Origin: Nymphaea colorata
Lineage: Eukaryota; Streptophyta; Magnoliopsida; Nymphaeales; Nymphaeaceae
Direction of reading: 5' to 3'
Length of the DNA stretch: 64,000 bases
Assembly (NCBI RefSeq): GCF_008831285.2
Contig: NC_045140.1
Coordinates: 17,296,370-17,360,369 of the forward strand
The stretch's first letter is position 1. The number at the start of each line of letters is the position of its first letter. The position numbers were made by a program, and so were the translations under genes. Under the pieces are notes generated by a model, which saw only the letters and a program-made list of their open reading frames with translations, did not search any database and was not told the origin of the DNA. Below, one piece after another: positions 1 to 64,000 of this stretch.

Positions 1-134
1 GGGCATGCCGGAAACCACAATAAGTGGGAAGGGACGGTCTCCTCCTCCTGGTTGGCGCCGGCTAGCTTCTCCGGTGATCCGCTCGTTTCGCCGGACTCTT
101 CTTCACCGACTTCTGCCACTGGAGATTCCTTCAT
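1..134 (-). CDS. Possible N-terminal exon of a gene running off the left edge
   Basis: On the minus strand an ATG at 134 opens a frame that stays open to base 1 (44 codons). It begins MKESPVAEVGEEESGETSG and continues as a Glu/Gly/Ser-rich stretch, typical of a disordered plant N-terminus. The segment is much more GC-rich than the DNA to its right. The leader upstream of the ATG (135-200, read on the minus strand) is CT-rich and carries a TTTTCAG acceptor-like site about 20-30 bases before the ATG, as in a leader with a 5' UTR intron. The protein is not recognised. An open frame of this length could arise by chance in GC-rich DNA, so this is only a candidate. An overlapping plus-strand frame (5-289) has no supporting features. 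Confidence 0.33.
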   Translation of the reverse strand, partial: MKESPVAEVGEEESGETSGSPEKLAGANQEEETVPSHLLWFPAC

Positions 135-2508
135 TTTCGCTTGATATCAGAGCTCTGAAAAGAATTTTGGTAAGAGATCTAGAGATAGAGAGAGTATGTT
201 TCTTCCACGTCTCTCTTATATGTAAGACACTTGAGTGTCATCCACTCTACTTAATATTTCTACGGCGAACATGTTTACCAGAAAATTAACAACAAAGATA
301 TAAATATCCATGATAATGAAAAAAAAAATCATATTATTGTGATGCTTAAGCCATACTTTATTAAAATTAAAAAGTCAATTAATTGCCTTTTCAGTTTTTT
401 TTTTTTAACCAAGAAAATCCTATTTATGCGTTAGAAAAAGTAGTACATTGTTTGTTAATGTCATCCAACTAGGAAAAGATTTCGTATCACCTCGAATTTG
501 AGAAAGAATACAATCAACTACGAAACATCCAAAAGAAACGAAAAGTCGTTCTCTATTCAAAATTCATGTTTTAAATTTTGTATTTTAGAGAATTAAAACC
601 CATTCACATGGTTAGATTTTTCGAAAGTAATATCACAACACTTACAAATGGTTTTATATTGAAAGAATGAATTACATAGTGGACAATGATGTTAAAATTT
701 AAGATTTATTCGTTAAAAATAATCATTAAGTTTATCACAGAGTTGGCAATGATTTATGATCCTTTTATCATGATTTCTTAAAGTTTAGTCATCCAACGCA
801 TCCGGCAGCATTAACTTATATATATATATATATAGGTGTGAATTACTTGATCGGCATTTTGAAGAAACCAGTCACTACTAGTTTTTTACATAACTCATTT
901 TCTCGTGGTTAAGTGAATCATATGGACGTGATAACCATAACGTTATAAGTTCATTTGAAAATAAGATCTTTAGAGTGCATATCTTAGATATCATAAAAGC
1001 TCACATCTTAGATATCGGAACTTTTGAAACTTAATTTATATTGATTTTCGTAGTTTTAAGCAGGACGGCCACATCTAACGATGGTTAAAGAAAAAGAGTA
1101 AAAATACGTGACTACTTTTATTTTATGCACCAAAATCTTATTTTCACTTGTAATTTTGAAATTTTTATTTTTTAAAACATGTAAACTTGGCATGTCCGGC
1201 CACATTTGCATGAGAAGTGGTTTGGCGTAGATCTGAAAATCATTGAGCAAATGATTAACCGGAGAATAACAATTCTCGCCGACATACTTGCGTGAGGTGA
1301 GACAAAAAAAAAAAAAGGAGAAAATGGGTCGGTTTCTTCGCAATTTGCAACTTGGATCCGACCCGTATTATTATGGTCCCTAGAACCATGTATCGGTCGC
1401 CGGTTGCCCCTTTTTGGATTTGGTTCCTCGTTCGGTTATGCTGGTTTGGATCCGCCTAAACCACATGGACGTGCACAAAAATTTTGCTTGTTCCGAGCAC
1501 CAAACCAAACAAGCTGCGTGTCGTTATCTTTTCTTGGATCCAAATATGATCTGGATCTGTACCTGTGTGGATCCAACTGAAAGTGAAGTTTGGATTGCAC
1601 CTTGGATCCACAGGCAAATGATTGTCCGGTGCTCCTTTTGTGGGCCTACATATTAATTTCGTGCTCGCAATCGGATTCCATTAATTTTCAAAACTACCTC
1701 CAAATTATTTTGCACGGTCATATGCCGAAGAATATTCTCTAAAAAATTTCAAATAATATCGAAGGAAATTGAACGTTTAGATTCTGGAGGATCCAAAGAA
1801 TATGCTTTCCACTTAGATACCACCAACAAAATCTTATAATGAGAAATTCTATATTTCTTGGATAATCACTTACTTTTCCAAGTATATGGAAATTTACTTG
1901 AAAAATTACAATAAAGCACTTAAACTTTTGTGCAAATAAAAAACAGCTCTACGTCTTTGAAGGAGATCCTTAAAGAGTCTTCTTCATTGATTGAAGCGGA
2001 TTGTTTGTTACGTGCTTTTACCTGCGATGGTAAAATGTCTCAATCACTCTTGACGACACAAGCGTTTAATGACCAGATATATGTTATTGTCCCTAAGAAG
2101 CAACCATATGTTATGAGTTTCAAATGACCAAAATGCCACTACTACTTAAATGGAAGACACCCTCTTTTATAAGGGCAAAGGTTGAAGCTAATTTTCCTTA
2201 CTCTGGGGAAACCGAGGAACATGTCTTCCCATGTTAGCGGCATAACATGGAAAGCATTTCTTACATGAAAAAGCCAATGGATGATGTTCTTGCCTTTAAG
2301 AGATATACTTTTACAATTATACGTAAAACAATTAATGATTTTCTATAAGAAAATATCTCTTTGAGAGTTTTTCTAAACAATTGAGCAGTGATTTATTATT
2401 TGCCTAAATGCAGGCGCCTACTTATAAATTTTAGCATTTCAAATCTAACTTTGATTTTTTTTTTTTTAAATTGTGAAATCCCTTGTTAATTTCTTAAGTG
2501 TCTATTGA
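135..2508. other. Gene-free AT-rich stretch
   Basis: No coding signature, RNA gene or complete mobile element was found. A (TA)n run lies near 818-834. Around 1,350-1,640 the word GGATCC recurs several times in moderately GC-rich DNA, without a frame I can support. Confidence 0.6.
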
Positions 2509-2958
2509 TAGGGATGTCAATATATCTGCTTTAGATCAATATCTATTAAAAAAAAAAAGGATATAAAAAAACATGATGTCCAATTAGAAATCAGGTGTGA
2601 TTTAGATTTAAGAAATGACATCCGATTGAATCAATTCGGAAATACATAAACATTTGATCATATTGGTTCAAGTCAGATTTAATTTCAAATAAATGTTCTA
2701 TCTCCAAAGCCTTTACCTTTTGAAAGCAGGTTGGATTTAGTTTAAAATAACTAAAATTCCGATTCAAAATCAAATGTTAATCTAAAAATCAGGTTGTGGA
2801 ATTCGGATTGTGGAATCAAATTTCAGCTTCCAACATGGATGTACAATTTTTTGTTTGTTATATTTGAAAGGAAATTCGAATATGAATATGTGAACATCTG
2901 AAAATGCAGTTATAATTAAAAATACATCTGATTCAAGTTTGATGTGTTGACGTCCCTA
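2509..2958. mobile_element. MITE-like non-autonomous DNA element, copy 1
   Basis: The 450-base segment begins TAGGGATGTCAA and ends TTGACGTCCCTA, an inverted repeat of 12 bases with one mismatch. The interior is AT-rich and full of GATTCGAAT/GGATTTAG-type words. A second copy with the same ends lies at 5,573-5,947, and related interior sequence recurs at about 26,880-26,940 and 28,940-29,230. No coding capacity is visible. I could not find a convincing target-site duplication, so the superfamily is undetermined. Confidence 0.6.
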
Positions 2959-3444
2959 CCCGAATTATTCAGGTCTTGGAATTGCACTTTGATACTGAGA
3001 AAATGAGCCGTCATTTGATGCGACCCCATTTCCAAATTTTATTCCCATTGGGGAGTGGCGCATCAAACAGCCCCTAATGAAAAATTTTTCATGGTAGATA
3101 TGGGAAAATCACGCTGGGGATACTTCATGGTTGAGAATATCAAGTGATTGAGCACGGGACAAAGCATTGGGAGGCAAGAGGTGGGTTCACCGGTTTAGGG
3201 ACATGCGACCGAATCTTCACCGATTTTATTCTTCACTATCGAGTTGCAAAACTTTGTCTCGAGATGTATTTTCACACTTGCGCAGAATTCGTATTCCTTT
3301 TGTATGAAAGAAAAATTCTTTAATCCAGCCGTCTTGCACCGAAAAAGTTGTAAAATAATTGGAACGATACTCGGACCGCACACTATGTTCTGTCCGCGTT
3401 GCCAACGTCTCATTGACACACGTAACTCATGCTTCGGAGCTAGT

Positions 3445-3631
3445 CACCAGTGTCGGAGCCTGAAAAATTTGTTTCGCTTAGTTGGGTTTGGTGCCTATAT
3501 GAGGCATCGACATGAGTTTGGTGTAAGTGTGACATTTCACCAGTGTTGTCGGAGCCAGAAAAATTTGTTTCGCTTAGTTGGGTTTGGTGCCTATGAGGCA
3601 TCGACATGAGTTTGGTGTAAGTGTGACATTT
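3445..3631. repeat. Two-copy tandem repeat, about 93 bp unit
   Basis: Two adjacent copies (3,445-3,537 and 3,538-3,631) both start CACCAGTG, share CGGAGCC then GAAAAATTTGTTTCGC, and end GTGTGACATTT. They differ by a few substitutions and short indels, so the duplication is fairly recent. Open frames across it on either strand simply reflect the repeat. Confidence 0.85.
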
Positions 3632-3926
3632 GGGTGGACCCAAATGTTGCTCCCTCGTAATAAAGGTTTTCAGGAATGGGTGTTGGTACTGCCAGTCACT
3701 AAAAGCTTTTATCAATGGGTAGAAACTATTGATTTTTAAATCTATATTGGTAGATAAGGGTGGGCATCTGGTCGGCCCGATGTCTGAAAATAACAAAAAT
3801 CTTCTTTTTGTTATTTTCAATTTTTTTTCACTTTATAAAAGGTATTTTGATCATTACACATCTGTGTGTGCATGGAGAGGAGTGTGCGCATAACGAGCTC
3901 CACTCCACCACAGGTTTACGCAAAGG

Positions 3927-4073
3927 CAGGGGCAGAGCCAAGATTTTCTTCAGGGGTGGGCCGACAGTCAACCTCTGTCCAGTTAGGGCCAACTGAATTC
4001 AAATTCTAAAAATACATGACACAATTAAAAAATTTTATTTTTTTCAATGTTTTTTTTTCCTTTCTACCCCTGC
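3927..4073. mobile_element. Short element of the GGGGCGGAG-ended family
   Basis: The segment starts CAGGGGCAGAGCCAAG and ends CTACCCCTGC, an imperfect inverted match around an AT-rich core. It is a diverged relative of the elements at 6,581 and 6,812. It has no coding capacity. Confidence 0.45.
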
Positions 4074-5572
4074 CCATACATACAATATACAATATGGTTA
4101 ATGACAAAAGTACCCTTGTAAGTTTTTGGTAAGATAAAAATAAAAATAAAAATGATGTGAAATGACTATAAAGGACATGTTTTTATTAAATACAAAACAT
4201 CTCCCTTCTTTTACCTTTACTACGGATTTACGTACGTAGTGAAAGTTGTCCAATCATTTTTCTCTCTTGGGATGCAACTAGTTTGCTTTGTGGAGCACTT
4301 GGAAGAGGGGTTCAGATATGGTAGAACATGATTTAGTGGGTTCCCGGAAGAAGATCCATTAGTGGAAGCCCGCAAAATGGCCACGCAGAATTGCTTTGAG
4401 AAGGAATCAGAAGAGCTGGACTCAATTCGAATCGAATTTCTCACTGTAGATCAGGAAAAAAAAAGTGTAGTTGGATTTTAACAATTGTGAGATATTTCTC
4501 TACATTATTATCTCAACACAAATCTGAATGTTAGGTGAAAAGTTACTTGTTCTCTGCCCACTAGATGATTTGGAGAATACTCTGATCAGTTCCTGGATCT
4601 CAATATTGGGGCAGTTGGACTATTTGTCAGATCTCGAATCGTTGAGCACATTTCTTCTATTTATCTAAGATCTAGTTCATTTTCAGTTCTTGTTTTCTTC
4701 GTTTTGATTATGTTTGGATTTATATTAGTTGATATTTAATCCATCTTAGATCCAAGTTTGATTCGGGTATGTCTTAGATCCCCTGGGCAGATTGAAAGTT
4801 GGATCAGCTTGACTTTTATTTTATTTTGTGTTAATTTGTTGTTGTTATTTTTAAATTTGCCATTTTATTAAATAGCAGAAAGTAGCATAATTTGTAAGAT
4901 AAGTTGGTATATATCAGACAACGTATATAGTTCAGAAACAAAAACCGCACCTCTTATATTCTTGTGAAAGAATATTTAAAACAAAATATTAACATTAGAA
5001 TATGTTTATTATAATGTAAAAAACCTCTTCATTCATGTTGTTTTTAGTGGAAATCTATTGATTTTTTATGCTATTAAGAGCCGTTCAGTTTTTTATTATT
5101 ACAGAAACATAGAATTATATTTGAAAAAGTGATTAATGCACCATATGCTTCATATAAAAAGCTTCTTAAGATCATGTTTACAAGGATAGATTACAAAAAA
5201 ATGTTGTTTAACCATCAATTCTAAGGGGTCTGGTGTTTGCGTCTCGGTTAATTTTCAACCAGTGTGCTTCCATTTTAAAGGCCATTAAGAAGGGCAAAGC
5301 AAAGCCATGCGAGAGAAATTTTGGGTGAGAAATTTGTTTATGTACATAAAAGTATCTGACTGGAAAGAAAAAGAAGAGAATACTTGGGATCTATTTCAAT
5401 CACCATGGCAGAGATTTTCCTTCTTTTTTTTTCTTTTTTTTTTGGGGGTTTGAAAATCCGAATTTTCGGAATGGGGAAAATTTCTCTTCTGTTTGATGAG
5501 ATGAGAAATAGATCATACTTTTCTCCTCAAATTCTCAAGTTTCACCATTTTTTTTCCAATCTGCCCTAAAAG
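4074..5572. other. Gene-free AT-rich stretch
   Basis: Nothing supportable was seen. A 74-codon minus-strand frame at 4,220-4,444 has no recognisable motif, no partner exon and no codon bias. T-rich tracts occur near 5,420-5,445. Confidence 0.55.
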
Positions 5573-5947
5573 TAGTGATGTCAACATATCAGATTCGGAT
5601 CAAATATATCCTTATTCATATCCATTTTTTTGGAGATTTACATATTCTAATTCGGATTCGAATTCCAATAAAAAAAAGTCATATCCAAATTCGAATTTTG
5701 AACATGATTTTTTCAATTTTCAAAATTTAATAGCATTGAATACATGATGTGTCTAAAAATGAATCGGATCAGAATATGATCAGATATTTATGTATATGCG
5801 AATTCGAATCTGATCAGATGTCATTTATTAAATCTGAATCCGATTAGATTTCTTAACCGGGTATGAAGTTTTTTTTTTTTCATATCTAATTTTTTGGAAT
5901 CGGCTCCTCCTGGTATCCAATTCAAATAAGATATATTGACGTCCCTA
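5573..5947. mobile_element. MITE-like non-autonomous DNA element, copy 2
   Basis: The 375-base segment begins TAGTGATGTCAA and ends TTGACGTCCCTA, matching the ends of the 2,509-2,958 element. Its interior has the same alternating GATTCGAATC/ATATCC words. It is non-coding. The size difference from copy 1 suggests internal indels. Confidence 0.6.
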
Positions 5948-6580
5948 TGCAGAAGTACTATACAATTTGTCCCTTTGAAAGAAGCAAGTGATCCAAGAAC
6001 TACGATCTTTGACATGAAATCAATAGGCACACTAGTCTTTCACCATGCAATCTCCAACCCCATCCCCTGCTCCGACAAGTGTCACAAGTTGTGGACGACC
6101 TCGCTCGCTTCGACAAGTGTCACGATAATTGAAAGCGCTATATCTAAAACGCAGGTGTCAAAATCCTCATGGCCTGATTGAGACCACTTTATTTGTCCTA
6201 GAGGGGGAAAAGAAAAGGCAATATAAAAAAGTATCAAAACTTTTAACCAAATCTTCTAGCTAGGTGCAATAAGTTAATGGAAGAGCACATCTTTATATCC
6301 AATAAGGTGCAAGTGGAAGCAAGCATTATAACATCACCATCTACCTTTCTTGAGAATATATGTGAGGCCATTGCTTTTCATGGAGGTCGTCATCACGCGG
6401 TATCCTCTCCTTTGTCAACACCTGATCTCATGACATCTCTTTGTCACTCTTGGGCACAAGCAATTATGTGGTGACAAAGATTTAGATTCTTCATGGTTTA
6501 AAAAACAAGAAAAAGTTGAAAGAAACTACATTTATCAATGGGATATGACATATCAAAGTTTATAAAAAAGTCATTATAAT

Positions 6581-6779
6581 AGGGGCGGAGTTAGAAATTT
6601 TTGGTGAGGAAACCCAAATTATTGTTTCAAAATTTTGATAGGAGCCAAAATATCATTTTTCAAAATTTTTATGTATGATAAATGATATTTTTAATTTACA
6701 TGTAAATTTTTTAAAAAATAAAATTTTGAGGAGGGGCAGGAGCATGGCCCCTACCACGCCCTGGCACGTCTCCGCCCCT
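6581..6779. mobile_element. MITE-like element with GGGGCGGAG ends
   Basis: The segment starts AGGGGCGGAG and ends CTCCGCCCCT, a perfect 10-base inverted repeat. The core is AT-rich and palindromic in character (AAATTTTTATG / AAATTTTTTAAA). A second, shorter relative begins 33 bases further right. The family is also seen at 3,927, 9,024 and 19,471. Confidence 0.65.
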
Positions 6780-6811
6780 GAGTCCATCCCAATAATTAAG
6801 AGGTTAAAAGC

Positions 6812-6942
6812 AGAGGCGGAGCTAGGGGGATGCATTTCAATTATTTTATATAAAAATTTTGAAAATTGATATTTTAACTCCTATCAAAATTTAAAAAACT
6901 TTAGTTCAACCTCTCTCATAAAAAATTTCTAGCTTCACCCCT
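6812..6942. mobile_element. Second GGGGCGGAG-family element
   Basis: It starts AGAGGCGGAGCTAGGGGG and ends TAGCTTCACCCCT, an imperfect inverted repeat. The interior resembles that of 9,024-9,165, with shared AAAATTTTGAAA and ACCCCTA words. It is non-coding. Confidence 0.55.
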
Positions 6943-7130
6943 AGTCAAAAGATACATGAAGTTTTAAGAAAAATTAGTGTGGCTAACTCGTAATTGCACT
7001 TTTTAAAAAATGGTGGGACCCACAAGATTATGCAAAACTAGTGCTGTCAAAAGTGAGATTGACCTCCAATGAGGAAGGTGAGAATTTTGAATTTCTTTAA
7101 GAATGTGATTTGAACTGGTTAATGCAACTT

Positions 7131-7204
7131 ACCTTGAATGTGATCCAATGGATCAAACACTTTGAATACCTTGAATGTGATCCAATGGATCAAACACTTT
7201 GAAT
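7131..7204. repeat. Perfect 37-bp tandem duplication
   Basis: Two identical, directly adjacent 37-base units (7,131-7,167 and 7,168-7,204) each start ACCTTGAATGTGATCC and end CACTTTGAAT. I see no difference between the copies, so the duplication is recent. Confidence 0.95.
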
Positions 7205-9023
7205 TGAACGTCATACTATTAACTCAAGTCAGAATCTTGGAGGCATAAAGATATGGCCTAGAGGGTTTTACACCTAAAGCATTTCCTTTTTAAGCATCCT
7301 TTTTCTTGTGTATTGTAGTGCAATGGGACCCGTTTGGGTCCCTTTCCGCCCCAAACCTTTAAGGGGAAGGCCCCCATCCTTTTATTGTCAAAAAAATTGT
7401 GATAAATACTAAAAATAAAAACGGAAAACCGGTGACGTAGTTTAGAAGAGAAGTATCCCAAATGAGTGCTGCCCCGGAAGGCTTAGTAAGCAAGGCGATC
7501 ACATCGAAAAGAGAAATTAGGTGAAGCCAAACACATGCTCTTTTAAGCATATGCAACTACTCTCAATTGCTACAAGCAAGCTTTCCTTTGTTTTTAGAAA
7601 CATTTTCTGGGTGATCAGGAGGAGTATCTTATCGTTCTAGTAAGAACCAAAGGCCACGATCAACGGCTGCATCGGTGTCTGATGTGGAGCCTGAATAGGT
7701 AGGGCAGGATGCCTTCAAGTTCAATAAATCAAAAATTAGCTGCACATCAAGATATGTCATGCTCATTCCTTTCAAGTTTGAACAATCAAAAGACTCTGGT
7801 AGAACTTCCTACATCAAAGAAGAAGGAAAGAAGGTGTAAAGAGGCTTGCTTAGGAATGAACAAGAGACGAGAGAGAGAGAGAGAGACTTCTTAAAATATG
7901 TATCTGGTGACATTTTAATTGTCCTTTTTATCGGAGGTAAAATGGTTTTGTGTAAATAAGGACTGTAGTTCGTGAATTGTTTTATTAACACAAGTAATTG
8001 CTTGTAATTTCACAAACATTAGGGGGTTCCCTCTAAATACATAAAGAGGTTTTGAAATTATTTTGCGTTAAAATCAAGGAAAAGTTAGGTCGTGTTGTGT
8101 GCGAGTGTAACGAGAAGAAAAGCTTGGTTGGTGCGTTACTTTCATCACACATTTCTCTTTTCTCCCAATCATTTGCTATTATTGTTATTATGTTGATATT
8201 TTAATAAAAGATGGGCACTGTCATTAATATCGCTTTGAGTGCACTTTATGTGGAACTGCCAGTCTCACAAAATTAGTTTAATATATATGTTAATGTTTTG
8301 ATATATTTGATTGTTATACTTATAAGTGTTTTAATGAAATTAAACATATTAAATGAATGTCTCCACAAAAAAAAATTTATAGCTTTATTAGTGTCGCTTT
8401 ACCTTGTTCATATAATATAAAGCCAATACGGGTTTAATTTTTTATTGTTATTTTTAAATTAATTTAATCTATCTTATTCTCAAAAATAAAAAGTAAGCCT
8501 ATACAAACCGACACATGTTTACAGATATATTCAACCGATACGCCATGTCAGTGAACAAAATTATCGGATTTTGAAGGTCATCAGATATATATAAAAAAAA
8601 AAAAGGTTTCCCTTTGGCCAAGTGGTCAAGAGTCAAGACCTTGTCCACTTCATATCGTTTCTCATTTGAACTAACATATTACATTCTTTCGTTCATTTTC
8701 CCCTTTTGTTTCAACTAAACCTTCTACTTTTTCTTTTCCGTCTTTATTACTTTTTGTTGCTTTCCTTTATTTAGCGCGTAGTCAATTATCGCTCTTTCTC
8801 TTTGCATCTTTTACTTGCTGAAAAATCACTGTCACACTAGAATACTACCAATCCAATCTGAAAAGGTTGCAATATTTAGGACTTACGTGTTTGATAGCCT
8901 CCTTCAAATCTCATTTTCTATTTTTGAAAAATTACTTTGCATTTTCGCTTATATCCACGTATTTAATAGTATTTTTTAAAATAAAGGTCGGTGACCTATT
9001 CTCAACAAGTGTTTTACCATACA

Positions 9024-9165
9024 AATTTTAAATTTAATTAGATCTAGTTTTCAAAAATTTTAGTTTAACCTATATAAAAATTTTAAAAATTTATATTTCA
9101 ACCCTAATTAAAATTTTGAAATTATAATTTAACTCTTACGGCAAAAATTCTCTAACTCTACCCCT
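9024..9165. mobile_element. Fragment of the GGGGCGGAG-family element
   Basis: The right end, with CTCTAACTCTACCCCTAA after AT-rich AAAATTTT words, matches the right half of the 6,812-6,942 element. No left terminus is clear, so this is a fragment or strongly diverged copy. Confidence 0.4.
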
Positions 9166-10579
9166 AATCCTGATATATAGGCCAACAGGCATTTGGATGG
9201 CCCAAACTGGTGAAGTTGGTAACAATACTTTTTAAAGTTATTTAAGAATTTAAAAAAGAAACATGGTGGTGTTTGATTTGCTATCTTATTCTTGACATTG
9301 AAAGCTGCCGTAAACAGGTTTGACAGATTGTTCCGATTCCACTTCCGGATACACACTCACTATCCTTAACCTCCTTTATACCTATTTGAAAAACCATGGA
9401 TAAAAAGTCCCCGCCTACAACCGACAACCTTTTCCGTGACAAACTAAAATGGAAAATGGCACCAGTAGCATACAACTAAGTTCCCGGTTCTCCTTCCGAT
9501 AACCGAAATGATACGCTGTATCAGCTAATATGCATGAATTCCCTCGTATCGGACCTTATTTGTCATTTTCTAAATAAAAGAAAAATAATTGTTTATTGTT
9601 AGTTTATTGAAATATTGGGCGATACGGAGCTAAGCGAGCCGATGCTGGTTCAACCTGGCCTGAATCGGCTTCAATCTCGTTGCAGAGAGAAGCCGATACG
9701 CACGGGTATCAACCTAACCATAGATGGTGAATCGTGTTTGGGTTGAGGGCTCGGATCTGATTATGTAGGGCCAAAAAGAGGAACATTCCTTGCATATTTT
9801 ATCTTCCACTGAGAGTCTTGATTCCATAAAACTTCTCTTTTGTTAAAAGGAGCTTTGGTTCTGTAAGCACTTCCGCTAGGTGGAGCACATAGTCTAGATA
9901 CAGTATAAGTTCCACTGCTTTGGGTGGGTGTGCCACCATAATCACAAATATTGGCATTTAATTGATATTGATGCGTTGAAATAACTCTTTATGTACATGG
10001 AAGTCTCTAAAATTGGTTTTAATGTGGCATTCACATATTGTTTAATAGTCCTTAGGGGTAGCTAATCGTTTCATATTCATATTGTTTTTTTTAATTTGCT
10101 CCAATCTTCAAAGCATATTCATGAAATAATTTGTTACTATCGTCATTGCCACGAAAAGTTACGAACTGTTTTATGAATCTGCATTAAAATTTGTGGCAGA
10201 TTCATCTGACACTGTTACATATAGTTTCATATAGTTTCATAAATCTGTCTCAATTTAATTTTTAGGTTAGATCAACAGAACAATTTGTTAATGTTCTAAT
10301 AACAGCTTTTGAGAGTTGCTAGCAATGGTTCTCATATCATTCTTATATTATAGTCCTACACCCACTAAGGGCGTGTTTCGCAACATTAATAGCATGGTAT
10401 GGTTTCATTTATATTTTTTCTTATGAAATTTTTCAAAAGTATTTTTGCAAATTTACTGCCCCTAAAAGAGAAAAAAAAAAGCCTTTCTAATTTCAGTATA
10501 TTTTTGAAAAAAAAATGAGATGACGAATATTTAGAAGAATATACGAAATATTCCTTGGCTGAGACTCTTTTTTTTTTTA

Positions 10580-10790
10580 GTTAAAATCTGTGACGGCGAC
10601 TGCGGGCGTGACCACGCACGCTGGCTGCATGACCTGATTTCGGGTTCGGGTCGGTCAACCCGGATCTTCATACGTCCTTTATTCGGGATGACGCCCTCTC
10701 CCGGATACCCGAAGCAGCTGATGACGTCACGCACCGACCAGTCAAGCGTCACGTCCGGCCGGCCGCCGAGTCCTCTCCTGCTCTCGTCGA
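10580..10790. promoter_or_regulatory. Orphan GC-rich island with TGACG motifs
   Basis: An abruptly GC-rich block sits in AT-rich DNA. It contains the palindrome TGACGTCA at 10,722-10,729 and further TGACG/CGTCA cores on both sides, plus GTCACGTC. TGACG cores are known binding sites of plant TGA-type bZIP factors. No transcript or coding frame is evident on either side, so a regulatory role is inference; it could instead be a transposon end. Confidence 0.25.
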
Positions 10791-12369
10791 CGTAAAAGTG
10801 GGGCTATGTTTGGTAATAAAAAAAATTAAAAGTTATTTTCGGACATGAGAGAAACGGGGAAGATTTATAATTTAAAAGACAAAAAAAAAAAGATCCTTTA
10901 ATTTGGTCCATGATTTTAGCGTTATTTCAGACACCTGACCAGTGCTTATAAGGTCCTACGTTACATCGAACCGTGAATACATTGATAACCGATCTCTCAT
11001 CAGCCTGCCAACCCAAAGGATACAAATTGATTTTAACGAAAATTTGATGTCTTTTTTACTAATTGCAATAATTGCACCATGAATCTGCAAACCTTTATCT
11101 TGATATTTATAACTCAATCAAAATCCCGTCATCTCTAACCTGAGATCCATCCATTTGAAGCATAAACAGGATATTAAAATCGTGGCTTTTAAATCCTACA
11201 TTTAAATAAGGTGCAAAAGGGTTTATACATTTTAATAAATTTAATTTATGCACCAGACAGAAGTCCCATAGTTTATATAGGTCTTGTATTTACCAACTGG
11301 AAGGAGTTCACATGATCTATGGTTTAGGATCACCGGGGATCTAAGATTCATCGATAAAGAGTCGGGCTCGAGCCAGTTTGCAGCCCATGTCCACAGTCTA
11401 GACCGAACCTGACCCGGCTCGAATAATAAAATATACATAAAAATAATATTATAAGATATAAAAATATAAGATAACATATAAATATAATTAATTTTAAAAA
11501 TAATATATGTTAAAAATAATATTTTAAATAAATTATTACACTGTCTGGGACGTGCCTGGCCCAACATCCAGAGCTTGGGCCTACACCCAGGCGCGGACCG
11601 GGTACTCAACTCCATGTCTACCTTTTTTCGAAAACATGGAAAAAGATAATTTATGATGAAGGGAGATTTCGGATCCACCATCCATGGGAAACAAACGCCG
11701 CCTTACCTATTATAAAGTCAAATAGTCCCGGATTTTAAACTAGATTCAAATCCACACCATTATTCAAAATTGATAAAAACATAATATAAATATATAACTT
11801 AAAATTTTGCTATAAAATCAGTCTGTCATCAACCTTTCTTTGAAAAAAAAAAAAAAACTATCATCCAGTTGGCTAGGAGCTAGAAAGTTAATTAAAGGCC
11901 AAAACATGTGTGAAGCTGGCAAAACAAATGCATCTTGGACTTTAGACCTAATACTTTCTCATGAAAAGTTAAACAGAACGACCATAGTCCCTGAAAAGTT
12001 ATATATAAGCACAAAAACATTCGCATGAAAACAAAATTATATGATTTTTCATACTTGCATGAGAGATAGACCGAGTTATCTTGTCAAAATAATAATAATA
12101 ATAAATATTGCTATGCTTGCTTTTTACAAATAAATTAGCAGATAAGTCGTCGGCGATGATTGAGGCCACGGAAGAAGCAAGCAAGATCTATACCAGGGCC
12201 CTCTTGAAAGACTTTAAGGCCTTTGTTCTTGTCATGGCCGACAATCGCGGCCATAATTAAAGTGCTTCAGTTTTCATTAAACTCCAATCTTTGTATTGCC
12301 TCTGATTTCTTTTCCTATCATAGTTTACCAAACTCTCTCAATCACAACTTCAACCCTAATGCTCATATA

Positions 12370-12373
<4 letters not shown>

Positions 12374-12431
<58 letters not shown>
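12374..12431. repeat. Compound (TA)n(GA)n microsatellite
   Basis: A run of about 16 TA dinucleotides switches directly to about 12 GA dinucleotides. It lies in non-coding DNA. Confidence 0.95.
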
Positions 12432-13364
12432 ATGTTTGCATTGAGTTTTCCCACTTGCCTTTCACATCACACTACCTGATATGGCTAAATAGTGGGAGAA
12501 ATTTGTTTTATATATATATATAAGGAATTGGTAGAAACCAAAAGTTATTTTAAATAAAATATAAACATCTTAATATATTTATAAAAGCTATTTTGATATG
12601 AAACATGTTTTGAATCAAATTGTTTTTACTTTTTGTTATCAAAATGATCATCTCATGGAAGACATTCTTTTTTGCTTATTATAAAAACACTAATAAAACC
12701 TAAAAAACGATCAACTTAATATATATTTTGCATAACATGATTATATTGGTATGGTTAGATTAAAGAAAAAACATTTTAAATATCATATTTAAAGAATCTA
12801 GTTTTTGTCCCTGACTTGTGGGTCTGGTTTCTACCAACAGTGACTTTATATAAAACTGAATTCGTTCAGCCATTTCCCTTTTTTGCCTCGAACATAATTT
12901 CAAAAAAAAAAAAATCCAAAAAAGTCCAAGTAAGAAAGGTTATGCCCATTAATGCCAGTTGGAGTTTTCTCAGCAATAGGGCGATGGCTTCTAGCTGTGG
13001 ACAAACTTGATATTTTCTACCGGGTTATCGTTTTCCCAGCATACAAAATGACATCTAGTTTGAAGGATTTTCCTATGAAACGTTTTCTCACGTGGAGAAT
13101 CGTAGACTTTCGCCCTCCGCTCTTGTGGTTACGAGCAAACATGTAACTCGCTCGGTGATCAGAGAGTAGTTCTTCTGTTGGCAATTAGAAAGAAAAATAA
13201 GGTCTCGAAATGTCCTTTTGAATCATGTTAGGACCTTTGTGAAAAAAATTAAGCAGCAATCTTATACAGGGATTGGGTAACGGAATAAAAAGGGAAATAA
13301 AAGGAGGGAGAGAGATGGGGGGAAAAGAAGGAAACACTTCTGGCTTCCTCCGAGCCTGCCTCTC

Positions 13365-13368
<4 letters not shown>

Positions 13369-13402
<34 letters not shown>
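13369..13402. repeat. (CT)n microsatellite in the SEC14-like 5' leader region
   Basis: About 17 CT units followed by a short CA run, ending roughly 80 bases before the ATG at 13,483. Its position fits the 5' UTR or core promoter of the SEC14-like gene, where CT-rich tracts are common in plants. Confidence 0.9.
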
Positions 13403-13405
<3 letters not shown>

Positions 13406-13482
13406 CACACACAGACGTACATTTCCTCCTCCGAGAAGGGAGAGACGATAATTCTTCTGTTGTGCGGATTCAATACGAAAAA

Positions 13483-16400
13483 ATGGTGAATATCTCCGCG
13501 GATTCGATCCGGCAATTCGAGTCTCTCATCGATCAAGGCGATTTTCTTCACTCTGCTCTCTATGCCCTTCTCTTTCTCCTTTTTTCCCCCTCAAAATTCC
13601 GCCTCTTGGCTTGTTTTCTCGTTCTCGCTAAACTCTAACCGCATGTTTTGCTTCGTTGCATCTTCCTCCTGTCTTGGATTCGGAATGCTGGCCTTCTGGC
13701 TCTCCATTTTTTACCGGAAATTCGTACAGTGGACGAGTCACTGAACAAGACGTTCGCGGTGAGTGATCGCGCCTGAATTTGTTTGATTTGTCTGGCTTTT
13801 TATCGTACTTTTCGTGTGGATTTGTCAGATCTTGTGGTTTTGCCTAGTTGTCCAGATCTCTTATTTTTTAAAAGCTGGTGGAATCGGCATTTAGAACTCC
13901 GATATTTCTTGGTTTGTAGCTTGTTCTTGTGTCTAATTCGATCATTCGAGTTCCCGACGTTATTGTGTTGTACATTCTGTGAGATAGCTTGTTCTGTGAG
14001 ATTTGTGTTTGTAACTGATGCTCATTCTTATTCTAGCGGGCCCTTCTTTACAATTCACGGCTCGCTCTCCGAGTTCTTCCTGTCACCGCTTCGCGTTGGT
14101 CATTCTTCGCTTACGTTTTAAGGAGTGTTTTGCTTTTCTAGTTCGGCTTTCATTTTCCTTTGTATCTTATTCTTCTCTGGGATACTTCGCACTGATGTTT
14201 TCCTTTGTCTCCTTTTTTATTGTCAAATGACAATAGCAGATTCTTCAGTCTTGCAGTTTCAAATTAGTTTTCTTTTTTTCTCATCGGAAACTAAAAAATG
14301 CGCTTTCCTCAATCCTCCTTTTCTTTCCTTCGTGAAATTAACATCAGCTTTTACTCGAGGAGTGTTTCCTTCTTCTCTTCTAATAACAAGAGTAAAATTT
14401 ATCTTAGTTGTATCTTGTTCTTCTTTTTTGAGGCTGTAGAAGGTAGTAGTTACTTCATCTGATACAGTGGGGGTGGTCAAAGGTTCGTCTACGAGTTTTT
14501 GGATTATGAGATAGCAGATGCTTTAATTGCGTTCATCCTGCAATCTAGATTAATCCATTATATTGCCTTAGATTTTGGTGCGCTTCCAAAAAGTTTCTTC
14601 TTTGCATCCCTTTGGTCTTCAACCGAGAATGTCTGATGCACAATTGCTCATGTTTTCATATTTTTTGGTTCATCAATGTTGTTGCTATCTTCAGTCTTTT
14701 TTGGTTGCTTTCAGTATCAGCTTCCTTGTGAGATCCTTGGTCACAATTATTGCACAAGTCCCAACCTTTTTTGTGCCTTAACTGAGTAGTTGCTATACCC
14801 GACAGGGTCTTGGTCTCTGCTTGAGTAAGGAACCGGAACCTATTCTATTTTGGGATTCTTCAAAATGTTGAAAAGTGACAATTTCTTGAACGGTTGGACC
14901 TACAGTTTGGACAAAACCCTGGCATTCTATTGACCTTGTAATTAGCTTTTTTTCATCAAGAAGCACTGTCAGCTGCAGCATCTTGATGCAGCATTGTGCT
15001 TCTGTCTTCCTATATAATGGTAAAAATTTAAGCTTAGTACTTAAATTTGCTCTTGAAGTTTGAGTATTGTGTCTCAGAAACTTTTTTTTATTTGCCCTAA
15101 ATGTGAAGCAATGAATGTGCCACACAAACCAATTGCATGTAAGTAAATTAGGTTTCACCTTGTCACTGATGGTTTTGATGTTCCTTTCTAATACTAAAAA
15201 TAAACTCTAACAGAGTGGCCATCTTCTGGAACATGCTTAATTGTTCAGTGATGATGACCACCTGATCTTTCCTTGAGGGAAAAAAAAATGTAAAGATCGA
15301 TTCTCCAATCCCCTTGGATTCTTGGACATCTAATTGCAATCTATGATCAATTTGCTGCACTTAAAAACGTGTTGCTTGTGGGCTGCATTTGGTAACCCTT
15401 ACACTCTTTTGATGACTGTTGGTGTAGGTAGGAAGTTAGAATTTTGAATATGATACTGTCCAGTCTTCAGTTGTATCTCCACCACCTTATCATGCAAACT
15501 TTTTGTCATTTTGTATTTGCAAGGTTTATTTCCAGCAGTTTCATTTTCATGCCTGATGCCCCTGATGTTAGCTATTTTCATTAGTTACAGGGCACATGAT
15601 AAACTTCCTAGTTTTGACTTTGTGTCGTTTTCTTCTCTTCTTCCACGGTCAAAAATTTATATAATTTCCTCCTATCCAATTTAAGCTGTTTAGACTGAAG
15701 ATCATATATATGCAAGCTAACTGAGCTTACTGTTTTTTCAGAACGTGCATCTGGGGAACCGAGTTGATACATTAGTAAGATTTCTGAAGGCCAGGGATGG
15801 GAATGTTTCAAAAGCGCATAAAATGGTTAGCTTGCATTTCTTCTTCTCAAATTAGATCAGTGACTTCTTTCATTTCAAGAGAAGCATAACACTTGCTTTC
15901 CTTCTATTAAGGGGGAATTTTTTTAGCTTCTTTCATTGGGAAAAGTGATGAAATTTAATCTCATTTATGGAACTCTGGTTACTATTGTAGTTGATGGATT
16001 GCTTGAACTGGAGAATACAGAATGAGATTGACAGTATATTAACTGTGAGTTTCTCATATGCTTCCTCAAAAGTTTTCTAACATGGGTAGCTCCACGATAC
16101 TCCAGTTTATCAGTTGGATGTTTTTTCTTTTCCCTCCGTGAATACATGTTCTCATGATTTGCTTTTCTGCTTTGCTTTGTCCTCAGAAACCTATTGTTCC
16201 AAAAGAACTGTATGGAGCAGTTCGCGATTCACAGCTCATAGGATTGTCTGGATACTCGAAAGAGGTTGGTACTTAGCATTTTTACTTTCTTAAGATGCCC
16301 CTCTTTTGTGCTTAAAGCTTGGTTCTAGCTTTGTTCTTGTGTTTTTGGATCTAGAAAGAGCATTTATTGGCAACTTTCCTTGGAACTAGAGGATATCTGC

Positions 16401-19400
16401 TTGCACTTCTAACAAGTCTCAGTTAATTGTAACCTTCCAAAGATCTCAGTTTGGCTTTCTTTCCAACAATTTCTCCTTAAGTTCCATAAGTTTCAAGCTT
16501 ATGCTTTAGCTAAGGTTAAAATGTTTTAATTATACTATTAGATAAGCAGAAGCATCAGCTAAATGCAATGGTGCATCTCCTTTTTTCAGAGGCTGCGTAG
16601 ATATTAACAGTCCAAAAGTCCTACCTTGAGATTGTTCTTTATTGAAGGCAACTATTTCCCGAAGGACAAGAAATTGTTCGCTGAAATCAAAGCTAATGTC
16701 AGCCTTCTAAAATCTTTGTTACCATGTCTTTACTCTTTATAAATGAAAGATATCAGGATCTACCATTCTTTTGCAGTTGCAGTACGTTTGTCACTTGTTG
16801 GTATGAGAGCTGTAAGACATAATAAATTGCAGTTTTTCTTTTACAGGGTCTTCCTGTCTTTGCAATTGGTGTTGGTCTCAGTACATTTGATAAAGCATCT
16901 GTAAGTGCCTGAGTTTCCTACATTGTCCTTTGCTTATGTCAGCACATGTACCAAATTCTAGATGCCATTTTCCTATTTGAACAGCAATTCACGTGATATC
17001 TCATTTCACTTGGTTTGCCTCAAATATTTATGCTCTTAAGTATGTATATGATCATAGGACCTAAATAATGCAAACTGCAAAGCATCATATGGTTGAGGAT
17101 GTAGGAAGTGCATTTATGTAATTGCTGAGTCTGACATTCTTATTTATTAGCTTTACTTGGAAAGAGCCGTATAAGCTGTTCATGGAAGTCCAATACATTA
17201 CGGTTGATGATTTATGTTTGCATAGACTGAATGTTAATATTTTTAACTTCTTACACTGATCAATTTTTAGCACAGTTGTAATTAGGAGACTTAAGCATCG
17301 GGACTAAGATTATAGATGTACATTACTGTTTTCCTCAGCCTATAGACATGTAATGCTTGTTTTAGATAATAGTACACGAGACATGGATCATCAGGCATGA
17401 GCGATGCTTGCAGATGTCAACAAACCAAGTTAGCAGTTAGTCAGATATTTAAAAGGAAGGATATTGTTTAGTCCAGCCAACAGAAAATTGAATTATGGAG
17501 AGAAAACAAAAAGACATCCAGAATAAGACTTAGACATCCTGAATAAGACTTCTCCTTCAGATTATGCACTTCAGTTTGGAAAAACTTGCTTTTCTGTACC
17601 ATGAAAATAACAAAGAATACAATGTTACTCATGCAGGCCTGTTATGTAGGTACCATTTTTCAGCAGTTACCATTCTAAGACTATTTTGCTCCACACTCAC
17701 GTTTTTTGTATTCAATTTGGACTTCAGTGTTCTTTGCTTTTCCTCTCTGTAGGTTCACTACTATGTGCAGTCACATATCCAAATAAATGAATACAGAGAT
17801 CGTGTCATTCTGGTGAGTTTATTGTTGATGTACATACTAATTCTTTTATATGTTTCTCTGATGCAGTTATACCTACTAAATTGTCAAGAGAAAAAATGGT
17901 TACCAATTTGTTTTTGTTTCTTGTACCTGAAGTTTTCTGTCTGTTCTCATTCTTTGTTTTCAGCCCACTGCCTCAAAGAACAATGGCAAGCATATAAGTA
18001 CCTGCTTGAAAATATTGGATATGACAGGACTGAAGCTTTCAGCACTAAATCAACTAAAGGTCTTCTTTTAACTGTTTAAGGTTCTGAAGAGTGAAAACTC
18101 TCTTTTTATGAGCTCTCGAGTTTTTCTTTATTATTATTATTTTTTCTATTTGTGAGGTTACTGTTCCCACAAATGTCTTGTTTTTCATTTTAATTGCATC
18201 TTGACTTACATAAAAAATATGGTTGATGTAATAGATCACTCCTGCTTTTAGGGGCCTTCAATTTTACTGCAGAGTACTTGATTACTTATGCAAATTCACC
18301 TGCATAATTTATCTTCAGCTGTCAGCACAGTTTTGGGTCGCAGCTTTTGGAAGAATCTCCTAGACATGTAATAGATATAGTTGGATTATGATTCAGCCTA
18401 GGTTCAAATTTGGTTAGTGTGGATCGTGATGTATCTTTTCCTTTTCTCCATGTTCTATCAAAAAAGCCCATAATATTTAATTTTGCGCCATCAATCCTCT
18501 AAAAGATTGAACCTAAAGACACATACACAACAAATTTATGTGTGTACTTACATATGTATGGAATTCAGGAGCATGAAAGTGAAATACAGACACACCCACA
18601 CACATGTAAGTGTTCAAGAACCTAAAAGAGAGAAATTTTTCTTGTTGATCTTATTGCAGCAAGTAGAACATTATAATTTGGAAAAGGTAAAAATGTCCTT
18701 TATTTGTTATAGATGTTTTTTCTGGGTTCCACGTTTGGGACATATAATGCTTTCTCTTTCTCTTCCATAAGTTCAATTGATCTCTATCTTCACATAGGAC
18801 TGCTTTTTCCTTGCATTTATTATTACTTGAGCCAAACAGAGGCAGAAAAAATATATGCGAAGCAAGTGGCTGCACATTCTTGAAGATTTTTAACAAAATT
18901 GCAATTTTATGGATGCCTGCACCAAATTTATTTAGTCTGCTATTTTTTATGAGCTTATGAATTTGTAAGATCTTTAGTCAACTATCCTTTGTAAATTAAC
19001 AAAACGTGTCCCATGCAATGCAGCTGTTGACAATCATATCTACCATTGATGATCTGAACTATCCAGAGAAGACGGATACCTACTACATTGTTAATGCTCC
19101 ATACATATTCTCAGCATGTTGGAAGGTGGTGTGTTTTTCTCTTAAACATTTTCGTTTATTCGATCTTTTTGCTGAATAGTTTTTTCTGACCTCTCTTGTA
19201 ATAGTGGTGCATGTAAGCAAACTTGCTCTTGGAGATACTGGTCAGTCTTAGCATCGCTAATTTTTTCTTGTCCATTTTCTTTGTTGTATAGGTAGTGAAG
19301 CCGCTTTTACAAGAGAGGACCCGGAAAAAGATACAGGTTTTGCAAGGCTGTGGTAGAGACGAACTTTTGAAGGTAAGGCTCTATAGATTTTTTAAAAAGT

Positions 19401-20874
19401 TCCATAGGCAAAACTACCCAATAACAGACATTTATGGTTTTTCTTTTTACTCTTTAGAGAGGGTTTATATCAGTGGCATAGCCAGAATTTTTTTTGTGGA
19501 GTGGCACTACTACATAATAACTTAATTTTAGACCGTTCAAAAATTCTTGGACCCTTCAAATGTATAGTAAAATATCGAGGGGCATTAATAGGTAATAAAC
19601 CAAATATATGGGTCCACATTGAGCAACTGCCTGCACAAGCCCACTGCCCACAATGACTCTTCCGCTGGTCCAGATGCTAAGTATTATTTTAGAGATTTTC
19701 CAACTTCCTGTTTCACATTCTTGTCAAAGTGGGGAAGTCCAGTTCCTGTGACGATTCTGCTAGTTGCTGGGCCTTTTACAAGGTTTATCGATTGCTTTAT
19801 CTTTGTTTCATGGGGTTGAATGTTCGTGTTTCTGCACATGATTGTGTTCACATGTTGATTTTGGAACGTACTTCCTTTCATAGATATGCTTAAACTCAAA
19901 CCTCCCTAAATGTGTATAGTTACAGAATCAAAAAGTTTGGTTATCATCTCCAATAAAAACGGATGGATTTTTTTCTTTTATCATTGTGACATGTCTCAGA
20001 ATTCCAGTTTGACTCATCTCTTTGCATTATAATGTGTTCATAAATGATTAACTTGGTCACTCGGCAAGACAAGTTTTTGTTTACGCTAAATTGATAGTTC
20101 CTTGTTGACCTCATTGAACATTTAAAGTTGTTCTCTGGAGCATGGAAAGAGGTATATCATCGTTTAGTGCGTACCTGTTTCTAGTGACCAGCGATCTTGT
20201 GATGCAACTCCTTGCCCATTCTGACATAGTCACCTGTTTTATTGTTCATTGTTATATATCAGCATCCTTTTACTTATCTTGTTTTCTAGTATTATTTGAG
20301 AAATACCCTTGCCTTGATGTCATAGCAGCAAAATATCTATCAATTATCGATTACGTTACATAGAAAGCCTTGTGATTTCTAGTTATGCATCAGCGGTCTC
20401 ACGCCAAGCAAATTCTGTTGGCTTTGTATTCAGATTTGTCTTCCATCGAGTTATCTCCATAATTTACTAAATAGAGTTATACAAGTGCTGGCCAATCTTT
20501 GGAGCAATTAAACAACGAAAATTAGCTCAACATCCTGTATATTTGTGGTTGTTTTGTAGATAATGGACTACGCATCCCTCCCTCATTTCTGTAGAAGAGA
20601 AGGATCGGGTTCATCAAGGCATTACAATGCCGAGGTAGATGACTGTTTCTCCTTGGACCACTCCTTCCACCAACAAATGTACAGCTATATCAAGCAGCAG
20701 TCGTTAGGTTCACAACTCACCATGCCCGCACCTCAAGGTTCTTTCCATGTGCGTTTCCCTGAGCCTGACCCTGAAGGATCAATGATTGCCGAAACTATTG
20801 AGTCAGAATTGCACAGACTTGAAGGTCAAAATTCACATTGTAATGCAGGATCTCTTAAGATCAATGGCGAGTGA
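13483..20874 (+). CDS. SEC14-like phosphatidylinositol/phosphatidylcholine transfer protein (CRAL-TRIO domain)
   Basis: Eleven coding exons give 335 residues: 13483-13537, 13730-13758, 15742-15825, 15991-16044, 16187-16264, 16847-16900, 17753-17812, 17964-18059, 19024-19125, 19292-19372, 20560-20874. The reading phase is continuous across all joins. The product matches the plant SEC14 cytosolic-factor family end to end: a CRAL-TRIO N-terminal helical part at about 20-75 (VRFLKARDGNVSKAHKML), then the lipid-binding CRAL-TRIO domain at about 80-235 (DSQLIGLSGYSKEGLPVF, DMTGLKLSALNQLK, ISTIDDLNYPEK, NAPYIFSACWKVVKPLL). The tail carries FHVRFPEPDPEG and ends LKINGE. Family knowledge: cytosolic or membrane-peripheral exchange of phosphoinositides, without a membrane span. 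Exon 1 ends CAAG|GC, so intron 1 appears to be GC-AG rather than GT-AG. The start is chosen because MVNISADSIRQFESLIDQ aligns with the usual N-terminus. All other introns are GT-AG; intron 10 is 1.2 kb and holds a small element fragment. Confidence 0.95.
19471..19600. mobile_element. Element fragment inside SEC14-like intron 10
   Basis: It starts CAGTGGCATAGCCAGAA, followed by a T-run and GTGGAGTGGCAC, resembling the left end of the GGGGCGGAGCCAG family. GAGGGGCATTAATA occurs further right. Boundaries are approximate and the right terminus is unclear. Confidence 0.4.
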
Positions 20875-21299
20875 GACCGTTGGAATAGAGGTACGTACAG
20901 GAGAGAGGAGTGACCCACTAACTTATGCGACCATTAACAGAGAAAGTGCTGCCGAGTGAGCTCTTTGAGTTTTGGGGACACCAAACCCCAGTGGCGGTTG
21001 TGAGTTGTTTTACGTCCGCAGCTTTATTTGGTGTAGCCTTCAACCTACGGAGAATTCTGTTAGAAAATCCTAATTTGCTTTTAAGCTTGTTTCTCAGTGT
21101 GAAGAACCTCCAGAAAAATTGGACAATCCATGAATTGACGCATGGAGGGGACTGAAGAATTATACTATTAGTGCAGTACATGTAGTGATGGGTTTTTGTC
21201 CCATTTCAGAAGGATGTTTATGTAGACTGTTTTTGTCCTTCCAACAATGGCGTCTTTAATATGACCATATGAAGCATGTAAGGAAAACCTTTCTGTGCA

Positions 21300-21565
21300 A
21301 TCGAAGAATGAAGAAAAATATCTTGTACCGTCCATGAATTTATGCTGAGGAACGATTCGGCTACTATTTCTTCTTTCAAGGAACTGCCTGTGATTTTTTT
21401 CCCTTCACGACGTCTTCAGCAGGTTACTTCTTTTCGAGTCCTTGATTTTTCTTAAAATCTGAAGGCCTTGTGTGCTATCAGATTTCCTTGGGCTGACGCT
21501 CGTTTCAAGATATAACTTACCCCTTTACCCGTGCTAACATCCTGAAGCGAATGAAAGTTTCCCGT

Positions 21566-21596
<31 letters not shown>

Positions 21597-23380
21597 AAAC
21601 TAGAATACATTATTTGGCAGAGTGTTAGAATTTAAAAAGGTTCCTCGTTTTGTTTGCTCTTCTTTTTTGTCATATTAAGCTTGCCTTTCACATGTGAGTT
21701 TGCTTGCTTGATTTTAAAAAAATCTAAGATTCAGCTGAGACCAAACTAGTTCTTTGCACAAGTTCTCTCTCTACATATACTCTCATTAAGAACTAAAGAA
21801 AAACTCAGTCCTAAACCTTCGTAGGAGTAGCAGAGGTCCTCCCCAACGAAATGAAGTTTATTCAGCTTTCGAAATCAAATTCTACGATCGATTACAACAA
21901 GACATTTCAATAAGTTTCTTCACCTTGATATATGATAAATATATTAACTAATAACACTTATATTAACGTTTGTCCTGCCTCTCTTTATTTCTAGGAAACA
22001 GCTGTTCACTATTCCATTGTGCAAACACGACAATGGCAGGACTCGCGGACTAGATTGGTTCAAACATCGAATGACTGATCCGAGTCGAAGGCCTATTTGA
22101 TGAAGTTTAGCACCAGAGAGTACTTCACTCTATTCCGGTAGTGGATCCACTAAAGCAACGCATAACCCACTAAAAATCCCACAGGTTGAACTCTTGTCAG
22201 AGACCTAAATCTCGATTCTCTGTATGGTTTATCTCATAAATTCCAGCATAGAAATGTCCATGTCCGAACTCATTTAAATATCTGGAACAGGTTTAAAATG
22301 GTACCCAACCAGCCGAAACCCGCTGCTGGGTCCATCGAATAAAACATAAACCAAAATAGTCCTGTATCGAAAATATGTTTTTAAATTTATGTTTTATAAG
22401 AAGTGGTTTGTGAAACTAATGTTGAGCTGTGAGGAGGTGGTCTGCGGGGTTGAATCCATCCGTCTTGTCAGATTTCATGACGAGCGTAGACAATTCTTCT
22501 GAGCTCATCTTTTTCCATTTTTCCATTAATGGTTTACGGAGTCGATGTTATCCACAGTTTTTTTTCCTTCCTCTCCCCACCATTTTCTCATTTTGAAAAA
22601 GGAAAAATCATGTTAGAATATAAAGAAAGAAAAGGAGAGGGAGTGAAACAAAAGAGAAGCTAATATATTTTTAATTTTTTTAAAATTAAAGAGATTGGAA
22701 GGGAAATGAAAGAATTGCTCTCTCTTTCTCTCTCTACGGTTCCCTCTCTCTCTCCACCTAGATCCAACTTTTTTATCCTTTTTTGGTGTTTTTTTGTTTT
22801 CACAACTAACATTTTTTAATATTGTTGTTGCTTAAAAATGGCACTTTGAAATCTATGTTTTTTTTCTCATTTTCTTTCTTTTTAATGTTTCCGAAAACCA
22901 TTCCACCCTGAAACCTCATTTTTTAAGGGCATTTTTTCCTCTCACCACCATTTTCTCATTTTTTTCGAGTCTGTTTTCATACTTCTGGTTGTTGAACGAA
23001 AAGGTGTGGGACGGAAATTAAAAATAAAAGAAAAGATCAACATAAATCAAATCCCTTCAAAATTAAAAACATTGGGACGGAAATAAAAAAAAACATGTTG
23101 GTTACCTTAACTCTCTCTTTTTCATCCCCATTCTCTTCTCCATCATTTTATTTCATCAGTTTATTTCCCTCTTTTTCCATGACCGTCTTATAATTGGTGA
23201 AGTGCATCGAGGCCATTTTGGTAATTAAAAAAATGTTTTTTTATATTTTTTTTACTTTTTTCATTTTTATTTTCTGTCTTTATAAAAAAATTCAAGGTAT
23301 TTTAATCACTAACTACACTGGACCAGTACAAACATATAACCAGGTTCGTTCAATAATTGGTAAGGAATCGATTTATCCCA
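21300..23380. other. Intergenic region with low-complexity DNA
   Basis: No gene is seen. A CT microsatellite lies near 21,571-21,597 and T-rich, C-poor low-complexity DNA covers about 22,560-23,290. The piece at about 22,250-22,530 (GGTTTAAAATGG, then GAGGTGGTCTGC and TTCTTCTGAGCTCAT) recurs in diverged form at about 27,480-27,630, 29,310-29,480 and 30,590-30,880. It is part of the duplicated landscape of the microprotein array. Confidence 0.55.
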
Positions 23381-24070
23381 GCTTCCAAACACGGAAAAGA
23401 AAGAAAAAAGCCACGAATGGAATGGGCATAAATGCAGTACGAAGTGGTGACCCTTATTATATATATGGAAGAAAGAAAAATTATGTTGGTACATTTAGTT
23501 TGAATTCGCCGATTCAAACCAAATTCATGCAACAATGTTAAGTTTCATGCACCGTTCGATTCTGCTCCTATTCGATTCGCCGATTCCTTGAACCTGCCTA
23601 CTGCCAAATCCGATTAACAAAGCGAAACAATAAAATTGGATCAGAAAAGCGAAACAAGTTCATGCAGATAAAAGGTTTGAGATGCTTCTTCTTTCGCATT
23701 GAGACGGTGAAGCAGAAAACTTGGTGAACATTTTTTCCACCTTCATGGATGGTGGCAATCCTTTGAATGGACAATTTAGATTCACGGAGAAGTCTTGCTA
23801 AATTTTGGGACCATGAGATGGGAAACAGAGAGACTTTAAAGTATTATGGCCGCCACTTTTCCTAAGCATTCATTTTTTTTCATTCCAATCTTGCAACGAA
23901 AAGTTCTCACACCAGCAATATAGCAACAAGGTTAGTTAAACAATCGAAAATGGACATTAACCATTGAAACTAATTGTTCTAGAAATCGGGAATCTGTTGT
24001 TCATCTCATGCTTTTAGCAAACTAATGACTCCAAACTAATTTCAGCAAAAACTGCCTTCCTTCCAAATAG

Positions 24071-24084
24071 ATATATATATATAT
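24071..24084 (+). promoter_or_regulatory. Putative TATA region of microprotein copy A
   Basis: An (AT)7 tract ending 69 bases before the ATG at 24,153. Copy E has an equivalent TA tract at 32,480-32,500, 70-75 bases before its ATG. The conserved spacing suggests a TATA element with a short leader. Confidence 0.4.
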
Positions 24085-24152
24085 CTTCATCGGTTTGGCT
24101 TCCTCCACAGAATCACCATCTTTCTTCCTTTTCCTTCTGTTTCATTGTTATC

Positions 24153-24356
24153 ATGGAGCCACTTGCAATTGTAGCTTGTACTGGAGGTGTGATTGGGCAG
24201 TTTGGTATCATCATGTTGCGATTCCGGCCAGTTTTCGACGTAGTTTGCAGGCTGATTGATTGTCTCAGAAACCCGAGCCCGCTGCCTGCGAGGGCTGTCA
24301 CTGCTGCTGCCATTATAGAGGGATTAGAAGCACTGGGCACTCCTCACCAAGCCTGA
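24153..24356 (+). CDS. Unrecognised 67-residue microprotein, copy A
   Basis: A single-exon frame of 67 codons with A at -3 and G at +4 of the ATG. The family is not recognised. Layout: a hydrophobic small-residue-rich segment at residues 3-22 with a GGVIGQFG motif, a basic/amphipathic stretch (RFRPVFDVVCRLIDCLRNP, 23-41), a proline-rich hinge at about 41-47, and an alanine-rich helix-like tail (AVTAAAIIEGLEAL, 48-61) ending TPHQA. Cysteines 9, 32 and 37 are shared with copies C and E, and C9 and C32 or C37 are traceable in B and D. The hydrophobic start could be a membrane anchor or signal; the sequence does not decide. Copy A differs from copy E at 7 of 67 residues but also has about 11 synonymous codon differences. 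Function is unknown. Confidence 0.7.
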   Translation: MEPLAIVACTGGVIGQFGIIMLRFRPVFDVVCRLIDCLRNPSPLPARAVTAAAIIEGLEALGTPHQA

Positions 24357-25428
24357 GACTTTATTGAGAGCACATTGTCGCATCTTTGGCTATGTGTACT
24401 TCTTTTATAGTATTATTGGACATTGTCCCATTCACCATCTCTTTGTCAATGAATCTATAGGCAACCGGCCCTTTAAGAAAGGCCAGTCGAAACTGTGAGT
24501 TTATAAATCTTCTTTAGATTCTTCTAGGGTTCAAGCGGTGATGTATTATCACCAAATTCCTCATCATTATTATTCTATAAACTTGTGCTTCTGTTTCACG
24601 TTGGCCCCTGTTAAAATTTCGAAATTGTAATTCTAATTTATGTGAAGGAAAAGAGAGAGAGAACAAATAAATTCCTCACTTCATCCAACTCAACTCATTA
24701 TTAACAAAGGTAGAATGGAGACGAGAGAAAATTGGGAAGATCAAATTGTTTGGCAATAACTGCTATCTTTCCTGACTAAACGTAAACCAATCTATCTTCA
24801 TTTTTCGTCTGCACATTATGCACTGTTGATGTCGTAACAATATGCAAGGATCTTTATTTCTTCTATATTTTGTGAGTATATGTGGCATATATAGGTGACA
24901 AATTAGTTATTCAATGCAGAAAGTATGATTTCTGAATTTGCAATTTTTTTGGGTAATGTTGATCAATCATCAATTTCGGCATTTCTACATGAAAAGTACA
25001 TGGTGGTTAATCTGATGTATCCGGAACGTGAGATTTCAACTAACAGTTGTTGAAGCTTAAATTTGCATGAATTATTTTTCATGAAATACTCGTACCCCTG
25101 ATGACAGCAAACAAACATTAACCAAACAATGCCAAAATCGGTATGAATTAGAAACTGGTACCGTTCTTGATCTCCTGGTTTTGGCACGTTAATCTCTCAA
25201 CTTAATTAAGCTCAAACCACCTTCCTCCCCAAACATTGCCACTATATGTATCACCCAGTTTCTCCGAGAGAAACCTGTTCCGGCCGCACCATGCACAGTA
25301 AAGGAGCGGAGGTCATTTTGATGATATATTAAAAGGATTGTCTTCCATTGTTTTTTTTTACTTTTTTTTCATTTTCAATTTTGTCTTTACAAAAAAACAA
25401 TAGCAGGTTTGAGTTTCTTCCATCTGCA

Positions 25429-25432
<4 letters not shown>

Positions 25433-25476
<44 letters not shown>
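25433..25476. repeat. (CT)n microsatellite at the 5' end of microprotein copy B
   Basis: About 20 CT units directly abut the first recognisable codons of copy B. They replace the first six or so codons present in intact copies; in copy C a short CT run lies just before the ATG. Confidence 0.9.
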
Positions 25477-25868
25477 GTAGCATGCACCGGAGGCGTCATC
25501 GGCCTGTTTGCCATCATAATGATGCGACTCCTACCAGTTTTTGACATAGTATGCCCAGCAGGGAGCCAAGACATTGGTGGGCATTGCATAAAATTTGGGT
25601 CATAATAATGTAAAGTTTTACCCAATATAATGAAATTTTTGATGGACTGGCGTGAGCAGTGGCCCACCCGAACCAACAAGTAACTCCGCTACTGAGTATG
25701 CCGACTTATGACTGCCTCCGCAATACCCCAACCAACAAGTAGCTCCGCTACTGAGTATGCCAACTTATCGACTGCCTCCGCAATCCACAGCCGCTGCCTC
25801 CGAGGGCTGTCACCGCTGCCACCATTGTGGAGGATATCCAAGCACTAAGCAGACCACATCAAGCATGA
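25477..25868 (+). pseudogene. Decayed microprotein gene, copy B
   Basis: The start codon and the MEPLAI segment are absent, replaced by a CT microsatellite. Residues equivalent to 7-32 remain (VACTGGVIG, then FAIIMMR and PVFDIVC). Sequence from about 25,556 interrupts the gene. It contains a roughly 110-base insert, then two tandem copies (period 59, from 25,671 and 25,730) of the segment coding VC.LIDCLRN; the first copy has lost frame. After the interruption the right half is intact (LIDCLRNPQPLPPRAV ... ALSRPHQA, TGA at 25,866-25,868). As it stands it cannot encode the 67-residue product. Confidence 0.8.
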
Positions 25869-26199
25869 ACCTTTCTGTCTCCTTCCTCAAGGACTAGAAT
25901 TGCTTCATATCTCCTAATTTTCTCTTGTTACCAACTTTGCAAGTAATCTTTTGTGAGAGAAAAAGGCAGCTTTCATAGCTTTCAAAACTTTGTAATATAA
26001 CTTCAAGAATCTAAGCATGTCGCTTTCTATTATGATAAAATTATTCACAAGTATTTGTGCAAAGATGGATATTTGTTTTCCTGCTAGCTTTCACTACTTT
26101 TCTTCTTTGGTTCATTCATATAATATGATATTGTCATATTCTGCAATGCACATGCATGCTTTATATTCATATAAATGCAACACGCTTACACATGTGCAA

Positions 26200-27640
26200 T
26201 AAGCTTAAAACAGAGTATTGCTGATTAGTTGAAAAATCGAGATTTCCCGTAACTGCATGTATACTTTGTTCAGTAAATTACAAATAATAGAGTGATTGCA
26301 ATTTCCAAGTCTTTTAATACAGAGAAAACAGCTTCTTGCTAATTAATATGCTTACATGAGTATGTATAGAAACCGAAACAGTTCCATTTCAAAATAAGCT
26401 TAAAACCAGATTATTTCTAATTAATTGACTTAATAAAACCAAGCAGTTGCATTTCAAGTTTATTTGGCTTGAAAACAGTTTATTGCTTATTAGTAGACAG
26501 ACGCCGAACCCGATCAAACACTTGCGTTTCGAGTTTGTATTGTAATTACTCTAGTTTGGGATGAAAATCAAGGGCCCTAACAAAATTTTATTGTTCACAA
26601 GCCTGTCTCAAAAATTCAGGCAGCTTCATGACAATTTATGTTAAATTATTTTATGAATCTACTTCAATTTTTTAGAACTTGACAAGTTTATGGAACAATA
26701 ACAATTTGTTAGGGCTGCTAAATCGCCATAAGGGCCTGAGTCATCTTTAACTGGATCTTATTCAGTCGGAAATGGATCCTCAGAGTGGGACCAGGTATCA
26801 CACATAAACTAAAAACCTTATTAGGGTTAAGATCCGACAAAACTGCTTCAAAACGTGGGATGTAGAACAAATTTAACATCCACTTAATTAATCACATCAG
26901 ATTCAGATTTAAGAAATGACACTAGATTGGATTCAATATATATATATATATATATATGATAATTCTGACAATCTAGAATCACCCAGCCATTTGGTCAGGA
27001 TTATTCATCTGTAGTGGATAGATGGTTGAGAGAAAAATAGAGAGAAAATGATGCACATTAATAAGCGGAGACAAAAATACTCAACACTTTTTTTTTTCTT
27101 ATAACCGTTGAACATGTTGAATCAGATGGCTATATTATAAGGTTGAGTGACTAAAAAACTAGAATCATCATTCAATTCAATTTTCCTTTGGCAAACGTGA
27201 AACCAATACCACTCGCCGACTAATTTGGTTCGGAAACTGAAACGACTGGCTTCACTCGCGCTTATCTTTAATTAATGAAGACCAGCAATGAGAAGGTTAC
27301 AAGATTGGGTTAGCCAGGTCTTTAAGGAAAGCCCAATCTTGTAACCGGTAATATATATCTGGATCCCTTTTGCACCAAAATCCAACAGGCCTGTTCAACC
27401 CACCTAAATCTTGATACGCTGTACCATGTATCTCATCAAATCTGGACACGAATATATAAATCCCAAATCGCTTACATCTCTTAGAACAGGTTTAAAACGA
27501 CGCTGAACAAGCCCTAGGTGCTGGACCTTAACCCACTGCTGGGTCCAGCCATGAGTGAACCACTAAGCCGGCTCAGTTTGGTTTGGTGGATGAAACCCAA
27601 AAAAAAGAAATTATTCCTGTATCGGACACCAATAAGAGCA
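26200..27640. other. Spacer between microprotein copies
   Basis: No gene is seen. About 26,370-26,540 holds diverged copies of a roughly 70-base repeat (GCATTTCAAGTTT..GGCTTGAAAACAG). Part of the TAGGGATGTCAA-type element interior lies at 26,880-26,940, followed by a (TA)n run at about 26,938-26,957. The piece at 27,480-27,630 resembles 22,250-22,370 and 30,590-30,750. Confidence 0.5.
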
Positions 27641-27644
27641 TGGT

Positions 27645-27839
27645 CTAGGCATGGGCCCGATGCCCGAAACCCAAGCCCAAGCTCGACTCGACTCGATCCG
27701 GTTACAATAAAAAAAATTAAAATATAAAATAAATTTTTAAATATAAAATATATTTTTAGTAATAAAATTTGTATTATTAAAAAAATAAAAATAATATTTA
27801 ATCATTATCGGGTATCCGTTGATACCCCGTGCCCACCTA
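27645..27839. mobile_element. Small MITE-like element with TAGG..GGGC ends
   Basis: The left end TAGGCATGGGCCCGATGCCCG and right end GTGCCCACCTAT form an imperfect inverted pair around an extremely AT-rich core (27,700-27,800). It is non-coding. A lone stretch beginning near 3,757 (GGGTGGGCATC..TCGGCCCGATG) looks like an end of the same family. Confidence 0.5.
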
Positions 27840-28034
27840 TAGGTGTGGGCACCATATCTGGTTGGACGTAGGTCCAGTGCCAAGATTGACATGAACAACA
27901 ATAAGGAAAACGTTCTTGATCTCATGGCTTCAGCACGTTACTCGCGCAACTAAATTCCCCTTCCTCCCCAAACACTGCCACTATTTATGCGTCTCCCTGC
28001 TGCTTTCATTTCCATCACAATCTCTCTCTCGATC

Positions 28035-28238
28035 ATGGAGCCACTTGCTATAGTAGCATGCACCGGCGGCGTCATTGGGCAGTTCGTGATCATCATGCTG
28101 CGATTCCGGCCAATTTTTGACGGAGTATGCCGACTTATCGACTGCCTTCGCAACCCGCGGCCGCCGCCTCCAAGGGCTGTCACTGCTGCCGCCATAGTGG
28201 ACGGCCTCCAAGCACTAGGCAGACCACATCAAGCATGA
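28035..28238 (+). CDS. Unrecognised 67-residue microprotein, copy C
   Basis: A single-exon 67-codon frame with the same start, length, stop (TGA) and cysteines 9, 32 and 37 as copies A and E. The ATG has A at -3 and G at +4. Compared with copy E I count 7 amino-acid differences (at 18, 27, 30, 55, 56, 59, 62) and about 24 synonymous codon differences, the pattern expected of a gene under constraint. An upstream in-frame ATG at 27,987 would add 16 hydrophobic residues, but it overlaps a CTATTTATG TATA-like sequence and is not shared by the other copies, so the 28,035 start is preferred. The layout is as in copy A, with the hinge read as RPPPPR. Function and location are unknown. Confidence 0.75.
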   Translation: MEPLAIVACTGGVIGQFVIIMLRFRPIFDGVCRLIDCLRNPRPPPPRAVTAAAIVDGLQALGRPHQA

Positions 28239-28449
28239 ACCTTTCTGTGTTCTTCCTCAACGTTCAGGTCGCTTATTCCCTGTGGCATAACTCAAGAATC
28301 TAAGCATGTGGTTTTGTATTATGAGAAAATTATTCACAAGTACTTTGTGCAAAGGTGGAGATTCTTTCCAATTGCTTCTCTTCTTTCCTTCCATCATACA
28401 TAATATGCTATCGACAAATTGCACGCACATATAAATGCGATACACTTAT

Positions 28450-31040
28450 TCAAACATATACACATGCAGATGAGTATGTGTGTTATAATTTTCAAACAAA
28501 CTTAATTTAACTTTTCAATGTTCAATGGCTAGTTTTCTTCGCTTTGTGAGTGATTGCACAAGGAACTTGCAATTGCAAAGCTTCCTTCGCTTAGAGGACA
28601 GACAGCAATGTAAATATCTCTAGGAACAGTTTAGTGTTAATTAGTAGGCTTAAGATGAGCGTAGAAACAGGGCAGTTGCATTTCAAGTGTGGCTTGAAAA
28701 CAGTTTACTGCTAATTAATAGGCTTAATATGACATAATAACAGAACAGTCGGGTTGAAAACAGTTTAATGCTAATTAGTAGGCTTATTTTGAACATAGAA
28801 ACCGAAGAGATGGATTTCAGTTTTTGGCTTCTAATTACAACAGATTGCAATGGAACGGGCCTAAGTTGCGTTAGATCTGATTTTGCAGGAAATGGATCCA
28901 CAGGTAGATAGCAGGTACGACCCATAAATTTGAGCCACTTGAATTGAGATTTAAGAAATGGCATCATATTGATGTCGGGTTTTGGATTTTAATCTGGATT
29001 CAGTTTCAAATAAAGATCTTTGTGTACAATATCCATATATTTTGAAAGTTGGTTTTTAATATATCGTAATGCGGTTCGGATTTGGCTGTCTATATAAAAA
29101 GTTGGATTCAGATTCATATGCAGAAATGAAGCACGGATTCAGATTATGAATTTAGAAATCATATTTGGATATGGTATAGATTTTTTTTTTGTTCGCATTG
29201 GAATCGAATTTGAATTCTGAATGCCTTAACATCTTTAGATGCTAGGAACAAGATGTCACACAATCTGATGAAACGATAATACATTTGGCTAAGTTAAAAC
29301 CGGACATCTTTAAGGAATAGTCCTGTATCGATTATTTTAAAGATATCTTTAGTGTTTATAAAACGCGACTAGCAAGCCCTAAAATGAGCGGTGAGGAAGT
29401 GGTCTGTGGGGAGTTGTTCCTTCCACGGTTGTCAGATTTGGTGACGAGTGTAGACAGTTCTTCTGAGCTCATTTGATTTATCCTTTTTATGTTTTGTTTT
29501 CTCTTCTCTCCCGTCTTGTTATGTTTTCTCCTCTAAAACTTCTTTTTTAATAGTTTTTCCCTTCTTTTTCTTTAGCATACTTATTCTCCTTTTTATGTTT
29601 TATCTTCTCTCTCCTTTTGTTATGTTTTCTCCTCTGCAACTTCATTTTTAATAGTTTTTCCCCTTCTTTTTCTTCAACATACTTTTGTTATTTTTTGTTT
29701 CACCATGAATCTAATTCTCCCCATTGACCTTAAATCAATAGTTTTTAGCTTGTAACATGCATTTAAAGTCCAAGCTATTGATACGTGCGGTATGTTTGGA
29801 TGGTGGATCTCTCAAATTACACATTTTTATGCAGCCTCAGAGTAACTTGTAACATGCATTTAAAATCCAAGCTATTGATATCTGCGGTATATAGATGGAG
29901 GATCTCTTAAATTATACATTTTTGTGCAGCCTCGGATCTTATGGCTATCAAATGCAGCTTAAGTTTCCAGGGAAAGGCATTTAATTACTTACTCCGAGGG
30001 AAAAGATGGTTTTGTCTTGCTTACTTAACTCAACTTATATATATGTTTGGTGTCTTAGATTTCTATTTGGAAACTCATTTCCTAAAAGACTTTTTCACAC
30101 ACATGATATCACGTTTGAAGCTTTCTCATGACATGTGAAACTCCTTTCGTTGGTTTGCTGGTACCCGGACCTCGGTTACAAGGTAATCAATTGGTTACAT
30201 AATGGTGTAAATCACCTCCCCTACCCGCTTTTTATTGACCAATATCAAAATTAGCTTAACATAAGTAACTAAATCTAAAAGTTAGCATCGGGCCGGGTAC
30301 TACCAAATCTGAAGTCCGAGACTCATTTTTTTTAATAACAATATCTAAATTAACTTGACATGAAAGTAAGTAAATCTAAAAGAGGGCCTTTTTCTTGCTT
30401 ATCAACTCAACATGTCTATATCTGGAAATTCATTTTCAAGAAAACTGTGTTCTTCAAACCTGATATTAATGTTTGAAGAAGCTTTCTTATGAAATGGAAA
30501 ACTCCTTTCCTTGGTTTTCCGCTGTCAAGATCTTGTAGATTGTAACCTACTTAGATCCATTTATTGCATAAGGTCGGGCACAAAAATATCTGAATCCGAA
30601 CCAATTTACATCCGTGGAACAGATTTAACATGGTATTCGGACAAGCCGAAGCCCGCAGAGCCGGATCTTAACCCGCTGCCGGGTCTAACCAAGAGTGAAC
30701 CGACTCCGTTTGGGTGCCTTGGCCAAACCAAGATAGTCCTGTATCGATCATTTAAAGATATCCATGAGCCTTTATTAATGAGAGGTTAGTTGCCTACCAA
30801 CGATCTGTGATGAAGTGGCTTGTGGGTTGAGTTTCACCACAATTAACCGATCAATTGACGATCAAAAAGCGATGGTCTGAGCTCATTTTCCCTCTCTATC
30901 GTTTTTTCTGTCTCCAATTTTTTCTTGTGGTGTGCATCTCTACTCCCCACACTTCTCGATAATAAAGTTGTTTTAATCCTTTAAACACATCGCTTCCTCA
31001 AACTGTTTTCGGTTCAAAGTGCCTTTCTTCTTCTAAATAG
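28450..31040. other. Spacer with nested, diverged duplications
   Basis: No gene is supported. About 28,610-28,830 holds several degenerate copies of the GCATTTCAAG..GGCTTGAAAACAG repeat. About 28,940-29,230 holds interior sequence of the TAGGGATGTCAA-type element. A module with AAACTCATTTCC, ACATGATATCACGTTTGAA and CTCCTTTC.TTGGTTT occurs at about 29,985-30,170, again at 30,380-30,530 and a third time at 31,600-31,760, so this spacer too grew by duplication. Confidence 0.5.
29749..29937. repeat. Tandem duplication, 97-bp period
   Basis: Two diverged copies begin CTTGTAACATGCATTTAAA at 29,749 and 29,846 and both run through CCAAGCTATTGATA and TGCAGCCTC. They differ by several substitutions and short gaps. 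Confidence 0.85.
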
Positions 31041-31088
31041 TAGCATTGCATGTGCCACTGTATCTCACCTACTTCAGAAACTCATCTC

Positions 31089-31243
31089 CCAGATGCACCA
31101 GTATTTTCATCGGACAGTTTGGAATCATCATGTTGCGATTCCGGCCAGTTCTCGGCTTAATTTGCCAACTTTTCGATTGTCTCCGGCACCCACAGCCGCC
31201 GCCTCCAACGGCTGTCCCTTCTTCTGCCGCTATGGTTAATTAG
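31089..31243 (+). pseudogene. Truncated microprotein gene, copy D
   Basis: Homology begins at the codon for cysteine 9 and runs in one frame to the stop at 31,241-31,243: CTSIFIGQFGIIMLRFRP, then LICQLFDCLRHPQPPPPTAV and a shortened end AAMVN. The MEPLAIVA start is missing and no in-frame ATG precedes the homologous part, and about ten C-terminal residues are lost. Cysteines 9, 32 and 37 and the GQFGIIMLRFRP core survive. It is most likely a decaying copy, unless an upstream exon supplies a start. Confidence 0.7.
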
Positions 31244-31839
31244 ACCGACCAAGAGTTGAGATCGTGTCGGGGAGCTCGGCGTGGCACCTCTGGCTTCGTC
31301 ATGGCCTACAATTTTTCCCCCATTTCTAAGTCCTCTCTCCATGGTTCTATAAATAGGCTTTTCAAGAATCAGAGAATTCCTTGAACGGAGGATTTAATTG
31401 GATCATATAGTGCCAAATACATAGCCCATTTCAGAAGCTCCCACAACATCGTCTTCAATGTGAGGAACTGTGGGAAAAAAATGAATTGAAGACGAATGGA
31501 GAAAAAGAATCATGTTCTCTGAATGAACATGGCTTGTCGACCCGGTATTTTAATCTTTAGGGGAAGGAATTAGATTAGTTACTGTCGCGAGCAAAACAAG
31601 AGAGTTTTCTCTTGCCAATTACCTTCACTTGTAGATGTTTTGTGTCGTGATTACTACTTTGAAACTCATTTCCAAGAAAAACTGTTTCTGAAACATGATA
31701 TCACGTTTGAACATTTCTCTTGATTTCGGAAGCTCCTTTCCTTGGTTTTCAGATATCCAGATCTTGCTTAGTTTGGGGAATCTTGAAGACCATGACCTTG
31801 TAGCAATAATGCTTGCCTTACAGCGAACAGGGATCTGTC

Positions 31840-32990
31840 TTGCCCCAGCTTGCAAACGAGGAAGAAGAGGATGAAAACAAGGCATGCACTCTGCAGAACT
31901 TTTTCTTGTTGGAAAAAAATGTAGTAAAATCAGTTTGAATCTACCGATCCAAATCAAATTGGTCCAACAACTTTTTTATGAATGTACCATCCGAGTCAAT
32001 GGTAGTACTTATAAAATGACTATGATGCGATTCGATTCAGCTGATACACTGAACCCGCCTGCTACCAAATTGGATAATGAAATCGATATCAATAAAATTG
32101 AAAAAGAGAAGTTCATACGTACAAGGGTTTCAAAAAGCTTTTCTTTTGTATTGATGCATGTGAAAATTCAAGTTGACAAAAAACAACAAAGGAATCATGA
32201 AAGCACTAGAGATGGTGAAGAAAGAAAGTGTGAAGAACTTTTCCATCTATTTTCTAGTGGGGAACTTAGATTCTTGGATAAGTCATTGTTAGGAGCTCGT
32301 ATGCAGTTTTTGCATTCCAATTGTGCAACGAGAAGTTATGTCGCGAACAGAATAACAACAGCGTTAGGTAAATAACCGATCAGACCATCAAAACTAATCT
32401 CCCCAAAAGGGGGAATATGTTCTTCATCTCATGTTTCAGCAAACTGTCAACTCCAAACTAATTTTAGAACAAACGGCCTTTATATATATATATATGTATA
32501 CAGACACACACACATCAATCTGGCCTGCTTCATACGATAACTCTATTTCTTTCTGTCTCTCATTGTTTTCATGGAGCCACTTGCAATAGTAGCCTGTACC
32601 GGCGGTGTGATCGGGCAGTTTGGCATCATCATGTTGCGATTCCGGCCAGTTTTCGACATAGTCTGCAGGTTGATCGATTGTCTCCGGAACCCGCGGCCGC
32701 CGCCTCCAAGGGCTGTCACTGCTGCTGCCATTATGGAGGGATTGGAAGCACTGAGCAGACCTCACCAAGCCTGAGTCTCTGTTGAGTTGCTCATTGTGCA
32801 GAACTTGTGGCTACGTACGTTAACCTTTTAGCATATAGGGCGAGTGCTGGAATCGTCCCATTCCCCATCTCTTTGTGAACGAATCTGTAGGCAATTGAGA
32901 TCAAGAAATGCCTGTCAATATGTGAATTTATGGATCTTCTTTAAATTCTCCAAGGATTCAAGCTTATGATCTTGTATCGTCGACAAGTTA
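31840..32990 (+). repeat. Segmental duplication block E (paired with 23,380-24,550)
   Basis: This block carries microprotein copy E. Its flanks align with those of copy A on both sides for several hundred bases. A 163-codon frame at 31,884-32,375 lies within it, but the equivalent stretch of block A does not stay open, so it is not called as a gene. Boundaries are approximate. Confidence 0.7.
32571..32774 (+). CDS. Unrecognised 67-residue microprotein, copy E
   Basis: A single-exon 67-codon frame with a TA-rich TATA-like tract (32,480-32,500) about 70 bases upstream. Layout: a hydrophobic small-residue-rich segment (PLAIVACTGGVIGQFGIIML, residues 3-22), a basic/amphipathic segment (RFRPVFDIVCRLIDCLRNP, 23-41), the RPPPPR hinge (42-47) and an alanine-rich tail ending SRPHQA. 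It carries the shared cysteines 9, 32 and 37. It sits closer to the consensus of all copies than A or C does. An antisense frame covering most of it is also open, but it changes far more between copies than the sense frame does. I do not recognise the family; role and location are unknown. Confidence 0.75.
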   Translation: MEPLAIVACTGGVIGQFGIIMLRFRPVFDIVCRLIDCLRNPRPPPPRAVTAAAIMEGLEALSRPHQA

Positions 32991-33016
32991 TTGCATTGGC
33001 TTTTTTAAGTATTGAA

Positions 33017-33104
33017 TTTGATCATGCATGAAATCGTGTTTGATCATGCATGAAATCGTGTTTGATCATGCATGAAATCGTGTTTGATCATGCATGAAAT
33101 CGTG
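33017..33104. repeat. Four perfect copies of a 22-bp tandem repeat
   Basis: The unit begins TTTGATCATGCATGAAATCG and is 22 bases long. Copies at 33,017, 33,039, 33,061 and 33,083 are identical by eye. Each holds the palindrome TGATCA and the overlapping CATGCATG palindrome, which contains the RY-type CATGCA word. The array lies about 240 bases beyond the stop of microprotein copy E. Confidence 0.95.
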
Positions 33105-33329
33105 GTTCAATACTTTCAACTGAAATATAGTTTCCAAATTGTCAGAACTTTTAGAGTAAGTGAAAAGCAGAAGTGGTGTTCTAAAAAATTTAATCAAAAC
33201 TATTCACAAGTACTTGTCCAATGTTCACTACTTTCTTATTTCCTTCACGTAATTTGGTAGTGACATATTATATATAGTTTTGTATACATGCAGATGAATA
33301 CGTACGCAATTTTTTAGTAAACATTATGG

Positions 33330-33555
33330 TTTTGAAACGGAGTTATTGCATTTCAAGTTTGGCTTGGAAGGAGTTATTGCTAATTAGTCGGCTTAATATC
33401 AACTTAGAATCCAAAGGATTGCATTTCAGGTTTGGCTTGAACACGGTTTATTGTTAATTAATTAGTTTGCGCAATATGAACATAGAAACCGAAGAATTGC
33501 AGTTCAGGTTTGGCTTGAAAAATCTTTATTGCTCATTAGCAAACTTAATATGGAT
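33330..33555. repeat. Degenerate 73-78 bp tandem repeat
   Basis: Three copies are keyed on TTGCATTTCAGGTTTGGCTTG at 33,346, 33,419 and 33,497. Each is followed by TTATTG.TAATTAG and GGCTTAATAT-like words. Relatives occur at 26,370-26,540 and 28,610-28,830, always downstream of a microprotein copy. Confidence 0.75.
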
Positions 33556-33683
33556 TCCGGCTCAAATTTGATTATTCAAGTGGATCTTGCTTAACTATCA
33601 ATGACTGGTTGGATTCAAATTCGAACCTGCGTTCAATTCAAATCCAAACCATTTATCAAGACCGAACACATGTGCCGAGCAGC

Positions 33684-33824
33684 GGCCCATGAAGTCCAGA
33701 ACCCGGGTCCAGTACTTGACCCGGTTCGTATCAACGCGGATTGAAGATGAAAGCCGATTCAGAATATAGACTCGGGAAACCCTAACCGAGTCGAGTGGAG
33801 TCTCGAGAAGGTTCAACCCTAAAA
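33684..33824 (+). promoter_or_regulatory. Site II and telo-box promoter elements of the U14 cluster
   Basis: GGCCCA (site II, TGGGCC on the other strand) lies at 33,684-33,689, AAACCCTAA (telo-box) at 33,777-33,785 and AACCCTAAAA at 33,815-33,824. This pairing is known from plant promoters of ribosomal-protein and snoRNA genes. A third telo-box in reverse orientation (TTAGGGTTTT) lies at about 34,018-34,027, inside the presumed transcript. Confidence 0.6.
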
Positions 33825-33848
33825 CCCCCGACTCCGCCGCTCCTCTCG

Positions 33849-33858
33849 TATATATAGG
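33849..33858 (+). promoter_or_regulatory. TATA box of the U14 snoRNA cluster
   Basis: TATATATAGG lies 25 bases right of the second telo-box and about 600 bases before the first U14 copy. Transcription would then begin near 33,880-33,890, giving one precursor that spans all five snoRNAs. The assignment rests on motif spacing only. Confidence 0.55.
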
Positions 33859-34176
33859 CGTCACGAGTCCCTTTTCAGAGCGGGCGAGGCCGCGAGGGTT
33901 GTAGCGTTGTTGGGTTTTCTTGTTTTTCCGTTCCCCACGCTTCTCTTGTGGGTTTTTGTTTCTCGTCTAGGCTGCGCAGCCTCTTTTTCTAACGTCTCCT
34001 CTTGGTGTTGTGGAGGTTAGGGTTTTGCAGCCGGCAATGTCACAGAGAGAGATGAGGAGGCGTCTTCGTGAACGCCTTCGTCTCCCCATTTGTTTGTTTC
34101 CATTTCCCTTTTCCGGTTTTCTTACCCTTTTCCGGTCGTTTTCTCCGTCGGAGATGAGGGCGTGCATTGCAGTCCA

Positions 34177-34177
<1 letters not shown>

Positions 34178-34237
<60 letters not shown>
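34178..34237. repeat. Compound (CT)n(GT)n microsatellite
   Basis: About 14 CT units pass directly into about 15 GT units. It lies within the presumed leader of the U14 precursor. Confidence 0.95.
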
Positions 34238-34239
<2 letters not shown>

Positions 34240-34448
34240 CCTCCGCCAAACACATAGATATGATTGTCCTAGTCCAGTGTCTTGTTTTTATGCTTTATAT
34301 TGTATGTGTCCAGAAACTTATGCTTCTCATGTATCTAGGAAGTTTAGCCAAGATTCGAGAATTGGTTGCTAATTGGAAGGAGATGCTGAATCTTTTTTTT
34401 TCCTTTGTTGGCATTGCGCGTCTTTCATCTGATGCGGTTTTCTTTGGG

Positions 34449-34567
34449 TCGATGATGACAACTCCAAAGGCTTGTTTCTCAAAACATTCGCAGTGGCCGC
34501 CTTAGAGCTTTCGCCTTCGCCGGGCTTGAGAGCTGGTGCTGTTAATTCTTCCTTGGATGTCTGAGAC
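34449..34567 (+). ncRNA. U14: U14 box C/D snoRNA, copy 1
   Basis: Box C ATGATGA at 34,452-34,458 and box D CTGA at 34,561-34,564, flanked by a short GTC/GAC terminal stem. Between them are the two hallmark U14 segments: ACATTCGCAGT (domain A, pairs with 18S rRNA for processing) and TTCCTTGGATGT immediately before box D (domain B, guides 2'-O-methylation of 18S). Both match vertebrate and yeast U14 as I know them. The region between, with TTTCGCCTTCGCC, is a plant-type variable part. It is the first of five tandem copies. Confidence 0.93.
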
Positions 34568-34733
34568 TTGTAGTAAAATTAACTTCTGATTCTTCCACTT
34601 ATGGTTTAATTGTTTCAAATTATGAAGGTTCTTCAATTTTTTATTTAAACATCCTTTTTGTATTTAAGGTCTTCGGTTGGCGGTTGGTCATCTTTGGTAC
34701 TAGTCTTGTCACATCTGATGTCAAATTCATCTA

Positions 34734-34853
34734 TCTGTGATGACAATTCCAAAGGCTTGTTTCTCAAAACATTCGCAGTGGCCGCCTAAGAGCTTTCGCC
34801 TTCGCCGGGCTTGAGAGCTGGTGCTGTTAATTCTTCCTTGGATGTCTGAGACT
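34734..34853 (+). ncRNA. U14: U14 box C/D snoRNA, copy 2
   Basis: Box C GTGATGA at 34,737-34,743, box D CTGA at 34,846-34,849, domain A ACATTCGCAGT and domain B TTCCTTGGATGT. The box C core starts with G instead of A, which still fits RTGATGA. It lies 285 bases from copy 1, and the intervening DNA is nearly the same as that between copies 2 and 3. Confidence 0.92.
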
Positions 34854-35016
34854 TGTAGTAAAATTAACTTCTGAATCTTCCACTTATGGTTTAATTATTT
34901 CAAATTATGAAGGTTCTTCAATTTTTTATTTAAACATCCTTTTTGTATTTAAGTTCTTCGGGTGGCGGTTGGTCATCTTTGGTACTGGTCTTGTCATTTG
35001 ATGTCAAATTCATCTA

Positions 35017-35136
35017 TCTATGATGACAATTCCAAAGGCTTGTTTCTCAAAACATTCGCAGTGGCCGCCTAAGAGCTTTCGCCTTCGCCGGGCTTGAGAG
35101 CTAGTGCTGCTAACTCTTCCTTGGATGTCTGAGACA
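35017..35136 (+). ncRNA. U14: U14 box C/D snoRNA, copy 3
   Basis: Box C ATGATGA at 35,020-35,026 and box D CTGA at 35,129-35,132, with both U14 domains intact. It is 283 bases from copy 2. The spacer that follows differs from the earlier two spacers, marking the end of the most recent duplication. Confidence 0.92.
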
Positions 35137-35251
35137 TGAATAACATCAGTTTGTAGATCAGATAACGTTTCTTGTGTCTTACTGCTCTTGGTATGCTGTT
35201 TGTGTTTTTGACCTTGTGACGCTTGCATTAGCTAGGAGGTGAAATTCCCAG

Positions 35252-35372
35252 GTCTATGATGACAACTCTAAAGGCTTGTTTCTCAAAACATTCGCAGTGG
35301 CCGCCTAAGAGCTTTCGCCTTCGCCAGGCTTGAGAGCTAGTGCTGCTAACTCTTCCTTGGATGTCTGAGACT
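35252..35372 (+). ncRNA. U14: U14 box C/D snoRNA, copy 4
   Basis: Box C ATGATGA at 35,256-35,262 and box D CTGA at 35,365-35,368, with both U14 domains intact and a GTC/GAC end stem. One change lies just after box C (CTCTAAAGG for CTCCAAAGG) and CCAGGC replaces CCGGGC, as in copy 5. Confidence 0.92.
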
Positions 35373-35570
35373 TGATTGATATTTGTTTCTAGATCAATGA
35401 ATGAACCTTTCCATTGTCTTGCTGCTGTTAATATTTTTTTTTTGTTTTTTTTTTAATTAACGATTTGTATTTACCATGTTTGGACCGCGGCGTGATTCTT
35501 GCATTAGGTGTAGGTCAGAAAACATGAAATTGGGTCGATAACCAGATTCTCCTGTGTTGCATTTGTATTG

Positions 35571-35690
35571 TCTATGATGACAACTCCAAAGGCTTGTTTC
35601 TCAAAACATTCGCAGTGGCCGTCTAAGAGCTTTCGCCTTCGCCAGGCTTGAGAGCTTGTGCTGCTAATTCTTCCTTGGATGTCTGAGACA
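35571..35690 (+). ncRNA. U14: U14 box C/D snoRNA, copy 5
   Basis: Box C ATGATGA at 35,574-35,580 and box D CTGA at 35,683-35,686. Its terminal stem is the best of the five (TGTCT/AGACA). Domain A is intact, with GGCCGTC for GGCCGCC just after it; domain B is intact. It is the last U14 copy found. Confidence 0.92.
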
Positions 35691-37040
35691 AGTAGTTTGC
35701 CGTTTAAACTTGCGCAATCCTTCCCTAATATAGCTTCCAGTGTTTGTCTAGTTCAAATTCAAATTCATGTTACGTACTGAAAATTGGAACTCTGTTTTGG
35801 TTTGTTTATTCCGTAGTCCAGACTGCCACTCTGTTGTAGTTTAATATGGGTCTGCCTGGATTTCATTTACTGGGTTCCTAGGTCCCCAAATTCGTCTTTG
35901 TATAAGTATGTCATTTCTTTTGATAGCCTGGTTGTTCCTTGTTTCTCCAGGACAGTTCGTCTTGGATTTGGCATTCTGTCGCTTAGGCATCGAGTAAGCG
36001 CTCAAAGCCTGAGTTGAGCATATTGGAGTCTGCTTCTACCTGACATAACTAAAAAAAGCAGAGTTTTTTATTAGCTTTTATGGGGAAAAACGTAGTCTTA
36101 CCCTTTGAACAAAAAAAATGAGTGTTATATCAGTTGATACTTGGCTACGTCTTAGACTCTTAAAGCAGCAGCTGTTTGTTCCTTTGTTTCAAGATTGGTT
36201 TTATATTTTCAATGGTCCTCTATGATGTTCAGGCGATCCATCTTCGTTCAGGTAACTTTTTTTTTTTTTTGAGTCTTTGTTGCTCTGCTGGCTGTCTAAG
36301 CAAGGCTGCTTGTGATTGATGATGTCATTTTCCTGTCCTGGGCTATGTGTTGCTACTACCTGCTTGCCGAGAAAAAGAGTGTACATGTGAGTTCTACCTC
36401 TGTCGCCTCAGCCTTTTCCAGGTTGTCTTGGGCCATCCGTTGCATCATCGTTCTTAGGGTGGACGACACGGCCGCTACATTATTCCCGCCTCAGCTGTTC
36501 CTAGTCGTCTTCTTCATCTGTTGCGTCGTTCGCAGGGGAGGCTGGAAGTCCGCTACATTTGCCTTTGGGAGACAATGTATCAGCTTTTTTGTAACATCTG
36601 TAAAATTTGTGGAATGGAAATTTTGGAATATATTCATGTTATGTTTCTCTCTGGCAATTGGCCTTACAAGATGCCCTTTCGCTCGAAAAATGACCAATAT
36701 GTTCACCCGTTACTATGCTTTTTCACTTCGGTACTATTTTGGTACCGGTTGAGAATCATTTCTGCCATAAAGATGTTAGAAGCTTTTTATGTAGTTTTAT
36801 GATGTCAGCCGATCCTGTTAATTTCCGATACAATCGAACCCGAATCAGCCGATTCAAGCAATGGTTTGACCCAAATTTACTTATCATTTGGGAACGAGTT
36901 GATCGTTCAAGTTCTACAGAAATCATCTGGGAACTAGTTGGTTCAAATTCTACTAAAGTCGTTCCCATAACATTGGCCGCAGCTAAAATCTGCGGGTGGT
37001 GGATGAATATTGTATCTATTGGAAAAACTCTCATCTGACC
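35691..37040. other. DNA downstream of the U14 array
   Basis: There is no further box C/D RNA that I can support. Sequences such as TTTCTCCAG|GACAG (about 35,950) and CGTTCAG|GTAAC (about 36,250) resemble splice sites and may belong to the spliced part of a non-coding host transcript. A 146-codon frame at 36,312-36,752 has no recognisable features. The 3' end of the opposing WEB-family gene is probably near 37,050-37,290. Confidence 0.4.
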
Positions 37041-37291
37041 CTTTCTGTTTCCTTAGCCGGTGCATTGCACAGACCCTCTTGTCTTGCGTGTATTAGTTGG
37101 AAACAACGACGAGACCGGTTGGCCAGATGTAAGAGTGTTCTGTATACACATTCAAAATATGCTACATTCAACTTTTCAAGATTATACACACCCAAAAGCA
37201 GCAAACGTGCATGTAAATAGCTCACCACCAAAATGCATATGAACACAAAAAAGAAACACAAATTATTGCCGGACATATGTGCAACGTCAGC

Positions 37292-39567
37292 TTACATGAC
37301 CTTCTCACCAGGAAGATAGGATGGCATCCCAACTTCCGCCTGAGTTTTCTTCTTGTGGAAAATACCGCTGAAGCTTGAGAGCGTTATCTTTTTCAAGGTC
37401 GACGACCGCTCTATTTTCCGGTTATTGCTGCTCACTGTTTTTTCAGACCAGCGAACTTTCGCGGTGGCCCCTGGAGCTGGCGCCGCAGCCAAAACCTTGC
37501 TCACATCGTCTGGCTTATTTTGGATCACTGGCGCCTGAGGGGGCAATTCTGCAGCAGCCCACTTCTTCTGTTCACGTTCTCGCCACCTCTTCAGCTCCCC
37601 TTCAACCGCTTTCCTTGCAGCGTCTGCCATCTGCGCTCTTCTGATAGCTTCATTTGTTGCCACCTCGGTGTCTTCCATTTCCTTCCTGATCGATTCCAGC
37701 TTCTGCAATGCCTCCTTCTCACTAGCTTTCACGGCTTCCACTTGTGCCAAGGCTGCAGCAACTTTCATCCCAGCCAGACTGTCCGCATCGTTTACCTTCC
37801 CGTTCAAAGAGTCATATTCCTCCTTCGATATTGTGATGTTAGCTCCGTGCTCTGACGTTGACGCGCGGGCAGCCTTTGTCTTCTCAGACAATAGGTTGAT
37901 CTGATCAAGTGCACTCGCTTCAGCTGCTTTGGCTTCTTCCGCCTCCCTCAAGGCAACCCTCAGCCGCTTCTCTGCTTCCTCAAGTGCCAATCTCATACTC
38001 TCTGCCTCCACTTTCAGGTCTTCAGCTTCTAGCCTCATTTGATCTGCCTCTGCCTTCGCCTCTTTGGTCTCCAAAGATAGCTGCTCAAGGGTTGACAAAA
38101 GTTCATCAGAAGCACCCTTTCCTTTGGCTTCAGAAGAAAGTGCTGCATCAAGCTCGGCCCGAGCACTTTGAAGCTTGAGGTGTAGTTCTGCAGCAATATT
38201 TTCAGCTTCTGCCTCTTTTGCCTCCAACTCTTTGTGCTCCTTTCTGACATTCTCGAGTTCTGCCTTCAATGATTCCAGCAAATTTCTCTGAGCTTGTTCT
38301 TCTTCTGCAACTTTGTAGAGGACTCCCTTTGCTTCAGTTAGATCGGCGGTGATGTTTGCCAAAGAATCTAATTGAGAAGCTTTGACTGAAGCGAGCTGCT
38401 TCTGCAGCATTCCTACTTCAGCCATTTTTGCAGTCAATTTGGCTTCAAGGTCATCTGCAGTTTCAGATAGAAGCTCCTTCTGCAATGCTTCGAGTTTCTT
38501 ATGCTTTTGTTCAATGGCTGGATCAGATGAGCATTCCTCGGCAGATTTCATGATATTAGTATGTTCCTCCACGGCTTGCAAATGGGCATGCTTGACACGG
38601 GCAAGCGAATCATTAGCAGCAGTAATCTCCTTCGTGAGTGCATGGGCGAGATCTGTATTGGTTTGAATGGCTTGAGCTGCGTCCATTGCCTGCTGAATAG
38701 CACAAGCCCTGGCATCCATTGATGCAGAAAATTCTTGCCGCATTCTTCTCAGCTCCTGCTTAGCTCCATCTAGCTCAGCAATTACACTTGAATACCGTTC
38801 TCGTGCGTCCTCCAAGGCAGCTTGTGTTGAAGTTCCATTGCTCAAAGGATGTCCAGAATTTGCAGCTTCAAGTTCTTTGGCTTGAAGCCTACATGCTTCG
38901 GTTGCCTTGGTAGCAGATTCTTTGGACTCATTTATGCAATTTAGCTTGCCAGTCAGATCGCTGATAGCTTTCCTTGCCTTCTCTAGTTCATCAAGGGCCT
39001 GGGCCTTTGTGGTTTCCGCACTCTGTAGCTGTTCTTTATATTTGTTCAGTTCCTTCTGTGCCAAGTGAAGCTGCTTCTCCTTTGAAACTCTTTTCTGCTC
39101 AAAATTCAACAAAAAGTTCATAACTACCAGTGGCTTTTGAGGCAAGAACGAGGTTATTAATGAACATAATGTTACTTTAAGTTCATAAGTTGAACTGCTT
39201 TCTTGCTTAAACTAACACTTCTTCTCATGGTTGGTTATCATTTGAAAAAATAAATAAATTTAAAAACTTTTGCATGCAAACCTTGCGGTTTCAACATCTT
39301 ACTGAAAACTGTGGAGCTAATTCCATAATTAGGATTGTCAAATGATTGATCTATGTAATTACATAAAATATACGAGATATTTTAATCGAGACATACCTCG
39401 AGATGAGGTGGTTTGAGTTTCTTTTCGGTGAGCTTCTCTGCAGGAAGTGCTCCTTCACCAAACAAGGTGACAGCAGCTTTAACGGATTCAAAAGGGGCAC
39501 TGGTGTCGATCTCGCCAACCTCTGCTTTGGCAGAATCGTTAGCACCTTGACGTGCTTTAACAACCAT
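37292..39567 (-). CDS. WEB-family (WEB1/PMI2-related) coiled-coil protein
   Basis: Two coding exons on the minus strand, 39,567-39,397 and 39,094-37,292, joined in phase 0 through a 302-base GT-AG intron (CGAG|GTATGT ... GAGCAG|AAAAGAG), give 657 residues. Exon 1 carries the family signature EIDTSAPFESVKAAV at residues 19-33. Exon 2 continues KRVSKEKQLHLAQKELNKYK and is nearly all heptad-like coiled coil, rich in Ala, Glu and Lys, to about residue 550, then a basic Ser/Lys tail ending PGEKVM. Family knowledge: WEB1 and PMI2 form a cytosolic complex that sustains blue-light chloroplast movement through actin; other members of this DUF827 group are less defined, and I cannot place this one. The long frame itself extends 17 codons upstream of exon 2 into the intron, but the exon 1 join fits the family far better. 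Confidence 0.92.
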
Positions 39568-41900
39568 CCTCGCCTTATGGCTTTAAAAAGCAACTATATT
39601 CTGCAAGCATAATCATAGGTTAGAAACGAGACAAGAGGAGCAAGAAGAAGGATGGGGACTAAAACAGAATAATAAGAATGGGGACGTCTCAGAAGGAGAG
39701 AGAAGAATTAATTACCTTCAGCAAGAAAAAAAAAAAGTTTACTGCGGATAAAATAGCAAGCTAATTAAGCTCACAAGGGTCTACCTTACTCTACACTTTT
39801 TCTAAGAAATTCGCTAACGTAGTTTATCAACATAAGTACCAGGAATGTCTTGTCAGATTTCCAAGACTTATGTAGCGAGCACTCAAAACAGTTCATAATG
39901 TTGGAGTTACAGAATAAAAGTAAGGCAACAGTATTCTCTGTTCCAACCTAAAAAGAAACCGCCTATCCCCACCAAAGGAATGCTCTTCAGTAAACAGACC
40001 AATTATTCCTTCCTGGTCCATAATCCATCAAGCATTTCGATCGATGGCAGGCCCTGATAGCAAAAACTAAAAGGTTTATGCCGCCAGAAGCATGCTATGA
40101 ATGTAAAAAGCAAGAACTATTACATACAAAAGTAAGCCTACATCCACAGCAGACACTCCTCGCTCAATATCGAGGAGTATATTGAGTTCCTAGTGCCAAC
40201 CTCCCAGAAAACTGGAACCGAAGTTCTTCCTTTATTAGTTTTCACTTTTCACATACATATTTGATTATCTGATGTCAGCTGTCCCATTTCCTCTGGAAGT
40301 AGGTAGCCAACTTCGACCTACTGCATCTGCTTGCTCACAGATTGCTGAAGGACGTCCCGGTACTGTTTATAGTTCAACTTGTTTGCATTCTTTGTTCGTC
40401 ATGAACGGAATCGTGCGGGAACTGAATAATATACACATATTTGTCGTCCACGAAAACTGCTTGCCTGTACAATCTCAAGGAAAGTTATAATCGGCTAAAC
40501 CTACTTGTCCACAAACTTAAGCCAAGTTATGAGCCTCTTTGTCCCCATAGTGGAACTTCCCAGCTATGGCTGTTGCCCACAAGCCCAGGGCTCTTGTTCA
40601 TCTGGTAAATCTCAGTAGAGATACGTCACCAGTTCGAACGACACTCCGGGTGTACTCGTTTGTGAGGAGAGGGAAACCGTCAAAGGTTTAACCAAGTGGT
40701 GGCCCGCCGGCCACTGACATATGGTCAGGGACGGAAAGTTTTACCTTGGCATAGCCCTGTAAGAAATGAAATAAAATGAGATAAGTTCTCAATTTCCATT
40801 TTTTCTCAAACATAGGAGCATCATGGGAAACGGCACGAAGATGCTACCAACTAAAGGTTAAGTTGGCACCTAACAGTTAACACAAGTAGACGACTCCCAA
40901 TTGAGACATCGGAAGCTCGCTACCGATCTTCCGGGCAGGACTCAAACGAGACATCAACAAATCATTTGCGCTTCAACCTTCTGTGTCGTCAAAAGGTCAA
41001 GCCTACCAGCACCAAGAGGGCCTGGGAGGATGACAAACGTGACAGAGACGCCACGGTCTTTGAGAAACCAGGAAGGGCGAGGAAGAAGACGAAGCTAAGC
41101 GGGATGCCGGCAGATTTGACCTTAGTCAAACGACTGGTTGGACGATAAGACGCCTTAACATTAAGAGCGTCCCCGAAACGGCCGGAAAATCCGCGAAATG
41201 AACATGCAAGAAATTGATATTTTTCGCTACGAAACAGGAAAGAAAAAGCAACGAAGATGCAAAAATCTTACATTTACTACAGCTGAGATATTTCAGAATG
41301 ATGAAGAACAAAGGAAGTTAATGATCGAATATCCAAAAAAATCAAGAGAACGCCAAAATTCACCCCTTACCTCAAAAATTGAAAATCGGACGGGAAAAGC
41401 CTTTTCACTTCCTCAAAACTCGACCTTTTACCCAGGGCTCATCCGTGCTGATCATCGTCCATGTCAACCGCCCAAAACACCCGGAGACGGTAAAAGAAGG
41501 TGCCTAAAACGGCGAGAATGAGACGATCGGGCGAGTCTCGCACGGTACACGCCACCCGACCGCTCCTCCGCCAGCGACCAGCCAAAGACCAGCTCGATCA
41601 CCTCGTTCCCACTCTAACCCGCAACTCGAAGAGCCTTCCAGCCAAGCTTCCGGAGAAACCGCTTCGAGCACGTGGTTCCTGGAGGCTCTGGAGCGAAAAG
41701 GTTTCTCAGGTGGGATTCCGGCCGCCCGTCAGCGGTTTCCAGACTGCGGTTTTCCGTCCTCGACCGGCGGAATGTGTCCCGAGAGAGAGAGAGAGATTCA
41801 AAGAGTGGCAAGCGACTTTAGGGTTCTTTATGTGTTTTTTTTTTCTCTCGGTCCTCGTTGCTTTTCTTTTTTTTCTTTTTTTCCACCGTCCAAAAATGTC
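39568..41900 (-). other. Probable 5' leader, leader intron and promoter of the WEB-family gene
   Basis: On the minus strand GCTTGCAG|AATATAG puts a 3' splice site at 39,600/39,601, leaving 33 bases of leader before the ATG. The upstream leader exon and promoter are probably in the GC-rich block at 41,450-41,830, which on the minus strand has AACCCTAAAG near 41,820 followed by a CT run (41,781-41,795). The donor is not certain. Open frames here have no family signature. Confidence 0.4.
40565..40770 (+). mobile_element. Possible tRNA-derived SINE fragment
   Basis: AGTTCGAACGAC (about 40,631) resembles a Pol III B box (GGTTCGANNCC) and is followed by ACTCCGGGTGTACT, wording typical of plant SINE heads. 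CATCTGGTAAATCTC, about 35 bases before, could be a weak A box. No poly(A) or poly(T) tail or target-site duplication is clear, so this is tentative. Confidence 0.35.
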
Positions 41901-41999
41901 CCATCTCTAAGAGGAGACGGCCCTGAACGGCCCGGATTTTGTTATTTGCCCGAAACTTGTGGAAGTCTTACGGTTGTGCCATTGTACATGATTTCACCA

Positions 42000-44900
42000 A
42001 TGCATGCACTAATGATTGTGAATTTACACGTATGTGGTTCGGATCTTTCATCTTCGGTTTAATCGGACATCCAGATTCAACACGAGCTTCAAGTGATAAA
42101 GACATAAAGTTAAATGGACAACAGGCCGCACTGGATCTCAGACCCGAACATGTTTAAAACCGGAGAGTTTTTGTTCTTTTTTAAATGTGAACAAACAATT
42201 TTACAAATTTTATCACATCCAGTATTTTTCAATCGAGAACTTATCAAAATGTGTCCTATTAAAGCGTTTATCATTTTTCTAAAAGTTTCTAAATTTGAGT
42301 TGTGAAGATTTTAATGCATTTTAGTGTAAGCAGGAAACCGTTCGAGAAAGAAAAGTAAAAGAAAACAAGATGTTAATGCGATGGGGTTTAAGGGCTGATA
42401 TTTGCCAATTTTGAATCCAAATATTTCATTGGGACACCTTCATCACATGCGGCTCCACCATTAGATACAAATTTGAATTACAAAAAGGAAATCAAAGTCT
42501 CCAACTCCATCATTTTGTTGTTGGAACCTTCCTATAATACTGTCCCTGTAAGGCTTCGTACGTAGTCTATAAAAAAAGCCTTCATGCCAGTTGCTCTAGA
42601 GCTGGGCTATTAGGAGAATTTTACTTAACTGGACACTTATTTAGGTTCAATTTGATGGCAGGGTAAAATTTTTTGAACAGTCAAATTATCATAGGAAAAA
42701 GTCGACCCCAAGAGTTCGAGTTTTTTCCAAAGTAAAATTATCCTGATCCATCGAATTCGACAAGTAATTTTCCTTGTGTTTAATTTGAACATGAAAAGTA
42801 AAATCACTGTGCATCAAAGGGGACCTTAGAGAGGGGTGTCAGCCTTGTCCTTAGCTCAACCAACCCATAGTAATCTTTTTATTGACATGTTGAAGGAAGC
42901 ACATATTAATTCCTTACAGTCATTTTTCTATTGGCAAATTGATGCTCCTTAAATAGGTATGTATGCTTTACTCATTTAATAAGCAAGTTGAGCTGGAGTT
43001 TTGAGTTACATGAGCTTGCCTAAGCATGTGTCTTCATGGTTTGTTGTTCTTTAAGGACATGTTAGTAATTTTGAAAAATTTTAATACCTTTTGTGTGTTT
43101 TATTTTCATTTAAAGAAAGTAAAAAAAAATGTATGGATCAAGTGGCACAAGCTTAATCAAGTTTGACCTGAAGCTGAAGCCAAGAAATATGTGACTCGAA
43201 CCAGGCTCGAGCTTGCTTGTTATACATCTCTATCCTTCAAGGTTTAAAATTTGAAGTATTATATTTTTTAGCTAAAAGTTTTTTGTTATGCCACCCACAG
43301 GCTCCAACACATGACATAGTTGGTCGGGCTAGGGGTCTATATAGAGGCAAGTTTCTAATTTGATTTTCGTGGATGTTGTGTTCATGTGTTTTAAAGTGGT
43401 AGGACGCGACATCCAAGTTGAAGGGTGTATTATTGCAATCGTTGATATCGACGCATCTCAAGACCTTGAATGCATGGGATCTTGTTTCGATGAATGGGAT
43501 GAACTTCTCACTCACCTGAACACATGGTAGGCTTCCATTTAGAATTATAATCTTGGTGACCATACAAAATGGGCAAACTACTTCGTATTTCCAGGCACCA
43601 AGTTTCATCACCATATGCCACTTTTAATTTAAAGTTAGTTAGCGATAACAAATGCACAAATTTCTGGTTGAGGGGCACTAATACAATAAGTCTTAACCGA
43701 TATGTAAATAATTAAATAATCGAGAAGTATAAATATTTAAATAAACAAACAAGCTTATGCTGGTGTTTGAGGAGTCCATTGGTTCGAAACAATGCTTCTT
43801 GGAATCATGTTCATTTCAAACCAACAACAACCATGATCGAAGAGCAAGTTTGGACAAATGACTGCGGTTAGGTCACTGTCAATAGACATGTCGTGGATGG
43901 TTAAAGTGCCTTTTTCCAATACTGTGATGACCTTTTTAAAGTGTTCGGTAAAAAAAGCATGCGGTGGACTTGCTTTTCTAGTAACTGCTACTGCTCTTAC
44001 AAGGAGTAAATGAGAAAAGAAAGTTACTCTAGAAACATAGACTTCATTTTCAAGTTTGTGGACTAGAGCTCAAAAGAGTTTCTCACTAAAAAAAAAAAAC
44101 TATCATTCTTTAACTTGAGAAATCAATGATAGTTTTTTCTCTGATTTTTTTTTTTTGTTTAGGAAGTGAACCATAAATTAATTCTAGCGGACTCCATGGT
44201 TTTAGGCATGTTTGGAAAGTGATGGATGGAATGAGAATTTATGTGTTTGAAAAAATTTTGGTCCAACTACCTTGTTGGTTCGAGCCTAGGAGATGAAACT
44301 TTCACCTAATTTTATTTGTCTCTTTATGATAATGGACCTGCTTTTGATATTAAACAAAAAAAAAAAGAATTTGTTTACTTTTGAAGTTTTTGTTAAGTGG
44401 AGTTTTTTTTTTTAGATTTTGTTCGACTGACTTTAAATCTATAAAAACATGTTTTTTGTGATTATAGTTTAAATCTGTTTCCGTATGGGCATGAAATGAA
44501 ATTCCAGGGGCTCGGAAAGTGTTCCCCAGGCTGTGGCAGACTTGAAAAACCTGTCAGTTAATGAGGGCGTAATTGTCATATCGTTCTGACGCTAGGTGAT
44601 TTTGTCTTGTCGAGAGAATAATAAAGCGGCAGAAAAAAACAAAATTCAGGGATCGGATTAAATTTTGTATTCCACTTTTGCCGAAATGACGCAAATGACA
44701 TTCCCTGGTGAGATTATTTTTTCGCTCCAAAAAATTCCTGAGACGGAATTGAATTTTTTATCTCCCTCGGCTCCATGCCAAGGACCCTCCGACTTCGTCT
44801 TGGTAAAAAATGGAACGAGTCAAAGGGCCTGGGCTCGCAGTGGGGCTCAAAACCCCTGTCCAGGTTGGATCAAGAACTATATGCGAAACCTGGTCCCAGT

Positions 44901-47072
44901 CAACCCTGGGCTTCTTCGCCGAACCCTGCAGAGCACACTGTAGCTCTTGACTTTCAATTCCGTAGTCGCTGTCACATTTTAATGTGTTATTTTCTCTATG
45001 TTGTAAATGGTAAAGATATACCGCATATCAACCAAAGTCCCAAAGCAAGCAAAAACCATATAAAAGTGAGGGCATCACATTGGGTTTTTATGTTGCAAGT
45101 TAATTTCATTCAAGTAAACGTTAAAATAAAATTTTGATTTTCGAGATGCAGGTTTTTAGAATAAAGATATTATATTAATGTTTTGAAAACCAGGGTACGC
45201 CTATTTATATCCAGTGTTTGATCGTTGGACTTAGAAATAATAACAATAATCACACCAAGTTCCGTGAAAGAAAAGTATAGTGTTCTTTACAATATATACT
45301 TTCAGGCACACATGCTTCAAAACCATAATATATATTTTTTTCATCAAATTCCCTCTATAAGCCTACGTCCGAGACCTACTTTGACCAGGTGAAAGCCCCG
45401 GCGCCAGAACTCTGTTCTTAGGGGACATTAATACAAGAAGTCTTACATTTAAAGGGTACCGATACTTAATAAATTAAGTTATATTATATATATATATATG
45501 AAGTCAAACGTGGCTGCCACTAAGTCTTGTTTGGAAAAAAAAAAAAAAGACGGATCACTTTATGAGAGTTTAGGACATACAAGAAACTTAGCTGGCCCAG
45601 AAGGGTAGGTGCATGTGGTCCGGTCAATGGCTGGTGGGCCGACAATCACTGGTTTAGCGAAAGTCAATGCGGCCAAAACCATGAAGGCTTGGGAATGACT
45701 TTGAGGGTTTTATGCTTTTGGTGAACGGGAAAGTCTCTTAACCACAAATATTTTTCTCCTAATAAATTAAATGAAAAGAAAATTGAAAAATTGGGTTCAA
45801 TTTTGGATGTCTGAGGGCAAAAGAATTACATGATCATGGAAGTATTTTATTTATGGCTTATAATATTTTAAAGTGTATTCTTTGGTCCCATGTGGAAGTA
45901 TAAAATAATCGAAACACAACGCTTGGATTTGTCTTTGTAACGATGCGTCTTAATCACACACTTCCAAGTTGTTTCTTTAGATAAGAAAACAGCGAGGTTT
46001 TCCATACCGTGTTTGTTGGTCTGATCATTTATCTGTGAGTTATGATTGTGCACGCGGTTGCCGCTTTTTTGTGGGCCTCTTTTTCGGGTATCTAGAAAAA
46101 TGTGAAGCCTTATCCATATGAATTATCATTTTTCTATATTTTTTTGTAGTTTTCCGAAATATGGTTTTAAAAATATATTCTGCATTCTTATTTTTGTAAG
46201 AGCATGGTTTCAAAAATATTTTAGAAACATTTAAGACATTTAGTTTGAAACAAAATAACACAAAATTCCATGTTAAATACATCCACAAGGAGGAATATGA
46301 AAAAAAGAAGCCAAAAATGTCAGCTAATACATAATTGGTTGCACTCACCAAACTAATACTATTCCATTATGTCTCATTATCTCATTAACCATGTGACAAT
46401 ATTATACCCAAGTTTTAATTTTTTACAAAATAGCTTTAAATTGCCATAAAGGAAATTTATTGCTAGTTTAGTTTTGGTTAGAAGGAGGACTAATTCAATA
46501 TATTTAATTCGTTTACAAACACTTACATATATATATATAATATCAAATATATCAAAATTTTAACATAGACCCACCATGTAGTTCAGCCACTAGCCATGTT
46601 ATGGGAGAACAATAAGTTTCTCTACTTTTCCTTCGGCAGTTTGTTTTAATGCGGAACTAAGTCTTTTCTTTGGCAGTTTTCCCAAAAAAAAAAAAGAGAG
46701 AAAAAGGTCTGAAATTGTGTTAAAAGAGGGGATAAAAATGTTTTTCTCACCTTTTCAGAGTATGGTTAAAAGTCAAAATCTTTTTGTTGATTTTATGAAA
46801 TATATAAAGGGTATTTGCTTTAAAAATAAAAACTGAAGTCGTATGAAGGTGTGACAGATCATTAGTTATCATCCTGCAGGGTGGTCCATTGTGGGTGTCA
46901 TAATCACCTTTCCATTAAACTTTAGACTTTCTTAATCGTTCAACCTATCAAAGATGCTTGCTCAGAGATGGCTTCTTTCATTTTCTTTCCTAGAAGGTTA
47001 CCCCACAAGAGAGAAAGAGAAATGATATTTGCAATGTATTGCTGATTTCTAATTATATTCCAAACCAAATGA

Positions 47073-47113
<41 letters not shown>

Positions 47114-48590
47114 CAGCAAATAACTAATGAATATTTTTTTTAGAAAATATTGGAAAAATGTCAGCATATATACATGCCCACACCAAACAAGTTAGGAATA
47201 AAGCATCAATGATGCAAAAGATGAAGCAATCGCTATTATCGACTTAAGATATTCTCAGAACAAGTGTTTTTTTTTTTGTTCTCGTATTCTCTTTAGATTG
47301 TTTTCATTTGAAAACAACGTTCTTCAGGGCTATAATTTTTTGGAAGATTTTTTCATGTAATTTAAACGCAATAAATAGTATGAGTAGAATTCTCATACGC
47401 CACCCGTGAACGGATGCGCACCCCTCGTGTCGTAAAAAAACAATTTGTCAGGTCACAAAAAATAATAAACAATGAAGAAAGATGCAATAAGAGACATGCA
47501 GAAAATGACTAAAGAAATGAGGCACGGAAATATCAAACAGAGAGTAAAAAAAATGAGGGTAGAAGATGTTGCCCATAGATTTTCCATCTTCATTTGCTTT
47601 GAATATTGCTGCAGCTGACAGAGACCTGCCTGGTTCCATCATTGTCGTGTAGAAAGAGATAACACCAAAGCACCGTTTCGTCTTATGCCAAGATCGAATA
47701 CTGCAAATGTTATAAAGCAAAAGGAAAACGAAAAAAAAAAAAAGAAGAGGAATAGATCGGTTGCAAATAAATATATGAATATAGAATAGAAGATGCTCCT
47801 TCCTTGTAAAAGTGCGTTCTGTTGATAAGATACTGCCAATGATCGGGCTGCCAAGTATAAAGACAAAGTTATATTCAATAAGTTTTCATCTTTGTTTTTT
47901 TTTTTAAAAAAAAAAGCATAGTAAAAAGGTATATGTATTTCTATATATATACACACTATATGATTATGATATTGGATGAAAATCATATGAGCCATCGATG
48001 TTATAGATATTGGATGGTGAAGATTAAACTAAAGAAATAGAAACAAAGTTCTACTTTCAATATATAAAAGGACCTCTCATTAGGAGGAAACAAAACAGTT
48101 TTCCTTAATATAAATTGCCTGTCATCTTTTCAAGTATGTCTTGAAAATACAACTTTGTTTCAATTTTGTTTATCATTTAATATCCTCAAACTCAACGGCT
48201 CACTGATTCTCATCCCATCTAAATATATAAGCGTTTGGTAGCTATGTCAAAAAAAGGGTGTAAACTAATACTAAATAATAAAAATGTTTAATATTTTTTT
48301 AACAGTTCAATGTTTCTAGTTATTATTATATATATATAAATTAAAAACTATTGGATGAATAAAAAATAAAAAAAAATCGTTAAAGTTTTTGGTCGTAAGG
48401 CACTAATCATGGTTTTTGGTATAATGACAGTTTATACTTTCAGAGTACTTTTAGCGGCAGGCTTTAAATGTTAATCATCGAATTTTTCTTATGAGAACGA
48501 AGAAGAATTTTATCAAGAATTTATAGTCTGATTTTGAAACGTTGGATCTCTCAAATCAATCAGCCTTTTATCTAAGATCCGAAGCGATCA
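42000..48590. other. Gene-poor AT-rich region
   Basis: No gene is supported in 6.6 kb. Two related stretches at about 43,655-43,730 and 45,400-45,480 share GGGGCACTAATACAA/GGGGACATTAATACAA and AGTCTTA and probably derive from one small repeat family. TA runs lie at about 45,486-45,500 and 47,081-47,106. A moderately GC-rich block at 44,500-44,940 has frames without known motifs. A 125-codon minus-strand frame at 43,237-43,614 is unrecognised and isolated. Confidence 0.5.
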
Positions 48591-48893
48591 AACACCACCT
48601 CATTTCCTTCTTTTAACATTGGTTATTTCTTTTTATTTTCCATTACTTTCCTTTCATTCCAAACGTAATCGGACAAGAATTAGCCCGATTGATGCAATTT
48701 CCGTAAACCCCAAGACGCAAGAAGGCCATCGAGAAAACTCTTGCCCAGCGCTCAAACCCGTGCGCGGGAATCTTCGGGGAGAAAATATTTCCCGCGAGAG
48801 AAGTGTCGTTTCCGATTTCGATCTTTTTCGCAAGTCACGAGTCGTAGGCCGTGAACTCTTCCGAAACCTGAAGTCAATCCGACAATTGGGAAA

Positions 48894-49354
48894 ATGGATT
48901 CCTCCGTCTGGAGGATCGCCACCATCACCGGCCATTTCCAGCACCAGAGAGTAGCGGTTTCCGCCTTCCTTCTCCTTCTCTGTCTTCCTGTTTCCCTCGC
49001 TCATAATCTCAACGCCTTTCTTTTTCTTTTCTGTTTCTCTTTTTGCTATATTAAAGTTGATCAATAGAAGGTAGAGACTGGGTGGAGGACATTTTGGGAC
49101 GTGACGAGTCCCCCCGTCAGTCCTCTGATGTGTCGGGAATATGTTGGGGTAATCTTGCGATGTGATAAGGAGGATCATGAATTCAGTGATTGTCGAAGTG
49201 TGTCCGATCTTTCGAGATATTTGTATTTCCGGATATGTGGGTCGCGGTTTTTCCCCGAGTAGACCGAATATCAAAGGAAATACCGGGAATTAAACTTCCT
49301 AAACTTTCGCTGCCGTCGACTTTAGCGTAAGGTTTAACAGAAACTCGTTAACCT

Positions 49355-49393
<39 letters not shown>

Positions 49394-52300
49394 TTTTCCT
49401 GATACCTCTGAAAATATCAGCTGAATGTAATTTTTGCTCAATCCAAACTGGTAACCTGACTTCTGCAATGTATATATTTGGAACAGCTTATGTTTGAAAA
49501 TGTATTTAGAGAATGGTGCTTTCAATTATATCAGTTTGATCATAAGCATGTTCCTTATTAAATAAGCAATGATGGATGAGTTGTGTTTCTTTGTTCAGAG
49601 GTAAACAGTTTCTGGAGCAACAATACATTGGATCTTGTGATTATAGCGAATGACTCTCTCTTGTCTCCCTTTCACAGGTTGTGGACTTTAACACAGGAGG
49701 CGTGAAGTTAAAGATAGCACCAAAAGTTTCTGATGCCATCTCACGGGGTCTTCCAGTTGTTGCCTTGGAGTCTACAATAATTTCTCATGGTACTTAGTAT
49801 AGAGTTATCGAATACGCTTAATTTGGGTTCTCCTTTGAGGAATAGCTTTCTGCTGGCAATCTTCCCTACATGCCCAGTCATGTTTGGTCTTCACAATTTC
49901 TAGTGGGCAACAATTAAGTCTGAATTTTCTTTGGCTAACTTCGTCCTGTTGCATCTCCATTGCAAGTGTTTGGGAATGAATGGTCACGTTCACTTGCATG
50001 GTAGGACGCAGAGCTTTGCGTGTACACTGATAGCATACAAAAGCTTGTTGACATCCTTGTATTCTTGGGCTACGTAATCGTTTAGATTTTCATGAATATT
50101 CACTTTCTGTTACTTTAGTTATTGTTGTGGAAAGAAATCCTTGTTATTCTACATGCTCAGAATGCCATTGTCCTTTGGAAGCCTGAGCATTCATTTCAGA
50201 ACTTGGGAAAAAGAGACTTGACAAAGTCTTCACGGTGCAAAAACTATGCGTGAAGTTCGTGCATAGCATTCATAATTGAATAGTTCATTTTTTCATTGGC
50301 TCATTTCTTGCTATCTCATTGATGCAGGGATGCCATACCCACAGAATTTGGAGACTGCACTAGAGGTTGAAAAAGTTGTCATGGACAATGGTGCTGTTCC
50401 TGCAACAATAGCCATACTCAATGGTGTTCCTTGCATAGGTCTTCTCTGAAATTCCAATTTATAAGCAGTTGTACTACTGGGTGATTTAAAGTATTTCTAA
50501 ATCATTATCCTTGTTATGATTTGCTTTTAGGTTTCTGTCATCAAAAACATAAAATTTTACTACGCAGGTTTTTGTATGTTCTGAACTAAATTAATACTAT
50601 ATTTGGCCGAGGATATGTTTTTATTTATTCCCGAGAAACAATCAATTTGGAAATTTTATGGTTTTTACTTTCACATTCTTTTCAGTTTCAAGTTCTTGTT
50701 GTCCTGAACTTAATTTTGAATCTATTCCTTTGAGTAATCTCGTTTTTTGTTAAAATATTGTTACATTGTTCTGATTTTATTTACGCTCCCAATTTGTTGT
50801 ACGAAAATATTAAGGAGTATACCACAATTTCTCTATTGAAGAAGCGAAAAATGTAGTAGAGAGTGTACAAGCAGAAGCAGATCAGGACTTGATCTATTAA
50901 AAATAAAATATCTTAATATCTTGATTATTTGTTTTAGTTTTGTTGTCATCACCACTGGTTGTTGATGCATTTTCCACTTGTTAGGTTTAAGCCGTGAAGA
51001 GTTGGAGCTACTTGCAAGGCTTGGCACTAAAGTTCGCAAAACTGCTCGCAGGGACATCCCTTATATTGTAAGTGGGATCCTAGTTTCCTGTTTCTGTTTG
51101 AGATGCATCTTTTCTTTTTGTCTTTTGGCCGCTTTAGTGGCATTGATGGGTTGAGTTTTAGTAGCTAGAACCAAAGCATTCCAAGTAACTTGTCACTCTT
51201 GAGCTCTCGTTTTCAGTTATTCAAAAGCCATATTTTCACTCCATACAGTTGTAAAAATAGTGTCACAACTGGATCTAGGACTTGTAATCGCAGAAGTGTG
51301 CAGCTTATCATCAGGTGATGACTGATGACAAGGGATGGAGCGAATGAGGTTTATGTGCTTGGAGAATAGTGCTTCTGCTATGTGAATGGGATTTGTATGA
51401 TGTACTTGCTTTGAAAATGATGGATTTTTTCAATCTTTTCATAACTTTCCTGCAGTTGCAGCCAGGGCCTAATATGTAATGCCTGTAATATTTAACCTCA
51501 CAGTTCATAAGAGGCATCAGTAGGAAGCAGTTCTTTCCTTCTTACTTAACTCACATTTTTGTTGTCCTGGCTATGTATTTGGTTGCTAGGTTGCAACAGG
51601 AGGTAATGGGGCAACAACTGTTTCCGCAACCATGTTTTTTGCTGCAAAGGTAATGACTAACAACTTATGACTTTTGCATGTATACCTTGTAATTGTGCAC
51701 ATTTCGTATTATAAACTTGTTCAAGTTTCTCCAAAGGTTGGCATCCCTGTTTTTGTCACTGGAGGCATTGGAGGTGTACACAGGCATGGAGAAAATAGTA
51801 AGTCTCTCTCTCCCACTGTGTGTGTATGTATGTTACCACAGATACAAAATTTTGTCACATGGAAAAATAATGGATTCATGATTTGGAATATTACATCTCA
51901 GTAAATTTGATTATGGATCTTGCACTTTTTTGCTGGAGCCTTTGGCACGAGATACACCAACGTCATATTGTTGTTCCTGTCATTGGCACATTTTCGGTGG
52001 TAGTTAGCATTTACCAATTTGATATCTTGTGTTTGAAAGACAGACTTTCTTTTCCTAAGGTTGGCTATCCTTCTGACAAAGTAATTAAGCTGGAGGTTTC
52101 TTGTTTGAGAATCTTTAAGGTTGATGGTATGTCAAAACTCATGGTATTGTTAATTATCCATGTAGCGTTGGACATTTCGTCGGACCTAACTGAGCTTGGA
52201 AGAACTTCAGTCGCAGTTGTCTCTGCTGGGGTTAAATCAATTCTTGACATCCCGAGGACTCTTGAGTACTTGGTATGTACAGCATTAACTTATTCTAATG

Positions 52301-55300
52301 GATAGATGTGGATATGAGTAATTGCACGACCCTCATTTCGAGGTCTATATAGTTTTACAGTTTGTTTCTAGCTTTACTGGGTATAGCATGCTTGGCTACA
52401 TGTACGCACATATGAACATCCATGAATTCATGTTTGTGAGTGTGGGGAAGACTGTTATGGTGAACTGTGATATCTATATGATACAGCTAGCTTGAATGGA
52501 TCTGCCACCACATATTAGGTCTAACTGTTTAGTTGTGCTTAACTTGGTTCAGAACAATTGACAACAATATGTCTGCTTTTTAGCATTTCAAAATCCATAA
52601 TATCTTTTGGGAAAGTATGTGCATTTTAGAACTTGAGGGTACATTATTCTTGCAAATTTATTGTTTATTACATGTAAGAGAAAGACAGGCATACACACAC
52701 ATGTACAAAGTACAAACCATATACATGTCTATGATCTGACTTTTTACCTTCTTAAATTATACTGAGACTTTCTTCTTGTAAATGTAGGAAACACAAGGTG
52801 TTACTGTTGCTGCATACAACACCCAAGAGTTTCCTGCATTTTTTGTTGGATCAAGTGGCTGTCAGGTTGTAATCCTTAGATCTGATTACATTCTGTTCCT
52901 TTTCTTTTCCTTTTCACTTATTCAGACTCTTTCTTGAGCGAGAAGACAGAACACTTTGAAACATAAGTAGGTGAAAAATTTATTGAACACGATAACTGCC
53001 CATTTGGTGTCACTGAATGCCGTGATATGATGTCTCAGTGGCCATCGGTCAAAGTGCTCATAGCGTAACCATGTACAGTTTATCATTATTCTATCAGAGA
53101 ATTTGAAATTGTTATTTATCCCTTGAGATCCATGCCTGATTCTGAATGACTCTATGTCGATATGCTGCCTATGATTATTTTTAATTTATCTAAATGGCCA
53201 CTTTAGGCTGTTTTAGCCTTTTTGACTCAATTAGTTTAGTTACTAAATGGGGACGTTTCAAGGTAGTCTTGAATTTAGAATTTTTTTTTTATAAATGTTC
53301 ATATGTGAATCCACAAGCGACTCTTTTAGTTTATGGATAATGTTTGTCTTGTCCTTCATGGAGGCATTCACATATTCTACATTAGATTGGGAAAATTGGA
53401 TCTTTTAATTGATGAGTGAACCATGTGAAGATGACAAACTATTGTGTTCTGGAATGCTAGCTAATCCCAATCATGAACATGTCCATAGGTTTCAGTACTG
53501 TGCTCAGGGTTAACAATAAAATACATTTAGTTCAGTAATTGCCAAACTCCAGACTCGTACCGATTTTGGTAAATTTGTAATTGGTGCAAGAATCTGAAGA
53601 ATGCTAACCATGAGCATGCTATTTCTTGTGGTGATTACCCTGTGTTTCTCCTTCATGCATTTCTCTATAGGAGATGCCCATTTAGTTAAAGACTCAGACA
53701 AATATGTGGGGGTCAGATGCGGCTTCGCTTTGGCTTTCAATGTCCAAACGCGCAAAGTCTTCAACAAGGCTTGAGCTTGAGGGGTTACGGTACTTACCGG
53801 CTAGACAGAGACCGATTTAAACCGTAGTCACACATATTGGCAAATTGAAAATATCACATGTTTATCACCAAAAAGAAGTAGAATTTTTATCGGGAAAATA
53901 GTGCAACATTTTCAGAATGTTGACAAAAATTAAATATCATGATATTTTCCCCGTTTAAAATCCTTTTGTTCATATGTATTGTCAGCATATGTTTTCCCGT
54001 GTTTGTTTTTCTTTAGAATTACATAAACTACATTGGATGTTTTTTTAATGTCTTCATGACAAAATTACTAGAAAACAAAAATTTCTATTATTATTTATAT
54101 AATTTTTAATTTTATTAACTTCTGAGTTATTCCTGAGAAAAACAAAATTTATAATGTGAAAAATGTTTCTGAGAAACTCCTAGAGTAATGTGTACCACAT
54201 GGAATCTGGCAAGAGGGTCCATTAGTGTTTCCTTGACTATGCGTTGAACTAACCTGCTTGTGTCTTCATTTGGTTTTCTTCTTTTTGTCTCATTACCAGA
54301 TGTAGTTTACCATGTGCATAAAACGACCTTGTTAAGAGTCCTTGTTTAGGGATGAACAAAATATGCTTTCATGATTTACAAGAGCAAATTGTGCGAACCA
54401 ATAGGACATTTTTTTTTAATATATTCTGACGACATGGTGTAGGTTTGTGCTTCTGTGGTTGCCCTGAACCTGTGCCACATCGGTGAGAACACCTATGGAG
54501 ACCATTTATACATATATACACATATATATATAGCAATAATAAGATTTTAAGCTTACAAACACATATAACTTATATAGACCAAAAATGCCAAGTATGATTT
54601 TACTTTGTCCTGCGTATCCTACACCTGCATCCTTGTCTAACCCTGAAATGTGTCTTTTCTTTGAATTTGTAGGCACCTTTTCGTGTGGATACACCTGAGG
54701 CTTGTGCAAGACTCATAGGTTGGTGCTCAACAACCCGTGATTTTGCAACTTTCCTGTCCATATCTCTTTCTTTATTCTGTTATGGTTTTTCTTGTTGACT
54801 TTGAAATATTGGCTGCAGATGAAAACATGAAACTTGGCATGGGCTCTGGCATTCTGATTGGGGTTCCCATTCCAGAAGCTCATGCAGCTTCAGGCACTTT
54901 GATAGAGTTGGCAATAAAGAGAGCGCTTGATGAAGCTAGGTATTGTTGTGTTTGGGTTACCCCTCATCCAACTGTGTCTGCTGAATTTGATGCCACAGCT
55001 TGCAAAGATAATCCTTTCTTCTCTTTAATGTGTCATCCTGTAAGATTTCTCAAAGTATATATTGGAAATTTTGTCATAGATTCACCTTAAACTATTTTTT
55101 CATGTACAACTGAATCAGGAAAAGTAGATAATAGGAAAAAACTAAAAAGATTTGAAATCCCTCACTTGATCAATTTTGACATCATTCAACTTGATCATTG
55201 CTTTTCCTTTTCAGTTGAACCTATCATGAAATGAACTGATTAACAGCTATCTCATTTTAATTTAGATGACTCATTATAGTGTACCTCAAAAGAAAAAGAA

Positions 55301-56236
55301 GAAAAGGTACCCAATTACTTTCAAAACACACAAATAAAATGTTGTTTCATGGTCAATTTGATTCCATTATTGAAATTTTCTGTTATTTGTTTTTATTTTC
55401 CAAATTTTGCTGTTCCATACGATACTTTTTTATGTTCTTCTATGCGGAGACCCTTGAATTGCATCCAATATAAAAATCTAGTTGAAAATCCTTTGAGTGC
55501 GACGTTTTACTCGGTGAGCTTTATTTTTCACTTGTCACAGAGTGTCTCTGTCAGAACTGTTCAGCTTAATTAGTTTAAGTTATTGGGGATTGTAGTTATG
55601 TGTGGATATGTCAAAAATACTTTGGATTTGCTACATGTAGCCAAATTACCTTTGTAATCGCACATCAAACTCCATACTGTGACCAAGCGTGCTTGGAATC
55701 AGTCTTTTGACATAGGTAGGTTCTAAAAGTGGTTTCTTCCTTTTGAAATTATTATTTGCAGGGACAAGAACATTGTTGGCAATGCAGCGACACCCTTTCT
55801 ACTTTTTCGAGTAAATGAACTCACCGGTGGAGCTTCACTGGCTGCAAGTATCCTTTATGACACTGTTCCATTTATTGGTAACCAATATGCTTTTGAAGTT
55901 GGATGAGCAAAAGGGCCATCAATCATTTGGCTTCATTTACAGCTTCCTTGCATTACCTTATTTGCTATCCCATGGTTACCAGCAACCATAGTTTTGGAAC
56001 TAGCAAATAATTGCTACTTGCATCTCTACTGATCAGGTTCAATTGGGATATTAATATTAAGAATGAGTGAACACTAACCAGACAGGAGCTAATCATTTAG
56101 CCTCTACCTTTCCCCCTCATTATTTCTTCTTGTGCTTCTTTGACCAGAATTTTCAGATATTGCACTTGTGAAAAACAATGCTCGTGTTGGTGCGGAGATT
56201 GCTGTTGCTCTTGCAAGTTTGAGGAAAGAGAGTTAA
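48894..56236 (+). CDS. PUMY: Pseudouridine-5'-phosphate glycosidase (PsuG/PUMY family)
   Basis: Twelve coding exons give 333 residues: 48894-48950, 49678-49789, 50328-50438, 50985-51067, 51590-51649, 51737-51797, 52166-52272, 52788-52865, 54673-54718, 54819-54939, 55762-55847, 56157-56236. The enzyme splits pseudouridine 5'-phosphate into uracil and ribose 5-phosphate. Hallmarks are [14 protein letters not shown] (50-63), [54 protein letters not shown] with Lys about 185 as the expected Schiff-base residue, and [19 protein letters not shown] near the C-terminus. Length is normal for the family. In plants the enzyme is peroxisomal and works with the kinase PUKI, which is not in this window. 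The exon 1 join is least certain: AGA|GTAGCG or, six bases later, GCG|GTTTCC, both in phase. The ATG is the only one in frame before exon 2. Confidence 0.94.
49356..49391. repeat. (GA)n microsatellite in intron 1 of the pseudouridine-phosphate glycosidase gene
   Basis: About 18 GA units, in the 727-base first intron. Confidence 0.95.
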
Positions 56237-56299
56237 GAAACAGGGTCTATGTTGCTTATTCATGGTATAAATGAAGGCATTGCAAACTGAGCAAACAGC

Positions 56300-57800
56300 T
56301 GCTTGATTTTATTCATGTCATGTGTAGCTTGCGTACGTAGTTGCTCAATGCAATTTTGTCCTGCTGGGTAGTAGAAGCGCGAAGATCCCTGCTCCACACT
56401 ATTTCTCGTGTCCTTCCCATGAGTCTGATAAAATTGCGGATTATGATCAATTTTGATTCTTTGATTTTTTTTTATTTTCTAAATTTTGAACTTATACACC
56501 ATGTCCCGCCGTTGATTATTTGATTTTGAATATGTGCACATGTTATGTGCAATTAGATTTATAAGAAAAACATAACCGAGAAGATTCAATGTTAGACGGC
56601 TGTTTGTATCCAGTTTGCATGTTTACTTGTGGAAGGATTGGCAAGCTTATGGTACATGTACATAGATATGGACTTTTAAATATTAAGACCAAGTAATATA
56701 GGAACCATTCTGAATTGATTGTTAAAATCTGCTGGTTGACTTATATGTTGTCAGTCAAGTAATTTTCCGAGACGATGGCTGACCATCTGAATACTGGCTA
56801 TATGAAGTTACATCTGGCGTAAAGTGCCTGGGGTTCCAGTGTTCTTCATGAACTGTAATTTCTTGTTCGCATCTTTTGTAAATTCACTTGTACAATCTTG
56901 CTTGAGATAGACTGGCAGCTCGTTTTCACGTCTGCCGCTTGAATTCCGTGTTTGGTTCCAGCTAGCTTATCGTGAGTTCATTGTTTGTCTCAAGGACGTG
57001 CTATATTGCTTTCAACTTTATCACTTCTGTCTTCAGTTTTACATGTCACGTCTCTCTATTTGCGTGACATAAATTGCAGGTTACTACTGTGTCTTCTTTT
57101 TTCACACGATGAAACTGCACCCTGCTGGAGAGACTTTGTTGCTCGCCCCGCACAGTTCGGCATAGGTGGTTGGCTTAGCCGGTTACCACTTAATTGTGTA
57201 AATTACAACGTAAAATCGACAATTAGATGAGGAGTTCCAGTTGCTGGCAAAGTTTATAGTTAATAAAGCGCAACGAAGTCGGCATTTCGTAAAAGCTACA
57301 GGAAAGATATTGCCTGCATAACGTGAAAATGTGATTCCATTAGTTGCTATTTCAAGTGAAAATTTGTTATATCATTATAAACATAGTGCAGTAATAAGCG
57401 TTTCTATAGAAAAGTGGGAGAAGTTTTATGCTGGAAAAAAAAATGCTTCATAATGAGTTTCAATCCGTCTACTTAGAAGTTGTTCAAACACTTCGCCAAT
57501 GAAAAATAACCTGCTCACACTAGAAATTTGAGGAAAATTATGCTCGTGTGTCGTTTCGGCAACGGCATCATGTCGCCATGGCGGAGTTGGAGTCAGAGGC
57601 AAAAGGGGCAATGGCGGTCTCAAAGTCTCAGCATGGCAGAAGATCGAGTTCCCGAATTCAACGTGCCTCACTTGCCACCGTAATCGCAGGGCTATTTAAT
57701 GCCCCACCAATTGGGTCTCTCTCTCAGACATTTACACAACGTCAGCCTCTGCCACAAGGTGCCAAGGTGGAAAGTTCTATATCGGGGTTCTCTGCCTCCA
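56300..57800. other. Intergenic spacer between the PUMY-type and IGPS genes
   Basis: It contains the 3' end of the pseudouridine-phosphate glycosidase transcript and the promoter of the IGPS gene. I see no additional gene. A 123-codon plus-strand frame at 57,548-57,919 ends in the microsatellite and is treated as chance. Confidence 0.5.
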
Positions 57801-57806
57801 CAGTCC

Positions 57807-57830
57807 ACACACACACACACACACACACAC

Positions 57831-57889
<59 letters not shown>
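57807..57889. repeat. Compound (CA)n(GA)n microsatellite upstream of IGPS
   Basis: About 13 CA units are followed by about 27 GA units, ending 70 bases before the IGPS ATG. It probably lies in the 5' UTR or core promoter. It opens long artificial frames on both strands. Confidence 0.95.
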
Positions 57890-57891
<2 letters not shown>

Positions 57892-57958
57892 GTTTTTTTT
57901 TTTCCTTTTCGCGAGTTAAGGATCGGTGCAAGGTAAGGCGGACTTTTGAAGCGGAGGA

Positions 57959-60900
57959 ATGGAGGGGATAGCCGTGAAGCCTGGAACTGGTGTCCACCTC
58001 CGCATGGGGTCATTCCTTAAATCTACTGACTTCGTCGAGCAGACGAGGTTTCGCTTTGGAGGTCTGACAGGAACCCATTTCAGGAAGTTGTCTCTCTCGC
58101 ATGTGCGGGCTCAACAGGTGAGAAGAAGAAAAGTAATGATTTCGTCGGTCACATATTGCTTTTTGAGTGTTTGGTTATTCTTTTGTTGTCTAGAATTTGT
58201 TCAGGTAGGTTAGGTAGGTGATTTTTCACGTTCTTGGTGGGCTTCCCTTCAAAGTGGGAACACTTCTTGCTAACTTATCTTTTACCTTTTTCCTGGTAGG
58301 ATTGGTTATTTATGTGACAACTAGTTTGATGCATCTGGTGGTTATGGAAGCTTTCTAGGTAGCTTATTTTATCTATGGAATATTTTTCGAGACTTTAGGC
58401 ATCCATCTGTATTTTTCGGCCGCTTAACTTTGAATTTTTGCAATTACCTTTTCTCTTTTGCTTTCGAAAACTTGTTCTTTCACATATCGATTTTGATTTT
58501 TAGTACACTTTTCCTGTTCATATTCTCCTTCTCTTCTTTTGCTTCCAAATGCCCTTCATACTGTTGTCTCATCCACGACGCCAACCTCATCTCTTATTTC
58601 GGATTGATTAAGGCAACTTAGATTAGTTTTGCGTGGGTTTAGGTTTTGCATTTTGAAGCTTCATCTTAGTGATGGGTCCTTGCTTGTTTAGTTGTAATAC
58701 TTACAATATAAAGAGTTTTGTAGAAGTTAAATGGGTTCGTGTTATTAGTTATTCTCTCTGATAATTGTTTTGTTTCATTTCTTGTCTTCTTGCCATGAAT
58801 TTTGCAGTCTAAGGAAGAGCATGCAACTCTCTCACCAGCTACTGTCCTTGAATTGACCCCTGCAGAACTAAAAGAGTGGCGTGAGAGTTGCGAGCAAGGT
58901 AATGTGTATACTAACCAGGGCATCAAAATAAGAAGACGTCGGCCGAACGGTCCTCTATCGCATGATGTGGGTCCTTCTCAGTTTCATTTGCACATCGAAG
59001 GAACCGCTCCTAGGAACATTCTGGAGGAAATTATCTGGCACAAGGACACAGAAGTTTCACTGGTATATATTTTAATTCTGTAATTTCCAGGTGAATTTTT
59101 TTATTTTCAGGTGAATTTTTGATTATGTGCTGCTGAATTATATTTACCATTTCATAATATTTCTTCCAGTTAAAGGAAAGCTTACCTTTGGACACTTTAA
59201 GAAAAGCACTGGAGAATGCGCCACCTGCTAGAGATTTTGTAGGAGCTCTCAGGGCATCCTATCTGCGGACAGGATTGCCAGCTTTGATAGCTGAAGTAAA
59301 GAAGGCATCTCCAAGCAGGGGAGTGCTTCGAGAGGATTTTAACCCGGTAAATTTATAATATTTTTCGTACGATCTTTTGAAGTGCCTCTATTATAACATG
59401 ATTTTGAAACAGTTCCTATAAATCGCTTTATCATTTTGGGTTACTAGATATCGTGTTGTCAACTGGTACAGATAATTTGATCTTCGAAAACTACACTTGC
59501 TCCAGCTAAATCCAGGAGGAAGATATTTTGAAAATGAAACCCTGGTTGACTGAATTTTGTATGGTCCACCTTTACACTATTGGGCCTCACTTCAGGAACA
59601 GGCACAAATACCTCAATCCTGGGAATCATAAGTCGAGACGAAATTCAATTTAGTGATTTGGAATTTCACCATTTTTTGCAGCGTATCCATTAAAATTAAT
59701 TTGTTGATATTCTCATGTTCTGTTGCGTGGGCATATGGTAGACCAATTAATTTCAGGTGCCTTTTCTGAATTTGGCTGTTCATGCTGGGTTAATTCCTTC
59801 TTGAATTGCTTGGGTCGTTAGCTAGAAATCTATTTATTTGTCTTGTTGCATTACTTTTTAGTTTTCCATTTTCGCTTTTCAGAATTTTTCTAGTTGAATT
59901 CTAAATTGGCTGGATGTCAGCAGCATCAGTGCATTCACGGCTTCTGCATTGATTGTACAAAATTATAGGAGATTCCTGTGTTGAGATCACATGTAGGATG
60001 CTGAATGCTCAACAGTTAGTCTATGATGTCATGTTGTTTGAAATTCATCTCCTTGCGAGGTAGATACTGTTCCCATGTGGAATAATGCTCATTTCCTTGA
60101 TCTATTAATGGTGAATTTTTTTACAGGTTCAAATAGCCCAGGCCTATGAAGCAGGTGGTGCAGCATGTCTCAGTGTCCTGACAGATGAGAAGTATTTCCA
60201 GGTAAATGTGTTGAAAACTATTGTGCTGTGAATACTATTATTTAGTAAGTTGTTGAGCATTGACTGATATTGATTGCTCTTTCTGAAGGGAAGCTTTAAT
60301 AATCTCGAGGCCGTGCGCAATGCTGGTATAAAGGTCTGTATTGTGTTCCTTTCTTCTTGTTGAATTTTATCTGTGCCTCAATTTCTGCATACTAACCTAA
60401 TCAAGAACTGCCAGTGCCCCCTCCTCTGCAAAGAATTTATTATCGATGCTTGGCAAATTTATAATGCTCGAGCAAAAGGCGCAGATGCTGTTCTCTTGAT
60501 TGCAGCTGTGTTGCATGATCTGGACATCAAATATATGGCTAAGATATGCAGGCTACTTGGCATGGTGGCATTAGTTGAGGTTTGTATAATTATGTAGATC
60601 AATGTTGTAAAAAGTGTATCGTAAGTTGTATCGGTCTGGCTTTAAGATACGCATTATCGTAAAATATCGTAACGTATCGTAATTGTATCGTATTAAAAAA
60701 AAATTAATCAGAAAAAATAGAAAAAAAATAGTAAAAATTAATGTATTGTAACTGTATCGTACGATACAGTGCCTGTATCATAACTATAAAATATAGGTGG
60801 TGTATCATATTGCATTTTTGAAACGCGACGATACATATCGTACGATATGGCCCCGTATCGTATGATACATACAACACTTATTTAGATTGAGTTCCTTATA

Positions 60901-63649
60901 AAAGGGCACATTTGTTTAGGATGCTCTGTAGTGTTTGGTTTTTCAGGAATTGGCTGTGATTGAAACTAAGTTGACTTGCAATCAATAGGTTCATGAAAAC
61001 AGCCAATTCTGTTGTTTTCTTTTGCTAGGGTTGAGTTTTGTGTGATAGTTAACTAGTTTTGTCTGACTTTGTTGGTGACTTTCTTTAGTTTATTAAAAAC
61101 CTTATTTCCAGACTAAATGCTTGTAGATATAGGTGCCTACTTATGGTTACGGGCATAATCCTTTTGTCTTTCACCTTGTTTTTTTGTTTATTGCTGCATA
61201 TTTTTGTTTTATTAGTTGGAAAAGTTCTTTGCTAAATTGTTGCTCATTTATGTCCGTTATATTTTAATTCATTGTTGTGATGACTATGGTTCAATATTAT
61301 ATATGCCTTTGCTTTGTCAGCCATTTTCTAACATCTTGCTTTTCTTTTTCTTTAGGTGCATGATGAAAGGGAAATGGACCGTGTCTTAGGAATAGATGGG
61401 ATCAAACTCGTTGGAATCAATAATCGGGATCTTGGTATTTGCATCTACTTCTTCTTAAAAGAAAAATAAGCTGCATGTGTGGTTCAAATGTCAGCGGTGT
61501 TCAGGATCCTTCAAGAAACACATTTTTTAAATATTAAAAGTTGATGTAATTTGGAAAAGAAAAATCTAAATGACTCTGAATGTGAATAAGCCTAAAATTC
61601 TGAAAGGGATGCATAGGTGAAGCTTTGATTTATATCTTAGTGTCAAAATTCAGAGTCATCCTTGCATAATTAGCTTTGTATTTTATAATTCCTTGAACTT
61701 CTGATGGGACTGTAAGAAATCAACAATACATTATGTTAATCAGTGATTCAGTAATGACTAGAGTTTGTGATGCACAATTGTACATACTGTGACCTATTGT
61801 CCTTCCTGATGTTGATCAAAACTAGAAAATTGATCAATTTGCCTCAAGGGGAGATCCAGCAATGCAACTGCTAAGTTTTGGATGGAAGCTTAAAGGGCCT
61901 GATCAAAGTGTTGTATATAAGACCTATAATGGTTAATCTTGGCCTTCAGTTCATTGCACGTGACTTATTTTAGTACCATGGCCAGAGCTTAAACTTCTGG
62001 AAGTGGATATCTTTCTTCCTATCAGAGTGATTTCACCTGTGGTCGTGACTTCCTTGGGACTTCCACTGCAAACTAATGATCTCACCAGGATATTGTGACG
62101 TCCTTTACATGGCGCTAGGATATGTTATTGTGTCCTCTCTGCTGATGGTCCTGAAGCCCTCTATTAGGGAAAGTCGATGTTTTACTACATTGGAGGAGCA
62201 GAGTGTCATAATAGCATTTTGTGACTGAGTTTGGGTTGAAGCTGGTATTTACATGATCTATAGCGTCTTTGTGCATTTCCCCTTCAGCTTTTAGTCATTT
62301 TAGCCACTAAAATGTTAATCCTCCATTGCTATGTGATATTACTGTTGGTGATAGCAAACTCAATCGTTTCATAATTTCATTAGAATACTTATGCACACTT
62401 TTATATCCTTTGACTGTTGTGGGCTGCTATATGCCTTTGGTTATGCGACTTTCTAAAGAAATTCTAGCTTATCGGGACCATCCATCTTATTCCTTTCTGA
62501 GCAGAAACCTTTGACGTTGATATCAGTAATACAAGGAGGCTCCTAGAGGGAGAACGTGGTGAAGTCATTCGCAAGAGGGATATAATTGTCAGTTCCTCCA
62601 CTCCATTTTGTTTAGTTAAATTTGGCTGGTTTATTCACGTACATGTACATGATATACATGTGCTATGTATATGCCTTGCAATAATCTTTCATGGATATGA
62701 CAGAAAAATTGGTTTATGAAGAAATGAGGCCAACTTGTTGATGTGTTCTCTGCTCATCCTGCAGGTTGTTGGGGAGTCTGGGCTGTTTACCCCTGATGAT
62801 ATTGCATATGTGCAGAATGCTGGAGTAAAAGCGGTATCTCTGAATTTTTTTAGCCCATATTTCTTGACCAATTTCTGGAAAAAAAGCTGCTTTAAGCTAA
62901 GAGAGCTACAATATTAGAGGCGGTTAGCTTGTTTCTCCTATAATAGTTATGAACAACAGCTAACGGACTTGGCTAAATCAAGACCTTTTGATTTGATTAG
63001 CCATGTAGACTGCACTGAATTTCTAGGTTTCATGACTTACTGTAATGGACTTTCCCGAAGTCCATAAGAATGCTTATCTTTGGTGGGTATTGTTTGATTG
63101 GATTAGCCATGTAGATTGCAGTGAATTTCTAGGTTTCAAGACTTACTGTAATGGACCTTCCCGAAGTCCATAAGAATGCTTATCTTTGGTGGGTCTTTCA
63201 TCTAGACCATGTCAGACACAAGTATGAAAGAAGCAGATTTAACCTGACATTTTAATTTTTTTCCTCATCGAGGCTTAGCAAAAGCATGAGTGCCTTGTTT
63301 CTGAACAGCACTTAGCAACCTAAGTAATACTACTTTGGATACGGGAACAGAGGAATCCAACTGCTGGACAAGTTGGACGTGGTTTGCATATTTAGCCCAA
63401 TAAGTGCTCATATTCTTAAGAGCATTTTCACCTTTGCACCTATCTGCATCTACCTATGTTCAAGAGATGCCATGTCCAATTTCAGTTGATTGCATACTCT
63501 GCGTGGCTGTGATTAACTGCATAAATAGTGGAATAGTGAAAATAACATGTATTCTGCACTTGCAGGTTCTGGTTGGGGAATCAATCGTGAAGCAGGCTGA
63601 TCCAACCAAAGGAATTACAGGCCTCTTTGGCAAAGATATCTCTCTTTGA
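57959..63649 (+). CDS. IGPS: Indole-3-glycerol-phosphate synthase (IGPS, tryptophan pathway)
   Basis: Ten coding exons give 396 residues: 57959-58117, 58808-59062, 59170-59346, 60127-60201, 60289-60333, 60415-60579, 61356-61434, 62505-62587, 62765-62833, 63566-63649. Every join is GT-AG and in phase. The enzyme closes CdRP to indole-3-glycerol phosphate in tryptophan synthesis, in plastids in plants. TrpC-type barrel motifs appear in order: [14 protein letters not shown] (177-190, with the expected Glu and Lys), [90 protein letters not shown] and [12 protein letters not shown]. The first 50 or so residues lack homology and are Ser/Thr/Arg-rich, consistent with a transit peptide. The plant-specific block [11 protein letters not shown] to [10 protein letters not shown] precedes the barrel. 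AATAAA lies 75 bases after the stop. Confidence 0.96.
60602..60880. mobile_element. MITE-like element rich in GTATCGTA motifs, in IGPS intron 6
   Basis: The left end TGTTGTAAAAAGTGTATCGTA and the right end ACGATACATACAACAC-type sequence (about 60,860-60,880: TATGATACATACAACAC) form an imperfect inverted repeat. Inside, TATCGTA and TACGATA recur, including CGTACGATACA and the palindrome-like CATATCGTACGATATGG. It is non-coding and lies wholly within the intron. Diverged GATACG/TATCGG words near 9,500-9,720 may be related. Confidence 0.6.
62995..63194. repeat. Tandem duplication in IGPS intron 9, 106-bp period
   Basis: Copies at 62,995-63,088 and 63,101-63,194 both run from GATTAGCCATGTAGA to TTATCTTTGGTGGGT with only a few differences, so the duplication is recent. 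Confidence 0.9.
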
Positions 63650-63723
63650 TCTTGGTTATGGTCTTATGGTTATCCATTATAACAGGTCCTTAGTTGCATC
63701 ATGAAATAGATCAATGACAAATC

Positions 63724-63729
63724 AATAAA
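63724..63729 (+). terminator. Polyadenylation signal of the IGPS gene
   Basis: AATAAA in CAATAAAATTCTG, 75 bases beyond the stop codon. It is the best match in the 3' flank. Confidence 0.6.
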
Positions 63730-64000
63730 ATTCTGTTGGCTTATGTCCTAGAACCAAAATATCCAGTTTTATGGTTAAATTTGCAATCAATTGTCCTAAA
63801 ATGAGTACGATACAGTCAGTTCCTGTTCTGGAAACAACCAATTAGAGGTCATGTCATTTGGGTGGATAGTTTTACTCTTCGGTCAAGCATCTAATTTCAA
63901 ATAGAGGTTTCGTTTCAACTTTCATGAATCTCTTAGCATGGGCCGCACGTTTAATGTTTACTATCGTATACAGTTCTTAAGTTGGTGTTTTTCAGATGGG
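63730..64000. other. Right-edge flank beyond IGPS
   Basis: It contains the likely transcript end and the start of the next spacer. No gene is seen. Confidence 0.5.

What the first reader, a model, noticed from the sequence alone, without database searches (positions are those of the whole stretch)
24153..32774. Tandem array of an unrecognised 67-residue microprotein family
Five copies lie in 8.6 kb, all on the plus strand. Three are intact with the same length, ATG, TGA and cysteines 9, 32 and 37. The layout is a hydrophobic small-residue segment with GGVIGQFG, an amphipathic basic stretch, a proline hinge and an alanine-rich tail ending PHQA. It matches no plant peptide family I know. Tandem growth plus copy loss is typical of a fast-evolving accessory family such as signalling, defence or reproductive peptides; which of these applies is inference.
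Basis: partly seen in the sequence, partly recalled or inferred. Interest (0 to 1): 0.88.

Follow-up and report, generated by a model that had tools for sequence, protein, structure and literature searches.

The report
Ancient water-lily microprotein gene family
A water-lily chromosome carries three intact copies, side by side, of a tiny protein gene that matched none of the protein libraries searched; a fourth intact copy sits in the matching duplicated region of another chromosome, so the family looks old and preserved rather than new and fast-changing.

Summary
The array is real: three intact 67-codon ORFs (24153, 28035, 32571, all +) and two broken copies. Third codon positions change most, and a codon model gives omega 0.11 within the array, rejecting neutrality (p 3.6e-13). 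A genome-wide search found a fourth intact 67-codon copy on another chromosome (C8, 42-48% identical, no indel). It lies between the same neighbours, a Sec14/CRAL-TRIO gene and a WEB/WEMBL gene, whose synonymous divergence (1.30-1.35) fits the peptide's (0.95-1.5). So the family predates that segmental duplication, most likely the Nymphaealean whole-genome duplication. 'Fast-evolving' is not supported for the array; the branch to C8 is freer (omega 0.53). Only one of the three cysteines is in C8. No significant match in Pfam, NCBIfam, PDB, viral or prokaryotic collections; other plant genomes could not be searched. Best reading: a single-exon membrane microprotein (hydrophobic helix 4-22, amphipathic stretch to 39, proline linker, C-terminal helix), probably regulatory; this last part is inference. 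A copy-4 fragment also sits in transposon-like elements at two other places. Expression is untested.

The parts
24153..24356 (+). Copy 1, intact 67-codon ORF
   Evidence: groups with copy 5 (dN 0.052, dS 0.354; support 0.847)
25471..25868 (+). Copy 2, degenerate: codons about 7-32 at 25477-25554 and 31-67 at 25755-25868, split by about 200 bp with a 59-bp tandem duplication; start region replaced by a (TC)n microsatellite
   Evidence: groups with copy 3 (support 0.965)
28035..28238 (+). Copy 3, intact 67-codon ORF (an in-frame upstream ATG at 27987 would give 83 aa)
31109..31243 (+). Copy 4, degenerate: no start, internal deletion, early stop
32571..32774 (+). Copy 5, intact 67-codon ORF, closest of the array to the C8 paralogue (48% identity)
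28152..28189 (+). 38-bp tract in copy 3 (codons 40-51) identical to copy 5 at 32688-32725; probable gene conversion
   Evidence: permutation P 0.0056; the other two pairs P 0.31 and 0.35
31110..31274 (+). Copy-4 segment also carried by transposon-like elements on C1 and C10 (89% and 84% identity)
31484..31868 (+). Downstream flank of copy 4 carried by the same C1 (to 31868, 84%) and C10 (to 31815, 88%) elements
13477..20871 (+). Upstream neighbour: multi-exon Sec14-like (CRAL-TRIO) gene, collinear with C8:16794454-16800369 (extent from translated matches, not a gene model)
   Evidence: CRAL_TRIO_N above cut-off on the exon at 15733-15849, CRAL_TRIO just below cut-off (22.0 vs 22.6 bits) on the exon at 19018-19128
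37292..39582 (-). Downstream neighbour: WEB-family (WEMBL, PF05701) gene, collinear with C8:16804841-16807778
   Evidence: (1.2e-46)

Best explanation
This is a small family of intronless plant genes, each encoding a 67-residue membrane microprotein. One ancestral gene lay between a Sec14-like gene and a WEB-family gene. The segment was duplicated (most likely by the Nymphaealean whole-genome duplication). The C3 descendant expanded in tandem to five copies, of which three stay intact under strong purifying selection with some gene conversion; the C8 descendant is a single, diverged copy. Shown by sequence: intact ORFs, coding-type selection within the array, collinearity, age comparable with the flanking gene pairs. 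Inferred: the hydrophobic segment 4-22 spans or inserts in a membrane; with E2 in front and R23, R25, R33 and R39 behind it in the array proteins, the positive-inside rule puts the C-terminus in the cytosol. The amphipathic part (24-39), proline linker (41-47) and C-terminal helix (51-62) would then bind a membrane-associated partner, so the protein would work as a membrane-held regulatory or adaptor microprotein. Probabilities: protein-coding gene 0.96; pre-duplication family with a collinear paralogue 0.93; membrane-inserted 0.65; regulatory partner-binding role 0.35.
For: Coding: position 1/2/3 differences 9/4/32, 6/2/14 and 9/2/25 in the three array pairs; dN/dS 0.076, 0.147 and 0.086 in this frame. 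0 of 2000 neutral simulations reach the observed amino-acid conservation in any array pair. Codon ML: array omega 0.107 vs 1, LRT 52.8, p 3.6e-13. Intact 67-codon paralogue on C8 without indel. Collinearity on both sides, same orientation, with a further 26-residue anchor at 60617-60694. Between the flanking genes (4471 bp on C8, 16426 bp on C3) the ORF is the strongest conserved block, E 7e-17; the next, E 1.6e-6, is 74 bp beside the WEB gene. Flank dS 1.353 (WEB, 598 codons) and 1.297 (Sec14, 232 codons) against 0.95-1.5 for the peptide. Membrane: best 19-residue Kyte-Doolittle mean 2.0-2.3, starting at residue 4 (array) or 6 (C8); hydrophobic moment highest within 24-39 in the three array proteins. 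AlphaFold2 on the window proteins: helix 3-39, helix 51-62.
Against: No expression or translation evidence could be obtained. One antisense frame is also largely open (ORFs of 75, 81 and 62 aa at 24113-24340, 27950-28195 and 32543-32731) with dN/dS 0.20-0.34 in array pairs, although the sense frame is lower and the antisense one has one or two stop-bearing codon columns per pair within the ORF span. Summed apparent insertion free energy of the segment is unfavourable (+0.3 to +2.0 on a recalled, unweighted scale), so a peripheral rather than spanning helix is possible. Of R23, R25, R33 and R39 only R33 is kept in C8, and in C8 the top hydrophobic moment lies at 53-66, not 24-39. The model has pTM 0.32 and no residue with pLDDT >= 90. 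Invariant residues in 3-24 do not fall on one helix face (P 0.80). The C8 branch is not distinguishable from neutral (p 0.16), and against copies 1 and 3 the C8 amino-acid counts are within the null range (24 and 123 of 2000 simulations; 0 of 2000 against copy 5), so coding of C8 rests mainly on its intact frame and collinearity. Flank dS exceeds the published KS peak of about 0.9, by a simpler method. Homologues in other plants could not be searched.
Confidence: 0.6

Rival explanations
1. A secreted signalling or defence peptide: residues 1-22 act as a cleaved signal peptide and the proline-bearing, charged C-terminal part is the active peptide.
For: N-terminal hydrophobic stretch, small size, tandem copies with loss, conserved C-terminal H65 and A67.
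Against: No basic residue before the hydrophobic stretch and, in the array proteins, several just after it, the reverse of a usual signal peptide (general knowledge; no signal-peptide predictor was available). The N-terminal part is at least as conserved as the C-terminal part (against C8: 13-14 of 26 residues at 1-26, 7-11 of 24 at 44-67). Two of three cysteines not conserved. Omega 0.107 within the array gives no sign of an arms race.
Confidence: 0.15
2. A small subunit or assembly factor of an organelle (mitochondrial or plastid) membrane complex.
For: Many such subunits are single-helix proteins of this size (recalled). Purifying selection within the array.
Against: No basic residue in the first 22, so no usual presequence; such subunits are usually conserved across plants and would probably match Pfam, yet there was no significant match. 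Tandem arrays are unusual for them (recalled).
Confidence: 0.13
3. The ORFs are not translated; the conserved unit is a non-coding RNA or regulatory element.
For: No expression data; a snoRNA cluster lies 1.7 kb downstream of copy 5.
Against: Differences concentrate at third positions of the sense frame and amino-acid changes are far fewer than neutral. No Rfam match at gathering score over the ORFs. No indel among four copies in 67 codons while the aligned flanks carry many.
Confidence: 0.03
4. A transposon-encoded sequence, with the array and dispersed pieces being transposon copies.
For: Two dispersed pieces on C1 and C10 lie in elements whose left part recurs at about 36 other places (my count of the capped list).
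Against: Among the listed places only C1, C10 and the window itself cover the peptide piece. The C1/C10 piece shares the deletion and early stop of copy 4. Intact copies are few, collinear and, in the array, constrained.
Confidence: 0.03

Closest known systems
RTFL/DVL (ROTUNDIFOLIA4/DEVIL) non-secreted plant small peptides
   Same: Short plant proteins in a multigene family; ROT4 is membrane-held through S-acylation, mainly at one cysteine (PMC10897394: start of abstract in the listing and two passages), and RTFL/DVL peptides act by binding BSK kinases (PMC10613268: start of abstract in the listing only). A possible analogy for how the present family may work.
   Different: No significant Pfam match of the four proteins. 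The layout differs: an N-terminal hydrophobic helix rather than a conserved C-terminal domain (RTFL layout recalled).
ARGOS/OSR small plant membrane proteins (recalled)
   Same: Small plant membrane proteins with proline-rich stretches that tune growth (recalled).
   Different: ARGOS carries a leucine/proline-rich two-helix domain (recalled); the present protein has one hydrophobic helix and no significant Pfam match.
Pack-TYPE transposons (gene-fragment-carrying non-autonomous DNA transposons; PMC8903248, abstract and section list)
   Same: The C1 and C10 elements carry a copy-4 fragment inside sequence that recurs across the genome.
   Different: This concerns the dispersed fragments only, not the gene family.

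Membership tests
RTFL/DVL peptides | Match to the family's curated profile (that Pfam holds one is recalled) | tested here: not met
   Pfam scan of all four proteins: one hit in all, DUF1634 at E 0.17, 12.4 bits against a cut-off of 27.5, for copy 1
RTFL/DVL peptides | Membrane association and kinase partner | not testable with these tools
   needs localisation and interaction experiments
Cysteine-rich defence or reproductive peptides | Conserved set of cysteines | tested here: not met
   of Cys 9, 32 and 37 only Cys 37 is present in the C8 paralogue
Cysteine-rich defence or reproductive peptides | Fast or positively selected protein evolution | tested here: not met
   omega 0.107 within the array, LRT against 1 p 3.6e-13; the branch to C8, 0.53, is not distinguishable from 1 (p 0.16), so faster change there is not excluded
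Retained whole-genome-duplication pair | Collinear neighbours on both sides in both segments, with comparable dS | tested here: met
   that the segment belongs to a genome-wide event was not tested here
Pack-TYPE / PIF-Harbinger-like element (C1 and C10 fragments) | Terminal inverted repeats, TTA-type target duplication, gene-fragment cargo | tested here: inconclusive
   cargo shown; inverted arms of 21 nt, 76% complementary, at C1 and TTA on both sides read by eye at C1; C10 ends look decayed; no transposase looked for
Membrane (single-pass) protein | Hydrophobic helix of about 19 residues | tested here: inconclusive
   Kyte-Doolittle 2.0-2.3 over 19 residues and helix 3-39, but a recalled insertion scale gives +0.3 to +2.0; no dedicated predictor available

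The most novel reading that the evidence does not exclude
A membrane microprotein family older than the Nymphaealean whole-genome duplication (published estimate 117-98 Ma, PMC7015852, passage), without a significant match in the protein-family libraries searched, that after that duplication split into a constrained, gene-converting tandem array and a single diverging copy: a new class of plant membrane regulator restricted to early-diverging flowering plants.
Probability: 0.3. Interest if true: 0.6.

Novelty: new member of a known kind. Interest (0 to 1): 0.42.

Why it matters
Small ORFs of this size are often left out of gene catalogues (general knowledge; whether these four are annotated could not be checked). 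Here the evidence of coding is internal and strong: purifying selection among tandem copies plus an intact partner between the same two neighbours in the homologous segment. If restricted to water lilies, it is a microprotein family that has lasted through a large-scale duplication with no significant match in the libraries searched; if found elsewhere, the Sec14-WEB neighbourhood gives a precise address to look for it in other plants. As a gene family without known function it is interesting but not exceptional.

Tried and rejected
Transposon origin: rejected for the intact copies. Antisense or alternative frames: one antisense frame shows lowered dN/dS (0.20-0.34 in array pairs) and holds unequal ORFs of 75, 81 and 62 aa, but it has one or two stop-bearing codon columns per pair and the sense frame is lower still; the other four frames give about 0.7 or more in array pairs. 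A deeper paralogue beside another WEB-family gene on C2 (C2:15710400-15716400, one side only, one of the other WEB places): best E 1.5, nothing. Weak hit C1:21542192 (E 0.19, 33%, two stops): treated as chance. Relatives outside this plant: 0 confirmed of 20 pattern matches in viral contigs and 0 confirmed of 140 in bacterial/archaeal genomes; PDB none by single sequence and by profile; NCBIfam one stray hit for one of four members, E 0.081. Paper search for four peptide words: 0 papers; this does not show that the proteins are unpublished or unannotated. Interface in the hydrophobic helix: not supported (P 0.80); invariant residues of 26-39 lean to one face, P 0.077. Fold search was not run because pTM was 0.32. 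Rows dropped: ORFs lying left of the window (in L017) were skipped, so collinearity upstream of the window was not examined, mirrored rows were left out. Paper listings (the last empty) and passages of PMC11548254 and PMC6265338 gave nothing used in the argument.
Full report
OBSERVATION. The three intact ORFs (24153-24356, 28035-28238, 32571-32774, +) each have 67 codons, ATG and TGA. Two further copies are broken: copy 2 has a TC microsatellite in place of its start and is split by about 200 bp; copy 4 has no start, an internal deletion and an early stop. All lie on the + strand. Copy 3 reads GGVIGQFV, not GGVIGQFG.

CODING. Differences between copies fall mainly at third positions: 9/4/32 (copies 1-3), 6/2/14 (1-5) and 9/2/25 (3-5); NG86 dN/dS 0.093/1.226, 0.052/0.354 and 0.070/0.814. 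In 2000 neutral simulations per pair, none was as conserved as the observed protein for the three array pairs. A codon model on copies 1, 3, 5 and C8 gives omega 0.107 for the array branches (against 1: LRT 52.8, p 3.6e-13) and 0.53 for the branch to C8, which is not distinguishable from 1 (p 0.16); two ratios fit better than one at p 0.022. For C8 against copies 1, 3 and 5, 24, 123 and 0 of 2000 simulations were as conserved. One antisense frame is largely open too, with dN/dS 0.20-0.34 in array pairs, but it has one or two stop-bearing columns per pair and the sense frame is lower.

WHERE ELSE. The window is C3:17296370-17360369 of a 407.8-Mb genome in 783 contigs. A protein search of that genome gave 9 places: the three intact copies, copy 4, two pieces of copy 2, an intact full-length paralogue at C8:16802357-16802557 (43% identical to copy 1) and fragments on C1 and C10 (the latter E 0.013). 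Searching back with the C8 protein gave 6 places: itself, the three intact copies (42-48%), copy 4 (E 0.024) and one chance-level hit.

COLLINEARITY. C8:16794454-16807778 matches window 13477-39582 in order and orientation: a multi-exon Sec14-like gene upstream and a WEB-family gene downstream, with a further 26-residue anchor at 60617-60694. The interval between the two genes is 4471 bp on C8 and 16426 bp on C3; the ORF is its strongest conserved block (E 7e-17 to 3e-14 for the three intact copies), followed by 74 bp beside the WEB gene (E 1.6e-6); the remaining hits, E 0.004 or weaker, are no better than the best of a reversed-sequence control, E 0.002. dS of the neighbours is 1.353 (WEB exon, 598 codons) and 1.297 (Sec14 exons, 232 codons), like the peptide against C8 (0.95-1.5). 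So one gene stood here before the segment was duplicated.

SPECIES. Its size and contig number resemble Nymphaea colorata (409 Mb, 804 scaffolds; PMC7015852, passages). The forward primer of a Nymphaea nouchali SSR marker (table passage of PMC8965595) occurs exactly once in the genome, and its reverse primer lies downstream with one mismatch. The product here would be 177 bp with a GAA-type repeat, against 126-145 bp and a TA repeat in the table, so the match supports the genus but is not perfect. The published whole-genome duplication has a KS peak near 0.9 and an age estimate of 117-98 Ma (passages). My flank values are higher, by a simpler method, so the link to that event is likely but not proven.

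HISTORY OF THE ARRAY. A tree groups copies 2+3 (support 0.965), 1+5 (0.847), and 4 with the transposon-borne pieces (1.000). A 38-bp identical tract between copies 3 and 5 (codons 40-51) is longer than expected (permutation P 0.0056; the other two pairs 0.31 and 0.35), suggesting gene conversion. Leaving those codons out keeps dN/dS low (0.04-0.09 in the array; 0.21-0.45 against C8).

TRANSPOSON-BORNE FRAGMENTS. On C1 and C10 the copy-4 segment (31110-31274) and its downstream flank (31484-31868 and 31484-31815) lie in elements 95% identical to each other over 799 aligned columns. Parts of the element recur: 59 matched pieces, from 40 scored of 146 candidates, so a lower bound; by my count its left part lies at about 36 places besides C1 and C10, its right end also at C9 and C12. 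Among the listed pieces only those of C1, C10 and the window cover the peptide piece. A cargo-less member with both ends lies at C9:7033573-7033947. Ends at C1 are GGACCCGTTTGATG and its near-inverse, with TTA on both sides read by eye; assignment to a PIF/Harbinger-like Pack-type element is by recalled features. Because the cargo has the deletion and stop of copy 4, the element most likely captured it from copy 4 or its sister.

PROTEIN. 26 of 67 residues are invariant among the four proteins. Hydrophobic segment at 4-22 (6-24 in C8), Kyte-Doolittle 2.0-2.3; the hydrophobic moment is highest within 24-39 in the array proteins but at 53-66 in C8. AlphaFold2 on three window sequences gives helix 3-39 and helix 51-62, pLDDT 72, pTM 0.32; nothing beyond secondary structure should be read from it. 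Charges in the array proteins suggest the C-terminus in the cytosol (inference); of R23, R25, R33 and R39 only R33 is kept in C8. Of the three cysteines only C37 is shared with C8.

KNOWN FAMILIES. No significant match in Pfam, NCBIfam, PDB, viral contigs or bacterial/archaeal genomes; the weak hits are DUF1634 at E 0.17 and one enoyl-CoA hydratase model at 0.081. Plant genomes other than this one could not be searched, so lineage restriction is untested. RTFL/DVL peptides are the nearest working analogy (membrane-held non-secreted small plant peptides: PMC10897394, start of abstract and two passages; PMC10613268, start of abstract in the listing), not a family assignment.

VERDICT. Function is inferred only.

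Noticed in passing
34447-35690: Five tandem SNORD14 (U14) snoRNA genes on the + strand; none at gathering score in the three searched pieces of the C8 segment (L019, L039, L040).
   Followed up: partly
31110-31274 and 31484-31868; C1:2863649-2864221; C10:8756883-8757394: Copy-4 fragment and flank carried by a dispersed DNA-transposon-like element; most of the 209 bp between them in the window (31275-31483) is missing from both elements.
   Followed up: partly
33017-33104: Four perfect copies of a 22-bp unit (TTTGATCATGCATGAAATCGTG) downstream of copy 5.
   Followed up: no
29969-30178, 30419-30535 and 31559-31770: Related repeats between the gene copies, also related to the C1/C10 elements.
   Followed up: no
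C7:7911426-7911941 and C7:6984012-6984527: Two WEB-family fragments with identical score and one TGA each on opposite strands of C7: a recent duplication or an assembly duplicate.
   Followed up: no
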